From Lachnospiraceae bacterium (GTDB taxonomy: Bacteria; Bacillota; Clostridia; Lachnospirales; Lachnospiraceae): 44,765 nucleotides of DNA. The position numbers were made by a program, and so were the translations under genes. The stretch covers positions 1 through 44,765 of the forward strand of contig JAFWDM010000058.1 in NCBI GenBank assembly GCA_017513005.1, given 5' to 3'. The first letter of the stretch is position 1. Each line of letters opens with the position of its first letter. Below the pieces are notes generated by a model that saw only the letters and a program-made list of their open reading frames with translations, made no database searches and was not told the DNA's origin. Shown here piece after piece: positions 1-44,765 of the stretch.

Positions 1-206
1 GAAGATCTGCCTGGTGAGCAAGCTCACCGATCAGATCGATCGTCCAGAGGCATTACAGTGGCCGACTCAGCACACCTGTATTATGGACGCGCGGCGTCCA
101 TAATCCGGTGCGGCCAGAGGCGCTTCGCGCCTTGGCCGCACCCCGGACGATCAGAAGATCTGCCTGGTGAGCAAGCTCACCGATCAGATCTTCTGATCGT
201 CCGGGG
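1..206. repeat. Cluster of nested palindromes with a 37-bp direct repeat
   Basis: Gene-free stretch made almost entirely of inverted repeats. Bases 1-37 recur exactly at 154-190. Each copy contains a perfect 7-bp hairpin with an AA loop (GGTGAGC/GCTCACC, at 166-172 and 175-181 in the second copy). Around the second copy lies a perfect 22-bp inverted repeat (141-162 against 185-206). Between the copies are a perfect 11-bp inverted repeat (80-90 against 94-104) and a hairpin with a 9-bp outer stem (108-116 against 133-141) and a 6-bp inner stem (118-123 against 127-132). No ORF, T-tract or transposase motif is visible. It resembles a modular REP/MITE-like intergenic element. Because the first copy begins at base 1, the element may continue to the left of the window. 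Function unknown. Confidence 0.75.
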
Positions 207-240
207 TGTGCTGAATTAATTTATTATTCATTATATCCAC

Positions 241-271
241 AAAAAAAAGGAACCGCAAGCACTGCGGTTCC
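241..271 (-). terminator. Rho-independent terminator after the LytTR regulator
   Basis: A perfect 9-bp stem (249-257 against 263-271) with a 5-nt loop is followed, on the minus strand, by eight U (241-248). It lies about 50 bp beyond the stop of the response regulator gene and is the natural end of the two-gene regulatory unit. Confidence 0.9.
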
Positions 272-323
272 TGAAAGTATTATGCGAAGGGGATTGTATG
301 TTGCTACGTACATTCCACGGCAT

Positions 324-1037
324 TCAGGCCCGGACCTGCCGGAAGAGGTGGGCGGCATGGGCCTTTCGTATGTCTGCCATCCGTCTGCGGCTGACGGGGA
401 CCTGGTGGTTTTCCGCCAGGAAGACCATCCCGTCGTCGATGCGCTGCACATATTCCAGATTGATAATGATCCCTTTCGTGCAGGTCAGGAAGAAATCGTT
501 TGTGCAGAGGAGGTCCTCCATTTTTGTCTGGCTGGTGCGCAGTGTCTTTTTTACAGCGCCCTTTAAGTGGATGATGACCTTGTGATTATAGTATTCCGAA
601 TACAGAATGTCGTGAAGCAGACAGGTGCTGTCGTCGGGAAGCCGGACAATGCGCTGCCGCTCATAGTCTGCCATATCGATCACGGTAAGTGCCTTCACGA
701 TGTCATCATGGACGAAGGGCTTGAGCAGGTAGTAATCCGCCCGCAGTGAATAGCTTTCCGCCGCAAAATCATTGCTGGTCGTGACAAAGACCACGCGGAC
801 ATTCCTGTCCACGTTCCGCACACGGGACGCGGTCTCGATCCCGTTCATGCCGTCCATGTAAATGTCGAAAAAGATCAGGTCATATTTTCCCTGTTCGAAG
901 GAGGACAGAAACTCCTCCCCCCCGGAAAAGGTATCGATGGCATCCACTCTGTATCCCCTCTCCCTCAGAACCGTATCAAGTTCACGGAAGAGGGTGTCCC
1001 GGTCATCCGATCGATCATCAATAATGGCAGCCCGCAT
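324..1037 (-). CDS. LytTR-family response regulator
   Basis: A 237-residue two-domain regulator. Residues 1-120 form a receiver domain: acidic pair D7-D8, phospho-acceptor D58 in LIFFDIYMDG, the switch Thr near 86, and K106 in LLKPF. Residues ~136-232 match a LytTR DNA-binding domain, including the VPVSRRR segment near the end. Proteins of this type are phosphorylated by membrane histidine kinases and bind direct repeats upstream of target promoters; no kinase is present here. I chose the ATG at 1037 because AGGAGA lies about 8 nt upstream; an upstream in-frame start at 1076 lacks one. It follows the SARP/BTAD gene by 80 bp with no terminator between, so the two are probably cotranscribed. 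A candidate LytTR operator lies at 2451-2479. Confidence 0.9.
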   Translation of the reverse strand: MRAAIIDDRSDDRDTLFRELDTVLRERGYRVDAIDTFSGGEEFLSSFEQGKYDLIFFDIYMDGMNGIETASRVRNVDRNVRVVFVTTSNDFAAESYSLRADYYLLKPFVHDDIVKALTVIDMADYERQRIVRLPDDSTCLLHDILYSEYYNHKVIIHLKGAVKKTLRTSQTKMEDLLCTNDFFLTCTKGIIINLEYVQRIDDGMVFLAENHQVPVSRRRMADIRKAHAAHLFRQVRA

Positions 1038-1117
1038 CGAATCTTTCTCCTGTACGTTGTATCGGATGGTCTGCAAGGGCAGCGCAGACCCTGGATCATC
1101 TGTTTCTACCTGCCTGT

Positions 1118-2353
1118 TCAGCTCGTCTTGCGGAAGGTGGATTGTTCATCCGGATATACGCTCTGGACATCGTACTGAATGCTGATCCTCTGACGTCCGA
1201 CGATAAAATTCCCGTTGAGGCGCTTCTGCACCACGCTGCAGTCTTCCCGCGTCGTATTGACGAGGAGGATAAGACATTGCCCCCTGCCGTAGGAACAGAG
1301 CGTATCTCCGCGGCGGACGCTTCTGCGCGCGCTCTCGATCAGCCTCTCCGACAGGCGCTCCAGTACGGATCCATCCTTCATGGGATTCCCCTTTCCGTCC
1401 AGAATCGTACAGAGCATCAGATAGGAGGAGGTCCCTGTCCTGTCCATCAGTCTGCGATTGGACCGGTAGATTCCCTGAAAAACAGGGTAGCTGCACAGAT
1501 AGCCGCCGTCCTCGAAGCCGTCATTCCCGTCCAGGTCGCTTATGATATCGTGAAGGACCGTGTGCTGGTGTGTCATTCCTTTCCCGAGATGCTCAAACCA
1601 TTCGACGATCTTTCCGGATGGATGTACGCCGAGTTCGTCCAGATAGTAGGTCACCGTTCCCTCGTACAGGCGGATGGCTTCGTCGTATTTGCGCATGCGG
1701 ACCAGTGCCTCCATCGTCAGAGACTCCCAGTCCGAGAGCGGAGAGATCGCCGATGCATACTGCCCGAGATCCTTCATCTGGTCATAGTCTCCGGCCTCAC
1801 GCAGGATATTCCCGGCGCTCTCGACGCAGTCTGCAAACATCTGGGCATAGCGCATGGATTCACGGACAGCCCAGACATTGCCTGACTGCATGGGAAGAAA
1901 CTCCCCTCCATACTCATAACTGGCCTTCAGATAGTTCTCCAGTCGTTTCTGCGGATCGGATTCCTCTGCAGCCCTCTCGCAGAGCTGCTCAAATTCATAG
2001 GCATCCTCCTCCACTTCGATCTCACTGTTCCAGTAGAAGATATCCTTCTCGGAGAGTATATAATTGACCTTGGGAAGACCTGCCTTCTCAAGGTATTTCT
2101 TCGCATTATAGATCACGCTGCGCAGAGAATGGTGTGCATTGTCCACTTCGCGGTCTCCGAACAGAAGCTCCTCGAGACGATCGCGTGTGACCCCTTTCTC
2201 CCGTGCGTGGATCAGGATCTGCAGCAGTGCATTGTTCTGCGAGACCGAGGACTTGGAGGAGCCCGCGATCGTCTTTCCGTTATAGCTCATGGAGAAACCG
2301 CCCAGCATTTTTACGTATAACACATCGCTGCGCTTTTCAGTGGTGGCTGCCAT
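1118..2353 (-). CDS. SARP/BTAD-type transcriptional regulator with degenerate GGDEF-like C-terminus
   Basis: A 411-residue protein. Residues ~12-100 look like an OmpR-type winged helix of the SARP class (VKMLGGFSMSYNGKTI start, then LLFGDREVDNAHHSLRSVIY). Residues ~105-255 are all-helical and fit a bacterial transcriptional activation domain (BTAD). The C-terminal ~120 residues contain RRGDTLCSYGRGQCLILLV, which resembles the core of a GGDEF domain with the catalytic GG(D/E)EF lost (here GRGQC). If that reading is right, this is a regulator with an inactive cyclase-like domain. Start at 2353 is supported by AGGAGG about 9 nt upstream; an in-frame ATG at 2377 lies above that site. SARP proteins normally activate promoters with direct repeats; the target here is unknown. 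First gene of a unit with the LytTR regulator. Confidence 0.8.
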   Translation of the reverse strand: MAATTEKRSDVLYVKMLGGFSMSYNGKTIAGSSKSSVSQNNALLQILIHAREKGVTRDRLEELLFGDREVDNAHHSLRSVIYNAKKYLEKAGLPKVNYILSEKDIFYWNSEIEVEEDAYEFEQLCERAAEESDPQKRLENYLKASYEYGGEFLPMQSGNVWAVRESMRYAQMFADCVESAGNILREAGDYDQMKDLGQYASAISPLSDWESLTMEALVRMRKYDEAIRLYEGTVTYYLDELGVHPSGKIVEWFEHLGKGMTHQHTVLHDIISDLDGNDGFEDGGYLCSYPVFQGIYRSNRRLMDRTGTSSYLMLCTILDGKGNPMKDGSVLERLSERLIESARRSVRRGDTLCSYGRGQCLILLVNTTREDCSVVQKRLNGNFIVGRQRISIQYDVQSVYPDEQSTFRKTS

Positions 2354-2420
2354 GACTGTATCCCTCCTTTTGCACATGTCCCCGGATCCGGGAACGAGGC
2401 AGACAGATGTTTACAATCCT

Positions 2421-2482
2421 ATTATACAGCAGCCTTTTGCAAGATGTTTCTCCGTTCGAGTCGTTTTCATGCCGTTTGAGTC
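2421..2482 (-). promoter_or_regulatory. Candidate activated promoter with LytTR-type direct repeats
   Basis: On the minus strand, TATAAT (2421-2426) lies ~70 bp upstream of the SARP/BTAD start. The expected -35 (2444-2449) does not match consensus. Immediately upstream is a direct repeat on the plus strand: CCGTTCGAGTC at 2452-2462 and CCGTTTGAGTC at 2472-2482, period 20. The units TCCGTTCGA (2451-2459) and GCCGTTTGA (2471-2479) fit most of the LytTR-family half-site pattern with GTT at its centre. GTCACAAAA also recurs at 2480 and 2492. A good -10 without a -35, next to paired sites, suggests activator control, possibly autoregulation by the LytTR protein. Inference from pattern only. Confidence 0.5.
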
Positions 2483-2540
2483 ACAAAAACCGTCACAAAA
2501 CAGGAGCAGAAATACAGGGTAAACGCCCCTGCCCGCGGCA

Positions 2541-4958
2541 TCACTTCGCGGCCTGCAGCGTCGGTTCTATGCGCCTGGCCCCGAGGCCGTCGTAGGTGTT
2601 GAATTCCACCGTGTCGGCGACAACCGAGTGCGCATTGTCATAGATGACAAAATTCAGGCCGATGCGCTGGACAGCGTACTCCACGTCATTGATCTTGACG
2701 GAACAGGTCAGATATCTTCCGGCTCCTCCGCCGGCACCGGACAGGCCTCCCTGGCTGATCACGGAGTACTGGGCGCCGTCCGGAAGGACACCGGTACAGC
2801 TCAGCTCCTCCTCTCCGATCTCCTCCCGCTTTTCCTCACCGGGGATCAGGACCGCATAGTAGCTCCAGCGGTAGTGGCCGGGCAGGGTCTCCTCCAGCCC
2901 CAGCTGCGCCAGAAGGTCCTGGATCCGCGCGTCGATCTGCCGGGTGCCGTCGTCCCGGATCGCGGCAAATATACTGTACTGCGGGTTTTGCGCCAGGCGC
3001 GCCAGGTACTCATAGATATCGTTCGTCTTCAGGGTCAGGTCCCCGGTGATGCGGCCGACCTCAAAGCGCCGCCCCGTTTTTCCGTTCACATAGACATACA
3101 GGTTGCAGGATTTGAGGTTGACCGGCGGTTCCCCTGCCGCGTCGTCCAGATGTCCCGTATAGACATTCTTTCTGACCTTTTCCATCCGGACAGTCTTTAC
3201 CTCCTCCGGATGATCGTTGTCGCTGATCTCCATGTCCACGGAAGCGATCTTCTCGTATACGTTTTTAAAATCCGATACGGTCACGGACAGCTCACCTGCG
3301 GCAGCATCACAATCTGTGATCTCGAGATGCGCGGCAGGCGCCAGTCCCTGGGCGCGGAGGAGCTCCGTATCATAGACATCGATATCTGCCAGATCCTGCA
3401 TAAAGGAGCTTTTTTTGCTCAGAAGGGCAGTCAGCTCTTTCTCACCGCAGGTCTCCAGCAGGGTATCCTCTGTGCCGAAAAGGTTCGTCCCCAGTCCCAG
3501 GCGGTCTCCGTCAATGTCGACCCCCATGGCCGCCAGTGTCGTGGGCAGGTTGTCCAGGGTCGTATACTGCCTCTCGCGGGAAGGATCCTCCGGCGTGCAG
3601 GCAGCATTGATATAGGCCGTATAGGTGCGCCTGTCGTAGGTGGAGGGAACCCGGGCACAGAAATCGCTGTCCATGGTCAGGTGATCGCCGTTCAGGACGA
3701 TCGCCGTATTCTCATAGAAATCCTGCTGCCGGATCCAGTCTATGAAGGCGCCCACCTGCCTGCTGGAGCAGGCTATGGCATTGGCGTACTGGTTGCCCTC
3801 GAAGTCCTCCCGGCACAGTTCGCAGCGGTACCCGTCCTCAAAATGTGTGTCGACAGTCAGGAGGGAAAAATGAAAGGGTTCCTCCTCGGAGGCCATCTCC
3901 AGGAGCTTTTTCTTTGCATAGGAGAAGAGCTTCTCGTCCTCGTATCCCCAGAAGACATAATAATCCTTGGGGATCAGGCCCTCCTCTACTGCCCACTTGT
4001 AATCACAGATCTCGTAATCGCCGTGGCCGGTCAGATAGAGTCTGCGTCCTCCGAACGTCGCGTCGGACCCCATCATAAAAGCCTGATTGTACCCCTCTCC
4101 GTCCAGGATATCCCCGAGGGTCGTCACGCCGGCAAAAAAAGAGTCCTGCGTGTTCATCTTGTTGAAAGAACCTCTCTGGTCTGTGAACTGCTCTCCCAGA
4201 TCCACCTTGAGCGGGAGCCCGGAGGACTGGGTGAACATCCCGGCCATCGTATAGGTGGAGCCGGGCATCACATAGCCCCCGTTCAAAAGGCCGGTGTCCC
4301 CGTTGAAGTTCTCTCCCTCCAGGGAAAGCTCTGTCAGTTCCGGGATCACATTTTCCGCGAAGGCACCGCCGTTTGCGGCGTCTGCATACGTCATCTCCAT
4401 GGACTCCAGATAGAGATAGATCAGGTTCCGCTTTTTCTCCGGAAATGTGACCGCCGTCTTCTTCGGATCCACATAGTGATCCTCGATGAAAGACGAGTCC
4501 TCCATCTGGTCCATGGCAAAACTGACCAGATCCAGCTTCACGATGCCGACTGCCAGCGCTGCGATCAGGGCGGTGCCAGCGCCGATGATCGACCGCTTGA
4601 CAAAGATCCCCCTCGCCCGCGGCGCATGGCGGGTGTGGACGATCATCGCGAAGACGCTCAGCATCACCAGTCCTGCCGGGACCAGGCAGCGGGTCACGTA
4701 TTTTTCCAGCATGCCGCCGCCCGTACCCTCCAGCGGCGCGCGCAGATGAAACAGGATCTCGTCCATCTTGAGACCCGCCCAGGTGGTAAAGGCCCAGAAT
4801 TCACTGAAGACCAGGACCGCTGCCATCAGCACGAGCACCACTGCGAGACCGGCAAAAGGCTTGCCCTGGGACCGGGGCCTTCTCCGGGTCCGGGTGGCTG
4901 CCTGCCCTCTTTTTGCTCTATTTTCTTTCTGCAATCGTTCGTTCTTTCTGTATGCCAT
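2541..4958 (-). CDS. LTA synthase family sulfatase-fold enzyme
   Basis: An 805-residue membrane protein. A basic N-terminus (1-34) is followed by three predicted TM helices at ~36-57, 87-109 and 122-145, then a large extracellular sulfatase/alkaline-phosphatase-fold domain from ~175. Visible motifs: LYLESMEMTY (metal-binding Glu ~185), the nucleophile motif GSTYTMAG (233-240), TVDTHFEDGY and NGDHLTMDSDF, the last two supplying metal ligands. The family transfers glycerol-phosphate-type groups from phospholipid onto glycolipid or glycan outside the membrane. Canonical LtaS has five TM helices and ~640 residues, so this is a relative with fewer helices and about 250 extra C-terminal residues of unknown fold. 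It could make a modified lipoteichoic acid or decorate another glycan. It stands alone, divergent from the tRNA gene. A duplicated leader segment precedes its ATG. Confidence 0.85.
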   Translation of the reverse strand: MAYRKNERLQKENRAKRGQAATRTRRRPRSQGKPFAGLAVVLVLMAAVLVFSEFWAFTTWAGLKMDEILFHLRAPLEGTGGGMLEKYVTRCLVPAGLVMLSVFAMIVHTRHAPRARGIFVKRSIIGAGTALIAALAVGIVKLDLVSFAMDQMEDSSFIEDHYVDPKKTAVTFPEKKRNLIYLYLESMEMTYADAANGGAFAENVIPELTELSLEGENFNGDTGLLNGGYVMPGSTYTMAGMFTQSSGLPLKVDLGEQFTDQRGSFNKMNTQDSFFAGVTTLGDILDGEGYNQAFMMGSDATFGGRRLYLTGHGDYEICDYKWAVEEGLIPKDYYVFWGYEDEKLFSYAKKKLLEMASEEEPFHFSLLTVDTHFEDGYRCELCREDFEGNQYANAIACSSRQVGAFIDWIRQQDFYENTAIVLNGDHLTMDSDFCARVPSTYDRRTYTAYINAACTPEDPSRERQYTTLDNLPTTLAAMGVDIDGDRLGLGTNLFGTEDTLLETCGEKELTALLSKKSSFMQDLADIDVYDTELLRAQGLAPAAHLEITDCDAAAGELSVTVSDFKNVYEKIASVDMEISDNDHPEEVKTVRMEKVRKNVYTGHLDDAAGEPPVNLKSCNLYVYVNGKTGRRFEVGRITGDLTLKTNDIYEYLARLAQNPQYSIFAAIRDDGTRQIDARIQDLLAQLGLEETLPGHYRWSYYAVLIPGEEKREEIGEEELSCTGVLPDGAQYSVISQGGLSGAGGGAGRYLTCSVKINDVEYAVQRIGLNFVIYDNAHSVVADTVEFNTYDGLGARRIEPTLQAAK

Positions 4959-4990
4959 ACCTGTTCCTATGCAAACCTGTTCCCATGCAA
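4959..4990 (-). repeat. 16-bp tandem duplication containing the RBS of the LTA synthase gene
   Basis: Two adjacent 16-bp copies (4959-4974 and 4975-4990) differ at one base. On the minus strand each contains GGAACAGGT, and the proximal copy abuts the ATG at 4958, so the ribosome-binding region is duplicated in tandem. Confidence 0.85.
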
Positions 4991-5023
4991 TCGCGACCGC
5001 CGCGGAAAAGTGGATTTACCCAC

Positions 5024-5051
5024 TTGCATTACGTGTTTTTTCTGCTATAAT
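5024..5051 (+). promoter_or_regulatory. Sigma-A promoter of tRNA-Gly
   Basis: TTGCAT (5024-5029), a 16-bp spacer and TATAAT (5046-5051), with TGC directly before the hexamer giving an extended -10. The tRNA begins 38 bp beyond the -10. Confidence 0.8.
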
Positions 5052-5089
5052 ACTTCTTGTGCACAAAAGAGTGCCCTTATATCGCACGT

Positions 5090-5160
5090 GCAGGTGTAGT
5101 TCATCGGTAGAATACCAGCTTCCCAAGCTGGGGAGACGGGTTCGATTCCCGCCACCTGCT
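5090..5160 (+). tRNA. tRNA-Gly (anticodon CCC)
   Basis: A 71-nt cloverleaf. Acceptor GCAGGTG (5090-5096) pairs with CACCTGC (5153-5159), with U5160 as discriminator. The anticodon stem CCAGC/GCTGG encloses the loop TTCCCAA, giving anticodon CCC, which reads GGG. The T arm GCGGG-type stem with GTTCGATTC is standard. CCA is not encoded. It is the only plus-strand gene in the window and has its own promoter and terminator. Confidence 0.95.
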
Positions 5161-5173
5161 CTCTTTACCGGAT

Positions 5174-5211
5174 GTCTCCGCTGTGGTCTTCAGCGGAGAC
5201 GTCCTTTTTTT
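5174..5211 (+). terminator. Rho-independent terminator of tRNA-Gly
   Basis: A perfect 10-bp stem (5174-5183 against 5191-5200) with a 7-nt loop, then seven T at 5205-5211 on the plus strand. It ends 5 bp before the smpB stop codon, which converges from the other side. Confidence 0.9.
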
Positions 5212-5216
5212 ACAGG

Positions 5217-5687
5217 TCACAGCTTGAGCTGTCCGCGGAATTCCCGCTCCGTCTCACGCCGGATGGCCTTTTTGCGCAGGTCATCCCGCTTGTCATACAG
5301 CTTTTTGCCGCGCGCAAGCCCGATCTCCACCTTCACCAGTCCCCTCTTGAAATATACCTGAAGGGGCATGACCGTATATCCTTTGGCCTGCACCTGCCCC
5401 TGCAGACGCAGGATCTCGCTTTTATGCAGAAGGAGGCGCCGGCGGCGCAGAGGCTCCCGGTTAAAAATATTTCCCTTTTCATAGGGACTGATATTCATGC
5501 CCTCGATATAGGCCTCTCCTCCTGATACAGAAACATAGGCCTCCTTGATGCTGCACTTCCCCATCCGGATCGATTTCACTTCTGTCCCGAACAATTCGAT
5601 ACCGCACTCGTATTTTTCTTCAATGAAATAATCGTGGTAGGCCTTTTTGTTGTTGGCCACCAGCTTAAAAGGCGTTTTCTCTGCCAT
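5217..5687 (-). CDS. smpB: SsrA-binding protein SmpB
   Basis: A 156-residue SmpB that binds tmRNA and brings it to stalled ribosomes for trans-translation. The OB-fold core is evident: NKKAYHDYFIEEKYECGIEL near the N-terminus, GTEVKSIR, the SPYEKGN segment, and the family-typical basic C-terminal tail with KKLYDKRDDLRKK, which enters the decoding centre. The ATG at 5687 is preferred because GGGAG lies 7 nt upstream; another in-frame ATG at 5693 abuts the same site too closely. In many Firmicutes the order is secG-rnr-smpB; no RNase R gene lies between secG and smpB here. No tmRNA gene is visible in the window. Confidence 0.97.
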   Translation of the reverse strand: MAEKTPFKLVANNKKAYHDYFIEEKYECGIELFGTEVKSIRMGKCSIKEAYVSVSGGEAYIEGMNISPYEKGNIFNREPLRRRRLLLHKSEILRLQGQVQAKGYTVMPLQVYFKRGLVKVEIGLARGKKLYDKRDDLRKKAIRRETEREFRGQLKL

Positions 5688-5759
5688 ATCCATTCTCCCG
5701 CAGCCGCACGAAGCTGAACTTACCCGGCCTGCAGCCAGACTGCTGTGAGCTGTTTCATC

Positions 5760-5786
5760 AAAAATGGCACCCCTTTGGAGGGTGCC
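5760..5786 (-). terminator. Terminator after secG
   Basis: Stem GGCACCC (5766-5772) against GGGTGCC (5780-5786), followed on the minus strand by A and then UUUUU (5760-5764 in reverse). It separates secG from smpB, so smpB must have its own promoter or depend on read-through. Confidence 0.65.
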
Positions 5787-5847
5787 GCATCTTCACTGCA
5801 AAGGCAGTGACTGTCGTCCGGTGCACCGGGTTCTGTCATCGCGGATC

Positions 5848-6087
5848 TCAGAACAGGTGCATATTCAACAGAATGGCAAGTACAAAAAAGGCAATGACGA
5901 GACCCGTCGTGAACTTCACCAGAAAGCCCTCCATGGACCTGCCTTTGTTCCTGCCCCAGTAGGTATCTGTCGTTCCTGCGATGGCGCCCAGCCCCTGCGA
6001 TTTTCCCTCCTGCATCAGGATGATCACTGTCATAATGATGCTGATGATGATCATTACAATTGTCAGTACGATACGTAAAATACTCAT
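5848..6087 (-). CDS. secG: Protein translocase subunit SecG
   Basis: A 79-residue protein with the SecG two-helix hairpin: hydrophobic helix ~4-25, the conserved cytoplasmic loop with QEGKSQGLG and a GRNKG segment, then helix ~57-77. SecG joins SecY and SecE in the membrane channel and helps SecA-driven export. Length is normal for Gram-positive SecG. AAGGAAG lies upstream of the ATG. It has its own promoter (6231-6259) and a terminator at 5760-5786, so it looks monocistronic. Confidence 0.95.
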   Translation of the reverse strand: MSILRIVLTIVMIIISIIMTVIILMQEGKSQGLGAIAGTTDTYWGRNKGRSMEGFLVKFTTGLVIAFFVLAILLNMHLF

Positions 6088-6230
6088 GTCACTCTTCCTT
6101 TTTTCTCCGGTCTTTTGTCTTTTTCTATTTTCTTTCTATCTTCTATGCCCCGCTGTGGTGCATACTTTCCGGTAAAACCAGCGCTGCCGGGACATATTTC
6201 TGCCGGCACGGCAGGCTGTCAAACAGTAGG

Positions 6231-6259
6231 ATATTATCACAAGATACGGCGTCATGCAA
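6231..6259 (-). promoter_or_regulatory. Sigma-A promoter of secG
   Basis: On the minus strand: TTGCAT (6254-6259), a 17-bp spacer and TAATAT (6231-6236), preceded by TGA for an extended -10. The resulting leader of about 135 nt contains GC-rich inverted-repeat segments around 6160-6225, but I could not assign a function to it. Confidence 0.7.
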
Positions 6260-6274
6260 GATTTTTTTGACTGC

Positions 6275-7864
6275 TCACCATTCCCCGAACCATCTGTCCA
6301 GTATATTTTTGGCAACAGGAACCGCCTTGTCAGCTCCCACGCCGCCGTTCTCGATGAGAACAGTGATGCAGATCTCCGGGGTGCCGTCCTCCCCTTCTTC
6401 CCCTGGAACGGCAAAACCGGTAAACCATGCATGGGAATCCTCATCGTCGCCGAATTCCGCAGTTCCGGTCTTGCCGAATGCGGTGTAGGTCTGCGTCCCC
6501 TCAAATTCGCTCGCTGTTCCCCACACGCTCCCACCGGTTTCAGAATCGTAGGTCACGCGCGTGACGCCTCTCATGAGCCGGCGGACCAGGGATGCTGTCT
6601 CTCCGTCCATGAGAGAAGCGGCCTGGCGGGGCGCATATTCCTGCATGGAAACGTCCTCCGCGGTGCATACTTTTTCGATCAGGTAGGGGCGCATCAGGAC
6701 GCCTCCGTTTGCGACTGCCATCGTGATCATATTCATATGCAGGGGAGAAACCTCCGTGGTACCCTGCCCGATCGCGACCTGCATCAGGTTATGCGTGCTG
6801 ATGTCCGTATCCTCCAGAAGCTGTGACCGGCTGACGCTGTGCGGCAGGTCATAGGGAAGAGGTCCCTCAAACAGAAGGCGTCTGAGCGTCCTGCGGAATC
6901 GGTCCTGGTCAAGCTCCTCCGTGACGATGCTGGCAAAGGCACTGTTACAGGAATTTGCAAAGGCCTGCTCGAGATTCTGCTGATAATGATGTTCATAATC
7001 AAAACAGTGGATGCTCTCCCCGCTGTTTTCATAGATGCCGTCTTCGCAGTTGTAGGAGAAGGTGTAGATCGCGGAGGGGTCTTCCTGCAGCAGCTCGACC
7101 GCGTCCACGATCTTGAAAGTGGATCCGGGCGGGTAGAGGCCCTGCGTCACACGGTTGACCAGGGGAGCCTGCCCGCTCTCATCATTCCGGAAATACTCCC
7201 ACATGCCCGCGATGGCGTTCGGATCATAGTCCGGCTTGGAGACCATCGCCAGGATCCTCCCTGTCGAAGGCTCCGTGACAATGACAGCGCCCCTGTTGTC
7301 CCCCAGCGCCTCATAGGCATAGCCTTGCATCTGTACGTCCAGGGTCGTATAGACGTCATTGCCGGGATAAAGCTCTTCATTCCGGTCGCATTCCAGCTTG
7401 GAGGCGAAAGGAATATCGGAATGGAGCAGTTCATACTTCATGTACTCCTCGATCCCGCTCCCGCCCAGGATCGAGTAGCCGACCACATGGCAGAATTCAT
7501 TTCCGTATGGATAGCTTCTCCTGTTATCCTCATCCGATTCCGCCAGGATCTCCCCTTCGGAAGCCAGGATCCGTCCTCTCCGGTTGTGCTCCTCCAGCAG
7601 CAAATCCCGGGAATTGTAATCATTGTCGAAGAGCATCCTCCGGTTTTCGATCGCATAATGGCAGAAATAAACCGTCATTCCGATAAAGAGCGCGACAAAG
7701 AGGACCGCCGTAAAGACGATCTGATGTCTGGCTTTTTTCCGGACACTCTCCACATGGACCCCTTCATTCCCGGGGTTATCCATGTCAGCGGCCTTCCGGA
7801 CGCCGGCGGCATCCGGGATCCGGATCCCGCTCTCGTCCGGAGCGTTCTGCTTCTTTCTCCACAT
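6275..7864 (-). CDS. Penicillin-binding protein, class B-like transpeptidase
   Basis: A 529-residue peptidoglycan transpeptidase. Cytoplasmic tail 1-46, single TM helix ~47-70, a short dimerisation/linker region, and the transpeptidase domain from ~180. All three active-site motifs are present: S248-x-x-K251 (PGSTFKIV), S305-C-N307, and K465-T-G. It lacks the long N-terminal pedestal of large PBP2/PBP3, as do PbpA-type proteins paired with FtsW/RodA. It crosslinks glycan stems outside the membrane. The gene follows the SEDS glycosyltransferase gene by 38 bp, so the two almost certainly form one synthase pair. Role in elongation, division or sporulation cannot be decided from sequence alone. 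The SD (AGAAGAG) is weak. Confidence 0.93.
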   Translation of the reverse strand: MWRKKQNAPDESGIRIPDAAGVRKAADMDNPGNEGVHVESVRKKARHQIVFTAVLFVALFIGMTVYFCHYAIENRRMLFDNDYNSRDLLLEEHNRRGRILASEGEILAESDEDNRRSYPYGNEFCHVVGYSILGGSGIEEYMKYELLHSDIPFASKLECDRNEELYPGNDVYTTLDVQMQGYAYEALGDNRGAVIVTEPSTGRILAMVSKPDYDPNAIAGMWEYFRNDESGQAPLVNRVTQGLYPPGSTFKIVDAVELLQEDPSAIYTFSYNCEDGIYENSGESIHCFDYEHHYQQNLEQAFANSCNSAFASIVTEELDQDRFRRTLRRLLFEGPLPYDLPHSVSRSQLLEDTDISTHNLMQVAIGQGTTEVSPLHMNMITMAVANGGVLMRPYLIEKVCTAEDVSMQEYAPRQAASLMDGETASLVRRLMRGVTRVTYDSETGGSVWGTASEFEGTQTYTAFGKTGTAEFGDDEDSHAWFTGFAVPGEEGEDGTPEICITVLIENGGVGADKAVPVAKNILDRWFGEW

Positions 7865-7902
7865 ATCTCTTCTCTCGCTGCGCTCTCACTCTGCACAGTC
7901 TC

Positions 7903-9534
7903 TTAATAATCGTCGAAGATCCCTTCCTCGGAGATCCCGTTCACCGGAAAATCCTCCGGCATCATATCCCCGTAGGATTCTCTGTCATACTCCTGCGGCA
8001 TATTTTCAGGAGTCCCGGTTCCCCCGTATGCAGGCAGGGCCCCGGTGCCTCCGTATACAGACGGGCCCCCGGAACCTCCATACACTGGTGTCTGTCCGCC
8101 GCCTCCGTTCATGGGCGGCGCCCCGTAAAAACCGCCGGAATCATTTCCGGCATGTTCCATCTCATACCGCTCCATAAAGCGGACAGTTCTTTCATCATGC
8201 AGGATAAAGATCATCTCTACGATGCCCAGCATGATCAGCGTGGACAGGACGGAACTGCCTCCATAGCTGACCAGCGGGAGCGTGACACCTGTGAGGGGAA
8301 TGAATTTCGTCTCACCGCCTACGGTCAGGAAGGTCTGGAAAATGTAGCATACTGCAGCCCCGTAGGTAAAGAGCTGGAAAAACCGGTTCGAATAGCCGGC
8401 CGAAAGGACCAGGATCCGCAGAAAGCTGTTGATACACAAAAGGAGCAGACAGATGCCGAAGACCAGTCCCATCTCCTCCACGATCGCCGAAAAAATAAAA
8501 TCCGATTCGACGAGCGGAATGCTGCCCGGCGATCCCTGCGTAAGCCCCGCTCCCCACAGTCCGCCGTAACCGAGTGCGAACAGGGACTGGGCGATCTGAT
8601 AGCCGAGTCCGTCGATGATCCCGTCTGCCAGCGGATCTCTCCAGATCAGGACACGGACCTGCACATGGGAAAACAAAAGATAACAGAGTACTGATCCCAG
8701 CGCCCCCAAAAGGAGCCCGCCGAAAACGACCCTCCAGCGCGCGGTCGCCAGAAACAGCATCATCAGATAGACGACAAAGAAGATCAGGGCCCCTCCCAGA
8801 TCCCTGGACAGGACCAGGATCCCGACGTGTACGATGGAGAGGGCCGTCACAAAAACAGCCTTTGCCGGAGTGACCTCTCCGCTCAGCATTCCCGCCAGCA
8901 TCAGGATAAACAGGATCTTGACAAATTCCGAAGGCTGGAAGGTGAATCCGGCGATCGTATAGGTGATGTTCGCCCCGTTGACCGCAACGGACAAAACCAG
9001 GACTCCGGCCAGGGCCGCGATCCCCAGAAGTCCGAAGACCAGCCCCAGATGGCGCATGGAATCAAAGATCTTCCTGAAAAAGGGGATCACAAGCATGAGC
9101 AGCAGACCCGCCGACGCCATCACAAACTGTTTGATGGGTACATTGGTGCTGTACAGCGAGTCCTCGGGATTCCCGTAATAACAGATCCTGGTGATCATGA
9201 CAAACCCGATGGACAAAAGCATACAGATATTGTTGAACAGCATCATGTTTGCCATCTCATGGACGATCCTGTACAGGACCATGAAGGACAGCAGAAAGAG
9301 CACTTCCATCGCGCACAGAAGGACCAGCCGTCTGCTCAGGGCTCCCCCGACAAACCAGGCGACCGTCAGGTTCGCATTGACTAAAAAGGCTGCCAGAAGG
9401 ACTCTTTGAACGATCTCGACGACACGAAGAAACCGCCTGCCGTGCGCAGCGAATCCCAGATACGACAGGAGCGTAAAGAGCACCAGGATCCCTGTATTCA
9501 CATATTTAGAAAGAGAAATCGCATATGCATTCAT
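7903..9534 (-). CDS. SEDS-family peptidoglycan glycosyltransferase (FtsW/RodA/SpoVE)
   Basis: A 543-residue polytopic protein with about ten or more TM helices, polymerising lipid II into glycan strands. SEDS signatures: FQPSEFVKILFILMLA, the large extracellular loop with GYQIAQSLFALGYGGLWG, and the terminal GVTLPLVSYGGSSVLSTL. The N-terminus has several extra helices before the catalytic core, as in FtsW-like proteins of Actinobacteria and Clostridia. The last ~75 residues form a Gly/Pro/Tyr-rich tail with repeated VYGGxGG-type units and then an acidic end; this is probably disordered and cytoplasmic. It is upstream of its PBP partner and 22 bp downstream of the U32 gene. Confidence 0.93.
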   Translation of the reverse strand: MNAYAISLSKYVNTGILVLFTLLSYLGFAAHGRRFLRVVEIVQRVLLAAFLVNANLTVAWFVGGALSRRLVLLCAMEVLFLLSFMVLYRIVHEMANMMLFNNICMLLSIGFVMITRICYYGNPEDSLYSTNVPIKQFVMASAGLLLMLVIPFFRKIFDSMRHLGLVFGLLGIAALAGVLVLSVAVNGANITYTIAGFTFQPSEFVKILFILMLAGMLSGEVTPAKAVFVTALSIVHVGILVLSRDLGGALIFFVVYLMMLFLATARWRVVFGGLLLGALGSVLCYLLFSHVQVRVLIWRDPLADGIIDGLGYQIAQSLFALGYGGLWGAGLTQGSPGSIPLVESDFIFSAIVEEMGLVFGICLLLLCINSFLRILVLSAGYSNRFFQLFTYGAAVCYIFQTFLTVGGETKFIPLTGVTLPLVSYGGSSVLSTLIMLGIVEMIFILHDERTVRFMERYEMEHAGNDSGGFYGAPPMNGGGGQTPVYGGSGGPSVYGGTGALPAYGGTGTPENMPQEYDRESYGDMMPEDFPVNGISEEGIFDDY

Positions 9535-9556
9535 AGATCACCCGTCACATTTTCTG

Positions 9557-12127
9557 TCAGAGCGCCCCGGTCCTGAAATGCCCGTTTGTATATTCCCGGA
9601 AAGGGGTGTTCGCCGCCGGGCGGGCCCCGCGGGATCCCGCCTTTTTGTTGCTGCCTGACACACTGCCCGGTACTCTGCCTTCCTTATTATCCATCAGGCT
9701 GTGGAAAAAGTGCAGGACATCAGACGTCTCCTGCCCCGATTCCGTCGTAAACATGCACAGATGGACCGGTATTTCCCGGCACAGCCCCCGCCCCGCAAAC
9801 TGATGGAGAGAGAGCGGCACGGCATTATAGACAGTATTGGAGCATTCCGCACAGCGGCATCGGACCGGGAGATGCTTCCCCATCCGGTCCTCCAGGTACC
9901 AGAAGCTGTCCGGCTCCCCTTTTCCCGTCTTTTTATCCCTGCTGCACAGGTTTTCTGTCTTTCGTATGCAGCCGGCGCTTTCCATCATGGGGATACGCCC
10001 GTAGACGGGAAGGACCAGTCTCTCCTGCATACAGAGCATACCTTCGCCGGTGCTTTTGTTTTCCGAAGTACACGAAGAAAGGAGAGGTCCGGCAGAAAGC
10101 GCGGCGCTTCGGATCCCTTTCTCCTCCAGCTCCAGGGGGGTGATGATCCTGTGGCAGTCCCGGGCCAGAGCCGCCATGGAACGTCCGTTCCACGCATAGA
10201 GGGAGGCATCCGCAATGATCTGCCCCCTGTACCCTGTCTGTTTCACCAGCACCAGTTCTTCCAGGGTTCTCACCAGGACGCCTGAAAACCCGCTTTTTTC
10301 CGCCTCCAGTATCTGTTTTCTCAACTTCTCTCTGTAAGAGACGCGGAAAACCGGCGGCAGGGCGCGGAAATATTGTATAAAAGCCGGTGCACTTTTGTGC
10401 GGATCGGGAGAAAAGCCCCCGTCGATGATGATGCAGGCACAGCCGGCATCCTGTGCGGCCTGCAGCTGGGCAGGTGTGGACACCAGCGCCCAGAGCTGCC
10501 TTTGAAGCGCAGAAGGCTCCTGCGCCTGATAGATTCCGGCAGATTTTCCTGTACCGGACACAGAGCCACACTCCTTAGCAGCTGCGGATACAGGGTTATT
10601 GTCTGCAGAGGCTGCGGATACAGGATCATTGCCTGCGGCAGCTGCCTCCGCCCGGTTCCCGTGCCTGCCTGCCATAAGGTCCTCCAGCCGCTGCAGCGTG
10701 TCCCTGCGCAGTGCATTGACAGCGCTGACGGGCAAAAACACATTTTCATCGGCTTCCAGTTCCAGAGAGGAAAAGGCGAAGAGGCTTCCGCCGGTCTTTT
10801 GCAGCCGGGCCCTGATCGCTTCCGGCTCCAGCGGCCTGCCCTCTGCAGCCTGCACGACAGGTCCTTCGCAGGAAGCGCTTTGCCTGCCTGCCCCTTCCGC
10901 GGCTTCTTCGGTCCGGACAAAAAGCCTCGCAGGTTCTCCGATCCTGAAAACAGCCCTGCCCGCGATCTGTTTCCGGGGAAGGCCTAACAGATATTTCTGC
11001 CGGATCTCTTTTTCTAGGCCGGGATCCATGCCTGCATAACCGGGTTTCCCGATCGTGACAAGGTTTCTCCCGTTTTTTGCATGGTAGTAGCCTGTGCCCA
11101 GGGATGTCCGGATATAGAGTGCATGCAGCTTTTTCAGATCCTCTTCCTCCACCCTCCAGGGCTCCCTTCTGCCTGCCCCGGTCCATGCATAGCAGCGGTC
11201 TATATATTTGCGGTAGATCGCGGTCACGCCCGCCGCATAGACAGGCTGCTTCATCCTGCCCTCGATCTTGAAGGACGTGATCCCCGCATCGATGAGTTCG
11301 GGAAGGATGGAAAGGACACACAGATCCTTCATGGAGAGCGGATAGACCTCCTTTTTCCCGGCATCCGGACCGGCCCTGTGTCCATCCGCGTCCAGGATTC
11401 TGTAGGGAAGCCTGCAGGTACCCGCGCACCGGCCCCGGTTTCCGCTCCGGCCGCCCAGAAAGCTGGACATCAGGCATCTGCCGGAATAGGAATAACACAT
11501 CGCTCCGTGGATGAAAGCTTCTATTTCGATCGGTTCAGCTTCGATCGGTTCAACCGGTTCTGCATCAAAGGGTTCTGCCGCAGATGATTCAAAACCAGAG
11601 GGTTCCGCAGCCGGATCCTGTCCCTTCCCGGTCCGGACCCACTGCAGGTCCTCCCGCCGGAGCAGTCTGATCTCCTCCAGGGAAAGCTCTCTGGCAGGAA
11701 CGACGCGGCGCACGCCGAACCGGCGCAGATACTGCACTGCCTCCGGGGAAGTCACGGAGAGCTGGGTACTCGCATGCAGCGGCAGGCCCGGGCACTGCGC
11801 AGAGAGCGCCGCCAAGACACCGATATCCTGGACGATCACACCGTCGAGCCCGGCCTCGTACAAGACCTGCACGAACCTGACCAGGTCCTCCATCTCCGTC
11901 TCCCGTGTCAGCACATTTGCCGTCAGGTAAACCTTCCTGTTCAGGATGTGGGCCTCCCGAATCGCCCGCACGATCTCCTCTGTAGAAAAATTGTCTGCGT
12001 AGGCCCTGGCACCGAACCGTTCTCCGCCGAGATAGACCGCATCGGCCCCGGCGCTGAGCGCACCTTCAAAAGCCTCCCTGCTGCCTGCCGGCGAGAGAAG
12101 CTCCACCCTTTTCGGGATTTTATCCAT
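9557..12127 (-). CDS. U32 family peptidase-like protein (RlhA/TrhP relatives)
   Basis: An 856-residue member of the U32 family, whose characterised relatives act in tRNA or rRNA hydroxylation. The N-terminal TIM-barrel core reads ELLSPAGSREAFEGALSAGA and DAVYLGGERFGAR. The conserved Cys cluster that can bind Fe-S is intact: GAMCYSYSGRC and NRGRCAGTCRLPY. The C-terminal half is the extension found in long U32 proteins. Two low-complexity inserts are unusual: one just before the EAFIHGAMC motif (AEP-rich, ~11,500-11,600) and one around 10,560-10,640 (repeated PVSAA units). Neither contains stops. The start at 12127 has AGGAT about 5 nt upstream. It is followed closely by the SEDS gene. Confidence 0.9.
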   Translation of the reverse strand: MDKIPKRVELLSPAGSREAFEGALSAGADAVYLGGERFGARAYADNFSTEEIVRAIREAHILNRKVYLTANVLTRETEMEDLVRFVQVLYEAGLDGVIVQDIGVLAALSAQCPGLPLHASTQLSVTSPEAVQYLRRFGVRRVVPARELSLEEIRLLRREDLQWVRTGKGQDPAAEPSGFESSAAEPFDAEPVEPIEAEPIEIEAFIHGAMCYSYSGRCLMSSFLGGRSGNRGRCAGTCRLPYRILDADGHRAGPDAGKKEVYPLSMKDLCVLSILPELIDAGITSFKIEGRMKQPVYAAGVTAIYRKYIDRCYAWTGAGRREPWRVEEEDLKKLHALYIRTSLGTGYYHAKNGRNLVTIGKPGYAGMDPGLEKEIRQKYLLGLPRKQIAGRAVFRIGEPARLFVRTEEAAEGAGRQSASCEGPVVQAAEGRPLEPEAIRARLQKTGGSLFAFSSLELEADENVFLPVSAVNALRRDTLQRLEDLMAGRHGNRAEAAAAGNDPVSAASADNNPVSAAAKECGSVSGTGKSAGIYQAQEPSALQRQLWALVSTPAQLQAAQDAGCACIIIDGGFSPDPHKSAPAFIQYFRALPPVFRVSYREKLRKQILEAEKSGFSGVLVRTLEELVLVKQTGYRGQIIADASLYAWNGRSMAALARDCHRIITPLELEEKGIRSAALSAGPLLSSCTSENKSTGEGMLCMQERLVLPVYGRIPMMESAGCIRKTENLCSRDKKTGKGEPDSFWYLEDRMGKHLPVRCRCAECSNTVYNAVPLSLHQFAGRGLCREIPVHLCMFTTESGQETSDVLHFFHSLMDNKEGRVPGSVSGSNKKAGSRGARPAANTPFREYTNGHFRTGAL

Positions 12128-12179
12128 GAATGATCCTCACTCTGTCGGGGCATATCCAAGCGGCGCAAGGAAACGCACC

Positions 12180-12201
12180 CGTTATGAATCCGTTATGATT
12201 C
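12180..12201. repeat. 11-bp tandem repeat upstream of the U32 gene
   Basis: CGTTATGAATC (12180-12190) is followed directly by CGTTATGATTC (12191-12201), 10/11 identical, about 55 bp upstream of the U32 start. It could be an operator or a simple slippage product. Confidence 0.6.
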
Positions 12202-12227
12202 CATTATCATTTCTGAGGTATAAAATA

Positions 12228-12575
12228 TCAGGAAGAAAGCCCTTCCTTTGCCTCATGCCGGACCGCTTCAAGCTTCATCTGCGTCGCGACGAGTTCATGC
12301 TTGAAGTCCGCAAGTTCCTGCTCCTTCTCGTCGATCCTCTTCCTGAGCTTTCGAATCTCGCTCCTGGCTTTGAAGTAATCATCCGCCAGATTCAGCTGTA
12401 AAAGCACATTGCGCATATCAAAGGGGACATTCCGGTATTCCTCATCACTCTTGAGCTGCGCGATCTTGCCGTTGAGATAGGAAGCGACCTCCTGGAGATA
12501 TTCTTCACTCTCATTGCCGCTCAGCGTATAGGTTTTGCCGCCGATCGTCACCCTGGTAGCGGTTTTTGCTGCCAT
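12228..12575 (-). CDS. zapA: Cell division protein ZapA
   Basis: A 115-residue ZapA homologue. The N-terminal globular part reads TRVTIGGKTYTLSGNESEEY; the rest is a long charged helix (RKLRKRIDEKEQELADFKHE) that forms the antiparallel coiled-coil tetramer. ZapA bundles FtsZ filaments at the division site. Length fits the family (about 85-120). The gene has its own promoter overlapping the 3' end of ruvB (12683-12712) and GGGGAGG upstream of the ATG. U32 genes are often found next to zapA in Clostridia, as here. Confidence 0.93.
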   Translation of the reverse strand: MAAKTATRVTIGGKTYTLSGNESEEYLQEVASYLNGKIAQLKSDEEYRNVPFDMRNVLLQLNLADDYFKARSEIRKLRKRIDEKEQELADFKHELVATQMKLEAVRHEAKEGLSS

Positions 12576-12682
12576 ATCTGTCCCTCCCCATACTCTGCCC
12601 TGCCCGAGCCTTCCGAAAATCCATCGCCGCCGAACTGCCCGGCTGCAGGATCAACGGTTCAGGCTTCGTACTTGAACTATTG

Positions 12683-12712
12683 ATTATACCTGAAATCCCT
12701 CCGGTATTGCAA
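12683..12712 (-). promoter_or_regulatory. Sigma-A promoter of zapA
   Basis: Minus strand: TTGCAA (12707-12712), an 18-bp spacer and TATAAT (12683-12688). The -35 and spacer lie within the last codons of ruvB, whose stop is at 12684. The leader is about 100 nt. Confidence 0.7.
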
Positions 12713-13694
12713 GTCCCATGTGCTCGTATGCTCTTGCGGTCGCCATACGTCCGCGGGGCGTCCGGTTGATAAACCCGTTCTGCAGCAGGTAGGGCTCGAT
12801 CAGGTCCTCGATCGTTCCGGCATCCTCTCCGATCGAAGCCGCCAGCGTATCCAGGCCCGCGGGGCCGCCTCCGTAGGTCTCCATCAAAGTCGTCAGAAAC
12901 CGCCTGTCCGCGCGGTCCAGCCCCATGCGGTCGACCTCCATCAGATCCAGCGCCGTCGTCGCGACTTCCTCCGTGATCCTGCCGTCATACCGGACCTGTG
13001 CGAAATCGCGGACCCGCTTCAGGATCCGGTTTGCCAGCCGCGGTGTGCCCCGGCTGCGCCTTGCCATCTCCAGAGCGCCCTCTTCCGCAATGGAAACGCG
13101 CAGTTTTTTTGACGAATTTATAATGATCGTACTCAGTTCCTGCGGGGTATAGAACTCCAGCCGGTGGATCTCTCCGAACCGGTCGCGCAGGGGTGCCGAT
13201 AAGAGCCCTGCCCTGGTGGTCGCTCCGATCAGGGTGAACTTCGGAAGATCCAGCCGGATCGACCGCGCATTGGCCCCCTTTCCAATCAGAATATCGATCG
13301 CAAAATCCTCCATGGCGGGATAGAGCACCTCCTCCACCTGCTTGTTCAGCCGGTGGATCTCGTCGACGAAGAGGATATCTCCCTCCGCGAGCCCGTTCAG
13401 GACAGCCGCCATTTCACCCGGCTTCTCGATGGCAGGGCCGCTCGTCACCCGGATATTTACGCCCATCTCATTGGCGATGATCCCCGCCAGCGTCGTCTTA
13501 CCGAGCCCGGGAGGCCCGTAAAAGAGGATGTGATCCAGCGCCTCGCCCCTCTGCCTGGCTGCCTCTATGGAGATCATGAGGCTGTCCTTGATCCGGTCCT
13601 GCCCGATATACGCAGACAGACTCTTCGGCCGCAGAGAATTCTCTACTCTTTCATCTTCTTTGGTGAATTTTGTCTCTATGACTCTTCTTTCCAT
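12684..13694 (-). CDS. ruvB: Holliday junction branch migration ATPase RuvB
   Basis: A 336-residue RuvB that drives branch migration with RuvA. Walker [11 protein letters not shown], Walker B DEIHR, sensor [18 protein letters not shown], and the C-terminal winged helix with RTPRGRMAT, the DNA-binding part. A TTG 24 nt further upstream is also in frame, but the ATG at 13694 has AGAGAG upstream and gives the usual N-terminus ([15 protein letters not shown], then [12 protein letters not shown]). It is the second gene after ruvA; the 124-bp gap contains a perfect palindrome (13723-13744). Confidence 0.97.
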
Positions 13695-13722
13695 TTGCAC
13701 TCTCTTTGTACTTGCCAAGATT

Positions 13723-13744
13723 CAAGACTCGCTCGCGAGTCTTG
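13723..13744. repeat. Perfect 10-bp palindrome between ruvA and ruvB
   Basis: CAAGACTCGC (13723-13732) is the exact complement of GCGAGTCTTG (13735-13744) with a 2-nt loop. There is no U-tract on either side, so it is not a typical terminator. It could stabilise the ruvAB message or be a remnant of a small mobile repeat. Confidence 0.8.
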
Positions 13745-13818
13745 CGCACCTATCCCACGACTGAGGTCACGGGCATTGCGCGATGAAGAATAAACCAGTG
13801 TGGATCTGCCCCTTTGTT

Positions 13819-14451
13819 TTACAGATACCGCAGTGCCTCCCTGAGGATCGCCTCGGTATCCTCCTTCTGCGCACATTTTTTCACCGCGCGTGCCGCCTCT
13901 GCGCGCAGATATCCGAGCGCGACCAGGGCCTCGACAGCATCCCCGGCGGGACTGCTCTCCACACTCTCCGACTCCGCCGCAGGGCTTCCGGCGATCCTGC
14001 CGGATGCCAGCAGGCCGTCGTCCTCCCCTTCCGCCGCATAGACGGAAGAGATCTTATCCCGCAGATCCAGGATCAGACGCTCCGCGGTCTTCTTTCCGAC
14101 GCCCGGAGCGCGGGCGATCATCTTTGCATCCCCGGTCACGATCGCGAACCTCAGATCATCCGCCGACAGAACGGACAAAAGGCTCAGCCCGCCCTTCGGC
14201 CCGATCCCGCTCACCGTGATCAGCTGTCTGAACAGGGACAGGTCGTCCCGTGAGAGAAAACCGTACAGAGCGATCTGTCCCTCCCGGAGGTAGGTATACG
14301 TATACATTTTTACGGCATTTCCGGTTCCGATGGCAGACAGGCCGCTGGAGACCTCGGCTGAAATATTCACCTCATACCCGACTCCGCCCACATCGATCAC
14401 AGCTGTATCTGCGGAAAAACTCTCGATCAGTCCTGACAAAAACGCTATCAT
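13819..14451 (-). CDS. ruvA: Holliday junction branch migration protein RuvA
   Basis: A 210-residue RuvA that forms the tetrameric clamp on Holliday junctions. The OB-fold domain starts MIAFLSGLIES. The two helix-hairpin-helix motifs are GIGPKGGLSLL and GVGKKTAERLILDLRDK. A Ser/Glu-rich linker (~150-165) joins the C-terminal RuvB-binding domain. The ATG at 14451 fits family length (~200) and has GGAG 5 nt upstream; longer in-frame starts would add an unrelated Cys-rich extension. Confidence 0.97.
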   Translation of the reverse strand: MIAFLSGLIESFSADTAVIDVGGVGYEVNISAEVSSGLSAIGTGNAVKMYTYTYLREGQIALYGFLSRDDLSLFRQLITVSGIGPKGGLSLLSVLSADDLRFAIVTGDAKMIARAPGVGKKTAERLILDLRDKISSVYAAEGEDDGLLASGRIAGSPAAESESVESSPAGDAVEALVALGYLRAEAARAVKKCAQKEDTEAILREALRYL

Positions 14452-14541
14452 CTCCACTCCCTGCCGGCCGCAGGCCGGACCAAATCCTATATTCTTCACC
14501 GCGCAAGACCCGCGGGCGAGTTTTGATTTCACATGAGTTAC

Positions 14542-14569
14542 ACATTACCACAAATCGCCCCGAATGCAA
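14542..14569 (-). promoter_or_regulatory. Probable promoter of ruvAB
   Basis: Minus strand: TTGCAT (14564-14569), a 16-bp spacer and TAATGT (14542-14547), preceded by TGG as an extended -10. It lies ~90 bp upstream of the ruvA start, just beyond the last terminator of the ilvC unit. Confidence 0.6.
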
Positions 14570-14592
14570 ATCTCCGGGATGACTCTTCACAC

Positions 14593-14618
14593 AAAAAAAG
14601 CACCTGAATGCCTGTGCT
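14593..14618 (-). terminator. Third terminator-like hairpin after ilvC
   Basis: A 5-bp stem (AGCAC 14599-14603 against GTGCT 14614-14618) followed on the minus strand by seven U (14593-14599). Weak stem but a full U-tract. Confidence 0.5.
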
Positions 14619-14626
14619 ACGGGCAG

Positions 14627-14660
14627 AAAAAAAGCTCTCTGCCCCTTGACGGCCGAGAGC
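14627..14660 (-). terminator. Second terminator after ilvC
   Basis: A 6-bp stem GCTCTC/GAGAGC (14634-14639 against 14655-14660) followed on the minus strand by seven U (14627-14633). Confidence 0.65.
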
Positions 14661-14700
14661 CTTTGCAGACAGCGCCGGATTCTTGTGCACCGGCAGCGGG

Positions 14701-14742
14701 AAAGAAAACCGGGCCTGCGGGGGCATAGACTCCCGCAGGCCC
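14701..14742 (-). terminator. First terminator after ilvC
   Basis: A perfect 11-bp GC-rich stem (14711-14721 against 14732-14742), then on the minus strand GG and UUUUCUUU. It lies 27 bp past the ilvC stop. Together with the two hairpins further on, this fills most of the 318-bp ilvC-ruvA gap; the ruvAB promoter occupies the rest. Confidence 0.85.
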
Positions 14743-14769
14743 GTCCTGAAACTGTTGATCATCTGATCA

Positions 14770-15837
<1,068 letters not shown>

Positions 15838-15911
15838 CTAAATGGTACTCTATCAGATCTGCGAAAGCCCCGGGCTCCGCAGTTCCTCACGGTTTAAAAG
15901 CGGCGGCAGGA

Positions 15912-16469
15912 TCAGCACGTCCTGTCGGAAATACCCGCACCCAGGCGCATGTCATCGACGTAGATGACGTTCTTCGTCCCGCGTCCCAGACCTGCCACAC
16001 CGGTCCTTGCAAGCTCCAGGATCTCGTATCCGCTGATCAGGCGGATAAAAGCGTCGACCTTGCCGGAATTGCCGGTGATCTCGATCATCAGGCTCTCCGC
16101 GGAGACGTCGATGATATTGCCGCGGAAGATATTGGCCAGCGCGATCACATTTTCCCGCTGGGTCGAATCCGCCCGGACCTTGATCATCGCCAGTTCGCGG
16201 TAGACGCTCTCCTCCGGCTTCAGCTCGTGGATATCGCGGACATCGACCAGCTTGCTGACCTGCTTCTCGATCTGTTCCATAATGTCGTCGTCCCCGGAGG
16301 TGGCGATCGTGATCCTGGTGATCCTGGGCTCCGCCGTCACGCCGGCGGTGATGCTTTCAATGTTGTACCCGCGTCTGGAAAACAGGCCGGAAATACGGCT
16401 CAGTACACTGGGGTTGTTGTCGACAAGGATCTGGAATACTTTTGTCTGTTTGACTTCGGATGTACTCAT
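15912..16469 (-). CDS. ilvN: Acetolactate synthase small subunit, copy with its own promoter
   Basis: A 185-residue regulatory subunit. The N-terminal ACT domain reads VFQILVDNNPSVLSRISGLF and RRGYNIESITAGVT, which is the valine-binding fold. The C-terminal small-subunit domain follows (REL, then DVSAESLMIEITG). These proteins activate the large subunit and give feedback inhibition by valine. The ATG at 16469 fits the family N-terminus, but AGGAGG lies 14 nt upstream, so the exact start is less certain. A second small subunit lies just upstream. Its own promoter (16578-16606) makes ilvN-ilvC a separate unit. Confidence 0.92.
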   Translation of the reverse strand: MSTSEVKQTKVFQILVDNNPSVLSRISGLFSRRGYNIESITAGVTAEPRITRITIATSGDDDIMEQIEKQVSKLVDVRDIHELKPEESVYRELAMIKVRADSTQRENVIALANIFRGNIIDVSAESLMIEITGNSGKVDAFIRLISGYEILELARTGVAGLGRGTKNVIYVDDMRLGAGISDRTC

Positions 16470-16577
16470 AGCTGAAAACCATCCCTCCTGGTAACTGTGA
16501 ACATGTCTGCACAGCAGCTGCACGGCCGCGCCGTCTGCCTGTCCCCGCAGGAAACAGATCCGGCACAGATACAGGCC

Positions 16578-16606
16578 ATTATAGCGCTGTGGCGCGTTAA
16601 AGTCAA
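16578..16606 (-). promoter_or_regulatory. Strong sigma-A promoter of ilvN-ilvC
   Basis: Minus strand: TTGACT (16601-16606), a 17-bp spacer and consensus TATAAT (16578-16583). The leader of ~100 nt contains GC-rich inverted-repeat sequence. It starts 27 bp beyond the end of the upstream small-subunit gene. Confidence 0.85.
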
Positions 16607-16632
16607 TGGATACAAGGAAACGCTTTTAAAGG

Positions 16633-17118
16633 TTATCCCGGCTCGTTGCACTTGGTCATGGCCAGCACTCCGGTGCGGGTGATCTCCACGATGCTCACGG
16701 ATTTGAGGGTATCCATGAAGATCGAGACCCTCTCGGGTGTGTCGCACATCTGGATCATCATCTGGTTGCGGGACATATCCACGATCTGCGCGCCCATGAT
16801 CTGGCAGTTGTCTATGATGTCATGGCGGTTGCTGCGGTTGTAACGGACCTTCACGAGCAGGAGCTCGCGGTTGATGCTCTCGGATTCGTCAAAGGTCTTG
16901 ACCTTGATGACATCCAGCTTTTTATTGAGCTGCTTCTCGATCTGTTCGAGGGTGCGTTCGTCGCCGGAACTCACGATGACCATACTGGAAACATCGCGGT
17001 CATCTGTCTCCCCGACCGTGATCGAATCGATATTGAAGCAGCGCCGCCAGAAAAGTCCTGCTGTCTTGCAGAGGACGCCGGCCCGGTTTTCCACCAGAAT
17101 AGAGTAGATTCTTTTCAT
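16633..17118 (-). CDS. ilvH: Acetolactate synthase small subunit-like ACT protein
   Basis: A 161-residue ACT protein of the IlvN/IlvH family. N-terminal ACT domain: RIYSILVENRAGVLCKTAGLF and RRCFNIDSITVGET. C-terminal domain: RELLLVKVRYN, QIVDMSRNQMMIQMCDTPER. It is clearly diverged from the neighbouring small subunit. It follows ilvB by 35 bp with a good GGGAGGAG site, so it is the subunit made with the large subunit. Two small subunits may allow alternative holoenzymes or different feedback control; this is inference. Confidence 0.88.
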   Translation of the reverse strand: MKRIYSILVENRAGVLCKTAGLFWRRCFNIDSITVGETDDRDVSSMVIVSSGDERTLEQIEKQLNKKLDVIKVKTFDESESINRELLLVKVRYNRSNRHDIIDNCQIMGAQIVDMSRNQMMIQMCDTPERVSIFMDTLKSVSIVEITRTGVLAMTKCNEPG

Positions 17119-17153
17119 ATCTTGCCACTCCTCCCTGAGGCAGGTTTACTGTG

Positions 17154-18809
17154 TCAGCAGAGCTCGTCAGGATCGACCGTGACTTCCAGGATCGTCGCCT
17201 CGTCCTTTTCCAGGAACGCCGCGATCCCGTCGGCCGCCTGTTCGTTGTTCTCGATCTTCAGGTAGCGGATGCCGTAGGCCTGCGCGATCAGGAAGAGGTC
17301 TGGTTTGTCTCCCAGCTGTATCACGGAGTACCGATCCTTGTAATTGTAGTGCTGAAACTGTCTCACCAGGCCCAGTACCGTGTTTTTGAGGACCACGAGC
17401 TTGACGGGAATGCCGTACTGGACCGCTGTCGCCAGCTCCTGCATCGTCATCTGAAAGCCGCCGTCGCCGCAGACCGCGACGACCTGTTTCTCAGGCGCAC
17501 CGATCTTGACGCCCAGGGCAGCAGGGAGGGCATAGCCCATCGTGCCCATGCCGCCGCTCGTCATGAAGCGCCCCTTTCTGGCGATATAGTTGGAGCAGGA
17601 CCACATCTGGTTCTGACCCACGTCCGCGACATATACGGCGTCCTCTTTCATCGCCAGGGAGAGATTTCTGATGAACTCCGGAGGGTTCACACCGTGGAAT
17701 ACCCTGCGCTGTGTGCGGATCGCGTCCTCGCGCTCGTACATGCGCCTGCGCTTGGCGTTGCGGGCGTCGTCCTTGTAGCCGTCGAGCCGGTCGATCCAGT
17801 CCGTGTAGTCCGCATGGAGTTCCATCTTATTGAACTCCTCAAAGACGTGCCGGATATCGCCGACAAGCGGGATCGTGGGACCAGCATTTTTGCCGATCTC
17901 CGCCGGGTCCACGTCGATGTGTACGAGCACCTTGCTCTCCGAGATCCTGTCGGGATCCGTGATCGACCGGTCCGCGACGCGGGCGCCGACCATGATGACC
18001 ATGTCAGCCCCGTTCATCGCAAGGTTGCCGTAGGGCTTTCCGTTATTGCCGACCATCCCGTAAAAGAGGGGATGCTCGGTGGGGATCGCCGAGAGACCCA
18101 TCATGGTGCTGACCACCGGAATGTCATTTTTATCGATGAATTTCAGGACTTCCTGTGCCGCACCGCTCAGATGCACACCGCCGCCCACGCAGATGATCGG
18201 ACGTTTTGCCCGCTCCAGCTGCGCGATGACCTTCTTGATCTGGACGGCGTGTCCTGCCACGGTGGGCTTGTAGGTCCGCAGGTTCACTGTCTCCGGATAG
18301 GCATAATGCCGCACGGGCATATTCTGGACATCTACGGGGACATCGATCAGGACCGGTCCCTTTCTGCCGGTGCCGGCAATATGAAACGCCTCCTTCATGA
18401 CCCGCGGGATATCCGCCGGATTCCGGATGATATAACTGTATTTTACAAATGATTCACAGGCGCCGGAGATATCCGCCTCCTGGAACACGTCGCTCCCCAT
18501 CATCTGGCTGTTCACCTGTCCGGTGATGCAGACCATGGGAATGCTGTCCATGAAAGCGGTCGCGATCCCCGTGATCAGGTTCGTCGCTCCGGGACCGCTG
18601 GTGACGACTGCCACGCCCACTTTGCCCGTGATCCTGGCGTAGCCGCTCGCCGCGTGCGCCGCGCACTGCTCCTGGCGGATCAGGACGGTCCTGATATCCG
18701 TCTGCAGGATGCTGTCATAAAATGGACAGATCGCCACACCCGGGTAGCCGAACACATACTCGACTCCTTCGTTCACCAGACTGTTCACTATCGCATCTGC
18801 GCCATTCAT
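17154..18809 (-). CDS. ilvB: Acetolactate synthase large subunit
   Basis: A 551-residue ThDP enzyme that condenses pyruvate with pyruvate or 2-oxobutyrate. Active-site E47 is in IRQEQCAAHAASGYAR; most homologues have RHEQGAAH here, so the His and Gly neighbours are changed. FAD-domain GGGVHLSGAAQE is seen. The ThDP motif is GDGGFQMTMQELATAV with the closing Asn in LKNTVLGL, where biosynthetic enzymes usually have NNGYLG. Length is at the short end. Context with two small subunits and ilvC still points to the biosynthetic enzyme. GGAGG lies 6 nt before the ATG. It follows tyrS by 56 bp with no promoter seen between. Confidence 0.93.
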   Translation of the reverse strand: MNGADAIVNSLVNEGVEYVFGYPGVAICPFYDSILQTDIRTVLIRQEQCAAHAASGYARITGKVGVAVVTSGPGATNLITGIATAFMDSIPMVCITGQVNSQMMGSDVFQEADISGACESFVKYSYIIRNPADIPRVMKEAFHIAGTGRKGPVLIDVPVDVQNMPVRHYAYPETVNLRTYKPTVAGHAVQIKKVIAQLERAKRPIICVGGGVHLSGAAQEVLKFIDKNDIPVVSTMMGLSAIPTEHPLFYGMVGNNGKPYGNLAMNGADMVIMVGARVADRSITDPDRISESKVLVHIDVDPAEIGKNAGPTIPLVGDIRHVFEEFNKMELHADYTDWIDRLDGYKDDARNAKRRRMYEREDAIRTQRRVFHGVNPPEFIRNLSLAMKEDAVYVADVGQNQMWSCSNYIARKGRFMTSGGMGTMGYALPAALGVKIGAPEKQVVAVCGDGGFQMTMQELATAVQYGIPVKLVVLKNTVLGLVRQFQHYNYKDRYSVIQLGDKPDLFLIAQAYGIRYLKIENNEQAADGIAAFLEKDEATILEVTVDPDELC

Positions 18810-18819
18810 ACTCTACCTC

Positions 18820-18863
18820 CATGTCCTGCTGTCATGATCATCCATGTCCTGAAGTCATGATCA
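18820..18863. repeat. Tandem duplication between tyrS and ilvB
   Basis: Two 21-bp copies (18820-18840 and 18843-18863), 19/21 identical, period 23. Each contains the palindrome TCATGATCA. They fill the gap from the tyrS stop to the RBS of ilvB. Confidence 0.8.
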
Positions 18864-18865
18864 GA

Positions 18866-20098
18866 TCAGCCGAGCCGCAGCCTCTTGTAGCTCTTTTTGC
18901 CCCTCTTGAGAAGGAGTCCCTTCTCAAGCGCATCCCTGCCAAAGACCGCATCGATATCCGTGACCTTCTCTCCGTCGACACTGACACTCTTGTCCTGGGA
19001 GACAGAACGGCGGGCCTCCGACCGGGATTTTGCAAGTCCGGTGCGGACCAGGGCAGTCAGGATCCCCATACCGTCATTCTCCAGATCCTCCTCCGTGATG
19101 ATCTCCTCGGGGACATTTTCCATATCGCCCGCGCCGCCGGGGGCAAACAGGGCCTTCGCACCCTTCTCCGCCTTCACGGCCTCCTCCTCGCCGTGCACCA
19201 GAGCGGTAAGCTCGCGGGCCAGGATCTCCTTGGCGGTATTGAGCCGGGCGCCCTCCCACTTGTCCATCTCATCGATCTGTTCAAGGGGCAGGAAGGTCAT
19301 CATGCGCAGGCACTTGAGGACATCGGCGTCGCCGACATTTCTCCAGTACTGGTAGAAATCATAGGGCGAAGTCTTGTCGGGGTCGAGCCAGACGGCGCCC
19401 TTTGCGGTCTTGCCCATCTTTTTGCCCTCGGAATTGAGGAGCAGGGTGATGGTCATGGCGTGTGCGTCCTTCGCCAGCTTTTTGCGGATCAGCTCCGTTC
19501 CGGCCAGCATGTTGCTCCACTGGTCATCGCCGCCGAACTGCATGTTGCAGCCGTACTTTTCATACAGACACAAGAAATCATAGGCCTGCATGATCATATA
19601 GTTGAATTCCAGAAAGGACAGGCCCTTCTCCATCCTCTGCTCATAGCACCGCGCGCGGAGCATGTTGTTGACGGAAAAATGCACGCCGATATCCCGGATA
19701 AACTCGATGTAGTTGAGGTCGCGGAGCCAGTCCGCATTGTTGACCATGAGTGCTTTGTCAGGTCCGAACTCGATGAAGCGGCTCATCTGTTTTTTGAAGC
19801 ACTCGCAGTTGTGATCGATCATGTCCACGGTCATCATGGTACGCAGATCCTGCCGGCCGGAAGGGTCGCCGATCATACCTGTCCCGCCGCCCACAAGGGC
19901 GATGGGTCTGTTTCCGGCAGCCTGCAGGCGCTTCATCAAGAGCAGGGCCATGAAGTGGCCCACGTGCAGGGAATCCGCTGTGGGATCGAACCCGATATAA
20001 AAAGTGGCCTTACCGTTGTTTACGAGGTCACGGATCTCATTTTCATCTGTCAGCTGGGCCAGAAGTCCCCTGGCCTGCAGTTCTTCAAAGATTTTCAT
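18866..20098 (-). CDS. tyrS: Tyrosyl-tRNA synthetase
   Basis: A 410-residue class I synthetase charging tRNA-Tyr. Motifs: HIGH-type ADSLHVGHF near residue 45, the tyrosine pocket region GGGTGMIGDPSGR, and KMGKTAKGAVW as the KMSKS counterpart. The C-terminal S4-like RNA-binding domain ends with SVSVDGEKVTDIDAVF. The ATG at 20098 gives the usual start and has AAGGGGA upstream. The 159-bp region between plsY and tyrS has several GC-rich inverted repeats but no T-box consensus that I could find. Confidence 0.97.
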   Translation of the reverse strand: MKIFEELQARGLLAQLTDENEIRDLVNNGKATFYIGFDPTADSLHVGHFMALLLMKRLQAAGNRPIALVGGGTGMIGDPSGRQDLRTMMTVDMIDHNCECFKKQMSRFIEFGPDKALMVNNADWLRDLNYIEFIRDIGVHFSVNNMLRARCYEQRMEKGLSFLEFNYMIMQAYDFLCLYEKYGCNMQFGGDDQWSNMLAGTELIRKKLAKDAHAMTITLLLNSEGKKMGKTAKGAVWLDPDKTSPYDFYQYWRNVGDADVLKCLRMMTFLPLEQIDEMDKWEGARLNTAKEILARELTALVHGEEEAVKAEKGAKALFAPGGAGDMENVPEEIITEEDLENDGMGILTALVRTGLAKSRSEARRSVSQDKSVSVDGEKVTDIDAVFGRDALEKGLLLKRGKKSYKRLRLG

Positions 20099-20257
20099 AT
20101 TCTTTTCCCCTTGTTGAGTCTTGTCTCTGCACAGAAAACCGTGCATGCTGCCGTTTTTCAGATCGATTCGCGCGCCCGGAAGCGGGTGCGCAGGACCCGC
20201 ATACAGGTCCCGGATCTGCAGGATCCGCAAGCGGACCCTGCAGGGTCACTGCTTCTC

Positions 20258-20929
20258 TTATTCCTGCTTTTTTGAGCCGCGTTTAAAGACATAGGTCCTG
20301 CGCTCGGTCCCGCTCAGGAGGCGCCCGATATTCTCGCGGTGGCGGTACCAGGCCATGATCGTCAATATTCCCAGGATCACCATCATCTCCACATACATGG
20401 AGCCGGGAACTCCGAAAAACCCCTTCTTTCCCTCGACCGCGATCTGCAGGAAGATCCCCAGATAGAGCACGAGGGAACCCAGCGAGACATATTTTGTCGC
20501 CAGATACGGAATAAAAAACATCAGGATCCCTCCCGGTATGAGGGACCAGTGAAACCCGAAAACGAAGCCGGCCATGACCGCGACGCCCTTGCCGCCCCGA
20601 AAGCCCATATAGAAGGGATAATCATGTCCCAGGACGACCCCCAGAAACCCCCAGACCTTCAGAAGATAGACGGCCTCCGGATGGCTGCTGCCGAACAGAA
20701 AACCGATGAGCAGCATCGCGATCAGACACTTGAGGAGATCCCCCAAAAGGACGATGAGTCCCGCCTTTGTGCCGAGTGTTCTGAGGGCATTCGTGGTGCC
20801 GGCATTGCCGCTTCCGTACTCGCGGATATCTATCCCTCTGCTCCTTCCGAGTATATAGGCCGTCTGAAACAGGCCGAATGCATATCCGATCGCCAGACAG
20901 ACGATCCTGAGTACAAGTAACTGATTCAT
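20258..20929 (-). CDS. plsY: Glycerol-3-phosphate acyltransferase PlsY
   Basis: A 223-residue polytopic enzyme that transfers acyl from acyl-phosphate to glycerol-3-phosphate, the first step of phospholipid synthesis. The three PlsY motifs are present: GSGNAGTTNALR, GHDYPFYMGFRGGKGVA, and the GSMYVEMM-type third loop. Predicted TM helices at ~5-22, 55-77, 83-105, 113-145 and 175-195. AGGAGGAG lies upstream of the ATG. Adjacent to der, an arrangement also common in other Firmicutes. Confidence 0.96.
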   Translation of the reverse strand: MNQLLVLRIVCLAIGYAFGLFQTAYILGRSRGIDIREYGSGNAGTTNALRTLGTKAGLIVLLGDLLKCLIAMLLIGFLFGSSHPEAVYLLKVWGFLGVVLGHDYPFYMGFRGGKGVAVMAGFVFGFHWSLIPGGILMFFIPYLATKYVSLGSLVLYLGIFLQIAVEGKKGFFGVPGSMYVEMMVILGILTIMAWYRHRENIGRLLSGTERRTYVFKRGSKKQE

Positions 20930-21039
20930 GTGCTCCTCCTGTAAAAGCTCCGGACGCGGTCAGCAGACAGACGCACACTGCAATGTGCCGGCGCGCAGGT
21001 TCCGCGGGCAGGTCCTGCATGTCTTCCGGCCGCCTTTCC

Positions 21040-22386
21040 TCAGTGCGCCTGGTTTTTTTCCGACCGCTCACGGATGACAAACCGCAGCGGGGTGCCGCGG
21101 AAACCGAAGGCATCCCGGATCCTGTTCTCGATATAGCGCTGATAGGAAAAGTGCATGAGCTTTTTGTCATTGACAAAGAGGACAAAGGTGGGCGGGCAGA
21201 CGCCTGCCTGGGTGCTGTAATAGATCCTGAGCGACTTTCCCTTGTCGGAAGGAGGCTGCTGCATGACGCAGGCCTCCGCGATGATCTCGTTGAGCACGCC
21301 GGTCTGGATCCGCAGGTTCTGGTTGTCCCGGACCATATCGATCATATCGTAGAGCTTCACCAGCCGCTGCCCTGTCTCTGCGGAGATAAAGATCAGCTCC
21401 GCATAGGATAAGAACGACAGCACCTGCCGGATCCTGTCCGTGAACTCCTTTACCGTGTGGTTGTCCTTCTCCACAAGGTCCCACTTGTTCACGGCTATGA
21501 TCACCGCCTTGCCCCGGTCATGGGCGATCCCGGCAATCTTGGCGTCCTGTTCGGTCACTCCCTCCGCGGCATCGATGACCAGAACGGTGATATCCGAGCG
21601 CTCGACGGCGCCGACGCTGCGGGCGATCATGTAGTGCTCGAGATCCTGTTTGATCTTATTCCTGCGGCGGATGCCGGCCGTGTCTATAAAGACATACTCC
21701 TTCCCGTGCCAGGCGATGCGGGTATCGATCGCGTCCCGGGTCGTCCCCGCGATATCGGAGACGATCACGCGGTTGTGCCCGATCAGCCGGTTGATGATGG
21801 AGGACTTGCCCACATTCGGCTTGCCTACGATCGCGATCCGCACGGCGTCGTCCTCTTCCTCCCGGGCGGTGTCGTCCGGGAAGTGCTTTACCACCTCGTC
21901 CAGCATATCGCCGATCCCCGTGCGGTTCGCCCCGGAGACGGGCCAGGGATCACCGATCCCCAGATTGTAGAATTCATAGATATCCGCCATCATTTTGGAC
22001 GGACTGTCCACCTTGTTCACGACAAGGACCACGGGTTTTTTCGACCGCCGGAGCATGTCCGCGACCTTGTTGTCGGCATCCACCATCCCCGTCGAGCGGT
22101 CGACCATGAAGAGGATCACATCCGCCATGTCGATCGCGAGCTGGGCCTGCTCCCGCATCTGCGACAGGATCACATCCTTCGAATCGGGTTCTATACCTCC
22201 CGTATCGATCAGTGTAAACTCCTTATCCAGCCAGCTGCAGTCCGCGTAGATCCTGTCACGCGTGACCCCCGGCGTATCTTCGACGATCGAGATCCGTCTC
22301 CCCGCAAGCACATTGAACAGGGTCGACTTTCCCACATTCGGCCTGCCTACGATGGCCACGATCGCTTTTCTCTTCCTTTTTGCCAT
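21040..22386 (-). CDS. der: Ribosome biogenesis GTPase Der (EngA)
   Basis: A 448-residue double GTPase needed for 50S assembly. First G domain: GRPNVGKST, DTGGIE, NKVD. Second: GKPNVGKSS, DTAGIRRRNK, NKWD. A C-terminal KH-like domain ends the protein (PLRFVIRERSE). Length is normal. AGGAG precedes the ATG, and a good promoter (22437-22465) starts the unit, which probably continues into plsY and possibly tyrS-ilvB, since no terminator is seen in between. Confidence 0.97.
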   Translation of the reverse strand: MAKRKRKAIVAIVGRPNVGKSTLFNVLAGRRISIVEDTPGVTRDRIYADCSWLDKEFTLIDTGGIEPDSKDVILSQMREQAQLAIDMADVILFMVDRSTGMVDADNKVADMLRRSKKPVVLVVNKVDSPSKMMADIYEFYNLGIGDPWPVSGANRTGIGDMLDEVVKHFPDDTAREEEDDAVRIAIVGKPNVGKSSIINRLIGHNRVIVSDIAGTTRDAIDTRIAWHGKEYVFIDTAGIRRRNKIKQDLEHYMIARSVGAVERSDITVLVIDAAEGVTEQDAKIAGIAHDRGKAVIIAVNKWDLVEKDNHTVKEFTDRIRQVLSFLSYAELIFISAETGQRLVKLYDMIDMVRDNQNLRIQTGVLNEIIAEACVMQQPPSDKGKSLRIYYSTQAGVCPPTFVLFVNDKKLMHFSYQRYIENRIRDAFGFRGTPLRFVIRERSEKNQAH

Positions 22387-22398
22387 AGATACTCTCCT

Positions 22399-22436
22399 GC
22401 AAAAATGTGTTCTTCCCGCAAAAATGCGTTCTTTTC
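22399..22436. repeat. 19-bp tandem duplication in the der leader
   Basis: GCAAAAATG-GTTCTT-type units start at 22399 and 22418 (period 19, 16/19 identical), between the der promoter and its RBS. Confidence 0.7.
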
Positions 22437-22465
22437 ATTGTATCCGAGAACACTGCTTCTGTAAA
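22437..22465 (-). promoter_or_regulatory. Sigma-A promoter of der
   Basis: Minus strand: TTTACA (22460-22465), a 17-bp spacer and TACAAT (22437-22442). The -35 directly abuts the U-tract of the prs terminator. Confidence 0.7.
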
Positions 22466-22466
22466 G

Positions 22467-22505
22467 AAAAAAATACCTGCGCCGGAACTGTATACCGGTA
22501 CAGGT
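22467..22505 (-). terminator. Terminator after prs
   Basis: Stem ACCTG..CCGG (22475-22479, 22482-22485) against CCGG..CAGGT (22495-22498, 22501-22505) with a small internal loop, then on the minus strand A and seven U (22467-22473). Confidence 0.75.
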
Positions 22506-22529
22506 ATCATTCATCATACATGTTCTGCA

Positions 22530-23756
22530 TCAGAGATCCAGCAGTCCGTCGTCCTGGAGCGCCTTCTTCTCATGCAGATTATAATTCATCAGGATCTCAT
22601 GCATTTTCTGGGTCATCATCTCCATATTGTTGATCCCGGCGTCATGGTTAAAATAGTCGATGATGGTGGCCATGTACCGGCTCATATCCGCCTGGGCGAA
22701 GTAGGGCCTGTCAAAAAGCTCCTTCGGCAGGTACGTGAGATTGGTGGTCACGAGCTTGTCGAACCAGCCCTCCTCATAGGCGTGGTCAAAGGCCTCAAGT
22801 CCATCTGTAAAAAGTCCGAACGTCGTGCAGATAAAGACGCGGCCGGCATGCATATGCTCCTTGAGCTGGCGGGACGTGTCGAGCATACTGCCGCCGGACG
22901 AGATCATATCGTCGATAATGATCGCATCCTTTCCGGTCAGGTCCGTCCCCAGGAACTCGTGCGCGACGATGGGGTTTTTCCCGTTGACTATCTTCGAATA
23001 GTCGCGGCGCTTATAGAACATCCCCGTGTCCGCCCCGATAACATTGGCGAAATAGACCGTCCTGTCAAGGGCGCCCTCGTCCGGGCTGATGACCACGACG
23101 TGCTCTTTGTCGACCTGCAGATCGTCGACCGTATGCAGGAGCGCATTGAGGAACTGGTAGGGGGATACGAAATTATCAAAGTTTTCCAGCGGAGCGACGC
23201 TGGCGATGCGGGGATCATGCGCGTCAAAAGTGATGAAGTTGTCGACGCCCATGTTAAAGAGCTCTCCCAGCATCAGAGCCGCGTCCAGCGATTCCCGGGA
23301 GCCGCGGTGGTGCTGCCTGCCCTCATAGAGGAAGGGCATGATGACCGTGATCCTGCGCGCCTTGCCCTGGATGGCGGAAATGACTCTCTTCAGATCCTGG
23401 AAATGATCGTCCGGAGACATGTGGTTGATAAACCCGTTCATCTGGTAGGTCACAGTCCAGTTCATCACGTCCACCAGAATAAAAATATCCCTGCCGCGGA
23501 CGGAATCCTGCAGATTGGCCCTGCCTTCCCCGCTGGGAGTCCGCTCCAGGGAGACATCCAGCAGATAGCTCTCCTGGAAGTATTCGTCAAAACTGTCCTC
23601 TCCTGTCCCGGCTGCCCCTTCTGTCCTGCGGAAAGAGGAGATATAGTCACTTACCTTCTCCCCCATCTCCCGCGCGGAAGGAAGGGCAATGATCGCGAGC
23701 GGGGCAACGGGGAGCTTTCTGTCGATCAACTGATTCAGGGACGCTTCTGATGCCAT
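22530..23756 (-). CDS. prs: Divergent ribose-phosphate pyrophosphokinase (PRPP synthetase)
   Basis: A 408-residue protein aligned by motif with PRPP synthetase, which makes PRPP from ribose-5-phosphate and ATP. Counterparts seen: MPFLYEGRQHHR and RESLDAA (usual PYFGYARQDRK..REP), ITFDAHDP (usual LTMDLHA), SPDEGALDR, YKRRDYS, and the PRPP loop DAIIIDDMISSGGSM. It is about 90 residues longer than the ~315-residue classical enzyme, with an extended N-terminus and a long C-terminal helical end. The usual flexible-loop sequences differ, so allosteric control may differ. It has its own promoter (23815-23843), AAGGAG upstream of the ATG, and a terminator. Function is very likely but not proven. Confidence 0.88.
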   Translation of the reverse strand: MASEASLNQLIDRKLPVAPLAIIALPSAREMGEKVSDYISSFRRTEGAAGTGEDSFDEYFQESYLLDVSLERTPSGEGRANLQDSVRGRDIFILVDVMNWTVTYQMNGFINHMSPDDHFQDLKRVISAIQGKARRITVIMPFLYEGRQHHRGSRESLDAALMLGELFNMGVDNFITFDAHDPRIASVAPLENFDNFVSPYQFLNALLHTVDDLQVDKEHVVVISPDEGALDRTVYFANVIGADTGMFYKRRDYSKIVNGKNPIVAHEFLGTDLTGKDAIIIDDMISSGGSMLDTSRQLKEHMHAGRVFICTTFGLFTDGLEAFDHAYEEGWFDKLVTTNLTYLPKELFDRPYFAQADMSRYMATIIDYFNHDAGINNMEMMTQKMHEILMNYNLHEKKALQDDGLLDL

Positions 23757-23814
23757 GAAATTCTCCTTTTAGAAAAAACGTTAAAAGCTCCGGTCGATGA
23801 GATAATACAGTGTC

Positions 23815-23843
23815 ATCATACCTTTTGCAGGGATAAATCGCAA
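23815..23843 (-). promoter_or_regulatory. Sigma-A promoter of prs
   Basis: Minus strand: TTGCGA (23838-23843), a 17-bp spacer and TATGAT (23815-23820), giving a leader of about 50 nt. Confidence 0.75.
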
Positions 23844-23875
23844 GAGAAAAATCCCCCGGACTGACTTCCTTTACT

Positions 23876-23913
23876 CCGGTTTTTGTGTGCTTTAGCGCAC
23901 AAAAACACACCGG
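23876..23913. repeat. Long imperfect palindrome upstream of prs
   Basis: GTTTTTGTG (23879-23887) pairs with CACAAAAAC (23898-23906), then GC/GC around a TTTA loop with one mismatch. CCGG lies outside on both sides (23876-23879, 23910-23913). It lies between the rnhB-yraN terminator and the prs promoter, and its T-tracts could serve both strands. Confidence 0.75.
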
Positions 23914-23928
23914 AAATATAACCGGGTG
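23901..23928 (-). terminator. Terminator after rnhB-yraN
   Basis: Minus strand: CACCCGG (23928-23922), an 8-nt loop, CCGGTG (23913-23908), then UGUUUUUG. One bulged base in the stem. Overlaps the palindrome at 23876-23913. Confidence 0.6.
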
Positions 23929-23963
23929 CCCTCGTCACCTGGCAGAAGACCTGCCGCAGGTCC

Positions 23964-25040
23964 CTACCGCTGAAAGGGAAAGGCATCCCGGATCCAGCGG
24001 ATACTTCTGTCCGTCAGCGAGATGACATCAAAGCGGACCGGGACAGCACTGTCGTACCCCTTTTTGTGCAGATAGTAGAGGGCGGTGCGGCAGATGCTGC
24101 GCTGCTTCTGCGCCGTGACCGCCTCCGCGGGATCCCCGGACCGGTCATCTTTCCTGTATTTCACTTCAAAAAAGACCACCGTCCCGTCCTGGCTTCCGAT
24201 CAGGTCGATCTCTCCGTCCCGGTCATGAAAGCCCCGGTCCAGGATCCGGACACCTTTTTCCCTTAAAAAGGCAGCGGCGGCCTCTTCCCCCCTCCTGCCG
24301 ACAGCCCGCTTTGATTCAGCTGCCTGCAAAGCGCCGTCCGTGCTCCGCCCGGATTCATCCGGCAGAATATTTTTCAGAAAACTCCGGCGGTGGATCGGGC
24401 AGGGACCGTATGCGCGGATCGCGTCACAGTGCTTTTTCGTCCCGTAGCCCTTGTGGCCGGCAAAGCCGTACACAGGGTATTGTGCGTCCATTTCCATCAT
24501 GTATCTGTCCCTGGTCACCTTTGCCAGGATGCTGGCGGCTGCGATGGAGATACATCTGGCGTCCCCCTTGATGACAGGCACCTGCAGGATGTCCAGGCCG
24601 GGGATCGTGACCGCGTCGTTTACGAGCACATCCGGGCGCACGGACAGGTTCCCGACCGCCGTCCGCATCGCCTCGTAGGTCGCCTGCAGGATATTGATCT
24701 CATCGATCCGGTCCGGGGGCACCATGACGACAGACCAGGCGACTGCCTTTTCCCGGATCTCATCAAAAAGCTTTTCCCTCCGTTTCGGAGTCACTTTTTT
24801 GGAATCGTTGAGATAGGGCAAAAGGAGGTCCTCCGGCAGGATGACTGCCGCCGCCGCGACCGGCCCGGCCAGGGGGCCGCGGCCCGCCTCATCGATCCCG
24901 CAGACCAGGCCCTGTCCGCCCGCCCTGCGTACCGCTTCCTGCTCAAAGCTGCGCAGGGCCCGCACGCGGTCCATCTCCGCCTCCATCCGCTCCTCTTTTT
25001 TCCTGCGCGAGGTCTCCGCCTTCGTCATCGCTGTTTCCAT
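23964..25040 (-). CDS. rnhB: RNase HII fused to YraN (UPF0102) nuclease-like domain
   Basis: A 358-residue fusion. Residues ~42-230 are RNase HII, which removes ribonucleotides from DNA: CGIDEAGRGPLAGPV, NDSKKVTPKRRE, and the later conserved segment GDARCISIAAASILAKVTRD with FAGHKGYGTKKH. After a short linker, residues ~243-357 are a YraN/UPF0102 domain with a restriction-endonuclease-like core: VGRRGEEAAAAFLREKG, DRDGEIDLIG and FFEVKYRK (the D..ExK-type pattern). In many bacteria rnhB and yraN are separate neighbours; here they share one frame with no stop. The ATG at 25040 overlaps the end of rbgA by 16 bp and has AGGAG 6 nt upstream, so the two are translationally linked. Confidence 0.93.
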   Translation of the reverse strand: METAMTKAETSRRKKEERMEAEMDRVRALRSFEQEAVRRAGGQGLVCGIDEAGRGPLAGPVAAAAVILPEDLLLPYLNDSKKVTPKRREKLFDEIREKAVAWSVVMVPPDRIDEINILQATYEAMRTAVGNLSVRPDVLVNDAVTIPGLDILQVPVIKGDARCISIAAASILAKVTRDRYMMEMDAQYPVYGFAGHKGYGTKKHCDAIRAYGPCPIHRRSFLKNILPDESGRSTDGALQAAESKRAVGRRGEEAAAAFLREKGVRILDRGFHDRDGEIDLIGSQDGTVVFFEVKYRKDDRSGDPAEAVTAQKQRSICRTALYYLHKKGYDSAVPVRFDVISLTDRSIRWIRDAFPFQR

Positions 25041-26323
25041 CGTCCGCTCCTCAGTTTCGGGTTCCGGCCCGAAGATGCGCGGGACACATCGGACCTGGCA
25101 CTGCTTCCTCCGGAAGACCTGCCCGCGGGTCCTTTTCTGCCGGCCGCTCCGGAACCTGCTGTTTTCACGCCGGTCTTCCCATTCCTGCCGGTTTTCTCAT
25201 TCCTGCCCGGTCTTCCTGCCACACCGGATTTTTCCGCCCTGCCGGATCTTCCTGCTGCACCGGATTTTTCCGCCCTTCCGGGTCTTCCGGTTAAACCTGA
25301 CTCATCCGCCCTCCCGGCCGTGGTCCTCTCTGCAGGAGCAGTTCCTGCGGCCTGCCCGGCTGCCTTCAGCCCGGCATCCGATTCTGCCGCGTCCTGCGGA
25401 CTTTCCAATGAGATCCTTCCGATCCGCCCATTCTTGCAGTCGTCCAGAAGCAGGGCGGCCGCTCTGGCCGTATCCGGTTCGCCTCCCTTTTTCAGGAGAC
25501 GCCGCGCCGAAGCGATCCTCTGCAAAAGGAGGAATCCCGGCGGAATGTTTCCGGCTTCCCCCGCAGGTTCCGGCGAAAGAGAGTCTTCCTCCGCGGATTC
25601 CCTGACCGGTGAGGGCAGGGCTTCCTCCTGCCCGGCTGTCCCGCCCAGATATTTTTCCTCCACGACACCGGGATACTCTCCCGAGAGGTAATCCAGCAGC
25701 CAGACCGCCAGCTCCTCCTTGTCCAGGATCTCGTCCCGGATCGCGCCCACGAGAGCAAGCCGCATCCCGATCCCGCGGTCGTCAAATTTGGGCCACAAAA
25801 TGCCGGGCGTATCCAGAAGTTCCACGCTGCCGCTCAGCCGGATCCACTGCTTTCCCCTCGTGACGCCGGGCTTGTTGCCGGTCTTCGTACTCGCACGTCC
25901 GGCAAAGGAGTTGATGAAAGTGGACTTGCCGACATTCGGGATCCCGGCCACCATGGCCCGCAGAGGTCTCCCGATGATCCCGCGCGCCCGGTCCCGCTCC
26001 AGCTTTTCCCGGCAGGCTTCCTGCACAAAGCGGCGGACGACGTCCCCCGCTCTGCGCTCGCGGGCATCGACTGCCGCCGCAAGGATCCCTCTTTTACGAA
26101 AATATTCCTCGAAAGCTTCTGTCCTGGCAGTATCCGCAAGGTCTGCCTTACACAAAAGCACGATACGCCCCTTTCCCCCGCACAGGGCATCGATGTCCGG
26201 ATTGCGGCTGGAAAGGGGGATCCTGGCATCCACCAGTTCGATCACAAGATCGACCAGACGGATGTTTTCCTCCATCATTCGCCGGGCCTTCGTCATATGT
26301 CCCGGATACCACTGAACCTCCAT
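25025..26323 (-). CDS. rbgA: Ribosome biogenesis GTPase RbgA (YlqF) with long basic repeat tail
   Basis: A 432-residue circularly permuted GTPase for late 50S assembly. Motif order: G4-like LCKADLAD, then G1 GIPNVGKSTFINSF, then G3 DTPGILWPKF. The start MEVQWYPGHMTKARR is the family signature; ATG 26323 has AGGAG 6 nt upstream. The known family is ~280-300 residues. Here ~100 further residues form a Gly/Arg/Lys/Ser-rich tail with a 12-residue repeat (GRPGRAEKSGAA, GRSGRAEKSGVA, GRPGRNEKTG). Its DNA shows matching tandem repetition (~25,170-25,300). The tail is probably disordered and could bind RNA. Overlaps rnhB-yraN; lepB, often between rplS and rbgA, is absent. Confidence 0.93.
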   Translation of the reverse strand: MEVQWYPGHMTKARRMMEENIRLVDLVIELVDARIPLSSRNPDIDALCGGKGRIVLLCKADLADTARTEAFEEYFRKRGILAAAVDARERRAGDVVRRFVQEACREKLERDRARGIIGRPLRAMVAGIPNVGKSTFINSFAGRASTKTGNKPGVTRGKQWIRLSGSVELLDTPGILWPKFDDRGIGMRLALVGAIRDEILDKEELAVWLLDYLSGEYPGVVEEKYLGGTAGQEEALPSPVRESAEEDSLSPEPAGEAGNIPPGFLLLQRIASARRLLKKGGEPDTARAAALLLDDCKNGRIGRISLESPQDAAESDAGLKAAGQAAGTAPAERTTAGRADESGLTGRPGRAEKSGAAGRSGRAEKSGVAGRPGRNEKTGRNGKTGVKTAGSGAAGRKGPAGRSSGGSSARSDVSRASSGRNPKLRSGRWKQR

Positions 26324-26387
26324 AAAGCTCTCCTCGTCATTTCCTTCCCCGGGCGGGGAGGGGCTCACTGCAGACCTGCAGGAATGG

Positions 26388-26422
26388 AAAAGGAGTGCCG
26401 TGCTCCAAAGGCACTGCACTCC
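26388..26422 (-). terminator. Terminator after rplS
   Basis: GGAGTGC (26392-26398) pairs with GCACTCC (26416-26422), with further pairing inside, followed on the minus strand by UUUU. The short U-tract suggests partial read-through into rbgA, which starts 65 bp further on. Confidence 0.6.
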
Positions 26423-26435
26423 CGCTGAAATACCA

Positions 26436-26798
26436 TTATTTCTTCCTGTCGTCGATCCTTGCCTTGACCTTCGCCTTCTTGCCGCTGAGGCCGCGCAGAT
26501 AGAACAGTTTCGCCCTTCTGACCTTACCTCTGCGAACAACTTCCACGTTCTCCACATTGGGGGAGTGGATGGGCCATGTCTTCTCGACGCCGATGCCGTT
26601 GGAGATCTTCCTGACGGTAAATGTCGTCCTGGCGCCGCCGCCCTGGATCTTGATCACGGTGCCCTCAAAGATCTGTACCCTTTCTCTGGTACCTTCCTTG
26701 ATGCGGTTGTGAACACGGACAGTATCACCGGTCGCGAACTGAGGGACTTCCGCCTTCAGCTGCTCTTTCTCCAGTTCCTTGATGATCTCAAAATTCAT
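26436..26798 (-). CDS. rplS: 50S ribosomal protein L19
   Basis: A 120-residue L19, located at the 30S-50S interface. Core seen: [28 protein letters not shown] (split here by family positions), [21 protein letters not shown], and the basic end [19 protein letters not shown]. The ATG at 26798 has AAGGAG upstream and gives the standard N-terminus. Normally trmD lies directly upstream; here a seven-gene cluster separates them and rplS has its own promoter at 27063-27091. Confidence 0.97.
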
Positions 26799-27056
26799 GA
26801 TATTCTCCTTTCCACGCCGGACGTTCTTGCCTCCGGGCGGCCGGCGCCGCATGAGAGCAGCCGGACCAGCCGTGCCGTAAGACCATCAGGGGAGCGGATG
26901 CCGCGGGGTACAAACCTCGAAGCAAAGGCACCTGCTGCACAGATCTCTTATACAGACACAGTATGATGCAGACAGGATCAGAACCGTCTGCAGACGGGCA
27001 GAGGACCGTCTTAAGTGAACAGAAACGCGCGGCAGGATGCCGCAAAACAAAGCAAC
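26799..27056 (-). other. Long rplS leader RNA with inverted repeats
   Basis: About 258 nt between the predicted transcription start and the rplS ATG contain no ORF I accept. The leader contains a perfect 14-bp palindrome (CCGTCTGCAGACGG) and a GC-rich inverted repeat near the start codon. An autoregulatory L19 leader is known in Firmicutes; whether this is one needs a covariance search. Confidence 0.4.
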
Positions 27057-27062
27057 GTTAAT

Positions 27063-27091
27063 AATTTACCACAAGACTCCCCGGAGCGCAA
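27063..27091 (-). promoter_or_regulatory. Sigma-A promoter of rplS
   Basis: Minus strand: TTGCGC (27086-27091), a 17-bp spacer and TAAATT (27063-27068). It starts 9 bp after the stop of the last gene of the Pel-like cluster. No terminator is seen between, so upstream transcripts may also read into rplS. Confidence 0.7.
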
Positions 27092-27099
27092 GGTTTTTT

Positions 27100-28527
27100 T
27101 CAGTATTTTCTCGGCGACAGATATACCTTGTGGATCCCCTCCCGATCGGGCAGGACTCCCTTCTGGGCGAGTGTGATATAGCGGGATCCGTCCGGGCTCT
27201 TTATCGAGATCCCCACCCGGAAGCCCCTCAGGAGGCTCTGTGAGTAAGGGATGGATCCCGTGACCGTCAGTTCCCGGTCGGGGAGCAGGTCCGAGAGCTT
27301 GAGATCCAGCGTCTGCTCCATAGTGCAGTTTCCCTTTGGATCATAGATATACATGGTGACCGGCCAGTCCCAGTACATGGGGGCTCTCCCGATATTTTCA
27401 AAAGTAAAGTGCAGGTCCAGTTCATCATCGATAAAATCGACCGTGGTCTGGAGCCTGGACAGATAGATGCAGTAACCGACATTCCGCAGGATCATCTCGC
27501 TGCCGTTGGTCTGCTGCTGCGCGGCATCCGGACACGCGGGACCTATAAAGGATATATGGCTGTTCCGGATCTGGTCCAGGGTCTCCGACAGGCTGTCCAT
27601 GAGCAGGTCTTCCATATCGGCCGTGCCTGTCATGCCCCCGCCGACAGGCTCCCTGGTCCACAGCCTGTCCCCGGATGCGCCGGCCGCAGCTTTGGCGGCT
27701 GCCTTTTCAGCTCCGTCTGCACGCAGCCCCTGTCCGTCTTTTCCGTAATCCACACTCTCCGAGATCCATTTCCAGGAAGCTTCTTTGTCCCCCAGCACAT
27801 CATTCCAGCTGCCGCCGGCGGCCATCTCCGATCCTGCGCTGTTCAGGAGGCGGATCCCGCTCTGCGGGGGAAAGGCTTCCTCATACTGCTGCGCGAACCG
27901 GCGAAGCAGGCTGCCGGAAGGGATCCTCTGCGCCGCGGAGGAAGCAGCCGGGTCCCAGATCCCGGCGGGTCCGACGGAACCGATCTCCACATATGCCACA
28001 AAACTGTCCTGCAGGCACCACGCAGAGAGTGCGCGCAGGGCTTCTCCATGCGCGGTGATAAAGTCCTCATTCCCGTAGTCGGGACAATACCCCTTTCCGG
28101 ATTCGTCGTCGTAGACCGTCCCGCCGCCGGTCCTCTCATAAAGCCAGTCGGGTATATCCCTGTGTTCCGTTTCGCCCGGAAGATCACAGACAAAGCGCAG
28201 CACCGCGTGCTTTCCTGCCGCTTTATATGCTGCTACGTGATACTTCTCCTCCAGCTCCCGTACCGCGAAGACACCTTCCCGGGGCTCCCATTCCGAGAAG
28301 GGGAGCAGGATGAAGACGAGATCCGTCCCCTCGCAGTCCTCCGGTCTCTCCGCGGGGGGCGCATACCCGGTCAGTGGATTGGACGGCACATTCTCTGCCG
28401 CATCATACAGAACGATGTTGTAGAGTCTGTAGCGGCCGGGCACAATATATAGCAGGATTCCCAGGATCAGGACCGCCTGCACGGCGATCAGGATATAGGG
28501 GAGTTTTTTACGAATAAACCTTTTCAT
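27100..28527 (-). CDS. DUF4832-type membrane-anchored protein at the end of the Pel-like cluster
   Basis: A 475-residue protein with an N-terminal TM anchor (~10-30) and an extracellular part. After the anchor comes NPLTGYAPPAER, like the NPxxG entry of DUF4832/DUF4874 proteins. A probable TIM-barrel, glycoside-hydrolase-like part follows, with VEIGSVGPAGIWDP. The C-terminal ~130 residues match the DUF4832 beta-sandwich pattern: NVGYCIYLSRLQTTV and FENIGRAPMYWDWPV. An Ala/Gly-rich insert lies near 255-285. It starts 3 bp after the pelG stop, so it is part of the same operon. It may bind or trim the polysaccharide outside the cell; no function is established to my knowledge. Confidence 0.7.
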   Translation of the reverse strand: MKRFIRKKLPYILIAVQAVLILGILLYIVPGRYRLYNIVLYDAAENVPSNPLTGYAPPAERPEDCEGTDLVFILLPFSEWEPREGVFAVRELEEKYHVAAYKAAGKHAVLRFVCDLPGETEHRDIPDWLYERTGGGTVYDDESGKGYCPDYGNEDFITAHGEALRALSAWCLQDSFVAYVEIGSVGPAGIWDPAASSAAQRIPSGSLLRRFAQQYEEAFPPQSGIRLLNSAGSEMAAGGSWNDVLGDKEASWKWISESVDYGKDGQGLRADGAEKAAAKAAAGASGDRLWTREPVGGGMTGTADMEDLLMDSLSETLDQIRNSHISFIGPACPDAAQQQTNGSEMILRNVGYCIYLSRLQTTVDFIDDELDLHFTFENIGRAPMYWDWPVTMYIYDPKGNCTMEQTLDLKLSDLLPDRELTVTGSIPYSQSLLRGFRVGISIKSPDGSRYITLAQKGVLPDREGIHKVYLSPRKY

Positions 28528-28530
28528 GTT

Positions 28531-30033
28531 TCAGTTGCCACCCTTCTGTCCCCGGTTACGCCGCATACCGATCGTGCCCGCGGCGCGGCGGTCGATCCTG
28601 GTAAAGACCCCTTCGATCCGGGTGAAGACCCCCGCAGCGGCAGGCGCATACGCTGCCTGCCTGCCGAGCAGCAGATAGGGGAGACGTCTCGTAGACCACT
28701 CCATCCTGGCCAGCACGATCAGAAAATAGACAATGGCACCCGCCATAAACCCCAGACCGTAATAGGCTGTATCCCCGAAGACCGCCTGCCAGACGGTGAC
28801 CGCATTCGCAACGAGGGCGAAGGCGCCGGTCGCAAGGACAGAACCCCTGTAGTCCTCAAAATACAAAAGCACGAGCATCATGGCATTTGCAATGGCATAC
28901 AGGCCGTACCCTACGCAGAGTGTGCGGAAGATCCCCTTGCCCAGATCCATCATCCCCAAGGGCAGAATATCCATGATAAAACCGCCGAATACGACAAAGA
29001 GGATGGTGCTCACGATCTGTCTGTACCCGCAGTAGGTCAGTTCGCGGGAGAGCACCTCCACCATCCTGTCCTCTGCCGCATCAATATCGCCGATCGCGCC
29101 GCCGTCATTGAAGAGACTGTAATACTGCCTGTATTCCGGATAAAAGCGAACCTCCACAGAGGTCACGAAACTGATGGTCGTGATCAGTATGGAGAAAAAG
29201 GCGGTCAGGGAGGGGATGTCATAACTCGGGGCCGCGTAAAACAGACCCATGATCTTTCTGTGAAGGGGGCCGAAATACATGATGACCAGATGCCCGTACA
29301 GACCGAGGTTGACAAAAACACCCGTGAGGGCAAGAGCCCGGCACCTGTCAAACCACTGCAGGAAGGTAAAGGGACTCCCCTCTCCATGGGGAAAATATCC
29401 CAGCATCAGGACATAGTACCAGACGGACATGATCCCGTACGCCAGGATCACACAGAACATCAGGCTCAGCACTGTCCCCCTGCGGCACATGGCGAGCAGG
29501 AGCGCCAGCAGAAAACCGGTCATCATGGAGGCGGCAAAGCCCAGGGCGATCGCCTTGTAATCCTTCAGGGCGGACAGATAATTCATCTGCGTCCACACCA
29601 CGATCATGGTGAGCGCAAACCACATACTGACGATCCTGTAGACCCAGGGAACCCCGGAAAAGAGCAGGACCGTCCCGTACCCCAGTACGCACAGAGGCAG
29701 CATCACAGCCAGCGCCCCGTAAAAAGAGGGCATCACCCGCTCCTGCTTCCCTTCATAGAGCATATCGGAGATATACCGGGTAAGGATCATATTAAAAAAA
29801 CTTGTCACAAACAGAGAGACCAGCAGGCTGTATGTCAGCATACAGTTCATGATCTCCCTCTCATTCTGCGGCATGCCTGCCACCTGGGAGACGAAAGAGA
29901 TCCCCAGAAGGAGCAGCACCCCCATGACCATAGGGCCGATCGCAACCGCGCCTGCATAGGCATAGGCGCGGCACAGATTCAGCATTCCTTTTTTCTGAAA
30001 CAGCCTGTTCAGGCTGAAGCCGATCCCGGCCAT
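28531..30033 (-). CDS. pelG: PelG-like polysaccharide transporter
   Basis: A 500-residue integral membrane protein with about 12 TM helices and the PelG opening MAGIGFSLNRLFQKKG. PelG belongs to the MOP/MATE-type flippase superfamily and is thought to move Pel polymer across the membrane with PelF. Other PelG-like stretches: FVTSFFNMILTRYISDMLYEG, SVEVRFYPEYRQYYSLFNDGG and EDRMVEVLSRELTY. Its length is slightly above the ~456-residue Gram-negative protein; the additional part is a C-terminal Arg-rich tail. Directly downstream of pelF (19 bp). Confidence 0.92.
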   Translation of the reverse strand: MAGIGFSLNRLFQKKGMLNLCRAYAYAGAVAIGPMVMGVLLLLGISFVSQVAGMPQNEREIMNCMLTYSLLVSLFVTSFFNMILTRYISDMLYEGKQERVMPSFYGALAVMLPLCVLGYGTVLLFSGVPWVYRIVSMWFALTMIVVWTQMNYLSALKDYKAIALGFAASMMTGFLLALLLAMCRRGTVLSLMFCVILAYGIMSVWYYVLMLGYFPHGEGSPFTFLQWFDRCRALALTGVFVNLGLYGHLVIMYFGPLHRKIMGLFYAAPSYDIPSLTAFFSILITTISFVTSVEVRFYPEYRQYYSLFNDGGAIGDIDAAEDRMVEVLSRELTYCGYRQIVSTILFVVFGGFIMDILPLGMMDLGKGIFRTLCVGYGLYAIANAMMLVLLYFEDYRGSVLATGAFALVANAVTVWQAVFGDTAYYGLGFMAGAIVYFLIVLARMEWSTRRLPYLLLGRQAAYAPAAAGVFTRIEGVFTRIDRRAAGTIGMRRNRGQKGGN

Positions 30034-30052
30034 ATCCTGTCCAACCTTCCTC

Positions 30053-31474
30053 TTATGTAGAATATCTCAAAAAGACTTCGTCGTAGGTATCCAGATAATT
30101 CCGGATCATGTCCTCATGGCGGAAATATTTTTTTGCCCGTTCTCTGCCCGCCCGTCCCATCTGCAGACGTCTTGCCCGGTTGCGGCACAGATCCTCCATG
30201 GCCCGGGCCAGGGCGTGCGGCTGCATGGGAGGCACGCAGTATCCCGCCTGTCCGAACCTGTCCTCTCCCTCTCCGTAGATCAGTTCCTTGCAGCAGCCGA
30301 CATCCGTCGTCACACAGGGGCGCCCTGCCGCAAATGATTCCAGAACGGAGAGCGGCTGGCCCTCGGAAATACTGGAGAGGACCGTAAAATCAAAATCCCC
30401 CATATACTCGAGGACATTGATCGTCCCCATAAACACAACCCCCCGGATCCCGAGCTGACGCTGGAGCTGCCTGCATTCCAGGGCATATTCGGGGTCGTCC
30501 TCCGGTCCCGCGATAAAAAGCTTCACGCCGGGGATATGCTGTTCTACTTCCGCAAAAGCGTAGAGCATCGTCTTGACATCCTTGATGGGGGCGATCCTGA
30601 GGATCGCACCGATCTGTACCGGCCCGTCGGATTCCCGCGGCTGTATCCCCGCAAACCTGTCATAGTGGATACCGTTTGCGACTGTCCTGCAGGCGGCGGG
30701 GTCCGCACCGATCTCGATCTGGGTGAGACTCGCCCTGGCAAAAAGGCTGGTCACCATCGTGGCACCGCTGTAGGCGGCGGAGGAAAGCATGTAAAAAAAC
30801 CGGATCCACAGATCCTTGAAGGCCGGCAGAACCCAGTTTGCACGGATGATCTCCTCCTCGCGCTCTCTGGTATAGATCCCGTGTTCCGTGAGAAGAACGG
30901 GAACATGATACATGGCACTCCCGAGCCTTGCCAGCACGCCTGCATAGCCGGTCGCGATCGTATGATAGACATCCGCTCTCGGGACGTCTGTGCACATCAC
31001 CCTCAAAAGGGGCAGGAGCATGGACCGGACCGTATGGAAATAGTCCGAAAAAGCTGTATAGGGATATTTTTCCCGGCAGATCTCAGAGAGGATGTCCACA
31101 AAATATTCACTGGACAGGAAGTCCTCCGGAGAGATGCCGCGCTCCTGAAAAATATAGAACAGTTCCTCCCAGTCCGGGCGGCCGCATTCGATCAGATCAA
31201 AAAGGGCACGCAGTTCGAACTCATCAAACTTCAGGGACCCGGAGCGGCGCCTTCCCCCCTGTGCGGGAGCCTGGCCCGAAAGCGATACCTCCCGGACCTC
31301 CACGACGTTTTCCGGAAGCGTATACCGGAATTTTCCGTTCTGCGACGGATCCGCATTGATGGCCCAGACCACAAATTCATGCTGCGGCATCGCCTGTATA
31401 TACTGATGCATCCAGGAGGACACGCCGCCTGTCACATAGGGATAGCATCCCTCCAGGATCACACAAATTCTCAT
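30053..31474 (-). CDS. pelF: PelF-like glycosyltransferase (GT4)
   Basis: A 473-residue cytosolic GT-B enzyme that polymerises the Pel chain from UDP-sugars. PelF hallmarks: start MRICVILEGCYPYVTGGVSSW, the LTEHGIYTREREEEI segment, TVANGIHYDRF, and the C-terminal EX7E motif in SEGQPLSVLESFAAGRPCV. The DVGCCKEL motif is typical of the family. AAAGGCAG precedes the ATG. It follows the deacetylase gene by 49 bp. Confidence 0.94.
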   Translation of the reverse strand: MRICVILEGCYPYVTGGVSSWMHQYIQAMPQHEFVVWAINADPSQNGKFRYTLPENVVEVREVSLSGQAPAQGGRRRSGSLKFDEFELRALFDLIECGRPDWEELFYIFQERGISPEDFLSSEYFVDILSEICREKYPYTAFSDYFHTVRSMLLPLLRVMCTDVPRADVYHTIATGYAGVLARLGSAMYHVPVLLTEHGIYTREREEEIIRANWVLPAFKDLWIRFFYMLSSAAYSGATMVTSLFARASLTQIEIGADPAACRTVANGIHYDRFAGIQPRESDGPVQIGAILRIAPIKDVKTMLYAFAEVEQHIPGVKLFIAGPEDDPEYALECRQLQRQLGIRGVVFMGTINVLEYMGDFDFTVLSSISEGQPLSVLESFAAGRPCVTTDVGCCKELIYGEGEDRFGQAGYCVPPMQPHALARAMEDLCRNRARRLQMGRAGRERAKKYFRHEDMIRNYLDTYDEVFLRYST

Positions 31475-31523
31475 AGCTGCCTTTCTAAAACCCGTAGCCG
31501 GGCAGGTGATCCCCTGCCAACGG

Positions 31524-33350
31524 TCACTGATTGATGTCGATCTCCAGGACCGGCTCCGTGGCTCTCACCAGATAGAGTCCGTCCGCCGCCTCACTGATGG
31601 ACCCGCCATAAATCCGGCCCGGCTTCCCGTGGTTGACGCGCAGGTAAAACCAGGCTTCATCGCTGAAATTTCCCAGCTCCACACGGATCCCCCACTCCGT
31701 TTCCTCTCTCCGGATCTGCAGGGCATCGTAGCGCTGAACTGCCCCCGTGAGCTCGCTTCCGGTAAGGTTCCGCATCTGGGGAAGCGCATTGTGCAGCCAG
31801 TCCACATAATCTGTCAGACGTGCCAGCAGCTCCGTCCATCCCAGTGCAGCGCCGCGGTCTATATCCAGCACATCGTCCGGGTGCTGGAAATGTGTATTGA
31901 CACAGTGCAGATACAGTTCACTCATCGCCGCTGTGCGCATATAATCATCCAGGACATATCCGGAAATGATCCTGGGCGTCTGTACCATACCGTCTTCGGT
32001 AACGGTGAACTCCTGGCTGTAGGACACATCGTTGTCATCCGGCAGATACAGGCTCGCGATCGCCCTGACCTCAGGGAAATCCTCCGCCAGAAGAGCCCGC
32101 CCCTCTTCCGAAATAATATTGGAAGGCGGAACATAGACGGAAAACCGCTCCTCAGGGAACAACTCATGACAGAAAGAGGACAGTTCCTTTAAGGAATCCC
32201 GCATCGCATCTATGCTGACCCACTGCCTGTAGGAATCATACAGTCCCAGATAGTCAAAGTTTTCCGGAACCAGGGGCATGTGGTTATAGCCGTGGAAGCC
32301 CAGTTCTCCGCCCTCCCGAAGGAGCATGTTCCCGAAATACTGGAAGCGCTGGACATCCTTATTGCGCGGAAAGGTCCCGCTCACCTGGGCGGAATAATCC
32401 TCGATGACCAGCCCTGTATAACGGATGTTGTATTTTTTTGCCAGGTTATAGACATCCTTCCACCAGTGATGGGTGTAGAAATCCTTGATGTCCATCCCGA
32501 ATTCCCTCTGGATGAACTGGCTGTCTCCCTCCGGTACGGGGGACGGAAAGTCATCTATGTAGTAGGTGGAACCGTTGATGACCGGCCAGATACAGGTGTC
32601 ATCCAAAAGCGTAAATGCCGCGCAGTGAAATCCCCTGTAGGCTTTTTCCAGGAAACTCAGGTTATCAAAGACGATCGTGCCTTTCCCGAGAGCGCGTCTC
32701 CACAGAAGCGGGGTCTGCGACACGCCGGCCGCCTCCAGAAAGACCTCGCATGTATCGTCAAGTGTGACCTCCAGGGAAGACCTGTAGGGATCTGTCACGG
32801 ACAGATCACGGCTGCTGCCCGGAAGAATGTTCCGTGTAAAGTGCAGGCCTTCCACCTCGGCAAGCGCGTTTCCTGCGCCGGTGATTCCCAGATGCGGGGC
32901 AATGGACAGAAAGGCCGCATCATTGTAGGGAGGATACAGGATCAGGAGTGAATGTCCGCTCATGACCCAGTCCAGGATCGCCGTCAGGTTTTTTCCGAGT
33001 ACGTTTAAGTCCGTCACAGCCAGAACCGCGTTCTCTTTCCCGTTCAGGTCAGAAGCAGCAAATTCTCCCGACTCTTTCTCCGTATAGGGGATCCTCATCT
33101 GCGAGAGGACCGCCCCCATTTCTCTTCTTCCTTCTCGTCCGGCATCATCTTTTTCCCAGATCAGGATGGTCGAAGCATTCTCCGGCTCAACCGTGCCTTC
33201 AAAATCCCCTTCCTCCAGAATCGTCACCATATCCGTCTTTGAACCGTACAGGACACTGCGCCCCACGGACAGCACGACTGCGAACATGGCTGTATAGATG
33301 ACGAGGATCTCCAGCAGATGCAGAAAACGAGGTCTGCTCTTACGTTTCAT
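31524..33350 (-). CDS. DUF2194 polysaccharide deacetylase-like protein (PelA deacetylase counterpart)
   Basis: A 608-residue protein with an N-terminal TM anchor (~10-33) and a large extracellular region. An early Rossmann-like part (residues ~50-240) resembles the reductase-like middle part of PelA. It leads into a CE4-type deacetylase: YYIDDFPSPVP carries the catalytic/metal Asp, and LGFHGYNHMPL carries the metal His. A final beta-sandwich-like part ends the protein. It corresponds to PelA-DA of Gram-positive pel clusters, which deacetylates the GalNAc/GlcNAc-type polymer. The hydrolase domain of Gram-negative PelA is not in this protein but in the gene at 36239-37216. A 35-bp tandem duplication precedes its RBS. 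Confidence 0.85.
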   Translation of the reverse strand: MKRKSRPRFLHLLEILVIYTAMFAVVLSVGRSVLYGSKTDMVTILEEGDFEGTVEPENASTILIWEKDDAGREGRREMGAVLSQMRIPYTEKESGEFAASDLNGKENAVLAVTDLNVLGKNLTAILDWVMSGHSLLILYPPYNDAAFLSIAPHLGITGAGNALAEVEGLHFTRNILPGSSRDLSVTDPYRSSLEVTLDDTCEVFLEAAGVSQTPLLWRRALGKGTIVFDNLSFLEKAYRGFHCAAFTLLDDTCIWPVINGSTYYIDDFPSPVPEGDSQFIQREFGMDIKDFYTHHWWKDVYNLAKKYNIRYTGLVIEDYSAQVSGTFPRNKDVQRFQYFGNMLLREGGELGFHGYNHMPLVPENFDYLGLYDSYRQWVSIDAMRDSLKELSSFCHELFPEERFSVYVPPSNIISEEGRALLAEDFPEVRAIASLYLPDDNDVSYSQEFTVTEDGMVQTPRIISGYVLDDYMRTAAMSELYLHCVNTHFQHPDDVLDIDRGAALGWTELLARLTDYVDWLHNALPQMRNLTGSELTGAVQRYDALQIRREETEWGIRVELGNFSDEAWFYLRVNHGKPGRIYGGSISEAADGLYLVRATEPVLEIDINQ

Positions 33351-33374
33351 TTATCTTGCTGCTCCATTTGTTAT

Positions 33375-33444
33375 CTTCATCGCGCAGAACACGAGACCGG
33401 GTCCTGCATCTTCATCGGACAGGACAAGCGGACCGGTCCTGCAT
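33375..33444. repeat. 35-bp tandem duplication between the PelE-like and deacetylase genes
   Basis: Copies at 33375-33409 and 33410-33444, 27/35 identical. The second ends at the last base before the stop codon of the PelE-like gene. Almost the whole intergenic gap is made of this duplication. Confidence 0.8.
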
Positions 33445-34365
33445 TTAAGTGCGCCAGAAGGCAAGCTGGTCCCTGGCGGCAGGCGAGAGGTAGAGGCCGC
33501 GGTGCCGGATCATATCCAGAATCTCACTGATCCCCTGCCAGTCCCGCGCGATCGCTCTGGCCTTTACAAGAAGGAGGTATCCCTCCTCGCTGTCAGGCGA
33601 CTCATGGACCAGGGCCTGCCCCGCCTTTTCCGCTCCGGAAGAATCCTCCTGCAGGACACACATCTCCCCCAGGCGCAGCAGGACTTTTTTGTTCTGCGGA
33701 GCAGTCAGGCCCCTCGTCGTCCTGCCTGTCTCCTGCCAGGCCTTGTACTGCAGGAACTTTTCAAGCATGGTCCGACAGTGCGCGATCCTCTCCAGCCGTT
33801 CATTGTTCTCCGGAATGCCGCTCCGGATGTATTCTTCATCCAGATCCGCGTATTCCAGCAGGATCCGTCCGTCCGCGGGCCGCTCCTGAAACCGTTTTTC
33901 CATCCCGGCGATGCGCTGCGCAAATTCACTTCGCAGCTCGACGAGGGCAGTGACAGCGTAATGGACGACTTCCGTATCGTCATTCACACCTGCGACGCGC
34001 AGCGGCCGCACAAAGGGTTCCGGACCTGTATGGAGGACGGACAGAAGAAGGTCTCTGCGCTGGGCGGGTGATCCATCCGCGAGCACATCCTCCATGGGGA
34101 GGATATCATCCACACCGCCTTCTTCCATATGAATATTCCTGTACACCTGATCTGTGATCCCGAATCGTCCGTAAGCAGGCTCTTCGTCCGCCTTTTCTCC
34201 ACCCAGATAATGCATCTGCGCGATCAAAGCACAGACAGGTCCCCAGAGAGGAAGCAGCAGGACCGCCGGCAGCATTACCGGCGGAATATGAAAGCTTCCC
34301 CTGCCCCACTGGACGATGATGAAAAAGGCAGCCGCCAGATGTAAAACCATCAGTAAAAGTGTCAT
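33445..34365 (-). CDS. pelE: PelE-like protein (two TM helices plus helical repeats)
   Basis: A 306-residue protein. Two N-terminal TM helices (~2-20 and 27-50), then a cytoplasmic all-helical region with TPR- or HEAT-like spacing: NDDTEVVHYAVTALVELRSE, RPADGRILLEYADLDEEYI, KKVLLRLGEMCVLQEDSSGA. Gram-negative PelE is likewise membrane-anchored with TPRs and works with PelD. Similarity here is in architecture and position more than in motifs. Starts 3 bp after the pelD stop (tight coupling). Confidence 0.72.
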   Translation of the reverse strand: MTLLLMVLHLAAAFFIIVQWGRGSFHIPPVMLPAVLLLPLWGPVCALIAQMHYLGGEKADEEPAYGRFGITDQVYRNIHMEEGGVDDILPMEDVLADGSPAQRRDLLLSVLHTGPEPFVRPLRVAGVNDDTEVVHYAVTALVELRSEFAQRIAGMEKRFQERPADGRILLEYADLDEEYIRSGIPENNERLERIAHCRTMLEKFLQYKAWQETGRTTRGLTAPQNKKVLLRLGEMCVLQEDSSGAEKAGQALVHESPDSEEGYLLLVKARAIARDWQGISEILDMIRHRGLYLSPAARDQLAFWRT

Positions 34366-34368
34366 CGA

Positions 34369-36222
34369 TCACACCTGTACCCTCTCCCGCAGAGCGGCGT
34401 GCTCCAGTGCATCCCGGAACAGTTCACACAGGATGGTAAAATGATTCATATACCACAGGCTCAGCTGGTCCATCGATGCCTTTTCCACCGTCACGACCAG
34501 CGTGATCGTACGGCTGTCACCGCGATTCTGCTGCAGGGCCCTGTCGTACTGTACCCTGTACGCGTACATGGGCGCTCCATCCAGAAACCGCTCGTTTTTC
34601 CAGGTCTTTCCCGCCCGGATGACTTCTGTCATCTCCGGGCAGTACTGTGCTGTAAGAGACCGCCTGGTAGTGTTTTCCCGGCAGCAGGACAAGAGCTGCG
34701 CCCGTTTTCCGTCGGGATCCATTTCATAGATGAAAACCGTCTCATTGTCCAGAAGGTTCCGGAGGATCCTGACCGCCTCGACAGACACTGCTTCCGGCGT
34801 CCGCCGGGACATTCCGCGGACTGCATCGAAGACCTTTGCATAACTCTCTTCTTCGCTCAGGATCTGGGTCCGAAGTTCCCTGCGGTCATCCACACTCTCC
34901 TGATAGGCGTCAAGAAGATAGAGGTATTTATTGCGGATCAGTGCGTTTTCCGCCCTGACAGACCTGATCTCCTGCCTGTTCTTCTGGTGGGTGTAGCCAC
35001 TGATCACGCCGGCTGTCAGATAATAGACAAAGGGGATCCAGTTTTCGACGTTGTAAAACAGCAGAAGTCCGGAGATCCCGATCCCGCTGTAGCGGATGAC
35101 GAGCATCACACATTCCATGGCGGCTGCCGCAAAGCCGATCGCAAGTCCGTGCATCATGCCCATCAGAACGACAAAAAGCAGACGCACATCCACGATCTTG
35201 AAGTAGACGGAGTCGGAAGTGATCCTTCCCAGGTATTCGGCGATCAGGAACATGATGACCAGATCCAGCACCGCGCCGATCCATTTTCCCGACTCCCGCA
35301 GAAAACCGGAGAGCTTCTCCATGGGGGTCTTCGCCCTTGCCCCGCTCTCGACAAACTGCTGGTACTGCACAGAGATCTCCCTGGCCCGGTCGATCGAGAC
35401 AGGCAGACGGTACATCTCACCCAGATTTCCATCACAATTCTCCCGGTCACAGACCGGGATCCGGAAACGGGCGGCAGTACGTGACGGCAGTTTTCTGCCT
35501 TTTCCTCCTGCCCCCCTGTTTTTCCCCCGGGTCTCCGAATATTCGATCAGGGCATCCGGCCGGATCGAAAGCAGGACCTCACGCAGGTCCTCCAGCCTTC
35601 CCCCGCTCCCGTCTGCCGCATAGATCCCCTCCCGGAACCAGGTTTCGTCCGTCATGCGAAGCAGCATGGCAGTCAGCTCCTGCATAGGAAGGACAGACAG
35701 TTCCATCCCGGGTTCCCCCTCCAGGATCAGTGTTTTTCCGGCCTGCAGTGCGCTGAAGATACGCATCAGACGTCCGCGGGGCGTTCCGGTCCCGGTCAGA
35801 AGCGGCAGCCGGCAGACTGCAGTCTCTACGGATGACCAGTCTCCCTGCGCAGAAGATGATTCCCCGTGAAGCTGTCTGTAATCTGTAGGATCCGTACTCT
35901 CTGTGAGCACGATGCACCTCGGCACCCGGTACCTGGCACAGAGCCGCAGCACCTGCGCAAGGTGCATGTCTTCCTGTACCGGCCGCCCCCCGTCCGCACA
36001 TCCGCTGACATACCAGACCGCGCGGATCCTTCCCGCCTCAAAGACCTTCTGAAAATCACTGTCTGCAGGGCTGAGGGGAAAAACCCGCACATTGGCGGGA
36101 AGATCCCCGTCTCCCCGGTCAGCTCTTTTTCCCGCGAGAAAAACATCATGTGCTTCCGAAATATACTGCAGAGCCTCCCGGGAAAAGAGACTCGTTTTTC
36201 CACATATCAGGATCTTGTCCAT
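34369..36222 (-). CDS. pelD: PelD-like protein: SDR-like domain, TM helices and GAF domain, no GGDEF
   Basis: A 617-residue protein. Residues 1-~230 look like an SDR/epimerase-type Rossmann domain with a poor nucleotide loop (ICGKTSLFSREAL in place of GxxGxxG), so it may be non-catalytic. Residues ~318-425 hold several TM helices (AVLDLVIMFLIAEYLG; LLFVVLMGMMHGLAIGFAAA; FVYYLTAGVISGY). A charged helical segment leads to a GAF-like domain (~480-610). Gram-negative PelD ends with a degenerate GGDEF domain whose RxxD site binds c-di-GMP; here the protein ends right after the GAF part, so that site appears absent. Gram-positive PelD proteins with an N-terminal SDR-like domain are known. Assignment rests on architecture and operon position. 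Confidence 0.78.
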   Translation of the reverse strand: MDKILICGKTSLFSREALQYISEAHDVFLAGKRADRGDGDLPANVRVFPLSPADSDFQKVFEAGRIRAVWYVSGCADGGRPVQEDMHLAQVLRLCARYRVPRCIVLTESTDPTDYRQLHGESSSAQGDWSSVETAVCRLPLLTGTGTPRGRLMRIFSALQAGKTLILEGEPGMELSVLPMQELTAMLLRMTDETWFREGIYAADGSGGRLEDLREVLLSIRPDALIEYSETRGKNRGAGGKGRKLPSRTAARFRIPVCDRENCDGNLGEMYRLPVSIDRAREISVQYQQFVESGARAKTPMEKLSGFLRESGKWIGAVLDLVIMFLIAEYLGRITSDSVYFKIVDVRLLFVVLMGMMHGLAIGFAAAAMECVMLVIRYSGIGISGLLLFYNVENWIPFVYYLTAGVISGYTHQKNRQEIRSVRAENALIRNKYLYLLDAYQESVDDRRELRTQILSEEESYAKVFDAVRGMSRRTPEAVSVEAVRILRNLLDNETVFIYEMDPDGKRAQLLSCCRENTTRRSLTAQYCPEMTEVIRAGKTWKNERFLDGAPMYAYRVQYDRALQQNRGDSRTITLVVTVEKASMDQLSLWYMNHFTILCELFRDALEHAALRERVQV

Positions 36223-36238
36223 TTGTATTTCCTAAAAT

Positions 36239-37216
36239 TTACTCTGCCGAAGGAACCAGGTTCACATGCCTGGAAATATAATACCGAAACGCATGCTCCC
36301 TGCAGTACAAGGTGATCTTTTCCTCTATGGACAGGTCATCTGTGTACTCGAGAAGAAATACCTGCAGGCCTTCTTCGGCACATTCTTCCAGATATTCACA
36401 GTAGTGTTCTGTTTCGTCCTCGTCCTGTGCTTCAAATCCATCTCTTTTGTAATCTGTGATGGCAGTGAAGACAGTCTCCTGATTCACACCCAGGATCAGG
36501 CTGCCCATATCATCCTCCAGAAGACGCCGGACGAAATCCTCCGCTCCGTTGATCAGGACCGGGATCTCCCCGGCATGGTATTCCTGCAGGATCTTTATAA
36601 GCGCCTCATAGGCATTTTCGCTCTCGGCGCGGTATTTTCCGGAAGACGCCATATGAAAATAGACGTCCAGATTGTCCAGAAACAGGCCGTCCACCTTCGG
36701 ATCCTTCTCCAGGATCCGGGCGGGAAGATCGGCAGTGACAAATCTCTGCCATTCCTCTTTCGTCACATCGATCCAGTTCTCCTCCGGCCAGTTCTTATAC
36801 CGGTCCAGACAGATATCCGTAAAATCCTCGTAGTAATCCCGGAAATCTTCGATCGATCCCACATTCAGATAGGAGTATACGATATGTCCCCTGGCATGAA
36901 GCTGGGCCAGCTGTTCCTTTCGAAGTTCCTGGGCATCCACCACGACCAGATCATAGCCGTCAAAAATATCGATGGAAAAAGAATCCTCATCCACGCCCAG
37001 AAAGACCCCGTAGCTCTCCGCCGATGTATCTGAGAGATCCGCCAGCTCCTGTGGAGACAGCGAATGCCCGCTGCCGGCGCTGTCGCTGCCCTTCTGCCCG
37101 GAGGTGCAGTTTGTGAATACACATGCAAGCACGATCAATAGAAAAGCAGCCGCCAGGTCTCTGAAAAGCCGTCTATGATTCTTCCTGTCCGGAGACAGGG
37201 CTCTGTTTTTCTTCAT
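36239..37216 (-). CDS. GH114/GH166-like (TM1410-type) glycoside hydrolase, secreted or lipoprotein
   Basis: A 325-residue exported protein. Basic start, hydrophobic core ~20-34, and a possible lipobox VLAC (C31), with a second Cys at 37. The remainder is a TIM-barrel of the endo-alpha-1,4-polygalactosaminidase group: YGVFLGVDEDSF, DLVVVDAQELRKEQLAQL, YSYLNVGSIEDFRDYY, NWIDV, and GLFLDNLDVY (~177-187), which carries conserved acidic residues. This is the hydrolase part of Gram-negative PelA, encoded separately. The ATG at 37216 is only 11 bp after the trmD stop, with a weak AGAGAAG site, so transcription from the trmD unit probably enters the Pel-like cluster here. Longer in-frame starts inside trmD were not used. 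Confidence 0.85.
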   Translation of the reverse strand: MKKNRALSPDRKNHRRLFRDLAAAFLLIVLACVFTNCTSGQKGSDSAGSGHSLSPQELADLSDTSAESYGVFLGVDEDSFSIDIFDGYDLVVVDAQELRKEQLAQLHARGHIVYSYLNVGSIEDFRDYYEDFTDICLDRYKNWPEENWIDVTKEEWQRFVTADLPARILEKDPKVDGLFLDNLDVYFHMASSGKYRAESENAYEALIKILQEYHAGEIPVLINGAEDFVRRLLEDDMGSLILGVNQETVFTAITDYKRDGFEAQDEDETEHYCEYLEECAEEGLQVFLLEYTDDLSIEEKITLYCREHAFRYYISRHVNLVPSAE

Positions 37217-37227
37217 CCGTTCTTCTC

Positions 37228-38025
37228 TCACTCTTTCCGGCCATGCCGCTCGCCGGAGCGGCGTTCTTCCAGCCGTTTCGCACGGGCGAGGCGTTTCGCG
37301 CGGGCCTCCATAATATCGGGATGGTCCTCCACAAACCTTGCATAGAGATCGGGTCTGCGCTCTTTTGTGACGGAAAGAGACTGCTCCAGCCTCCATTCCT
37401 CCACCTTTGCGTGGTCGCCGGACAAAAGAACGGGAGGCACCTCCTGCTCCCTCCACAGGGCAGGCCGCGAATACTGGGGGTATTCCAGAAGGCCGGTCAT
37501 AAAGGAATCCGATCCGGCGGATTCCTCGTTTCCGAGGACGCCCGGGATCATCCGGGATATGGCGTCGATCATGACAAGTGCGGGGAGCTCCCCGCCCGTC
37601 AGCACGAAGTCCCCGATCGAGACTTCCTCCGCTTGGATCTCCTCCAGGGCGCGGGCATCGATTCCCTCGTAGTGGCCGCACAGGAGGATCAGTTCCTTCT
37701 CCTCTGCGAGTGCCTGTGCCATCCGCTGGTCAAAAACACGTCCGCGGGGAGACATATACAGGACCCGTGCCCTGCGTCCCTGCCGCACCTCGACCTGTCT
37801 CTGGACGGCTTCACAGCAGTCGTAGACCGGCTGGGCCTGCATCAGCATGCCGGCACCTCCGCCGTAAATATAATCGTCCACGCGGTTGTGCCGGTTCGTG
37901 GTATAGGCGCGGATATCGACTGCATCCACTTCTACCAGCCCCTTTCTGGCGGCGCGTCCGAGAATGCTGTCTGCCGCGGCATTGTGCACCATCTCCGGAA
38001 AGAGCGTGAGGACATGGAACCGCAT
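37228..38025 (-). CDS. trmD: tRNA (guanine-37-N1)-methyltransferase TrmD
   Basis: A 265-residue SPOUT methyltransferase that makes m1G37 using SAM. Deep-trefoil-knot motifs: LLCGHYEGIDARALE, EVSIGDFVLTGGELPAL and ISRMIPGVLGN. The N-terminus MRFHVLTLFPEMV is standard. The ATG at 38025 overlaps the rimM stop by one base (TGATG) with GGAGG 7 nt upstream; a GTG one codon earlier is possible. Confidence 0.97.
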   Translation of the reverse strand: MRFHVLTLFPEMVHNAAADSILGRAARKGLVEVDAVDIRAYTTNRHNRVDDYIYGGGAGMLMQAQPVYDCCEAVQRQVEVRQGRRARVLYMSPRGRVFDQRMAQALAEEKELILLCGHYEGIDARALEEIQAEEVSIGDFVLTGGELPALVMIDAISRMIPGVLGNEESAGSDSFMTGLLEYPQYSRPALWREQEVPPVLLSGDHAKVEEWRLEQSLSVTKERRPDLYARFVEDHPDIMEARAKRLARAKRLEERRSGERHGRKE

Positions 38026-38537
38026 CACAGATCCTCCAGCCCGGGCATGACATAGACCGTCATAAAGCCCTCCTCAGGCCTGACGTCCAGTATACAGTCC
38101 GGAATAGCCGGCAGCAGAAGGTCCTTTTGTCCCTCCCTCTCCACGGCATAAACGTCATTGGCACCCGTCTCGATCACTTCCCGCAGGATCCCGATCTGCG
38201 TCCCGTCCTGCGTGCGCACGGCAAGCCCGATCAGGTCTGCGACGTAATATTCCCCCTCTTCAAGGGGGATCGCATCTTTGCGGTCCACCAGAAGCGCACA
38301 TCCGCGCAGCTTCTCCACGTCTTCGATCCGGTCCATCCCCCTGAAACCAAGGATAACAAACTTTTTAAAGAACTTTACGCTTCGGATCCCGATCCGGCGT
38401 TCCTCCCGGGGCGTCTGCAGGATCACTTCCTTCAGATCCAGAAACCGCGCGGGGTCCTCTGTCGTCGGAAAAACCTTTACTTCCCCCCGCAGGCCATGTG
38501 TTCCGGTGATCACGCCTACCTGAAAACGTTCTTTCAC
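38025..38537 (-). CDS. rimM: Ribosome maturation factor RimM
   Basis: A 170-residue 30S assembly factor. N-terminal beta-barrel: QVGVITGTHGLRGEVKV; C-terminal PRC-barrel: GEYYVADLIGLAV and LLPAIPDCILDV. I chose a GTG start at 38537, with GGAAGG 7 nt upstream; the usual family N-terminus begins there. Earlier in-frame codons would add ~25 unrelated residues. Translationally coupled to trmD. Confidence 0.95.
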   Translation of the reverse strand: MKERFQVGVITGTHGLRGEVKVFPTTEDPARFLDLKEVILQTPREERRIGIRSVKFFKKFVILGFRGMDRIEDVEKLRGCALLVDRKDAIPLEEGEYYVADLIGLAVRTQDGTQIGILREVIETGANDVYAVEREGQKDLLLPAIPDCILDVRPEEGFMTVYVMPGLEDL

Positions 38538-38610
38538 TTTCTTTCCTTCCCCCGCCGGCAGCAGAATGCTCTTATGTCTGCAGGGCAGTTTCCTGCACAG
38601 TCTTTGTTGC

Positions 38611-38634
38611 AAAAGGGCGGCGTAAACGCCGCCC
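38611..38634 (-). terminator. Terminator-like hairpin between khpA and rimM
   Basis: A perfect 8-bp GC stem (38615-38622 against 38627-38634), TTTA loop, then UUUU on the minus strand. The short U-tract suggests an attenuator that lowers expression of rimM-trmD and the Pel-like genes relative to rpsP. Confidence 0.65.
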
Positions 38635-38647
38635 TCCTAGCTTCATG

Positions 38648-38875
38648 TTAATCGATATCCACATCGATCCTGTAATCTTCCTGAACAGAGGCGGCCTTGA
38701 CAACAGACCGGATCGCTCTCGCGATCCTTCCCTGCCGTCCGATCACCTTGCCCATGTCTGAAGGCGCCACATGCAGCTGGATCCGAATGTTTCTGCCTTC
38801 TTTCTTCTGGGTCACAACGACTTCGTCGGGATTATCGACAAGCGCCTTTGCGATCACTTCAACCAATTCTTTCAT
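38648..38875 (-). CDS. khpA: KH-domain RNA-binding protein KhpA (YlqC)
   Basis: A 75-residue single KH domain. The GxxG loop lies in MGKVIGRQGRIARAIRSV. In Firmicutes KhpA pairs with KhpB and affects cell size and RNA levels. The ATG at 38875 is preferred over a TTG two codons earlier; GGAAGGA lies upstream. Between rpsP and rimM as in other Firmicutes. Confidence 0.95.
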   Translation of the reverse strand: MKELVEVIAKALVDNPDEVVVTQKKEGRNIRIQLHVAPSDMGKVIGRQGRIARAIRSVVKAASVQEDYRIDVDID

Positions 38876-38907
38876 AGACAATCCTTCCGGTCGTCAGGCG
38901 CGGTTCC

Positions 38908-39150
38908 TTATTTGATGCCTGCCTGCCTGAAAAGTTTTTTGACCACAGTCGTAGGCTGTGCGCCGTTCCCAAGCCACTTTTTTGCCGCCTCAACATCGAT
39001 GTCAACAGTACCGGGATCTGTGTTGGGATTGTAATGTCCGATCGTATCGATTGCTCTTCCATCCCTGGGGGTAGATGCGTCCGCGACCACGATCCTGTAA
39101 AGCGGGACCTTCTTCTCACCGATTCTTGTAAGTCTGATTTTCACTGCCAT
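38908..39150 (-). CDS. rpsP: 30S ribosomal protein S16
   Basis: An 80-residue S16 with the family start [20 protein letters not shown] and [16 protein letters not shown] near the end. AAGGAGGAAA precedes the ATG at 39150. It lies 153 bp downstream of ffh; a possible extra promoter is at 39205-39233. Confidence 0.97.
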
Positions 39151-39204
39151 TGTAAAGTTTCCTCCTTTTTTTACGCACCGCACATTTCTATTTTCCGGTG
39201 CTGT

Positions 39205-39233
39205 TTTTTATCCTTTGCAACTGTTCCGGACAA
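39205..39233 (-). promoter_or_regulatory. Possible weak promoter of rpsP
   Basis: Minus strand: TTGTCC (39228-39233), a 17-bp spacer and TAAAAA (39205-39210). Spacing is ideal but both hexamers are imperfect. Confidence 0.35.
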
Positions 39234-39303
39234 GTCCGTTTCAGGATACTCCGATACTGCTGTGTGTACTGCTGCGTGCGGGTACCCTGCTGCCGGATCC
39301 CGT

Positions 39304-40689
39304 TTAAAACGGAAAACCGCCGCGGCGTCCGCCCATTCCTCCGAACATTCCTGCCATCGGGTTCCTTCCCCGGCGCCTGCCGCCGCCGCCCATCTGCTTC
39401 ATCATCTTCTGCATCTGGTTAAACTGCTTGATGAAACGGTTGACCGTCGCGATATCGCAGCCGGATCCCTTCGCGATCCTGAACTTGCGCTGGGGGCTGA
39501 GTATCTTGGGATTGGCCCGTTCCTGGGGTGTCATGCTCAGGATGATCGCTTCTGTCTGTTTGAGCTGCTTCTCGTCGATCGCACCCTCGAGCATATCCCG
39601 GCTCATACCGAGGCCGGGCAGCATGGACAGGATGCTGGACATGCCGCCCATCTTGCGCATCTGTTTCATGCTTTCCAGGTAATCATTGAAGTCGAACTTG
39701 CCCTTGCGGACGCGTCCGGCCATATCCCGGCTCTTATCCTCATCCTCCTGGTCCAGGGCTTCCCTGGCCTTGTCGATGAGGGTCAGGACGTCGCCCATCC
39801 CCAGGATCCGGCTGGCCATCCGGTCGGGATGAAACTGCTCCAGGTCCGAGAGCTTTTCGCCCATACCGACGTAGAGGATCGGTTTGCCGGTCACTGCCTT
39901 GATGGAGAGCGCCGCACCGCCGCGGGTGTCGCCGTCCATCTTGGTCAGGATCACCCCGTCGACACCGACCTTCTCGTCAAAGGTCTTCGCCACATTGACC
40001 GCTTCCTGTCCGGTCATCGCATCCACGACAAGAACTGTCTGATGGACGGTGACCGCTTTCTTGATGTCGGAGAGCTCCTGCATCATCGCCTCGTCGATCT
40101 GCAGGCGGCCCGCCGTATCGAGGATCACGACCGTCTCTCCGTTCTCCCTGGCATGCCGCATCGCCGCTTCCGCGATCCTCGCGGGTTTTGTCCCGTCCTC
40201 GAGCGCAAAGACATCGACGCCCTGCTTCTGGGCATTGACCTGCAGCTGACGGATCGCAGCCGGCCGGTAGATGTCCAGGGCGACCAGAAGGGGCTTGCGG
40301 CCCTTGGACTTGAACTTGCCCGCCAGCTTCGCCGCAGTCGTCGTTTTACCGGCACCCTGCAGGCCTGCCATCATGATCACCGTAGCTTCCCTGCCCGGCT
40401 CAAACCGGATCTCGGTCGTGTCGGATCCCATGAGGTCGGTCATCTCCTCGTTGACGATCTTGATGACCATCTGGGCGGGATTCAGTCCGTTCATGACATC
40501 CGCGCCGACTGCCCTCTCCTCGACCGTGGAGACAAACTTTTTGACGACCTTGAAATTGACATCCGCCTCCAGCAGGGCCATCTTCACTTCCCGCATTGCG
40601 GTCTTGACATCGCCCTCGGTCAGCCGGCCTTTTCCGCTCAGATTCCGGAATACCTGATTGAGTTTGTCTGTCAGACTTTCAAAAGCCAT
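39304..40689 (-). CDS. ffh: Signal recognition particle protein Ffh
   Basis: A 461-residue SRP GTPase that binds signal peptides and 4.5S/6S RNA. NG domain: GLQGAGKTTTAAKLAG, DTAGRLQID, TKMDGD. M domain from ~300 with Met-rich helices and the RNA-binding segment KGSGCDIATVNRFIKQF. The C-terminal Gly/Arg/Met-rich tail is typical. The ATG overlaps the ylxM stop (TAATG), showing tight coupling. Confidence 0.97.
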   Translation of the reverse strand: MAFESLTDKLNQVFRNLSGKGRLTEGDVKTAMREVKMALLEADVNFKVVKKFVSTVEERAVGADVMNGLNPAQMVIKIVNEEMTDLMGSDTTEIRFEPGREATVIMMAGLQGAGKTTTAAKLAGKFKSKGRKPLLVALDIYRPAAIRQLQVNAQKQGVDVFALEDGTKPARIAEAAMRHARENGETVVILDTAGRLQIDEAMMQELSDIKKAVTVHQTVLVVDAMTGQEAVNVAKTFDEKVGVDGVILTKMDGDTRGGAALSIKAVTGKPILYVGMGEKLSDLEQFHPDRMASRILGMGDVLTLIDKAREALDQEDEDKSRDMAGRVRKGKFDFNDYLESMKQMRKMGGMSSILSMLPGLGMSRDMLEGAIDEKQLKQTEAIILSMTPQERANPKILSPQRKFRIAKGSGCDIATVNRFIKQFNQMQKMMKQMGGGGRRRGRNPMAGMFGGMGGRRGGFPF

Positions 40690-41030
40690 TAATCCAAATC
40701 CTTCCTGATCTGCTGCGCGATCTGCAGAACGCGTGCAGCCAGCTCGTCGCGCGTCCCGGCCTTTCCGGCCGCTTCACAGAGCCCGTCCGCCGCCGCCCGC
40801 ATGGACCGGAACCGGCGGATCATTCCGAGACGGTTCTCATAGCGCTTCATGAGCGCCGTCGTCCGTCGGATCAGGTCATGCACCGCCTGCCGGCTGATCC
40901 CCTCCGCCTCCGCGATCTCGTTGTAGGAGAGGTTCTCATAGACCGCCTGTTCATAGATTCTCTGCTGATGCGCCGTGAGGAGCTGGCCGTAGAAATCATA
41001 CAGCAGTCCCTGTTCCACGATTTTTTCCAT
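40689..41030 (-). CDS. ylxM: YlxM helix-turn-helix protein associated with SRP
   Basis: A 113-residue protein of the YlxM/p13 family, a sigma-70 region-4-like HTH: YEQAVYENLSYNEIAEAEGI and SRQAVHDLIRRT. Family members bind SRP components and are nearly always just upstream of ffh. It has the strongest promoter in the window (41091-41119) and starts the ylxM-ffh-rpsP unit. Confidence 0.95.
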   Translation of the reverse strand: MEKIVEQGLLYDFYGQLLTAHQQRIYEQAVYENLSYNEIAEAEGISRQAVHDLIRRTTALMKRYENRLGMIRRFRSMRAAADGLCEAAGKAGTRDELAARVLQIAQQIRKDLD

Positions 41031-41090
41031 TTTTCCGGTAGTGGCTGTGGCCTTCGTTCACATATGATCAGTTTTACTCATACCTTTGCG

Positions 41091-41119
41091 ATTTTACCTG
41101 TACAGGGCCTGCTTGTCAA
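41091..41119 (-). promoter_or_regulatory. Consensus sigma-A promoter of ylxM-ffh
   Basis: Minus strand: TTGACA (41114-41119), a 17-bp spacer and TAAAAT (41091-41096). Leader ~55 nt. Confidence 0.88.
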
Positions 41120-41158
41120 GCAAATTTTCTTGACTTATGACGATGACATTGTGTAAAT

Positions 41159-41195
41159 AAAAAAACATTCCGGCAGAGAGAAAGCCTCTGCCGGA
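41159..41195 (-). terminator. Terminator after the GH25-like gene
   Basis: A perfect 10-bp stem (41169-41178 against 41186-41195), 7-nt loop, then on the minus strand seven U (41159-41165). Ends the ftsY-ilvA-GH25-like unit. Confidence 0.9.
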
Positions 41196-41202
41196 TATGC
41201 AA

Positions 41203-42399
41203 CTATTCCTCCAGGACCTCGGGATCCGGAATATGCAGATATACATACAATATGGAAGAGGCCGGAACGCCTTCTGCATTGCCCTCCGCGCTGTACTCCC
41301 AGAAGGAAAACCGGTAGGGAAAGCTCGCTGCCTCCTCGTGGTCGGTCAGCCACCTGTCATACCGCGTAAGGCTCTCCAGATCGATCCGGGCAGCGAATGT
41401 GTAGAGCCCGGCGCCGATCACAGGAGCCCCGCCGGCATCTTCGATCCTGCCGCACAGGCTCTTAAGAGATGCTGTCCATTTCTTTTCGGACCTGCTGCCG
41501 TCCCCAGCTCCTGTGTCGGTCAGGCTTTCCCTGCCTTCGCTCTTCTCCGGACCATTGCCCGCCGCTCCCGGAGCCATTTCTTCCGAAAGCCTCTCCGCAG
41601 GCAGAATACGGAGGATCACAGAAGGATCCGTTGTCCCGGCACTTTCCTCCGGTGCCCCGGATTCTTCATTTATGGCGCCGGCAGAGCCCCCGTATCGTTC
41701 GATCATTTCCCGGACGGCATCCGCCGCATCCTCCAGAACATCCGCTCCCGCCGGTTCCTGCAGATCGATACTCATACGGAACCGGAGCTCCCTTTCCGCG
41801 GCGCTGCTGCAGTTACGGGTAAACTGACTGTCCGGCAGGAAACCGGCTTCTGTCACTGTACCGGCTCTGATCGTCACTTCCGTGATCCCGCTTCCGGCGA
41901 GACGGTCCCAGTCCACTTTGCCGTTTTCATCGGTGAGCAGCACCCCCCGTCTGATCTCAACGGCAGGCGTTTCCCCCTCATAGCGGATCATATCTCCATC
42001 GCGGACCAGCGAAGCTGCTGCAAGCGGGTTTTTTTTCACTCCATCGACCATGGGATAAAAATAATAGCGCCCGTCCTCCACCACAACGATGCTGTCATCA
42101 AAGATCTCCCGCAGCATCCTGGTCGTGCTCTGCCCCGATTCCAGGGAGGTCTGGATGCGGAGCAGGAGGTCTTTTTTCTCTTTTTCCGCGGCTGCCTCTC
42201 TGATATTGCGGATCTGCTTCTCCGTGTACATCTTCCGGACCCCGTCTGTCCCTCTCGTCCGTAATCTGAAAAAAACGACCAGGGCAAAGAACAGGGATAT
42301 GAGCGTGAGCGCACACAGCAGAATAATATTTACATAGTAGAAGGTGCGGGCCCGGTTCGGGTTTTCCGCGGCTTCTTTCTTATTACTGTTCCGGTCCAT
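41203..42399 (-). CDS. Membrane-anchored protein with degenerate GH25-like domain
   Basis: A 398-residue protein: cytoplasmic ~1-20, TM ~22-45, a helical stretch, a beta-rich part with DGRYYFYPMVDGVKKNPL, then a domain resembling GH25 lysozymes. KVDWDRLAGSGITEVTIRAG parallels the start of GH25 (xIDWxxVKxxGxxFxIIRxG), and YDRWLTDHEE with FSFWEYSAEGNAEGVP parallels its end. The catalytic Asp of GIDVSxxQ and the central DxE are not recognisable (RRGVLLTDENG; an Ala/Glu/Gly-rich insert takes the middle). It is likely a non-catalytic cell-wall-facing protein. Follows ilvA by 60 bp with GGAAAAAGGA upstream. Confidence 0.65.
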   Translation of the reverse strand: MDRNSNKKEAAENPNRARTFYYVNIILLCALTLISLFFALVVFFRLRTRGTDGVRKMYTEKQIRNIREAAAEKEKKDLLLRIQTSLESGQSTTRMLREIFDDSIVVVEDGRYYFYPMVDGVKKNPLAAASLVRDGDMIRYEGETPAVEIRRGVLLTDENGKVDWDRLAGSGITEVTIRAGTVTEAGFLPDSQFTRNCSSAAERELRFRMSIDLQEPAGADVLEDAADAVREMIERYGGSAGAINEESGAPEESAGTTDPSVILRILPAERLSEEMAPGAAGNGPEKSEGRESLTDTGAGDGSRSEKKWTASLKSLCGRIEDAGGAPVIGAGLYTFAARIDLESLTRYDRWLTDHEEAASFPYRFSFWEYSAEGNAEGVPASSILYVYLHIPDPEVLEE

Positions 42400-42459
42400 A
42401 AGCGATTTCCTTTTTCCTGCAGAAAATACAGGATGCCCATGTTCGTTCGCTGTAGTTTT

Positions 42460-43728
42460 TCAGCTGCGGGTCTTGACCAGACGGGGCTTGTACCCGTTCT
42501 TCTCCAGTACGGAGATGATCTCTTTTTTGTGCTCCGTTCCAAAGGCTTCGAGTGTGATCCGCAGTTCCACAGCCGCGCTGCGGTTGATCGTCACGAACTG
42601 ATTGTGCTCAAGTTTGATGACATTGCCGTTTGCCTCTGCGATCAGACCGGAGACGCGGTGCAGTTCGCCCGGCTTGTCGGGCAGAAGAACGGAGACCGTA
42701 AAGATGCGGTCGCGAAGGATCAGTCCCTGCTGTACGACAGAGGACATGGTGATGACGTCCATATTTCCGCCGCTGAGCACGCAGACGATCTTCTTGTCCC
42801 GGCAGTCGATATGCCGCAGGGCAGCAACGGTCAGCAGGCCGGAATTTTCCACGACCATCTTGTGGTTTTCCACCATATCCAGGAAAGCCGTCACGAGCTC
42901 CTGGTCAGACACCGTCACGATCTCATCGAGATTTTTCTGCAGCCAGGGATAGATCCGGCTCCCCGGCGTTTTGACCGCCGTGCCGTCCGCGATCGTATTC
43001 ACGGATGGAAGCGTCACGACTTTTCCGGCTTCAAAGGAGGCTTTCAGGCAGGCTGCTCCCTCCGGTTCCACTGCGATCACCTTCACATTCGGCTTGAGCA
43101 GCTTTGCCAGGCAGGAAACGCCGGTCGCAAGTCCGCCTCCGCCGACCGGGACGAGGATGATGTCCACAAGCGGCAGATCCTTGACGATCTCCATCGCAAT
43201 GGTTCCCTGTCCCGTTGCCACATCAGGATCATCAAAGGGATGGATAAAGGTGTAGCCCTTTTCCTCCGCCAGTTTTGCGGCATGGGCGGCGGCATCGTCA
43301 TAAACATCCCCGTACAGCACGACCTCCGCCCCCAGGGCCTTCGTGCGGTTCACCTTGATCAGGGGCGTCGTCGTGGGCATCACGATGACTGCCTTCGCGC
43401 CGCATTCGCGCGCCGCATAGGCCACACCCTGGGCGTGATTTCCGGCGGATGCCGTGATCAGGCCCCGCTCTCTCTCCTGCGGGGACAGCGTGCTGATCTT
43501 GTAATACGCGCCGCGCACCTTGTAGGCGCCGGTCCTCTGCATGTTTTCCGGCTTCAGGTAGACCTTTGCGCCCGTCATCTCGCTGAAATAATCCGAATAG
43601 ATCAGTTCCGTATCCAGCGTCACACGTGCTACGGCCTCGCAGGCCTCCTCAAATTTTCTGAGCGTGAGCGTCTCCGCCGTCGCGGACTCCTTCACTTCCT
43701 GCACTTCTCTCTTTTCCTTTTCAGACAT
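42460..43728 (-). CDS. ilvA: Threonine ammonia-lyase (threonine deaminase)
   Basis: A 422-residue PLP enzyme converting threonine to 2-oxobutyrate, the entry to isoleucine synthesis. PLP lysine in RTGAYKVRGAYYK; phosphate loop GGGGLATG; SAGNHAQGVAYAA. A single ACT domain ends the protein (IFTVSVLLPDKPGELHRVSG), as in ~400-residue enzymes often called TdcB/IlvA-like; biosynthetic E. coli IlvA is longer. Separated from the other ilv genes by ~24 kb and placed in the SRP operon region behind ftsY (56 bp). Confidence 0.95.
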   Translation of the reverse strand: MSEKEKREVQEVKESATAETLTLRKFEEACEAVARVTLDTELIYSDYFSEMTGAKVYLKPENMQRTGAYKVRGAYYKISTLSPQERERGLITASAGNHAQGVAYAARECGAKAVIVMPTTTPLIKVNRTKALGAEVVLYGDVYDDAAAHAAKLAEEKGYTFIHPFDDPDVATGQGTIAMEIVKDLPLVDIILVPVGGGGLATGVSCLAKLLKPNVKVIAVEPEGAACLKASFEAGKVVTLPSVNTIADGTAVKTPGSRIYPWLQKNLDEIVTVSDQELVTAFLDMVENHKMVVENSGLLTVAALRHIDCRDKKIVCVLSGGNMDVITMSSVVQQGLILRDRIFTVSVLLPDKPGELHRVSGLIAEANGNVIKLEHNQFVTINRSAAVELRITLEAFGTEHKKEIISVLEKNGYKPRLVKTRS

Positions 43729-43784
43729 AATCTTTCCTTTTCTTGATTTTCCCGTCTATACCGGCAGGCAGAGACGGCGGCCTC

Positions 43785-44702
43785 TCACTTGTCCCTGTAA
43801 AACAGCGCATCCACGAATTCATCCGGATTGAACCGCTGCAGGTCCTCGATCTTCTCCCCGACGCCGATGAATTTGACAGGGACGCCCACCTCGGACTGCA
43901 CCGCGATGGCAATGCCGCCCTTGGCTGTCCCGTCCATCTTTGTGAGAACGATACCGGTCAGATTCGTCACAGAAGCGAATTCCCGCGCCTGCGAGACCGC
44001 GTTCTGGCCGGTCGCGGCATCCAGGACGACCCAGTTTTCCCGGTAACACTCCGGAAATTCACGGGTGATGATCCTGTCGATCTTGGCAAGCTCATTCATC
44101 AGATTCTTCTTATTATGAAGGCGGCCGGCGGTATCACACAGGAGGATATCCGTCTTCCGTGCTTTGGCGGCCTGGACGGCATCATAGACGACACTCGCCG
44201 GATCGGACCCCTCCGCCCCGCCGATGATATCGACTCCCGCGCGCCTGGCCCACTCGGTCAGCTGTTCGTTCGCCGCGGCACGGAAGGTATCCGCCGATGC
44301 GATCAGGACCCTTTTCCCCTGCCTTTTATAGTTTGCGGCGAGCTTTCCGATCGATGTCGTCTTCCCTACGCCATTGACCCCGATCACCAGAATGACAGCA
44401 GGTCCTTTCTCGAAATCATAGGCATCCTTTCCCTGCTTCATCCGGTTGCGGATCCCCATGATCAGCTCCTGGCGGCAGTCTGCGGCATAGCGGATCCGCT
44501 CCGCCTGCACCTCTCCGCGCAGATGATCGATCAGTTCCTCCGTGGTCTGCACGCCGATATCGCCCATGATCATGGTTTCTTCAAGTTCCTCGTAAAACTC
44601 CTCTGTCACCTTCTCGTAGGAGTTGAAGACCTGATCCATGCTGTCTGTAAGATTTGCCCTGGTCTTCTTCAGTCCCTGTATGAGTCTGTCAAAAAAGCCC
44701 AT
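43785..44702 (-). CDS. ftsY: SRP receptor FtsY
   Basis: A 305-residue SRP receptor GTPase with almost no acidic A domain. N domain from MGFFDRLIQGLKKTRANL; G domain: GVNGVGKTTSIGKLA, DTAGRL, DAATGQNAVSQAREF, TKMDGTAKGG. It docks the Ffh-ribosome complex at the membrane. ATG 44702 has GGGAGGGAG upstream. The ~63 bp right of it to the window edge hold no promoter I can call; the unit may begin further right, as smc or rnc usually precedes ftsY. Confidence 0.97.
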   Translation of the reverse strand: MGFFDRLIQGLKKTRANLTDSMDQVFNSYEKVTEEFYEELEETMIMGDIGVQTTEELIDHLRGEVQAERIRYAADCRQELIMGIRNRMKQGKDAYDFEKGPAVILVIGVNGVGKTTSIGKLAANYKRQGKRVLIASADTFRAAANEQLTEWARRAGVDIIGGAEGSDPASVVYDAVQAAKARKTDILLCDTAGRLHNKKNLMNELAKIDRIITREFPECYRENWVVLDAATGQNAVSQAREFASVTNLTGIVLTKMDGTAKGGIAIAVQSEVGVPVKFIGVGEKIEDLQRFNPDEFVDALFYRDK

Positions 44703-44765
44703 TGATTCTCCCTCCCGGATACAAAGCGGGGACACACGGCAGTTGCTCCTTCAGAGTCATCTGCA

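Follow-up and report, generated by a model that had tools for sequence, protein, structure and literature searches.

In one clade of Lachnospiraceae, a seven-gene pel cluster lies between trmD and rplS, close behind the trmD stop codon and ahead of a conserved promoter-like block of rplS, and its PelD ends without the GGDEF-like tail carried by its nearest relatives. Pel is a sticky biofilm sugar, usually discussed as a c-di-GMP-controlled matrix. The best explanation, which we regard as moderately probable, is that Pel has here been freed from c-di-GMP gating and is transcribed with the trmD unit, with rplS self-started. The gene content of such clusters is already published; the position behind trmD is unusual.

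Gene content of the cluster

The window, that is, the whole stretch of DNA analysed (44,765 nucleotides of a Lachnospiraceae contig), carries seven minus-strand genes at 27100-37216, in the order pelAH, pelD, pelE, pelADA, pelF, pelG and a DUF4832 gene (Table 1). The initial annotation had placed a seven-gene Pel-like locus at this position behind trmD, and an ORF check of the window found the seven ORFs in the same order and at the same coordinates, in agreement with the profile matches. The identity as a Gram-positive pel cluster is supported by every available sequence test. PelF falls far under the cut-offs of all 21 other listed families, and the family's own profile gives the best score for PelF and likewise for PelG, so that assignment to unrelated glycosyltransferase or flippase families, raised initially as a possible objection, is not borne out. 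The separate hydrolase and deacetylase genes and the DUF4832 gene had been singled out as outstanding, but both features are described for Gram-positive pel clusters in PMC7112168 and PMC12345266.

Table 1. Features of the trmD-pel-rplS region, in window coordinates
Feature	Position	Strand	Description
rplS	26436..26798	-	ribosomal protein L19
rplS leader stem, 3' arm	26819..26831	-	GGC-AAGAA-CGTCC
rplS leader stem, 5' arm	26997..27010	-	GACG-GTCCTCTGCC
Hairpin with T-rich tail	27028..27044	-	immediately beyond the inferred start of the rplS transcript; either a leader hairpin or a weak terminator
rplS promoter-like block	27063..27091	-	TTGCGC-17-TAAATT, then ATTAACGTTGC; 8 nt past DUF4832 stop
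DUF4832 gene	27100..28527	-	membrane-anchored putative glycoside hydrolase, SIR_1591 type; PF16116 E 8.2e-9
pelG	28531..30033	-	exporter; PF16933 418 bits (cut-off 29), E 6.3e-125
pelF	30053..31474	-	GT4 polymerase; NF038011 356.5 bits (cut-off 100); PF11997
pelADA	31524..33350	-	DUF2194 polysaccharide de-N-acetylase; PF09960 E 9.7e-144; PDB 9zau 5.7e-61
pelE-like	33445..34365	-	by position; tblastn matches in 74/80 pel loci; two N-terminal hydrophobic regions
pelD	34369..36222	-	putatively SDR-like at the N-terminus, membrane-spanning at ~313-390, then GAF-like; GGDEF lacking
pelAH	36239..37216	-	GH114-type glycoside hydrolase, PelA hydrolase-like; PF03537 E 3.6e-21
trmD	37228..38028	-	TIGR00088 match; last gene of rpsP-KH-rimM-trmD run into pel

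The PelADA blocks DDFP, HGYNH, PPSN, PRIISG and HFQHPDD are present in all 12 sequences compared (11 clade copies and that of genome G015), and the metal and catalytic residues named in PMC13254593 fall within conserved aligned blocks. The pelAH profile matches GH114, TM_1410 and polygalactosaminidase PDB entries, and its LDN-D, NGA, GVNQETV and EYT blocks each occur in all 11 clade copies. Its N-terminal hydrophobic stretch (16-41) contains a Cys column, also conserved in 11/11, pointing to a surface lipoprotein. The DUF4832 protein aligns with that of Streptococcus intermedius (hhalign 100%, 1e-48), taken here as SIR_1591, the last of four genes after pelG, and positions 71-256 of its profile match a beta-galactosidase (2.1e-4). 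It should be mentioned that neither pelD nor the pelE-like gene has a Pfam match over the cut-off; both were identified by position and similarity, PelE without profile support, and the pelE assignment is thus a weak one.

In each of the nine genomes that have the complete stretch on a single contig, the seven frames are open and follow the same order. Where computable among five genome pairs, dN/dS of the pel genes is 0.05-0.23, with dS >1 in most pairs and no value for pelF in two pairs and for pelAH in one. As judged from these ratios, the pel genes are shown to be under purifying selection.

The trmD-pelAH junction

In the window, rimM and trmD overlap by 4 nt, and a gap of 11 nt separates the trmD stop (37228) from the start of pelAH downstream (37216). 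The two genes overlap or are at most 39 nt apart in nine of the eleven genomes, in line with the early description of rimM-trmD as reading straight into the cluster; the pelAH starts were chosen by script and are uncertain, and in G010, G430 and G442 the long overlap may be artefactual. No terminator-like hairpin was found in this gap in ten of the eleven genomes, the window included. The exception is G009, with a hairpin in a gap of 133 nt; the gap in G431 measures 139 nt, and pel could have a separate start in these two. The window has contiguous same-strand genes from the ffh-trmD unit into pel with neither a terminator-like hairpin nor a promoter-like site before pelAH, a run that is interrupted in G009.

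A consensus scan of the window gave no promoter-like site in the trmD-pelAH gap, nor any on the pel strand in 36978-41000, so the ffh/rpsP promoter was not located. One weak site was found within pelAH (36978-36950); the scan yielded 7 sites in total against 6.5 expected. The spacer alignments listed, in which the trmD-pelAH part is incomplete, contain no conserved promoter or RNA element within the pel cluster. This gene layout suggests that trmD and pel are co-transcribed.

A probable separate start for rplS

The rplS start lies 301 nt past the DUF4832 stop. The promoter-like block in this spacer was identified by conservation and is absent from the consensus-scan sites. Its pattern, TTGNNN-17-TNNNNT-GTTGY, is present in all ten clade spacers; with spacers of 16-18 it is found in 33 of 47 pel-free rplS upstreams and in none of 47 shuffled ones. 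The -35 element is 6-8 nt from the DUF4832 stop in six of the ten genomes and 48-213 nt in the other four, and a terminator-like hairpin lies within the DUF4832-rplS spacer in six of ten. A direct pairing count, which scored 48 of 57 genomes, puts the leader stem downstream of the block at 98.4% paired; shuffles that take no account of relatedness give 90.2% (sd 1.0). On this count the leader is covarying. Rfam gave no relevant match for the leader in window 26400-27300 at E up to 5 or in L020 2200-2400, and none at the gathering score in 12 loci.

rplS retains a conserved promoter-like block and a leader of its own, so pel is placed before a second start and not within an undivided operon. 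On this evidence it is a tail behind trmD, with rplS control unbroken. The position behind trmD was described correctly at the outset; the further statement, which sets pel inside the most conserved translation operon, goes too far, given the rplS block and the finding that, in other families of the order, rplS was not found within ~1.5 kb at five of nine informative trmD loci.

Distribution and origin of the insertion

PelG scores over the cut-off in 12 of the 62 genomes of the genus of the window, and 11 of these 12 carry pel behind trmD. The trmD-to-rplS stretch is on one contig in nine, on two in G449, and represented in G014 by the trmD side and a separate piece. The arrangement recurs in 10 genomes besides that of the window and is therefore not an assembly artefact. 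An insertion universal at trmD-rplS, which the initial annotation had named as an outcome that would count against it, is rejected by the pel-free relatives in the genus. Since the ten insertion-bearing genomes placed in the tree (of 11) form one clade with a bipartition support of 100, a single insertion event is likely.

Sampling of 30 further genomes of the order that carry PelG showed no instance of the arrangement, though contig breaks could hide a case. Abiotrophia defectiva (L105) was considered and rejected as an equivalent, its pel genes lying behind rimM-trmD-rplS with ~0.8 kb and a terminator-like hairpin (assigned by eye) between. G423 has an N-acetylmuramoyl-alanine amidase gene in the trmD-rplS slot, the rplS promoter-like block and leader being kept. 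The window cluster lacks the CotH and DUF4956 genes found in sister clusters; relocation elsewhere was considered, and no contig with both matches was found in the six clade genomes searched for the two families (G000, G008, G009, G010, G011, G014). The accessible portions of the literature on pel clusters, PelD classes and the trmD-rplS region contain no report of the trmD-pel arrangement, which is not proof of its absence in print.

PelD without a receptor tail

The clade PelD aligns with S. intermedius PelD over 550 columns (probability 99.5%, E 7.6e-23, 21% identity). The alignment includes the ~300 N-terminal residues, for which the sole PDB match is GalE (E 0.11). Hydropathy and alignment with other PelD GAF regions support the transmembrane and GAF-like regions of this protein, whose gene adjoins pelFG. 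Beyond them, the tail is 4-5 aa in ten clade genomes, and the G014 fragment agrees. Of the 63 other PelD rows, 56 have a tail of at least 100 aa with RxxD, and the 14 sister loci (L055-L067, L086) are all among them. The profile of this tail matches GGDEF chains, with R and D invariant in 29/29 aligned members; at the sequence level its identity as GGDEF is weak (best E 0.0053; Pfam GGDEF match in 1/29). The comparison shows the clade PelD to be without the C-terminal degenerate GGDEF (c-di-GMP) receptor domain, as far as that domain can be recognized in the tail. In having no GGDEF domain the protein agrees with class IV, whose members keep an N-terminal degenerate SDR domain but lack GGDEF, and to which S. 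intermedius PelD is assigned in PMC12345266. The same paper calls Pel regulation undetermined where PelD is without a receptor domain.

The full tail is also absent without a trmD insertion in two streptococci, Abiotrophia, Faecalibacterium hattorii, L121 and G015. GGDEF genes number 0-1 in each of five of the six clade genomes searched; the window's own genome has 8 GGDEF matches. It is noted that this clade gives a single instance of PelD domain loss and a single instance of pel relocation, so that their association has n = 1.

Proposed mechanism and alternatives

We propose that a pel cluster of the Lachnospiraceae type was placed once, in the clade ancestor, into the interval that separates the trmD stop codon from the rplS promoter. 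The ffh-rpsP-rimM-trmD transcript would run on through the seven genes as its 3' tail, and rplS would be started at a promoter and leader of its own. PelF would polymerise the polymer, from UDP-GalNAc by analogy, PelG with PelD and PelE would export it, PelADA would de-acetylate it outside the cell, and the anchored PelAH and DUF4832 hydrolases would trim or release it. By the same analogy the product may be GalNAc/GalN-based Pel. Because PelD has lost the receptor domain, synthesis would probably be independent of c-di-GMP, and without such gating output should track how strongly the translation operon is transcribed. The growth-rate-linked transcription suggested by the initial annotation is, from the gene layout, a fair hypothesis, and its best indirect support is that the receptor domain is missing in exactly this clade. 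A further-reaching reading, a regulatory swap in which receptor loss was joined to wiring into an essential translation operon, so that the matrix reports growth and ribosome synthesis and not a surface or biofilm signal, is offered tentatively, as a possibility somewhat short of an even chance.

It is rather unlikely that the position is incidental, with pel regulated independently from a promoter in the 3' end of trmD or in pelAH, and the trmD-rplS junction a tolerant landing site since rplS is self-promoted. The amidase gene of G423 does occupy this slot, rplS was not found near trmD at five of nine informative loci of other families, and the wide gaps of G009 and G431, like the weak site within pelAH, could accommodate a separate start. 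However, the tight junction in nine of eleven genomes leaves little room for a promoter, none was detected there in the window, and no conserved non-coding block appears among the spacer alignments listed, whereas that of rplS is conserved.

The catalytic residues of the Bacillus cereus enzyme lie in blocks that PelADA retains, and the two putative hydrolases are related to enzymes reported to act on Pel; both points argue against a different amino sugar or linkage made by Pel-type machinery. We consider such a polymer improbable, although PelF sugar specificity is not readable from sequence, the CotH and DUF4956 genes are missing, and the survey in PMC7112168 leaves possible an unrelated polymer from some Roseburia pel-like loci. 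Still less credible, and in our view very improbable, is a decaying cluster that makes no polymer. The missing GGDEF domain and accessory genes and a pelG split in the G014 draft would suit decay; the constant open frames and the low dN/dS do not, nor does the requirement of S. intermedius for a GGDEF-less PelD to make Pel (PMC12345266).

If transcription with the trmD unit is correct, Pel output may follow growth in this one group of uncultured gut bacteria, a testable prediction on matrix production in fast-growing gut bacteria. In this clade the PelD receptor loss can be mapped on a tree, the sister clusters having retained the domain, and the gene layout suggests a concrete substitute for c-di-GMP control. 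The trmD-rplS junction can evidently accept a 10-kb cluster, the rplS promoter-like block and leader staying put.

Comparison with known pel systems

The S. intermedius cluster (pelDEADAFG and SIR_1591-1594) resembles that of the window in a PelD without GGDEF and with a similar N-terminal part, a DUF4832 hydrolase and a deacetylase-only PelA. Its CotH, polyphosphate polymerase and DUF4956 genes are absent from the window cluster, which in contrast has a GH114 pelAH, lies behind trmD and is nested among tail-bearing Lachnospiraceae clusters. Bacillus cereus ATCC 10987 (pelDEADAFG, pelAH, galE) shares the core five genes, a separate PelAH and the catalytic blocks of PelADA (PDB 9zau). According to the accessible descriptions, however, its PelD binds c-di-GMP via a degenerate GGDEF domain, its pelAH is divergently transcribed, and no DUF4832 gene is mentioned.

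The Lachnospiraceae loci L055-L067 and L086, nearest on the PelF/PelG/PelADA tree, have the pelDEADAFG order and a downstream DUF4832 gene in common with the window; unlike it, they have the PelD tail with RxxD, no trmD and no pelAH match. Two of these loci were scanned between pelG and the DUF4832 gene: L055 carries VTC, DUF4956 and a pair of CotH domains, of which one is fused to PelG, and L064 carries DUF4956 and two CotH genes. With the pelABCDEFG system of Pseudomonas aeruginosa the window cluster shares the PelF and PelG families and the hydrolase and deacetylase functions, whereas that system, as described in the literature, has a single two-domain PelA, outer-membrane export by PelB/PelC and a c-di-GMP-gated PelD.

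The pel cluster and its gene content

On the minus strand of the window, ffh, rpsP, a KH gene, rimM and trmD are followed by seven pel genes (see table) and then by rplS. PelF scored 356.5 bits against its equivalog model (cut-off 100) and PelG 418 bits against its Pfam model (cut-off 29). PelADA is similar to chain 9zau (E 5.7e-61), an entry named in the B. cereus PelADA paper (PMC13254593), and its metal and catalytic residue blocks are kept in all 12 copies compared, 11 from the clade that carries the insertion and one from G015, another genome of the genus. PelAH matched GH114 chains as well as TM_1410 and an endo-alpha-1,4-polygalactosaminidase, with a best E of 1.4e-5, and its blocks LDN-D, NGA, GVNQETV and EYT are conserved in 11/11 clade copies. 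Over 417 columns, the DUF4832 protein could be aligned (probability 100%, 1e-48) with that of S. intermedius, taken from its place to be SIR_1591, which according to PMC12345266 disrupts Pel-dependent aggregates. The putative pelE was assigned by position and tblastn only. The product would be a GalNAc/GalN polymer, which both hydrolases, PelAH and the DUF4832 protein, might trim.

The pel genes are open and under purifying selection, with dN/dS of 0.05-0.23 where computed (five genome pairs; dS >1 in most pairs) and of 0.10-0.23 in the close pair G011/G449. It should be mentioned that pelG of the draft genome G014 consists of two frames, reflecting either an assembly error or a real break.

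The gene content, held to be remarkable in the initial annotation, is already established, because the 2020 survey (PMC7112168) reports pelDEADAFG clusters from Gram-positive bacteria (bacilli, clostridia, streptococci and actinobacteria), together with the separate PelAH, accessory DUF4832 genes and the PelD forms mentioned below. The new aspects are where the cluster sits, with its boundaries, and the PelD change that goes with it.

Coordinates of the pel cluster and of associated or comparable features (G, genomes; L, loci)
Feature	Location	Strand	Description
Seven-gene pel cluster	window 27100-37216	minus	GH114 hydrolase (pelAH), pelD, pelE, DUF2194 de-N-acetylase (pelADA), pelF, pelG, DUF4832 protein
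rplS leader	window 26819-27010	minus	arms GACG-GTCCTCTGCC and GGC-AAGAA-CGTCC, downstream of the promoter-like block
Second TrmD homolog	G000:C18:29644-30474 (L047:5645-6499); L177-L181		G000, genome of the window
Split pelG of G014	L044:100-1544		two frames
Amidase gene of G423	L174:505-1278		PF01520, 4.4e-31
Tandem DUF2194 (PelADA) genes	L055:4889-8598		one pel cluster
Long PelG	L055:10001-13243		fused to a CotH kinase domain
Abiotrophia defectiva locus	L105:2740-4010		pel after rimM-trmD-rplS

Position behind trmD across the genus and the order

Among 62 genomes of the genus, the gene next after trmD is rplS in 47 and pelAH in 11, and the contig or locus ends there in 4. PelG was found over the cut-off in 12/62 genomes, besides two weaker matches; in ten of these 12 it lies about 7-8 kb from trmD on one contig, and only in G015 is pel located elsewhere. 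The full run from trmD to rplS is seen on one contig in nine genomes and over two contigs in G449, while in G014 trmD-pelAH-pelD stand on one contig and pelD to the split pelG on another, with the rplS side unseen. Ten clade members form one group with a bipartition support of 100 in a six-protein tree of 57/62 genomes; G010 is absent from that tree, as it had too few of the six. It is noted that many genomes of the genus, including that of the window, have a second TrmD homolog away from the ribosomal operon, with 39-45% identity to the window's TrmD (six copies aligned) and an internal insertion in some.

Sampling 392 genomes of the order gave 30 further ones with PelG over the cut-off, besides three sub-cut-off matches. 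None of the 30 has trmD near PelG: the two are >100 kb apart on the same contig in 4 and on different contigs in 26, so a case could be hidden at a contig break. In the 80 named loci, drawn from at least 504 confirmed relatives, trmD is near pel in four, namely three clade members and Abiotrophia. In Abiotrophia defectiva, the pel genes follow rimM-trmD-rplS, a terminator-like hairpin separates them from rplS, and PelD is also without a GGDEF tail.

Boundaries of the insertion

In 9/11 genomes, pelAH either overlaps the end of trmD or starts ≤39 nt after its stop; the wider gaps are 133 nt in G009 and 139 nt in G431. The pelAH starts were chosen by script, and G010, G430 and G442 have long overlaps that are doubtful. 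Between trmD and pelAH, no terminator-like hairpin was found in 10/11 genomes; G009 has one. Pel may be transcribed by readthrough from a putative promoter ahead of ffh or rpsP, where none was identified by the consensus scan.

Between the DUF4832 stop and rplS, all ten clade genomes with this interval contain TTGNNN-17-TNNNNT followed by GTTGC or GTTGT, at a distance of 6-8 nt from the stop in six of them and of 48-213 nt in the other four. With a spacer of 16-18, this pattern also occurs upstream of rplS in 33/47 pel-free genomes versus 0/47 shuffled sequences, and in the block, TAAATTATTAA-GTTGCTTTG, only one base distinguishes the window from the pel-free G003. The consensus promoter scan of the window did not list this block, and its assignment therefore rests on conservation.

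Downstream of the block is a leader in which the outer pairs covary within the genus, from C-G to U-A and from G-C to A-U. Its stem is 98.4% paired in the 48/57 genomes scored, versus 90.2% (sd 1.0) in 2000 shuffles that ignore relatedness. Rfam searches upstream of rplS gave no match of the leader to any family; it is probably a divergent L19 leader. As block and leader are both kept, rplS retains a control of its own, the pel genes having been inserted ahead of the rplS promoter. In G423, a genome of the genus, an N-acetylmuramoyl-L-alanine amidase gene occupies the trmD-rplS slot with block and leader kept beside it, which suggests that the slot is a permissive site.

PelD without its C-terminal GGDEF domain

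PelD ends 4-5 residues past the GAF-like region in ten clade genomes, and the G014 fragment agrees. PelD rows were obtained from 65/80 named loci, three being clade copies and one G015 again; 56/63 other rows have at least 100 further residues with the RxxD motif. The R and D are invariant in the 29/29 tails aligned. The tail profile weakly matched five GGDEF or diguanylate cyclase chains (best E 0.0053), and only 1/29 tail members has a Pfam GGDEF match; sequence methods also miss the GGDEF domain of B. cereus PelD, according to PMC7112168.

The other seven rows, which are short, comprise two for G015 (as G015 and L102) and one each for L094 (Faecalibacterium), the streptococci L098 and L099, L105 (Abiotrophia) and L121. 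PelD of Faecalibacterium hattorii (L094), which likewise has no GGDEF tail, stops 13 residues past the GAF region. PelD with an epimerase-like N-terminal domain, the streptococcal ones lacking GGDEF, is known from PMC7112168.

With this domain missing, the Pel synthase would no longer be gated by c-di-GMP. Few GGDEF genes are present in most clade genomes searched: 8 matches in the window's genome, 1 each in G008, G011 and G014, and 0 in G009 and G010, several drafts being incomplete. Genomes without the insertion have 2 (G004), 0 (G013), 32 (G015), 5 (G016) and 4 (G017). The 8 matches in the window's genome do not agree with c-di-GMP signalling simply having been lost. Since domain loss and insertion occur together in one clade, their association is a single case.

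Comparison with the nearest Lachnospiraceae clusters

In a PelF/PelG/PelADA tree that takes in 9/11 clade genomes, the clade (support 1.0) is nested among the Lachnospiraceae clusters L055-L067 and L086. PelG open frames of 1029-1101 aa are present in 20/78 loci; that of L055, the only long one scanned, is fused to a CotH kinase domain, and one pel cluster has a tandem pair of DUF2194 genes. All 14 PelD rows of L055-L067 and L086 have the tail, whereas clade PelD does not. Two of these clusters were scanned, L055 and L064: both have CotH and DUF4956 genes between pelG and the DUF4832 gene, and L055 has VTC there too; in contrast, the pelG-DUF4832 interval of the clade leaves no room for CotH/DUF4956 genes.
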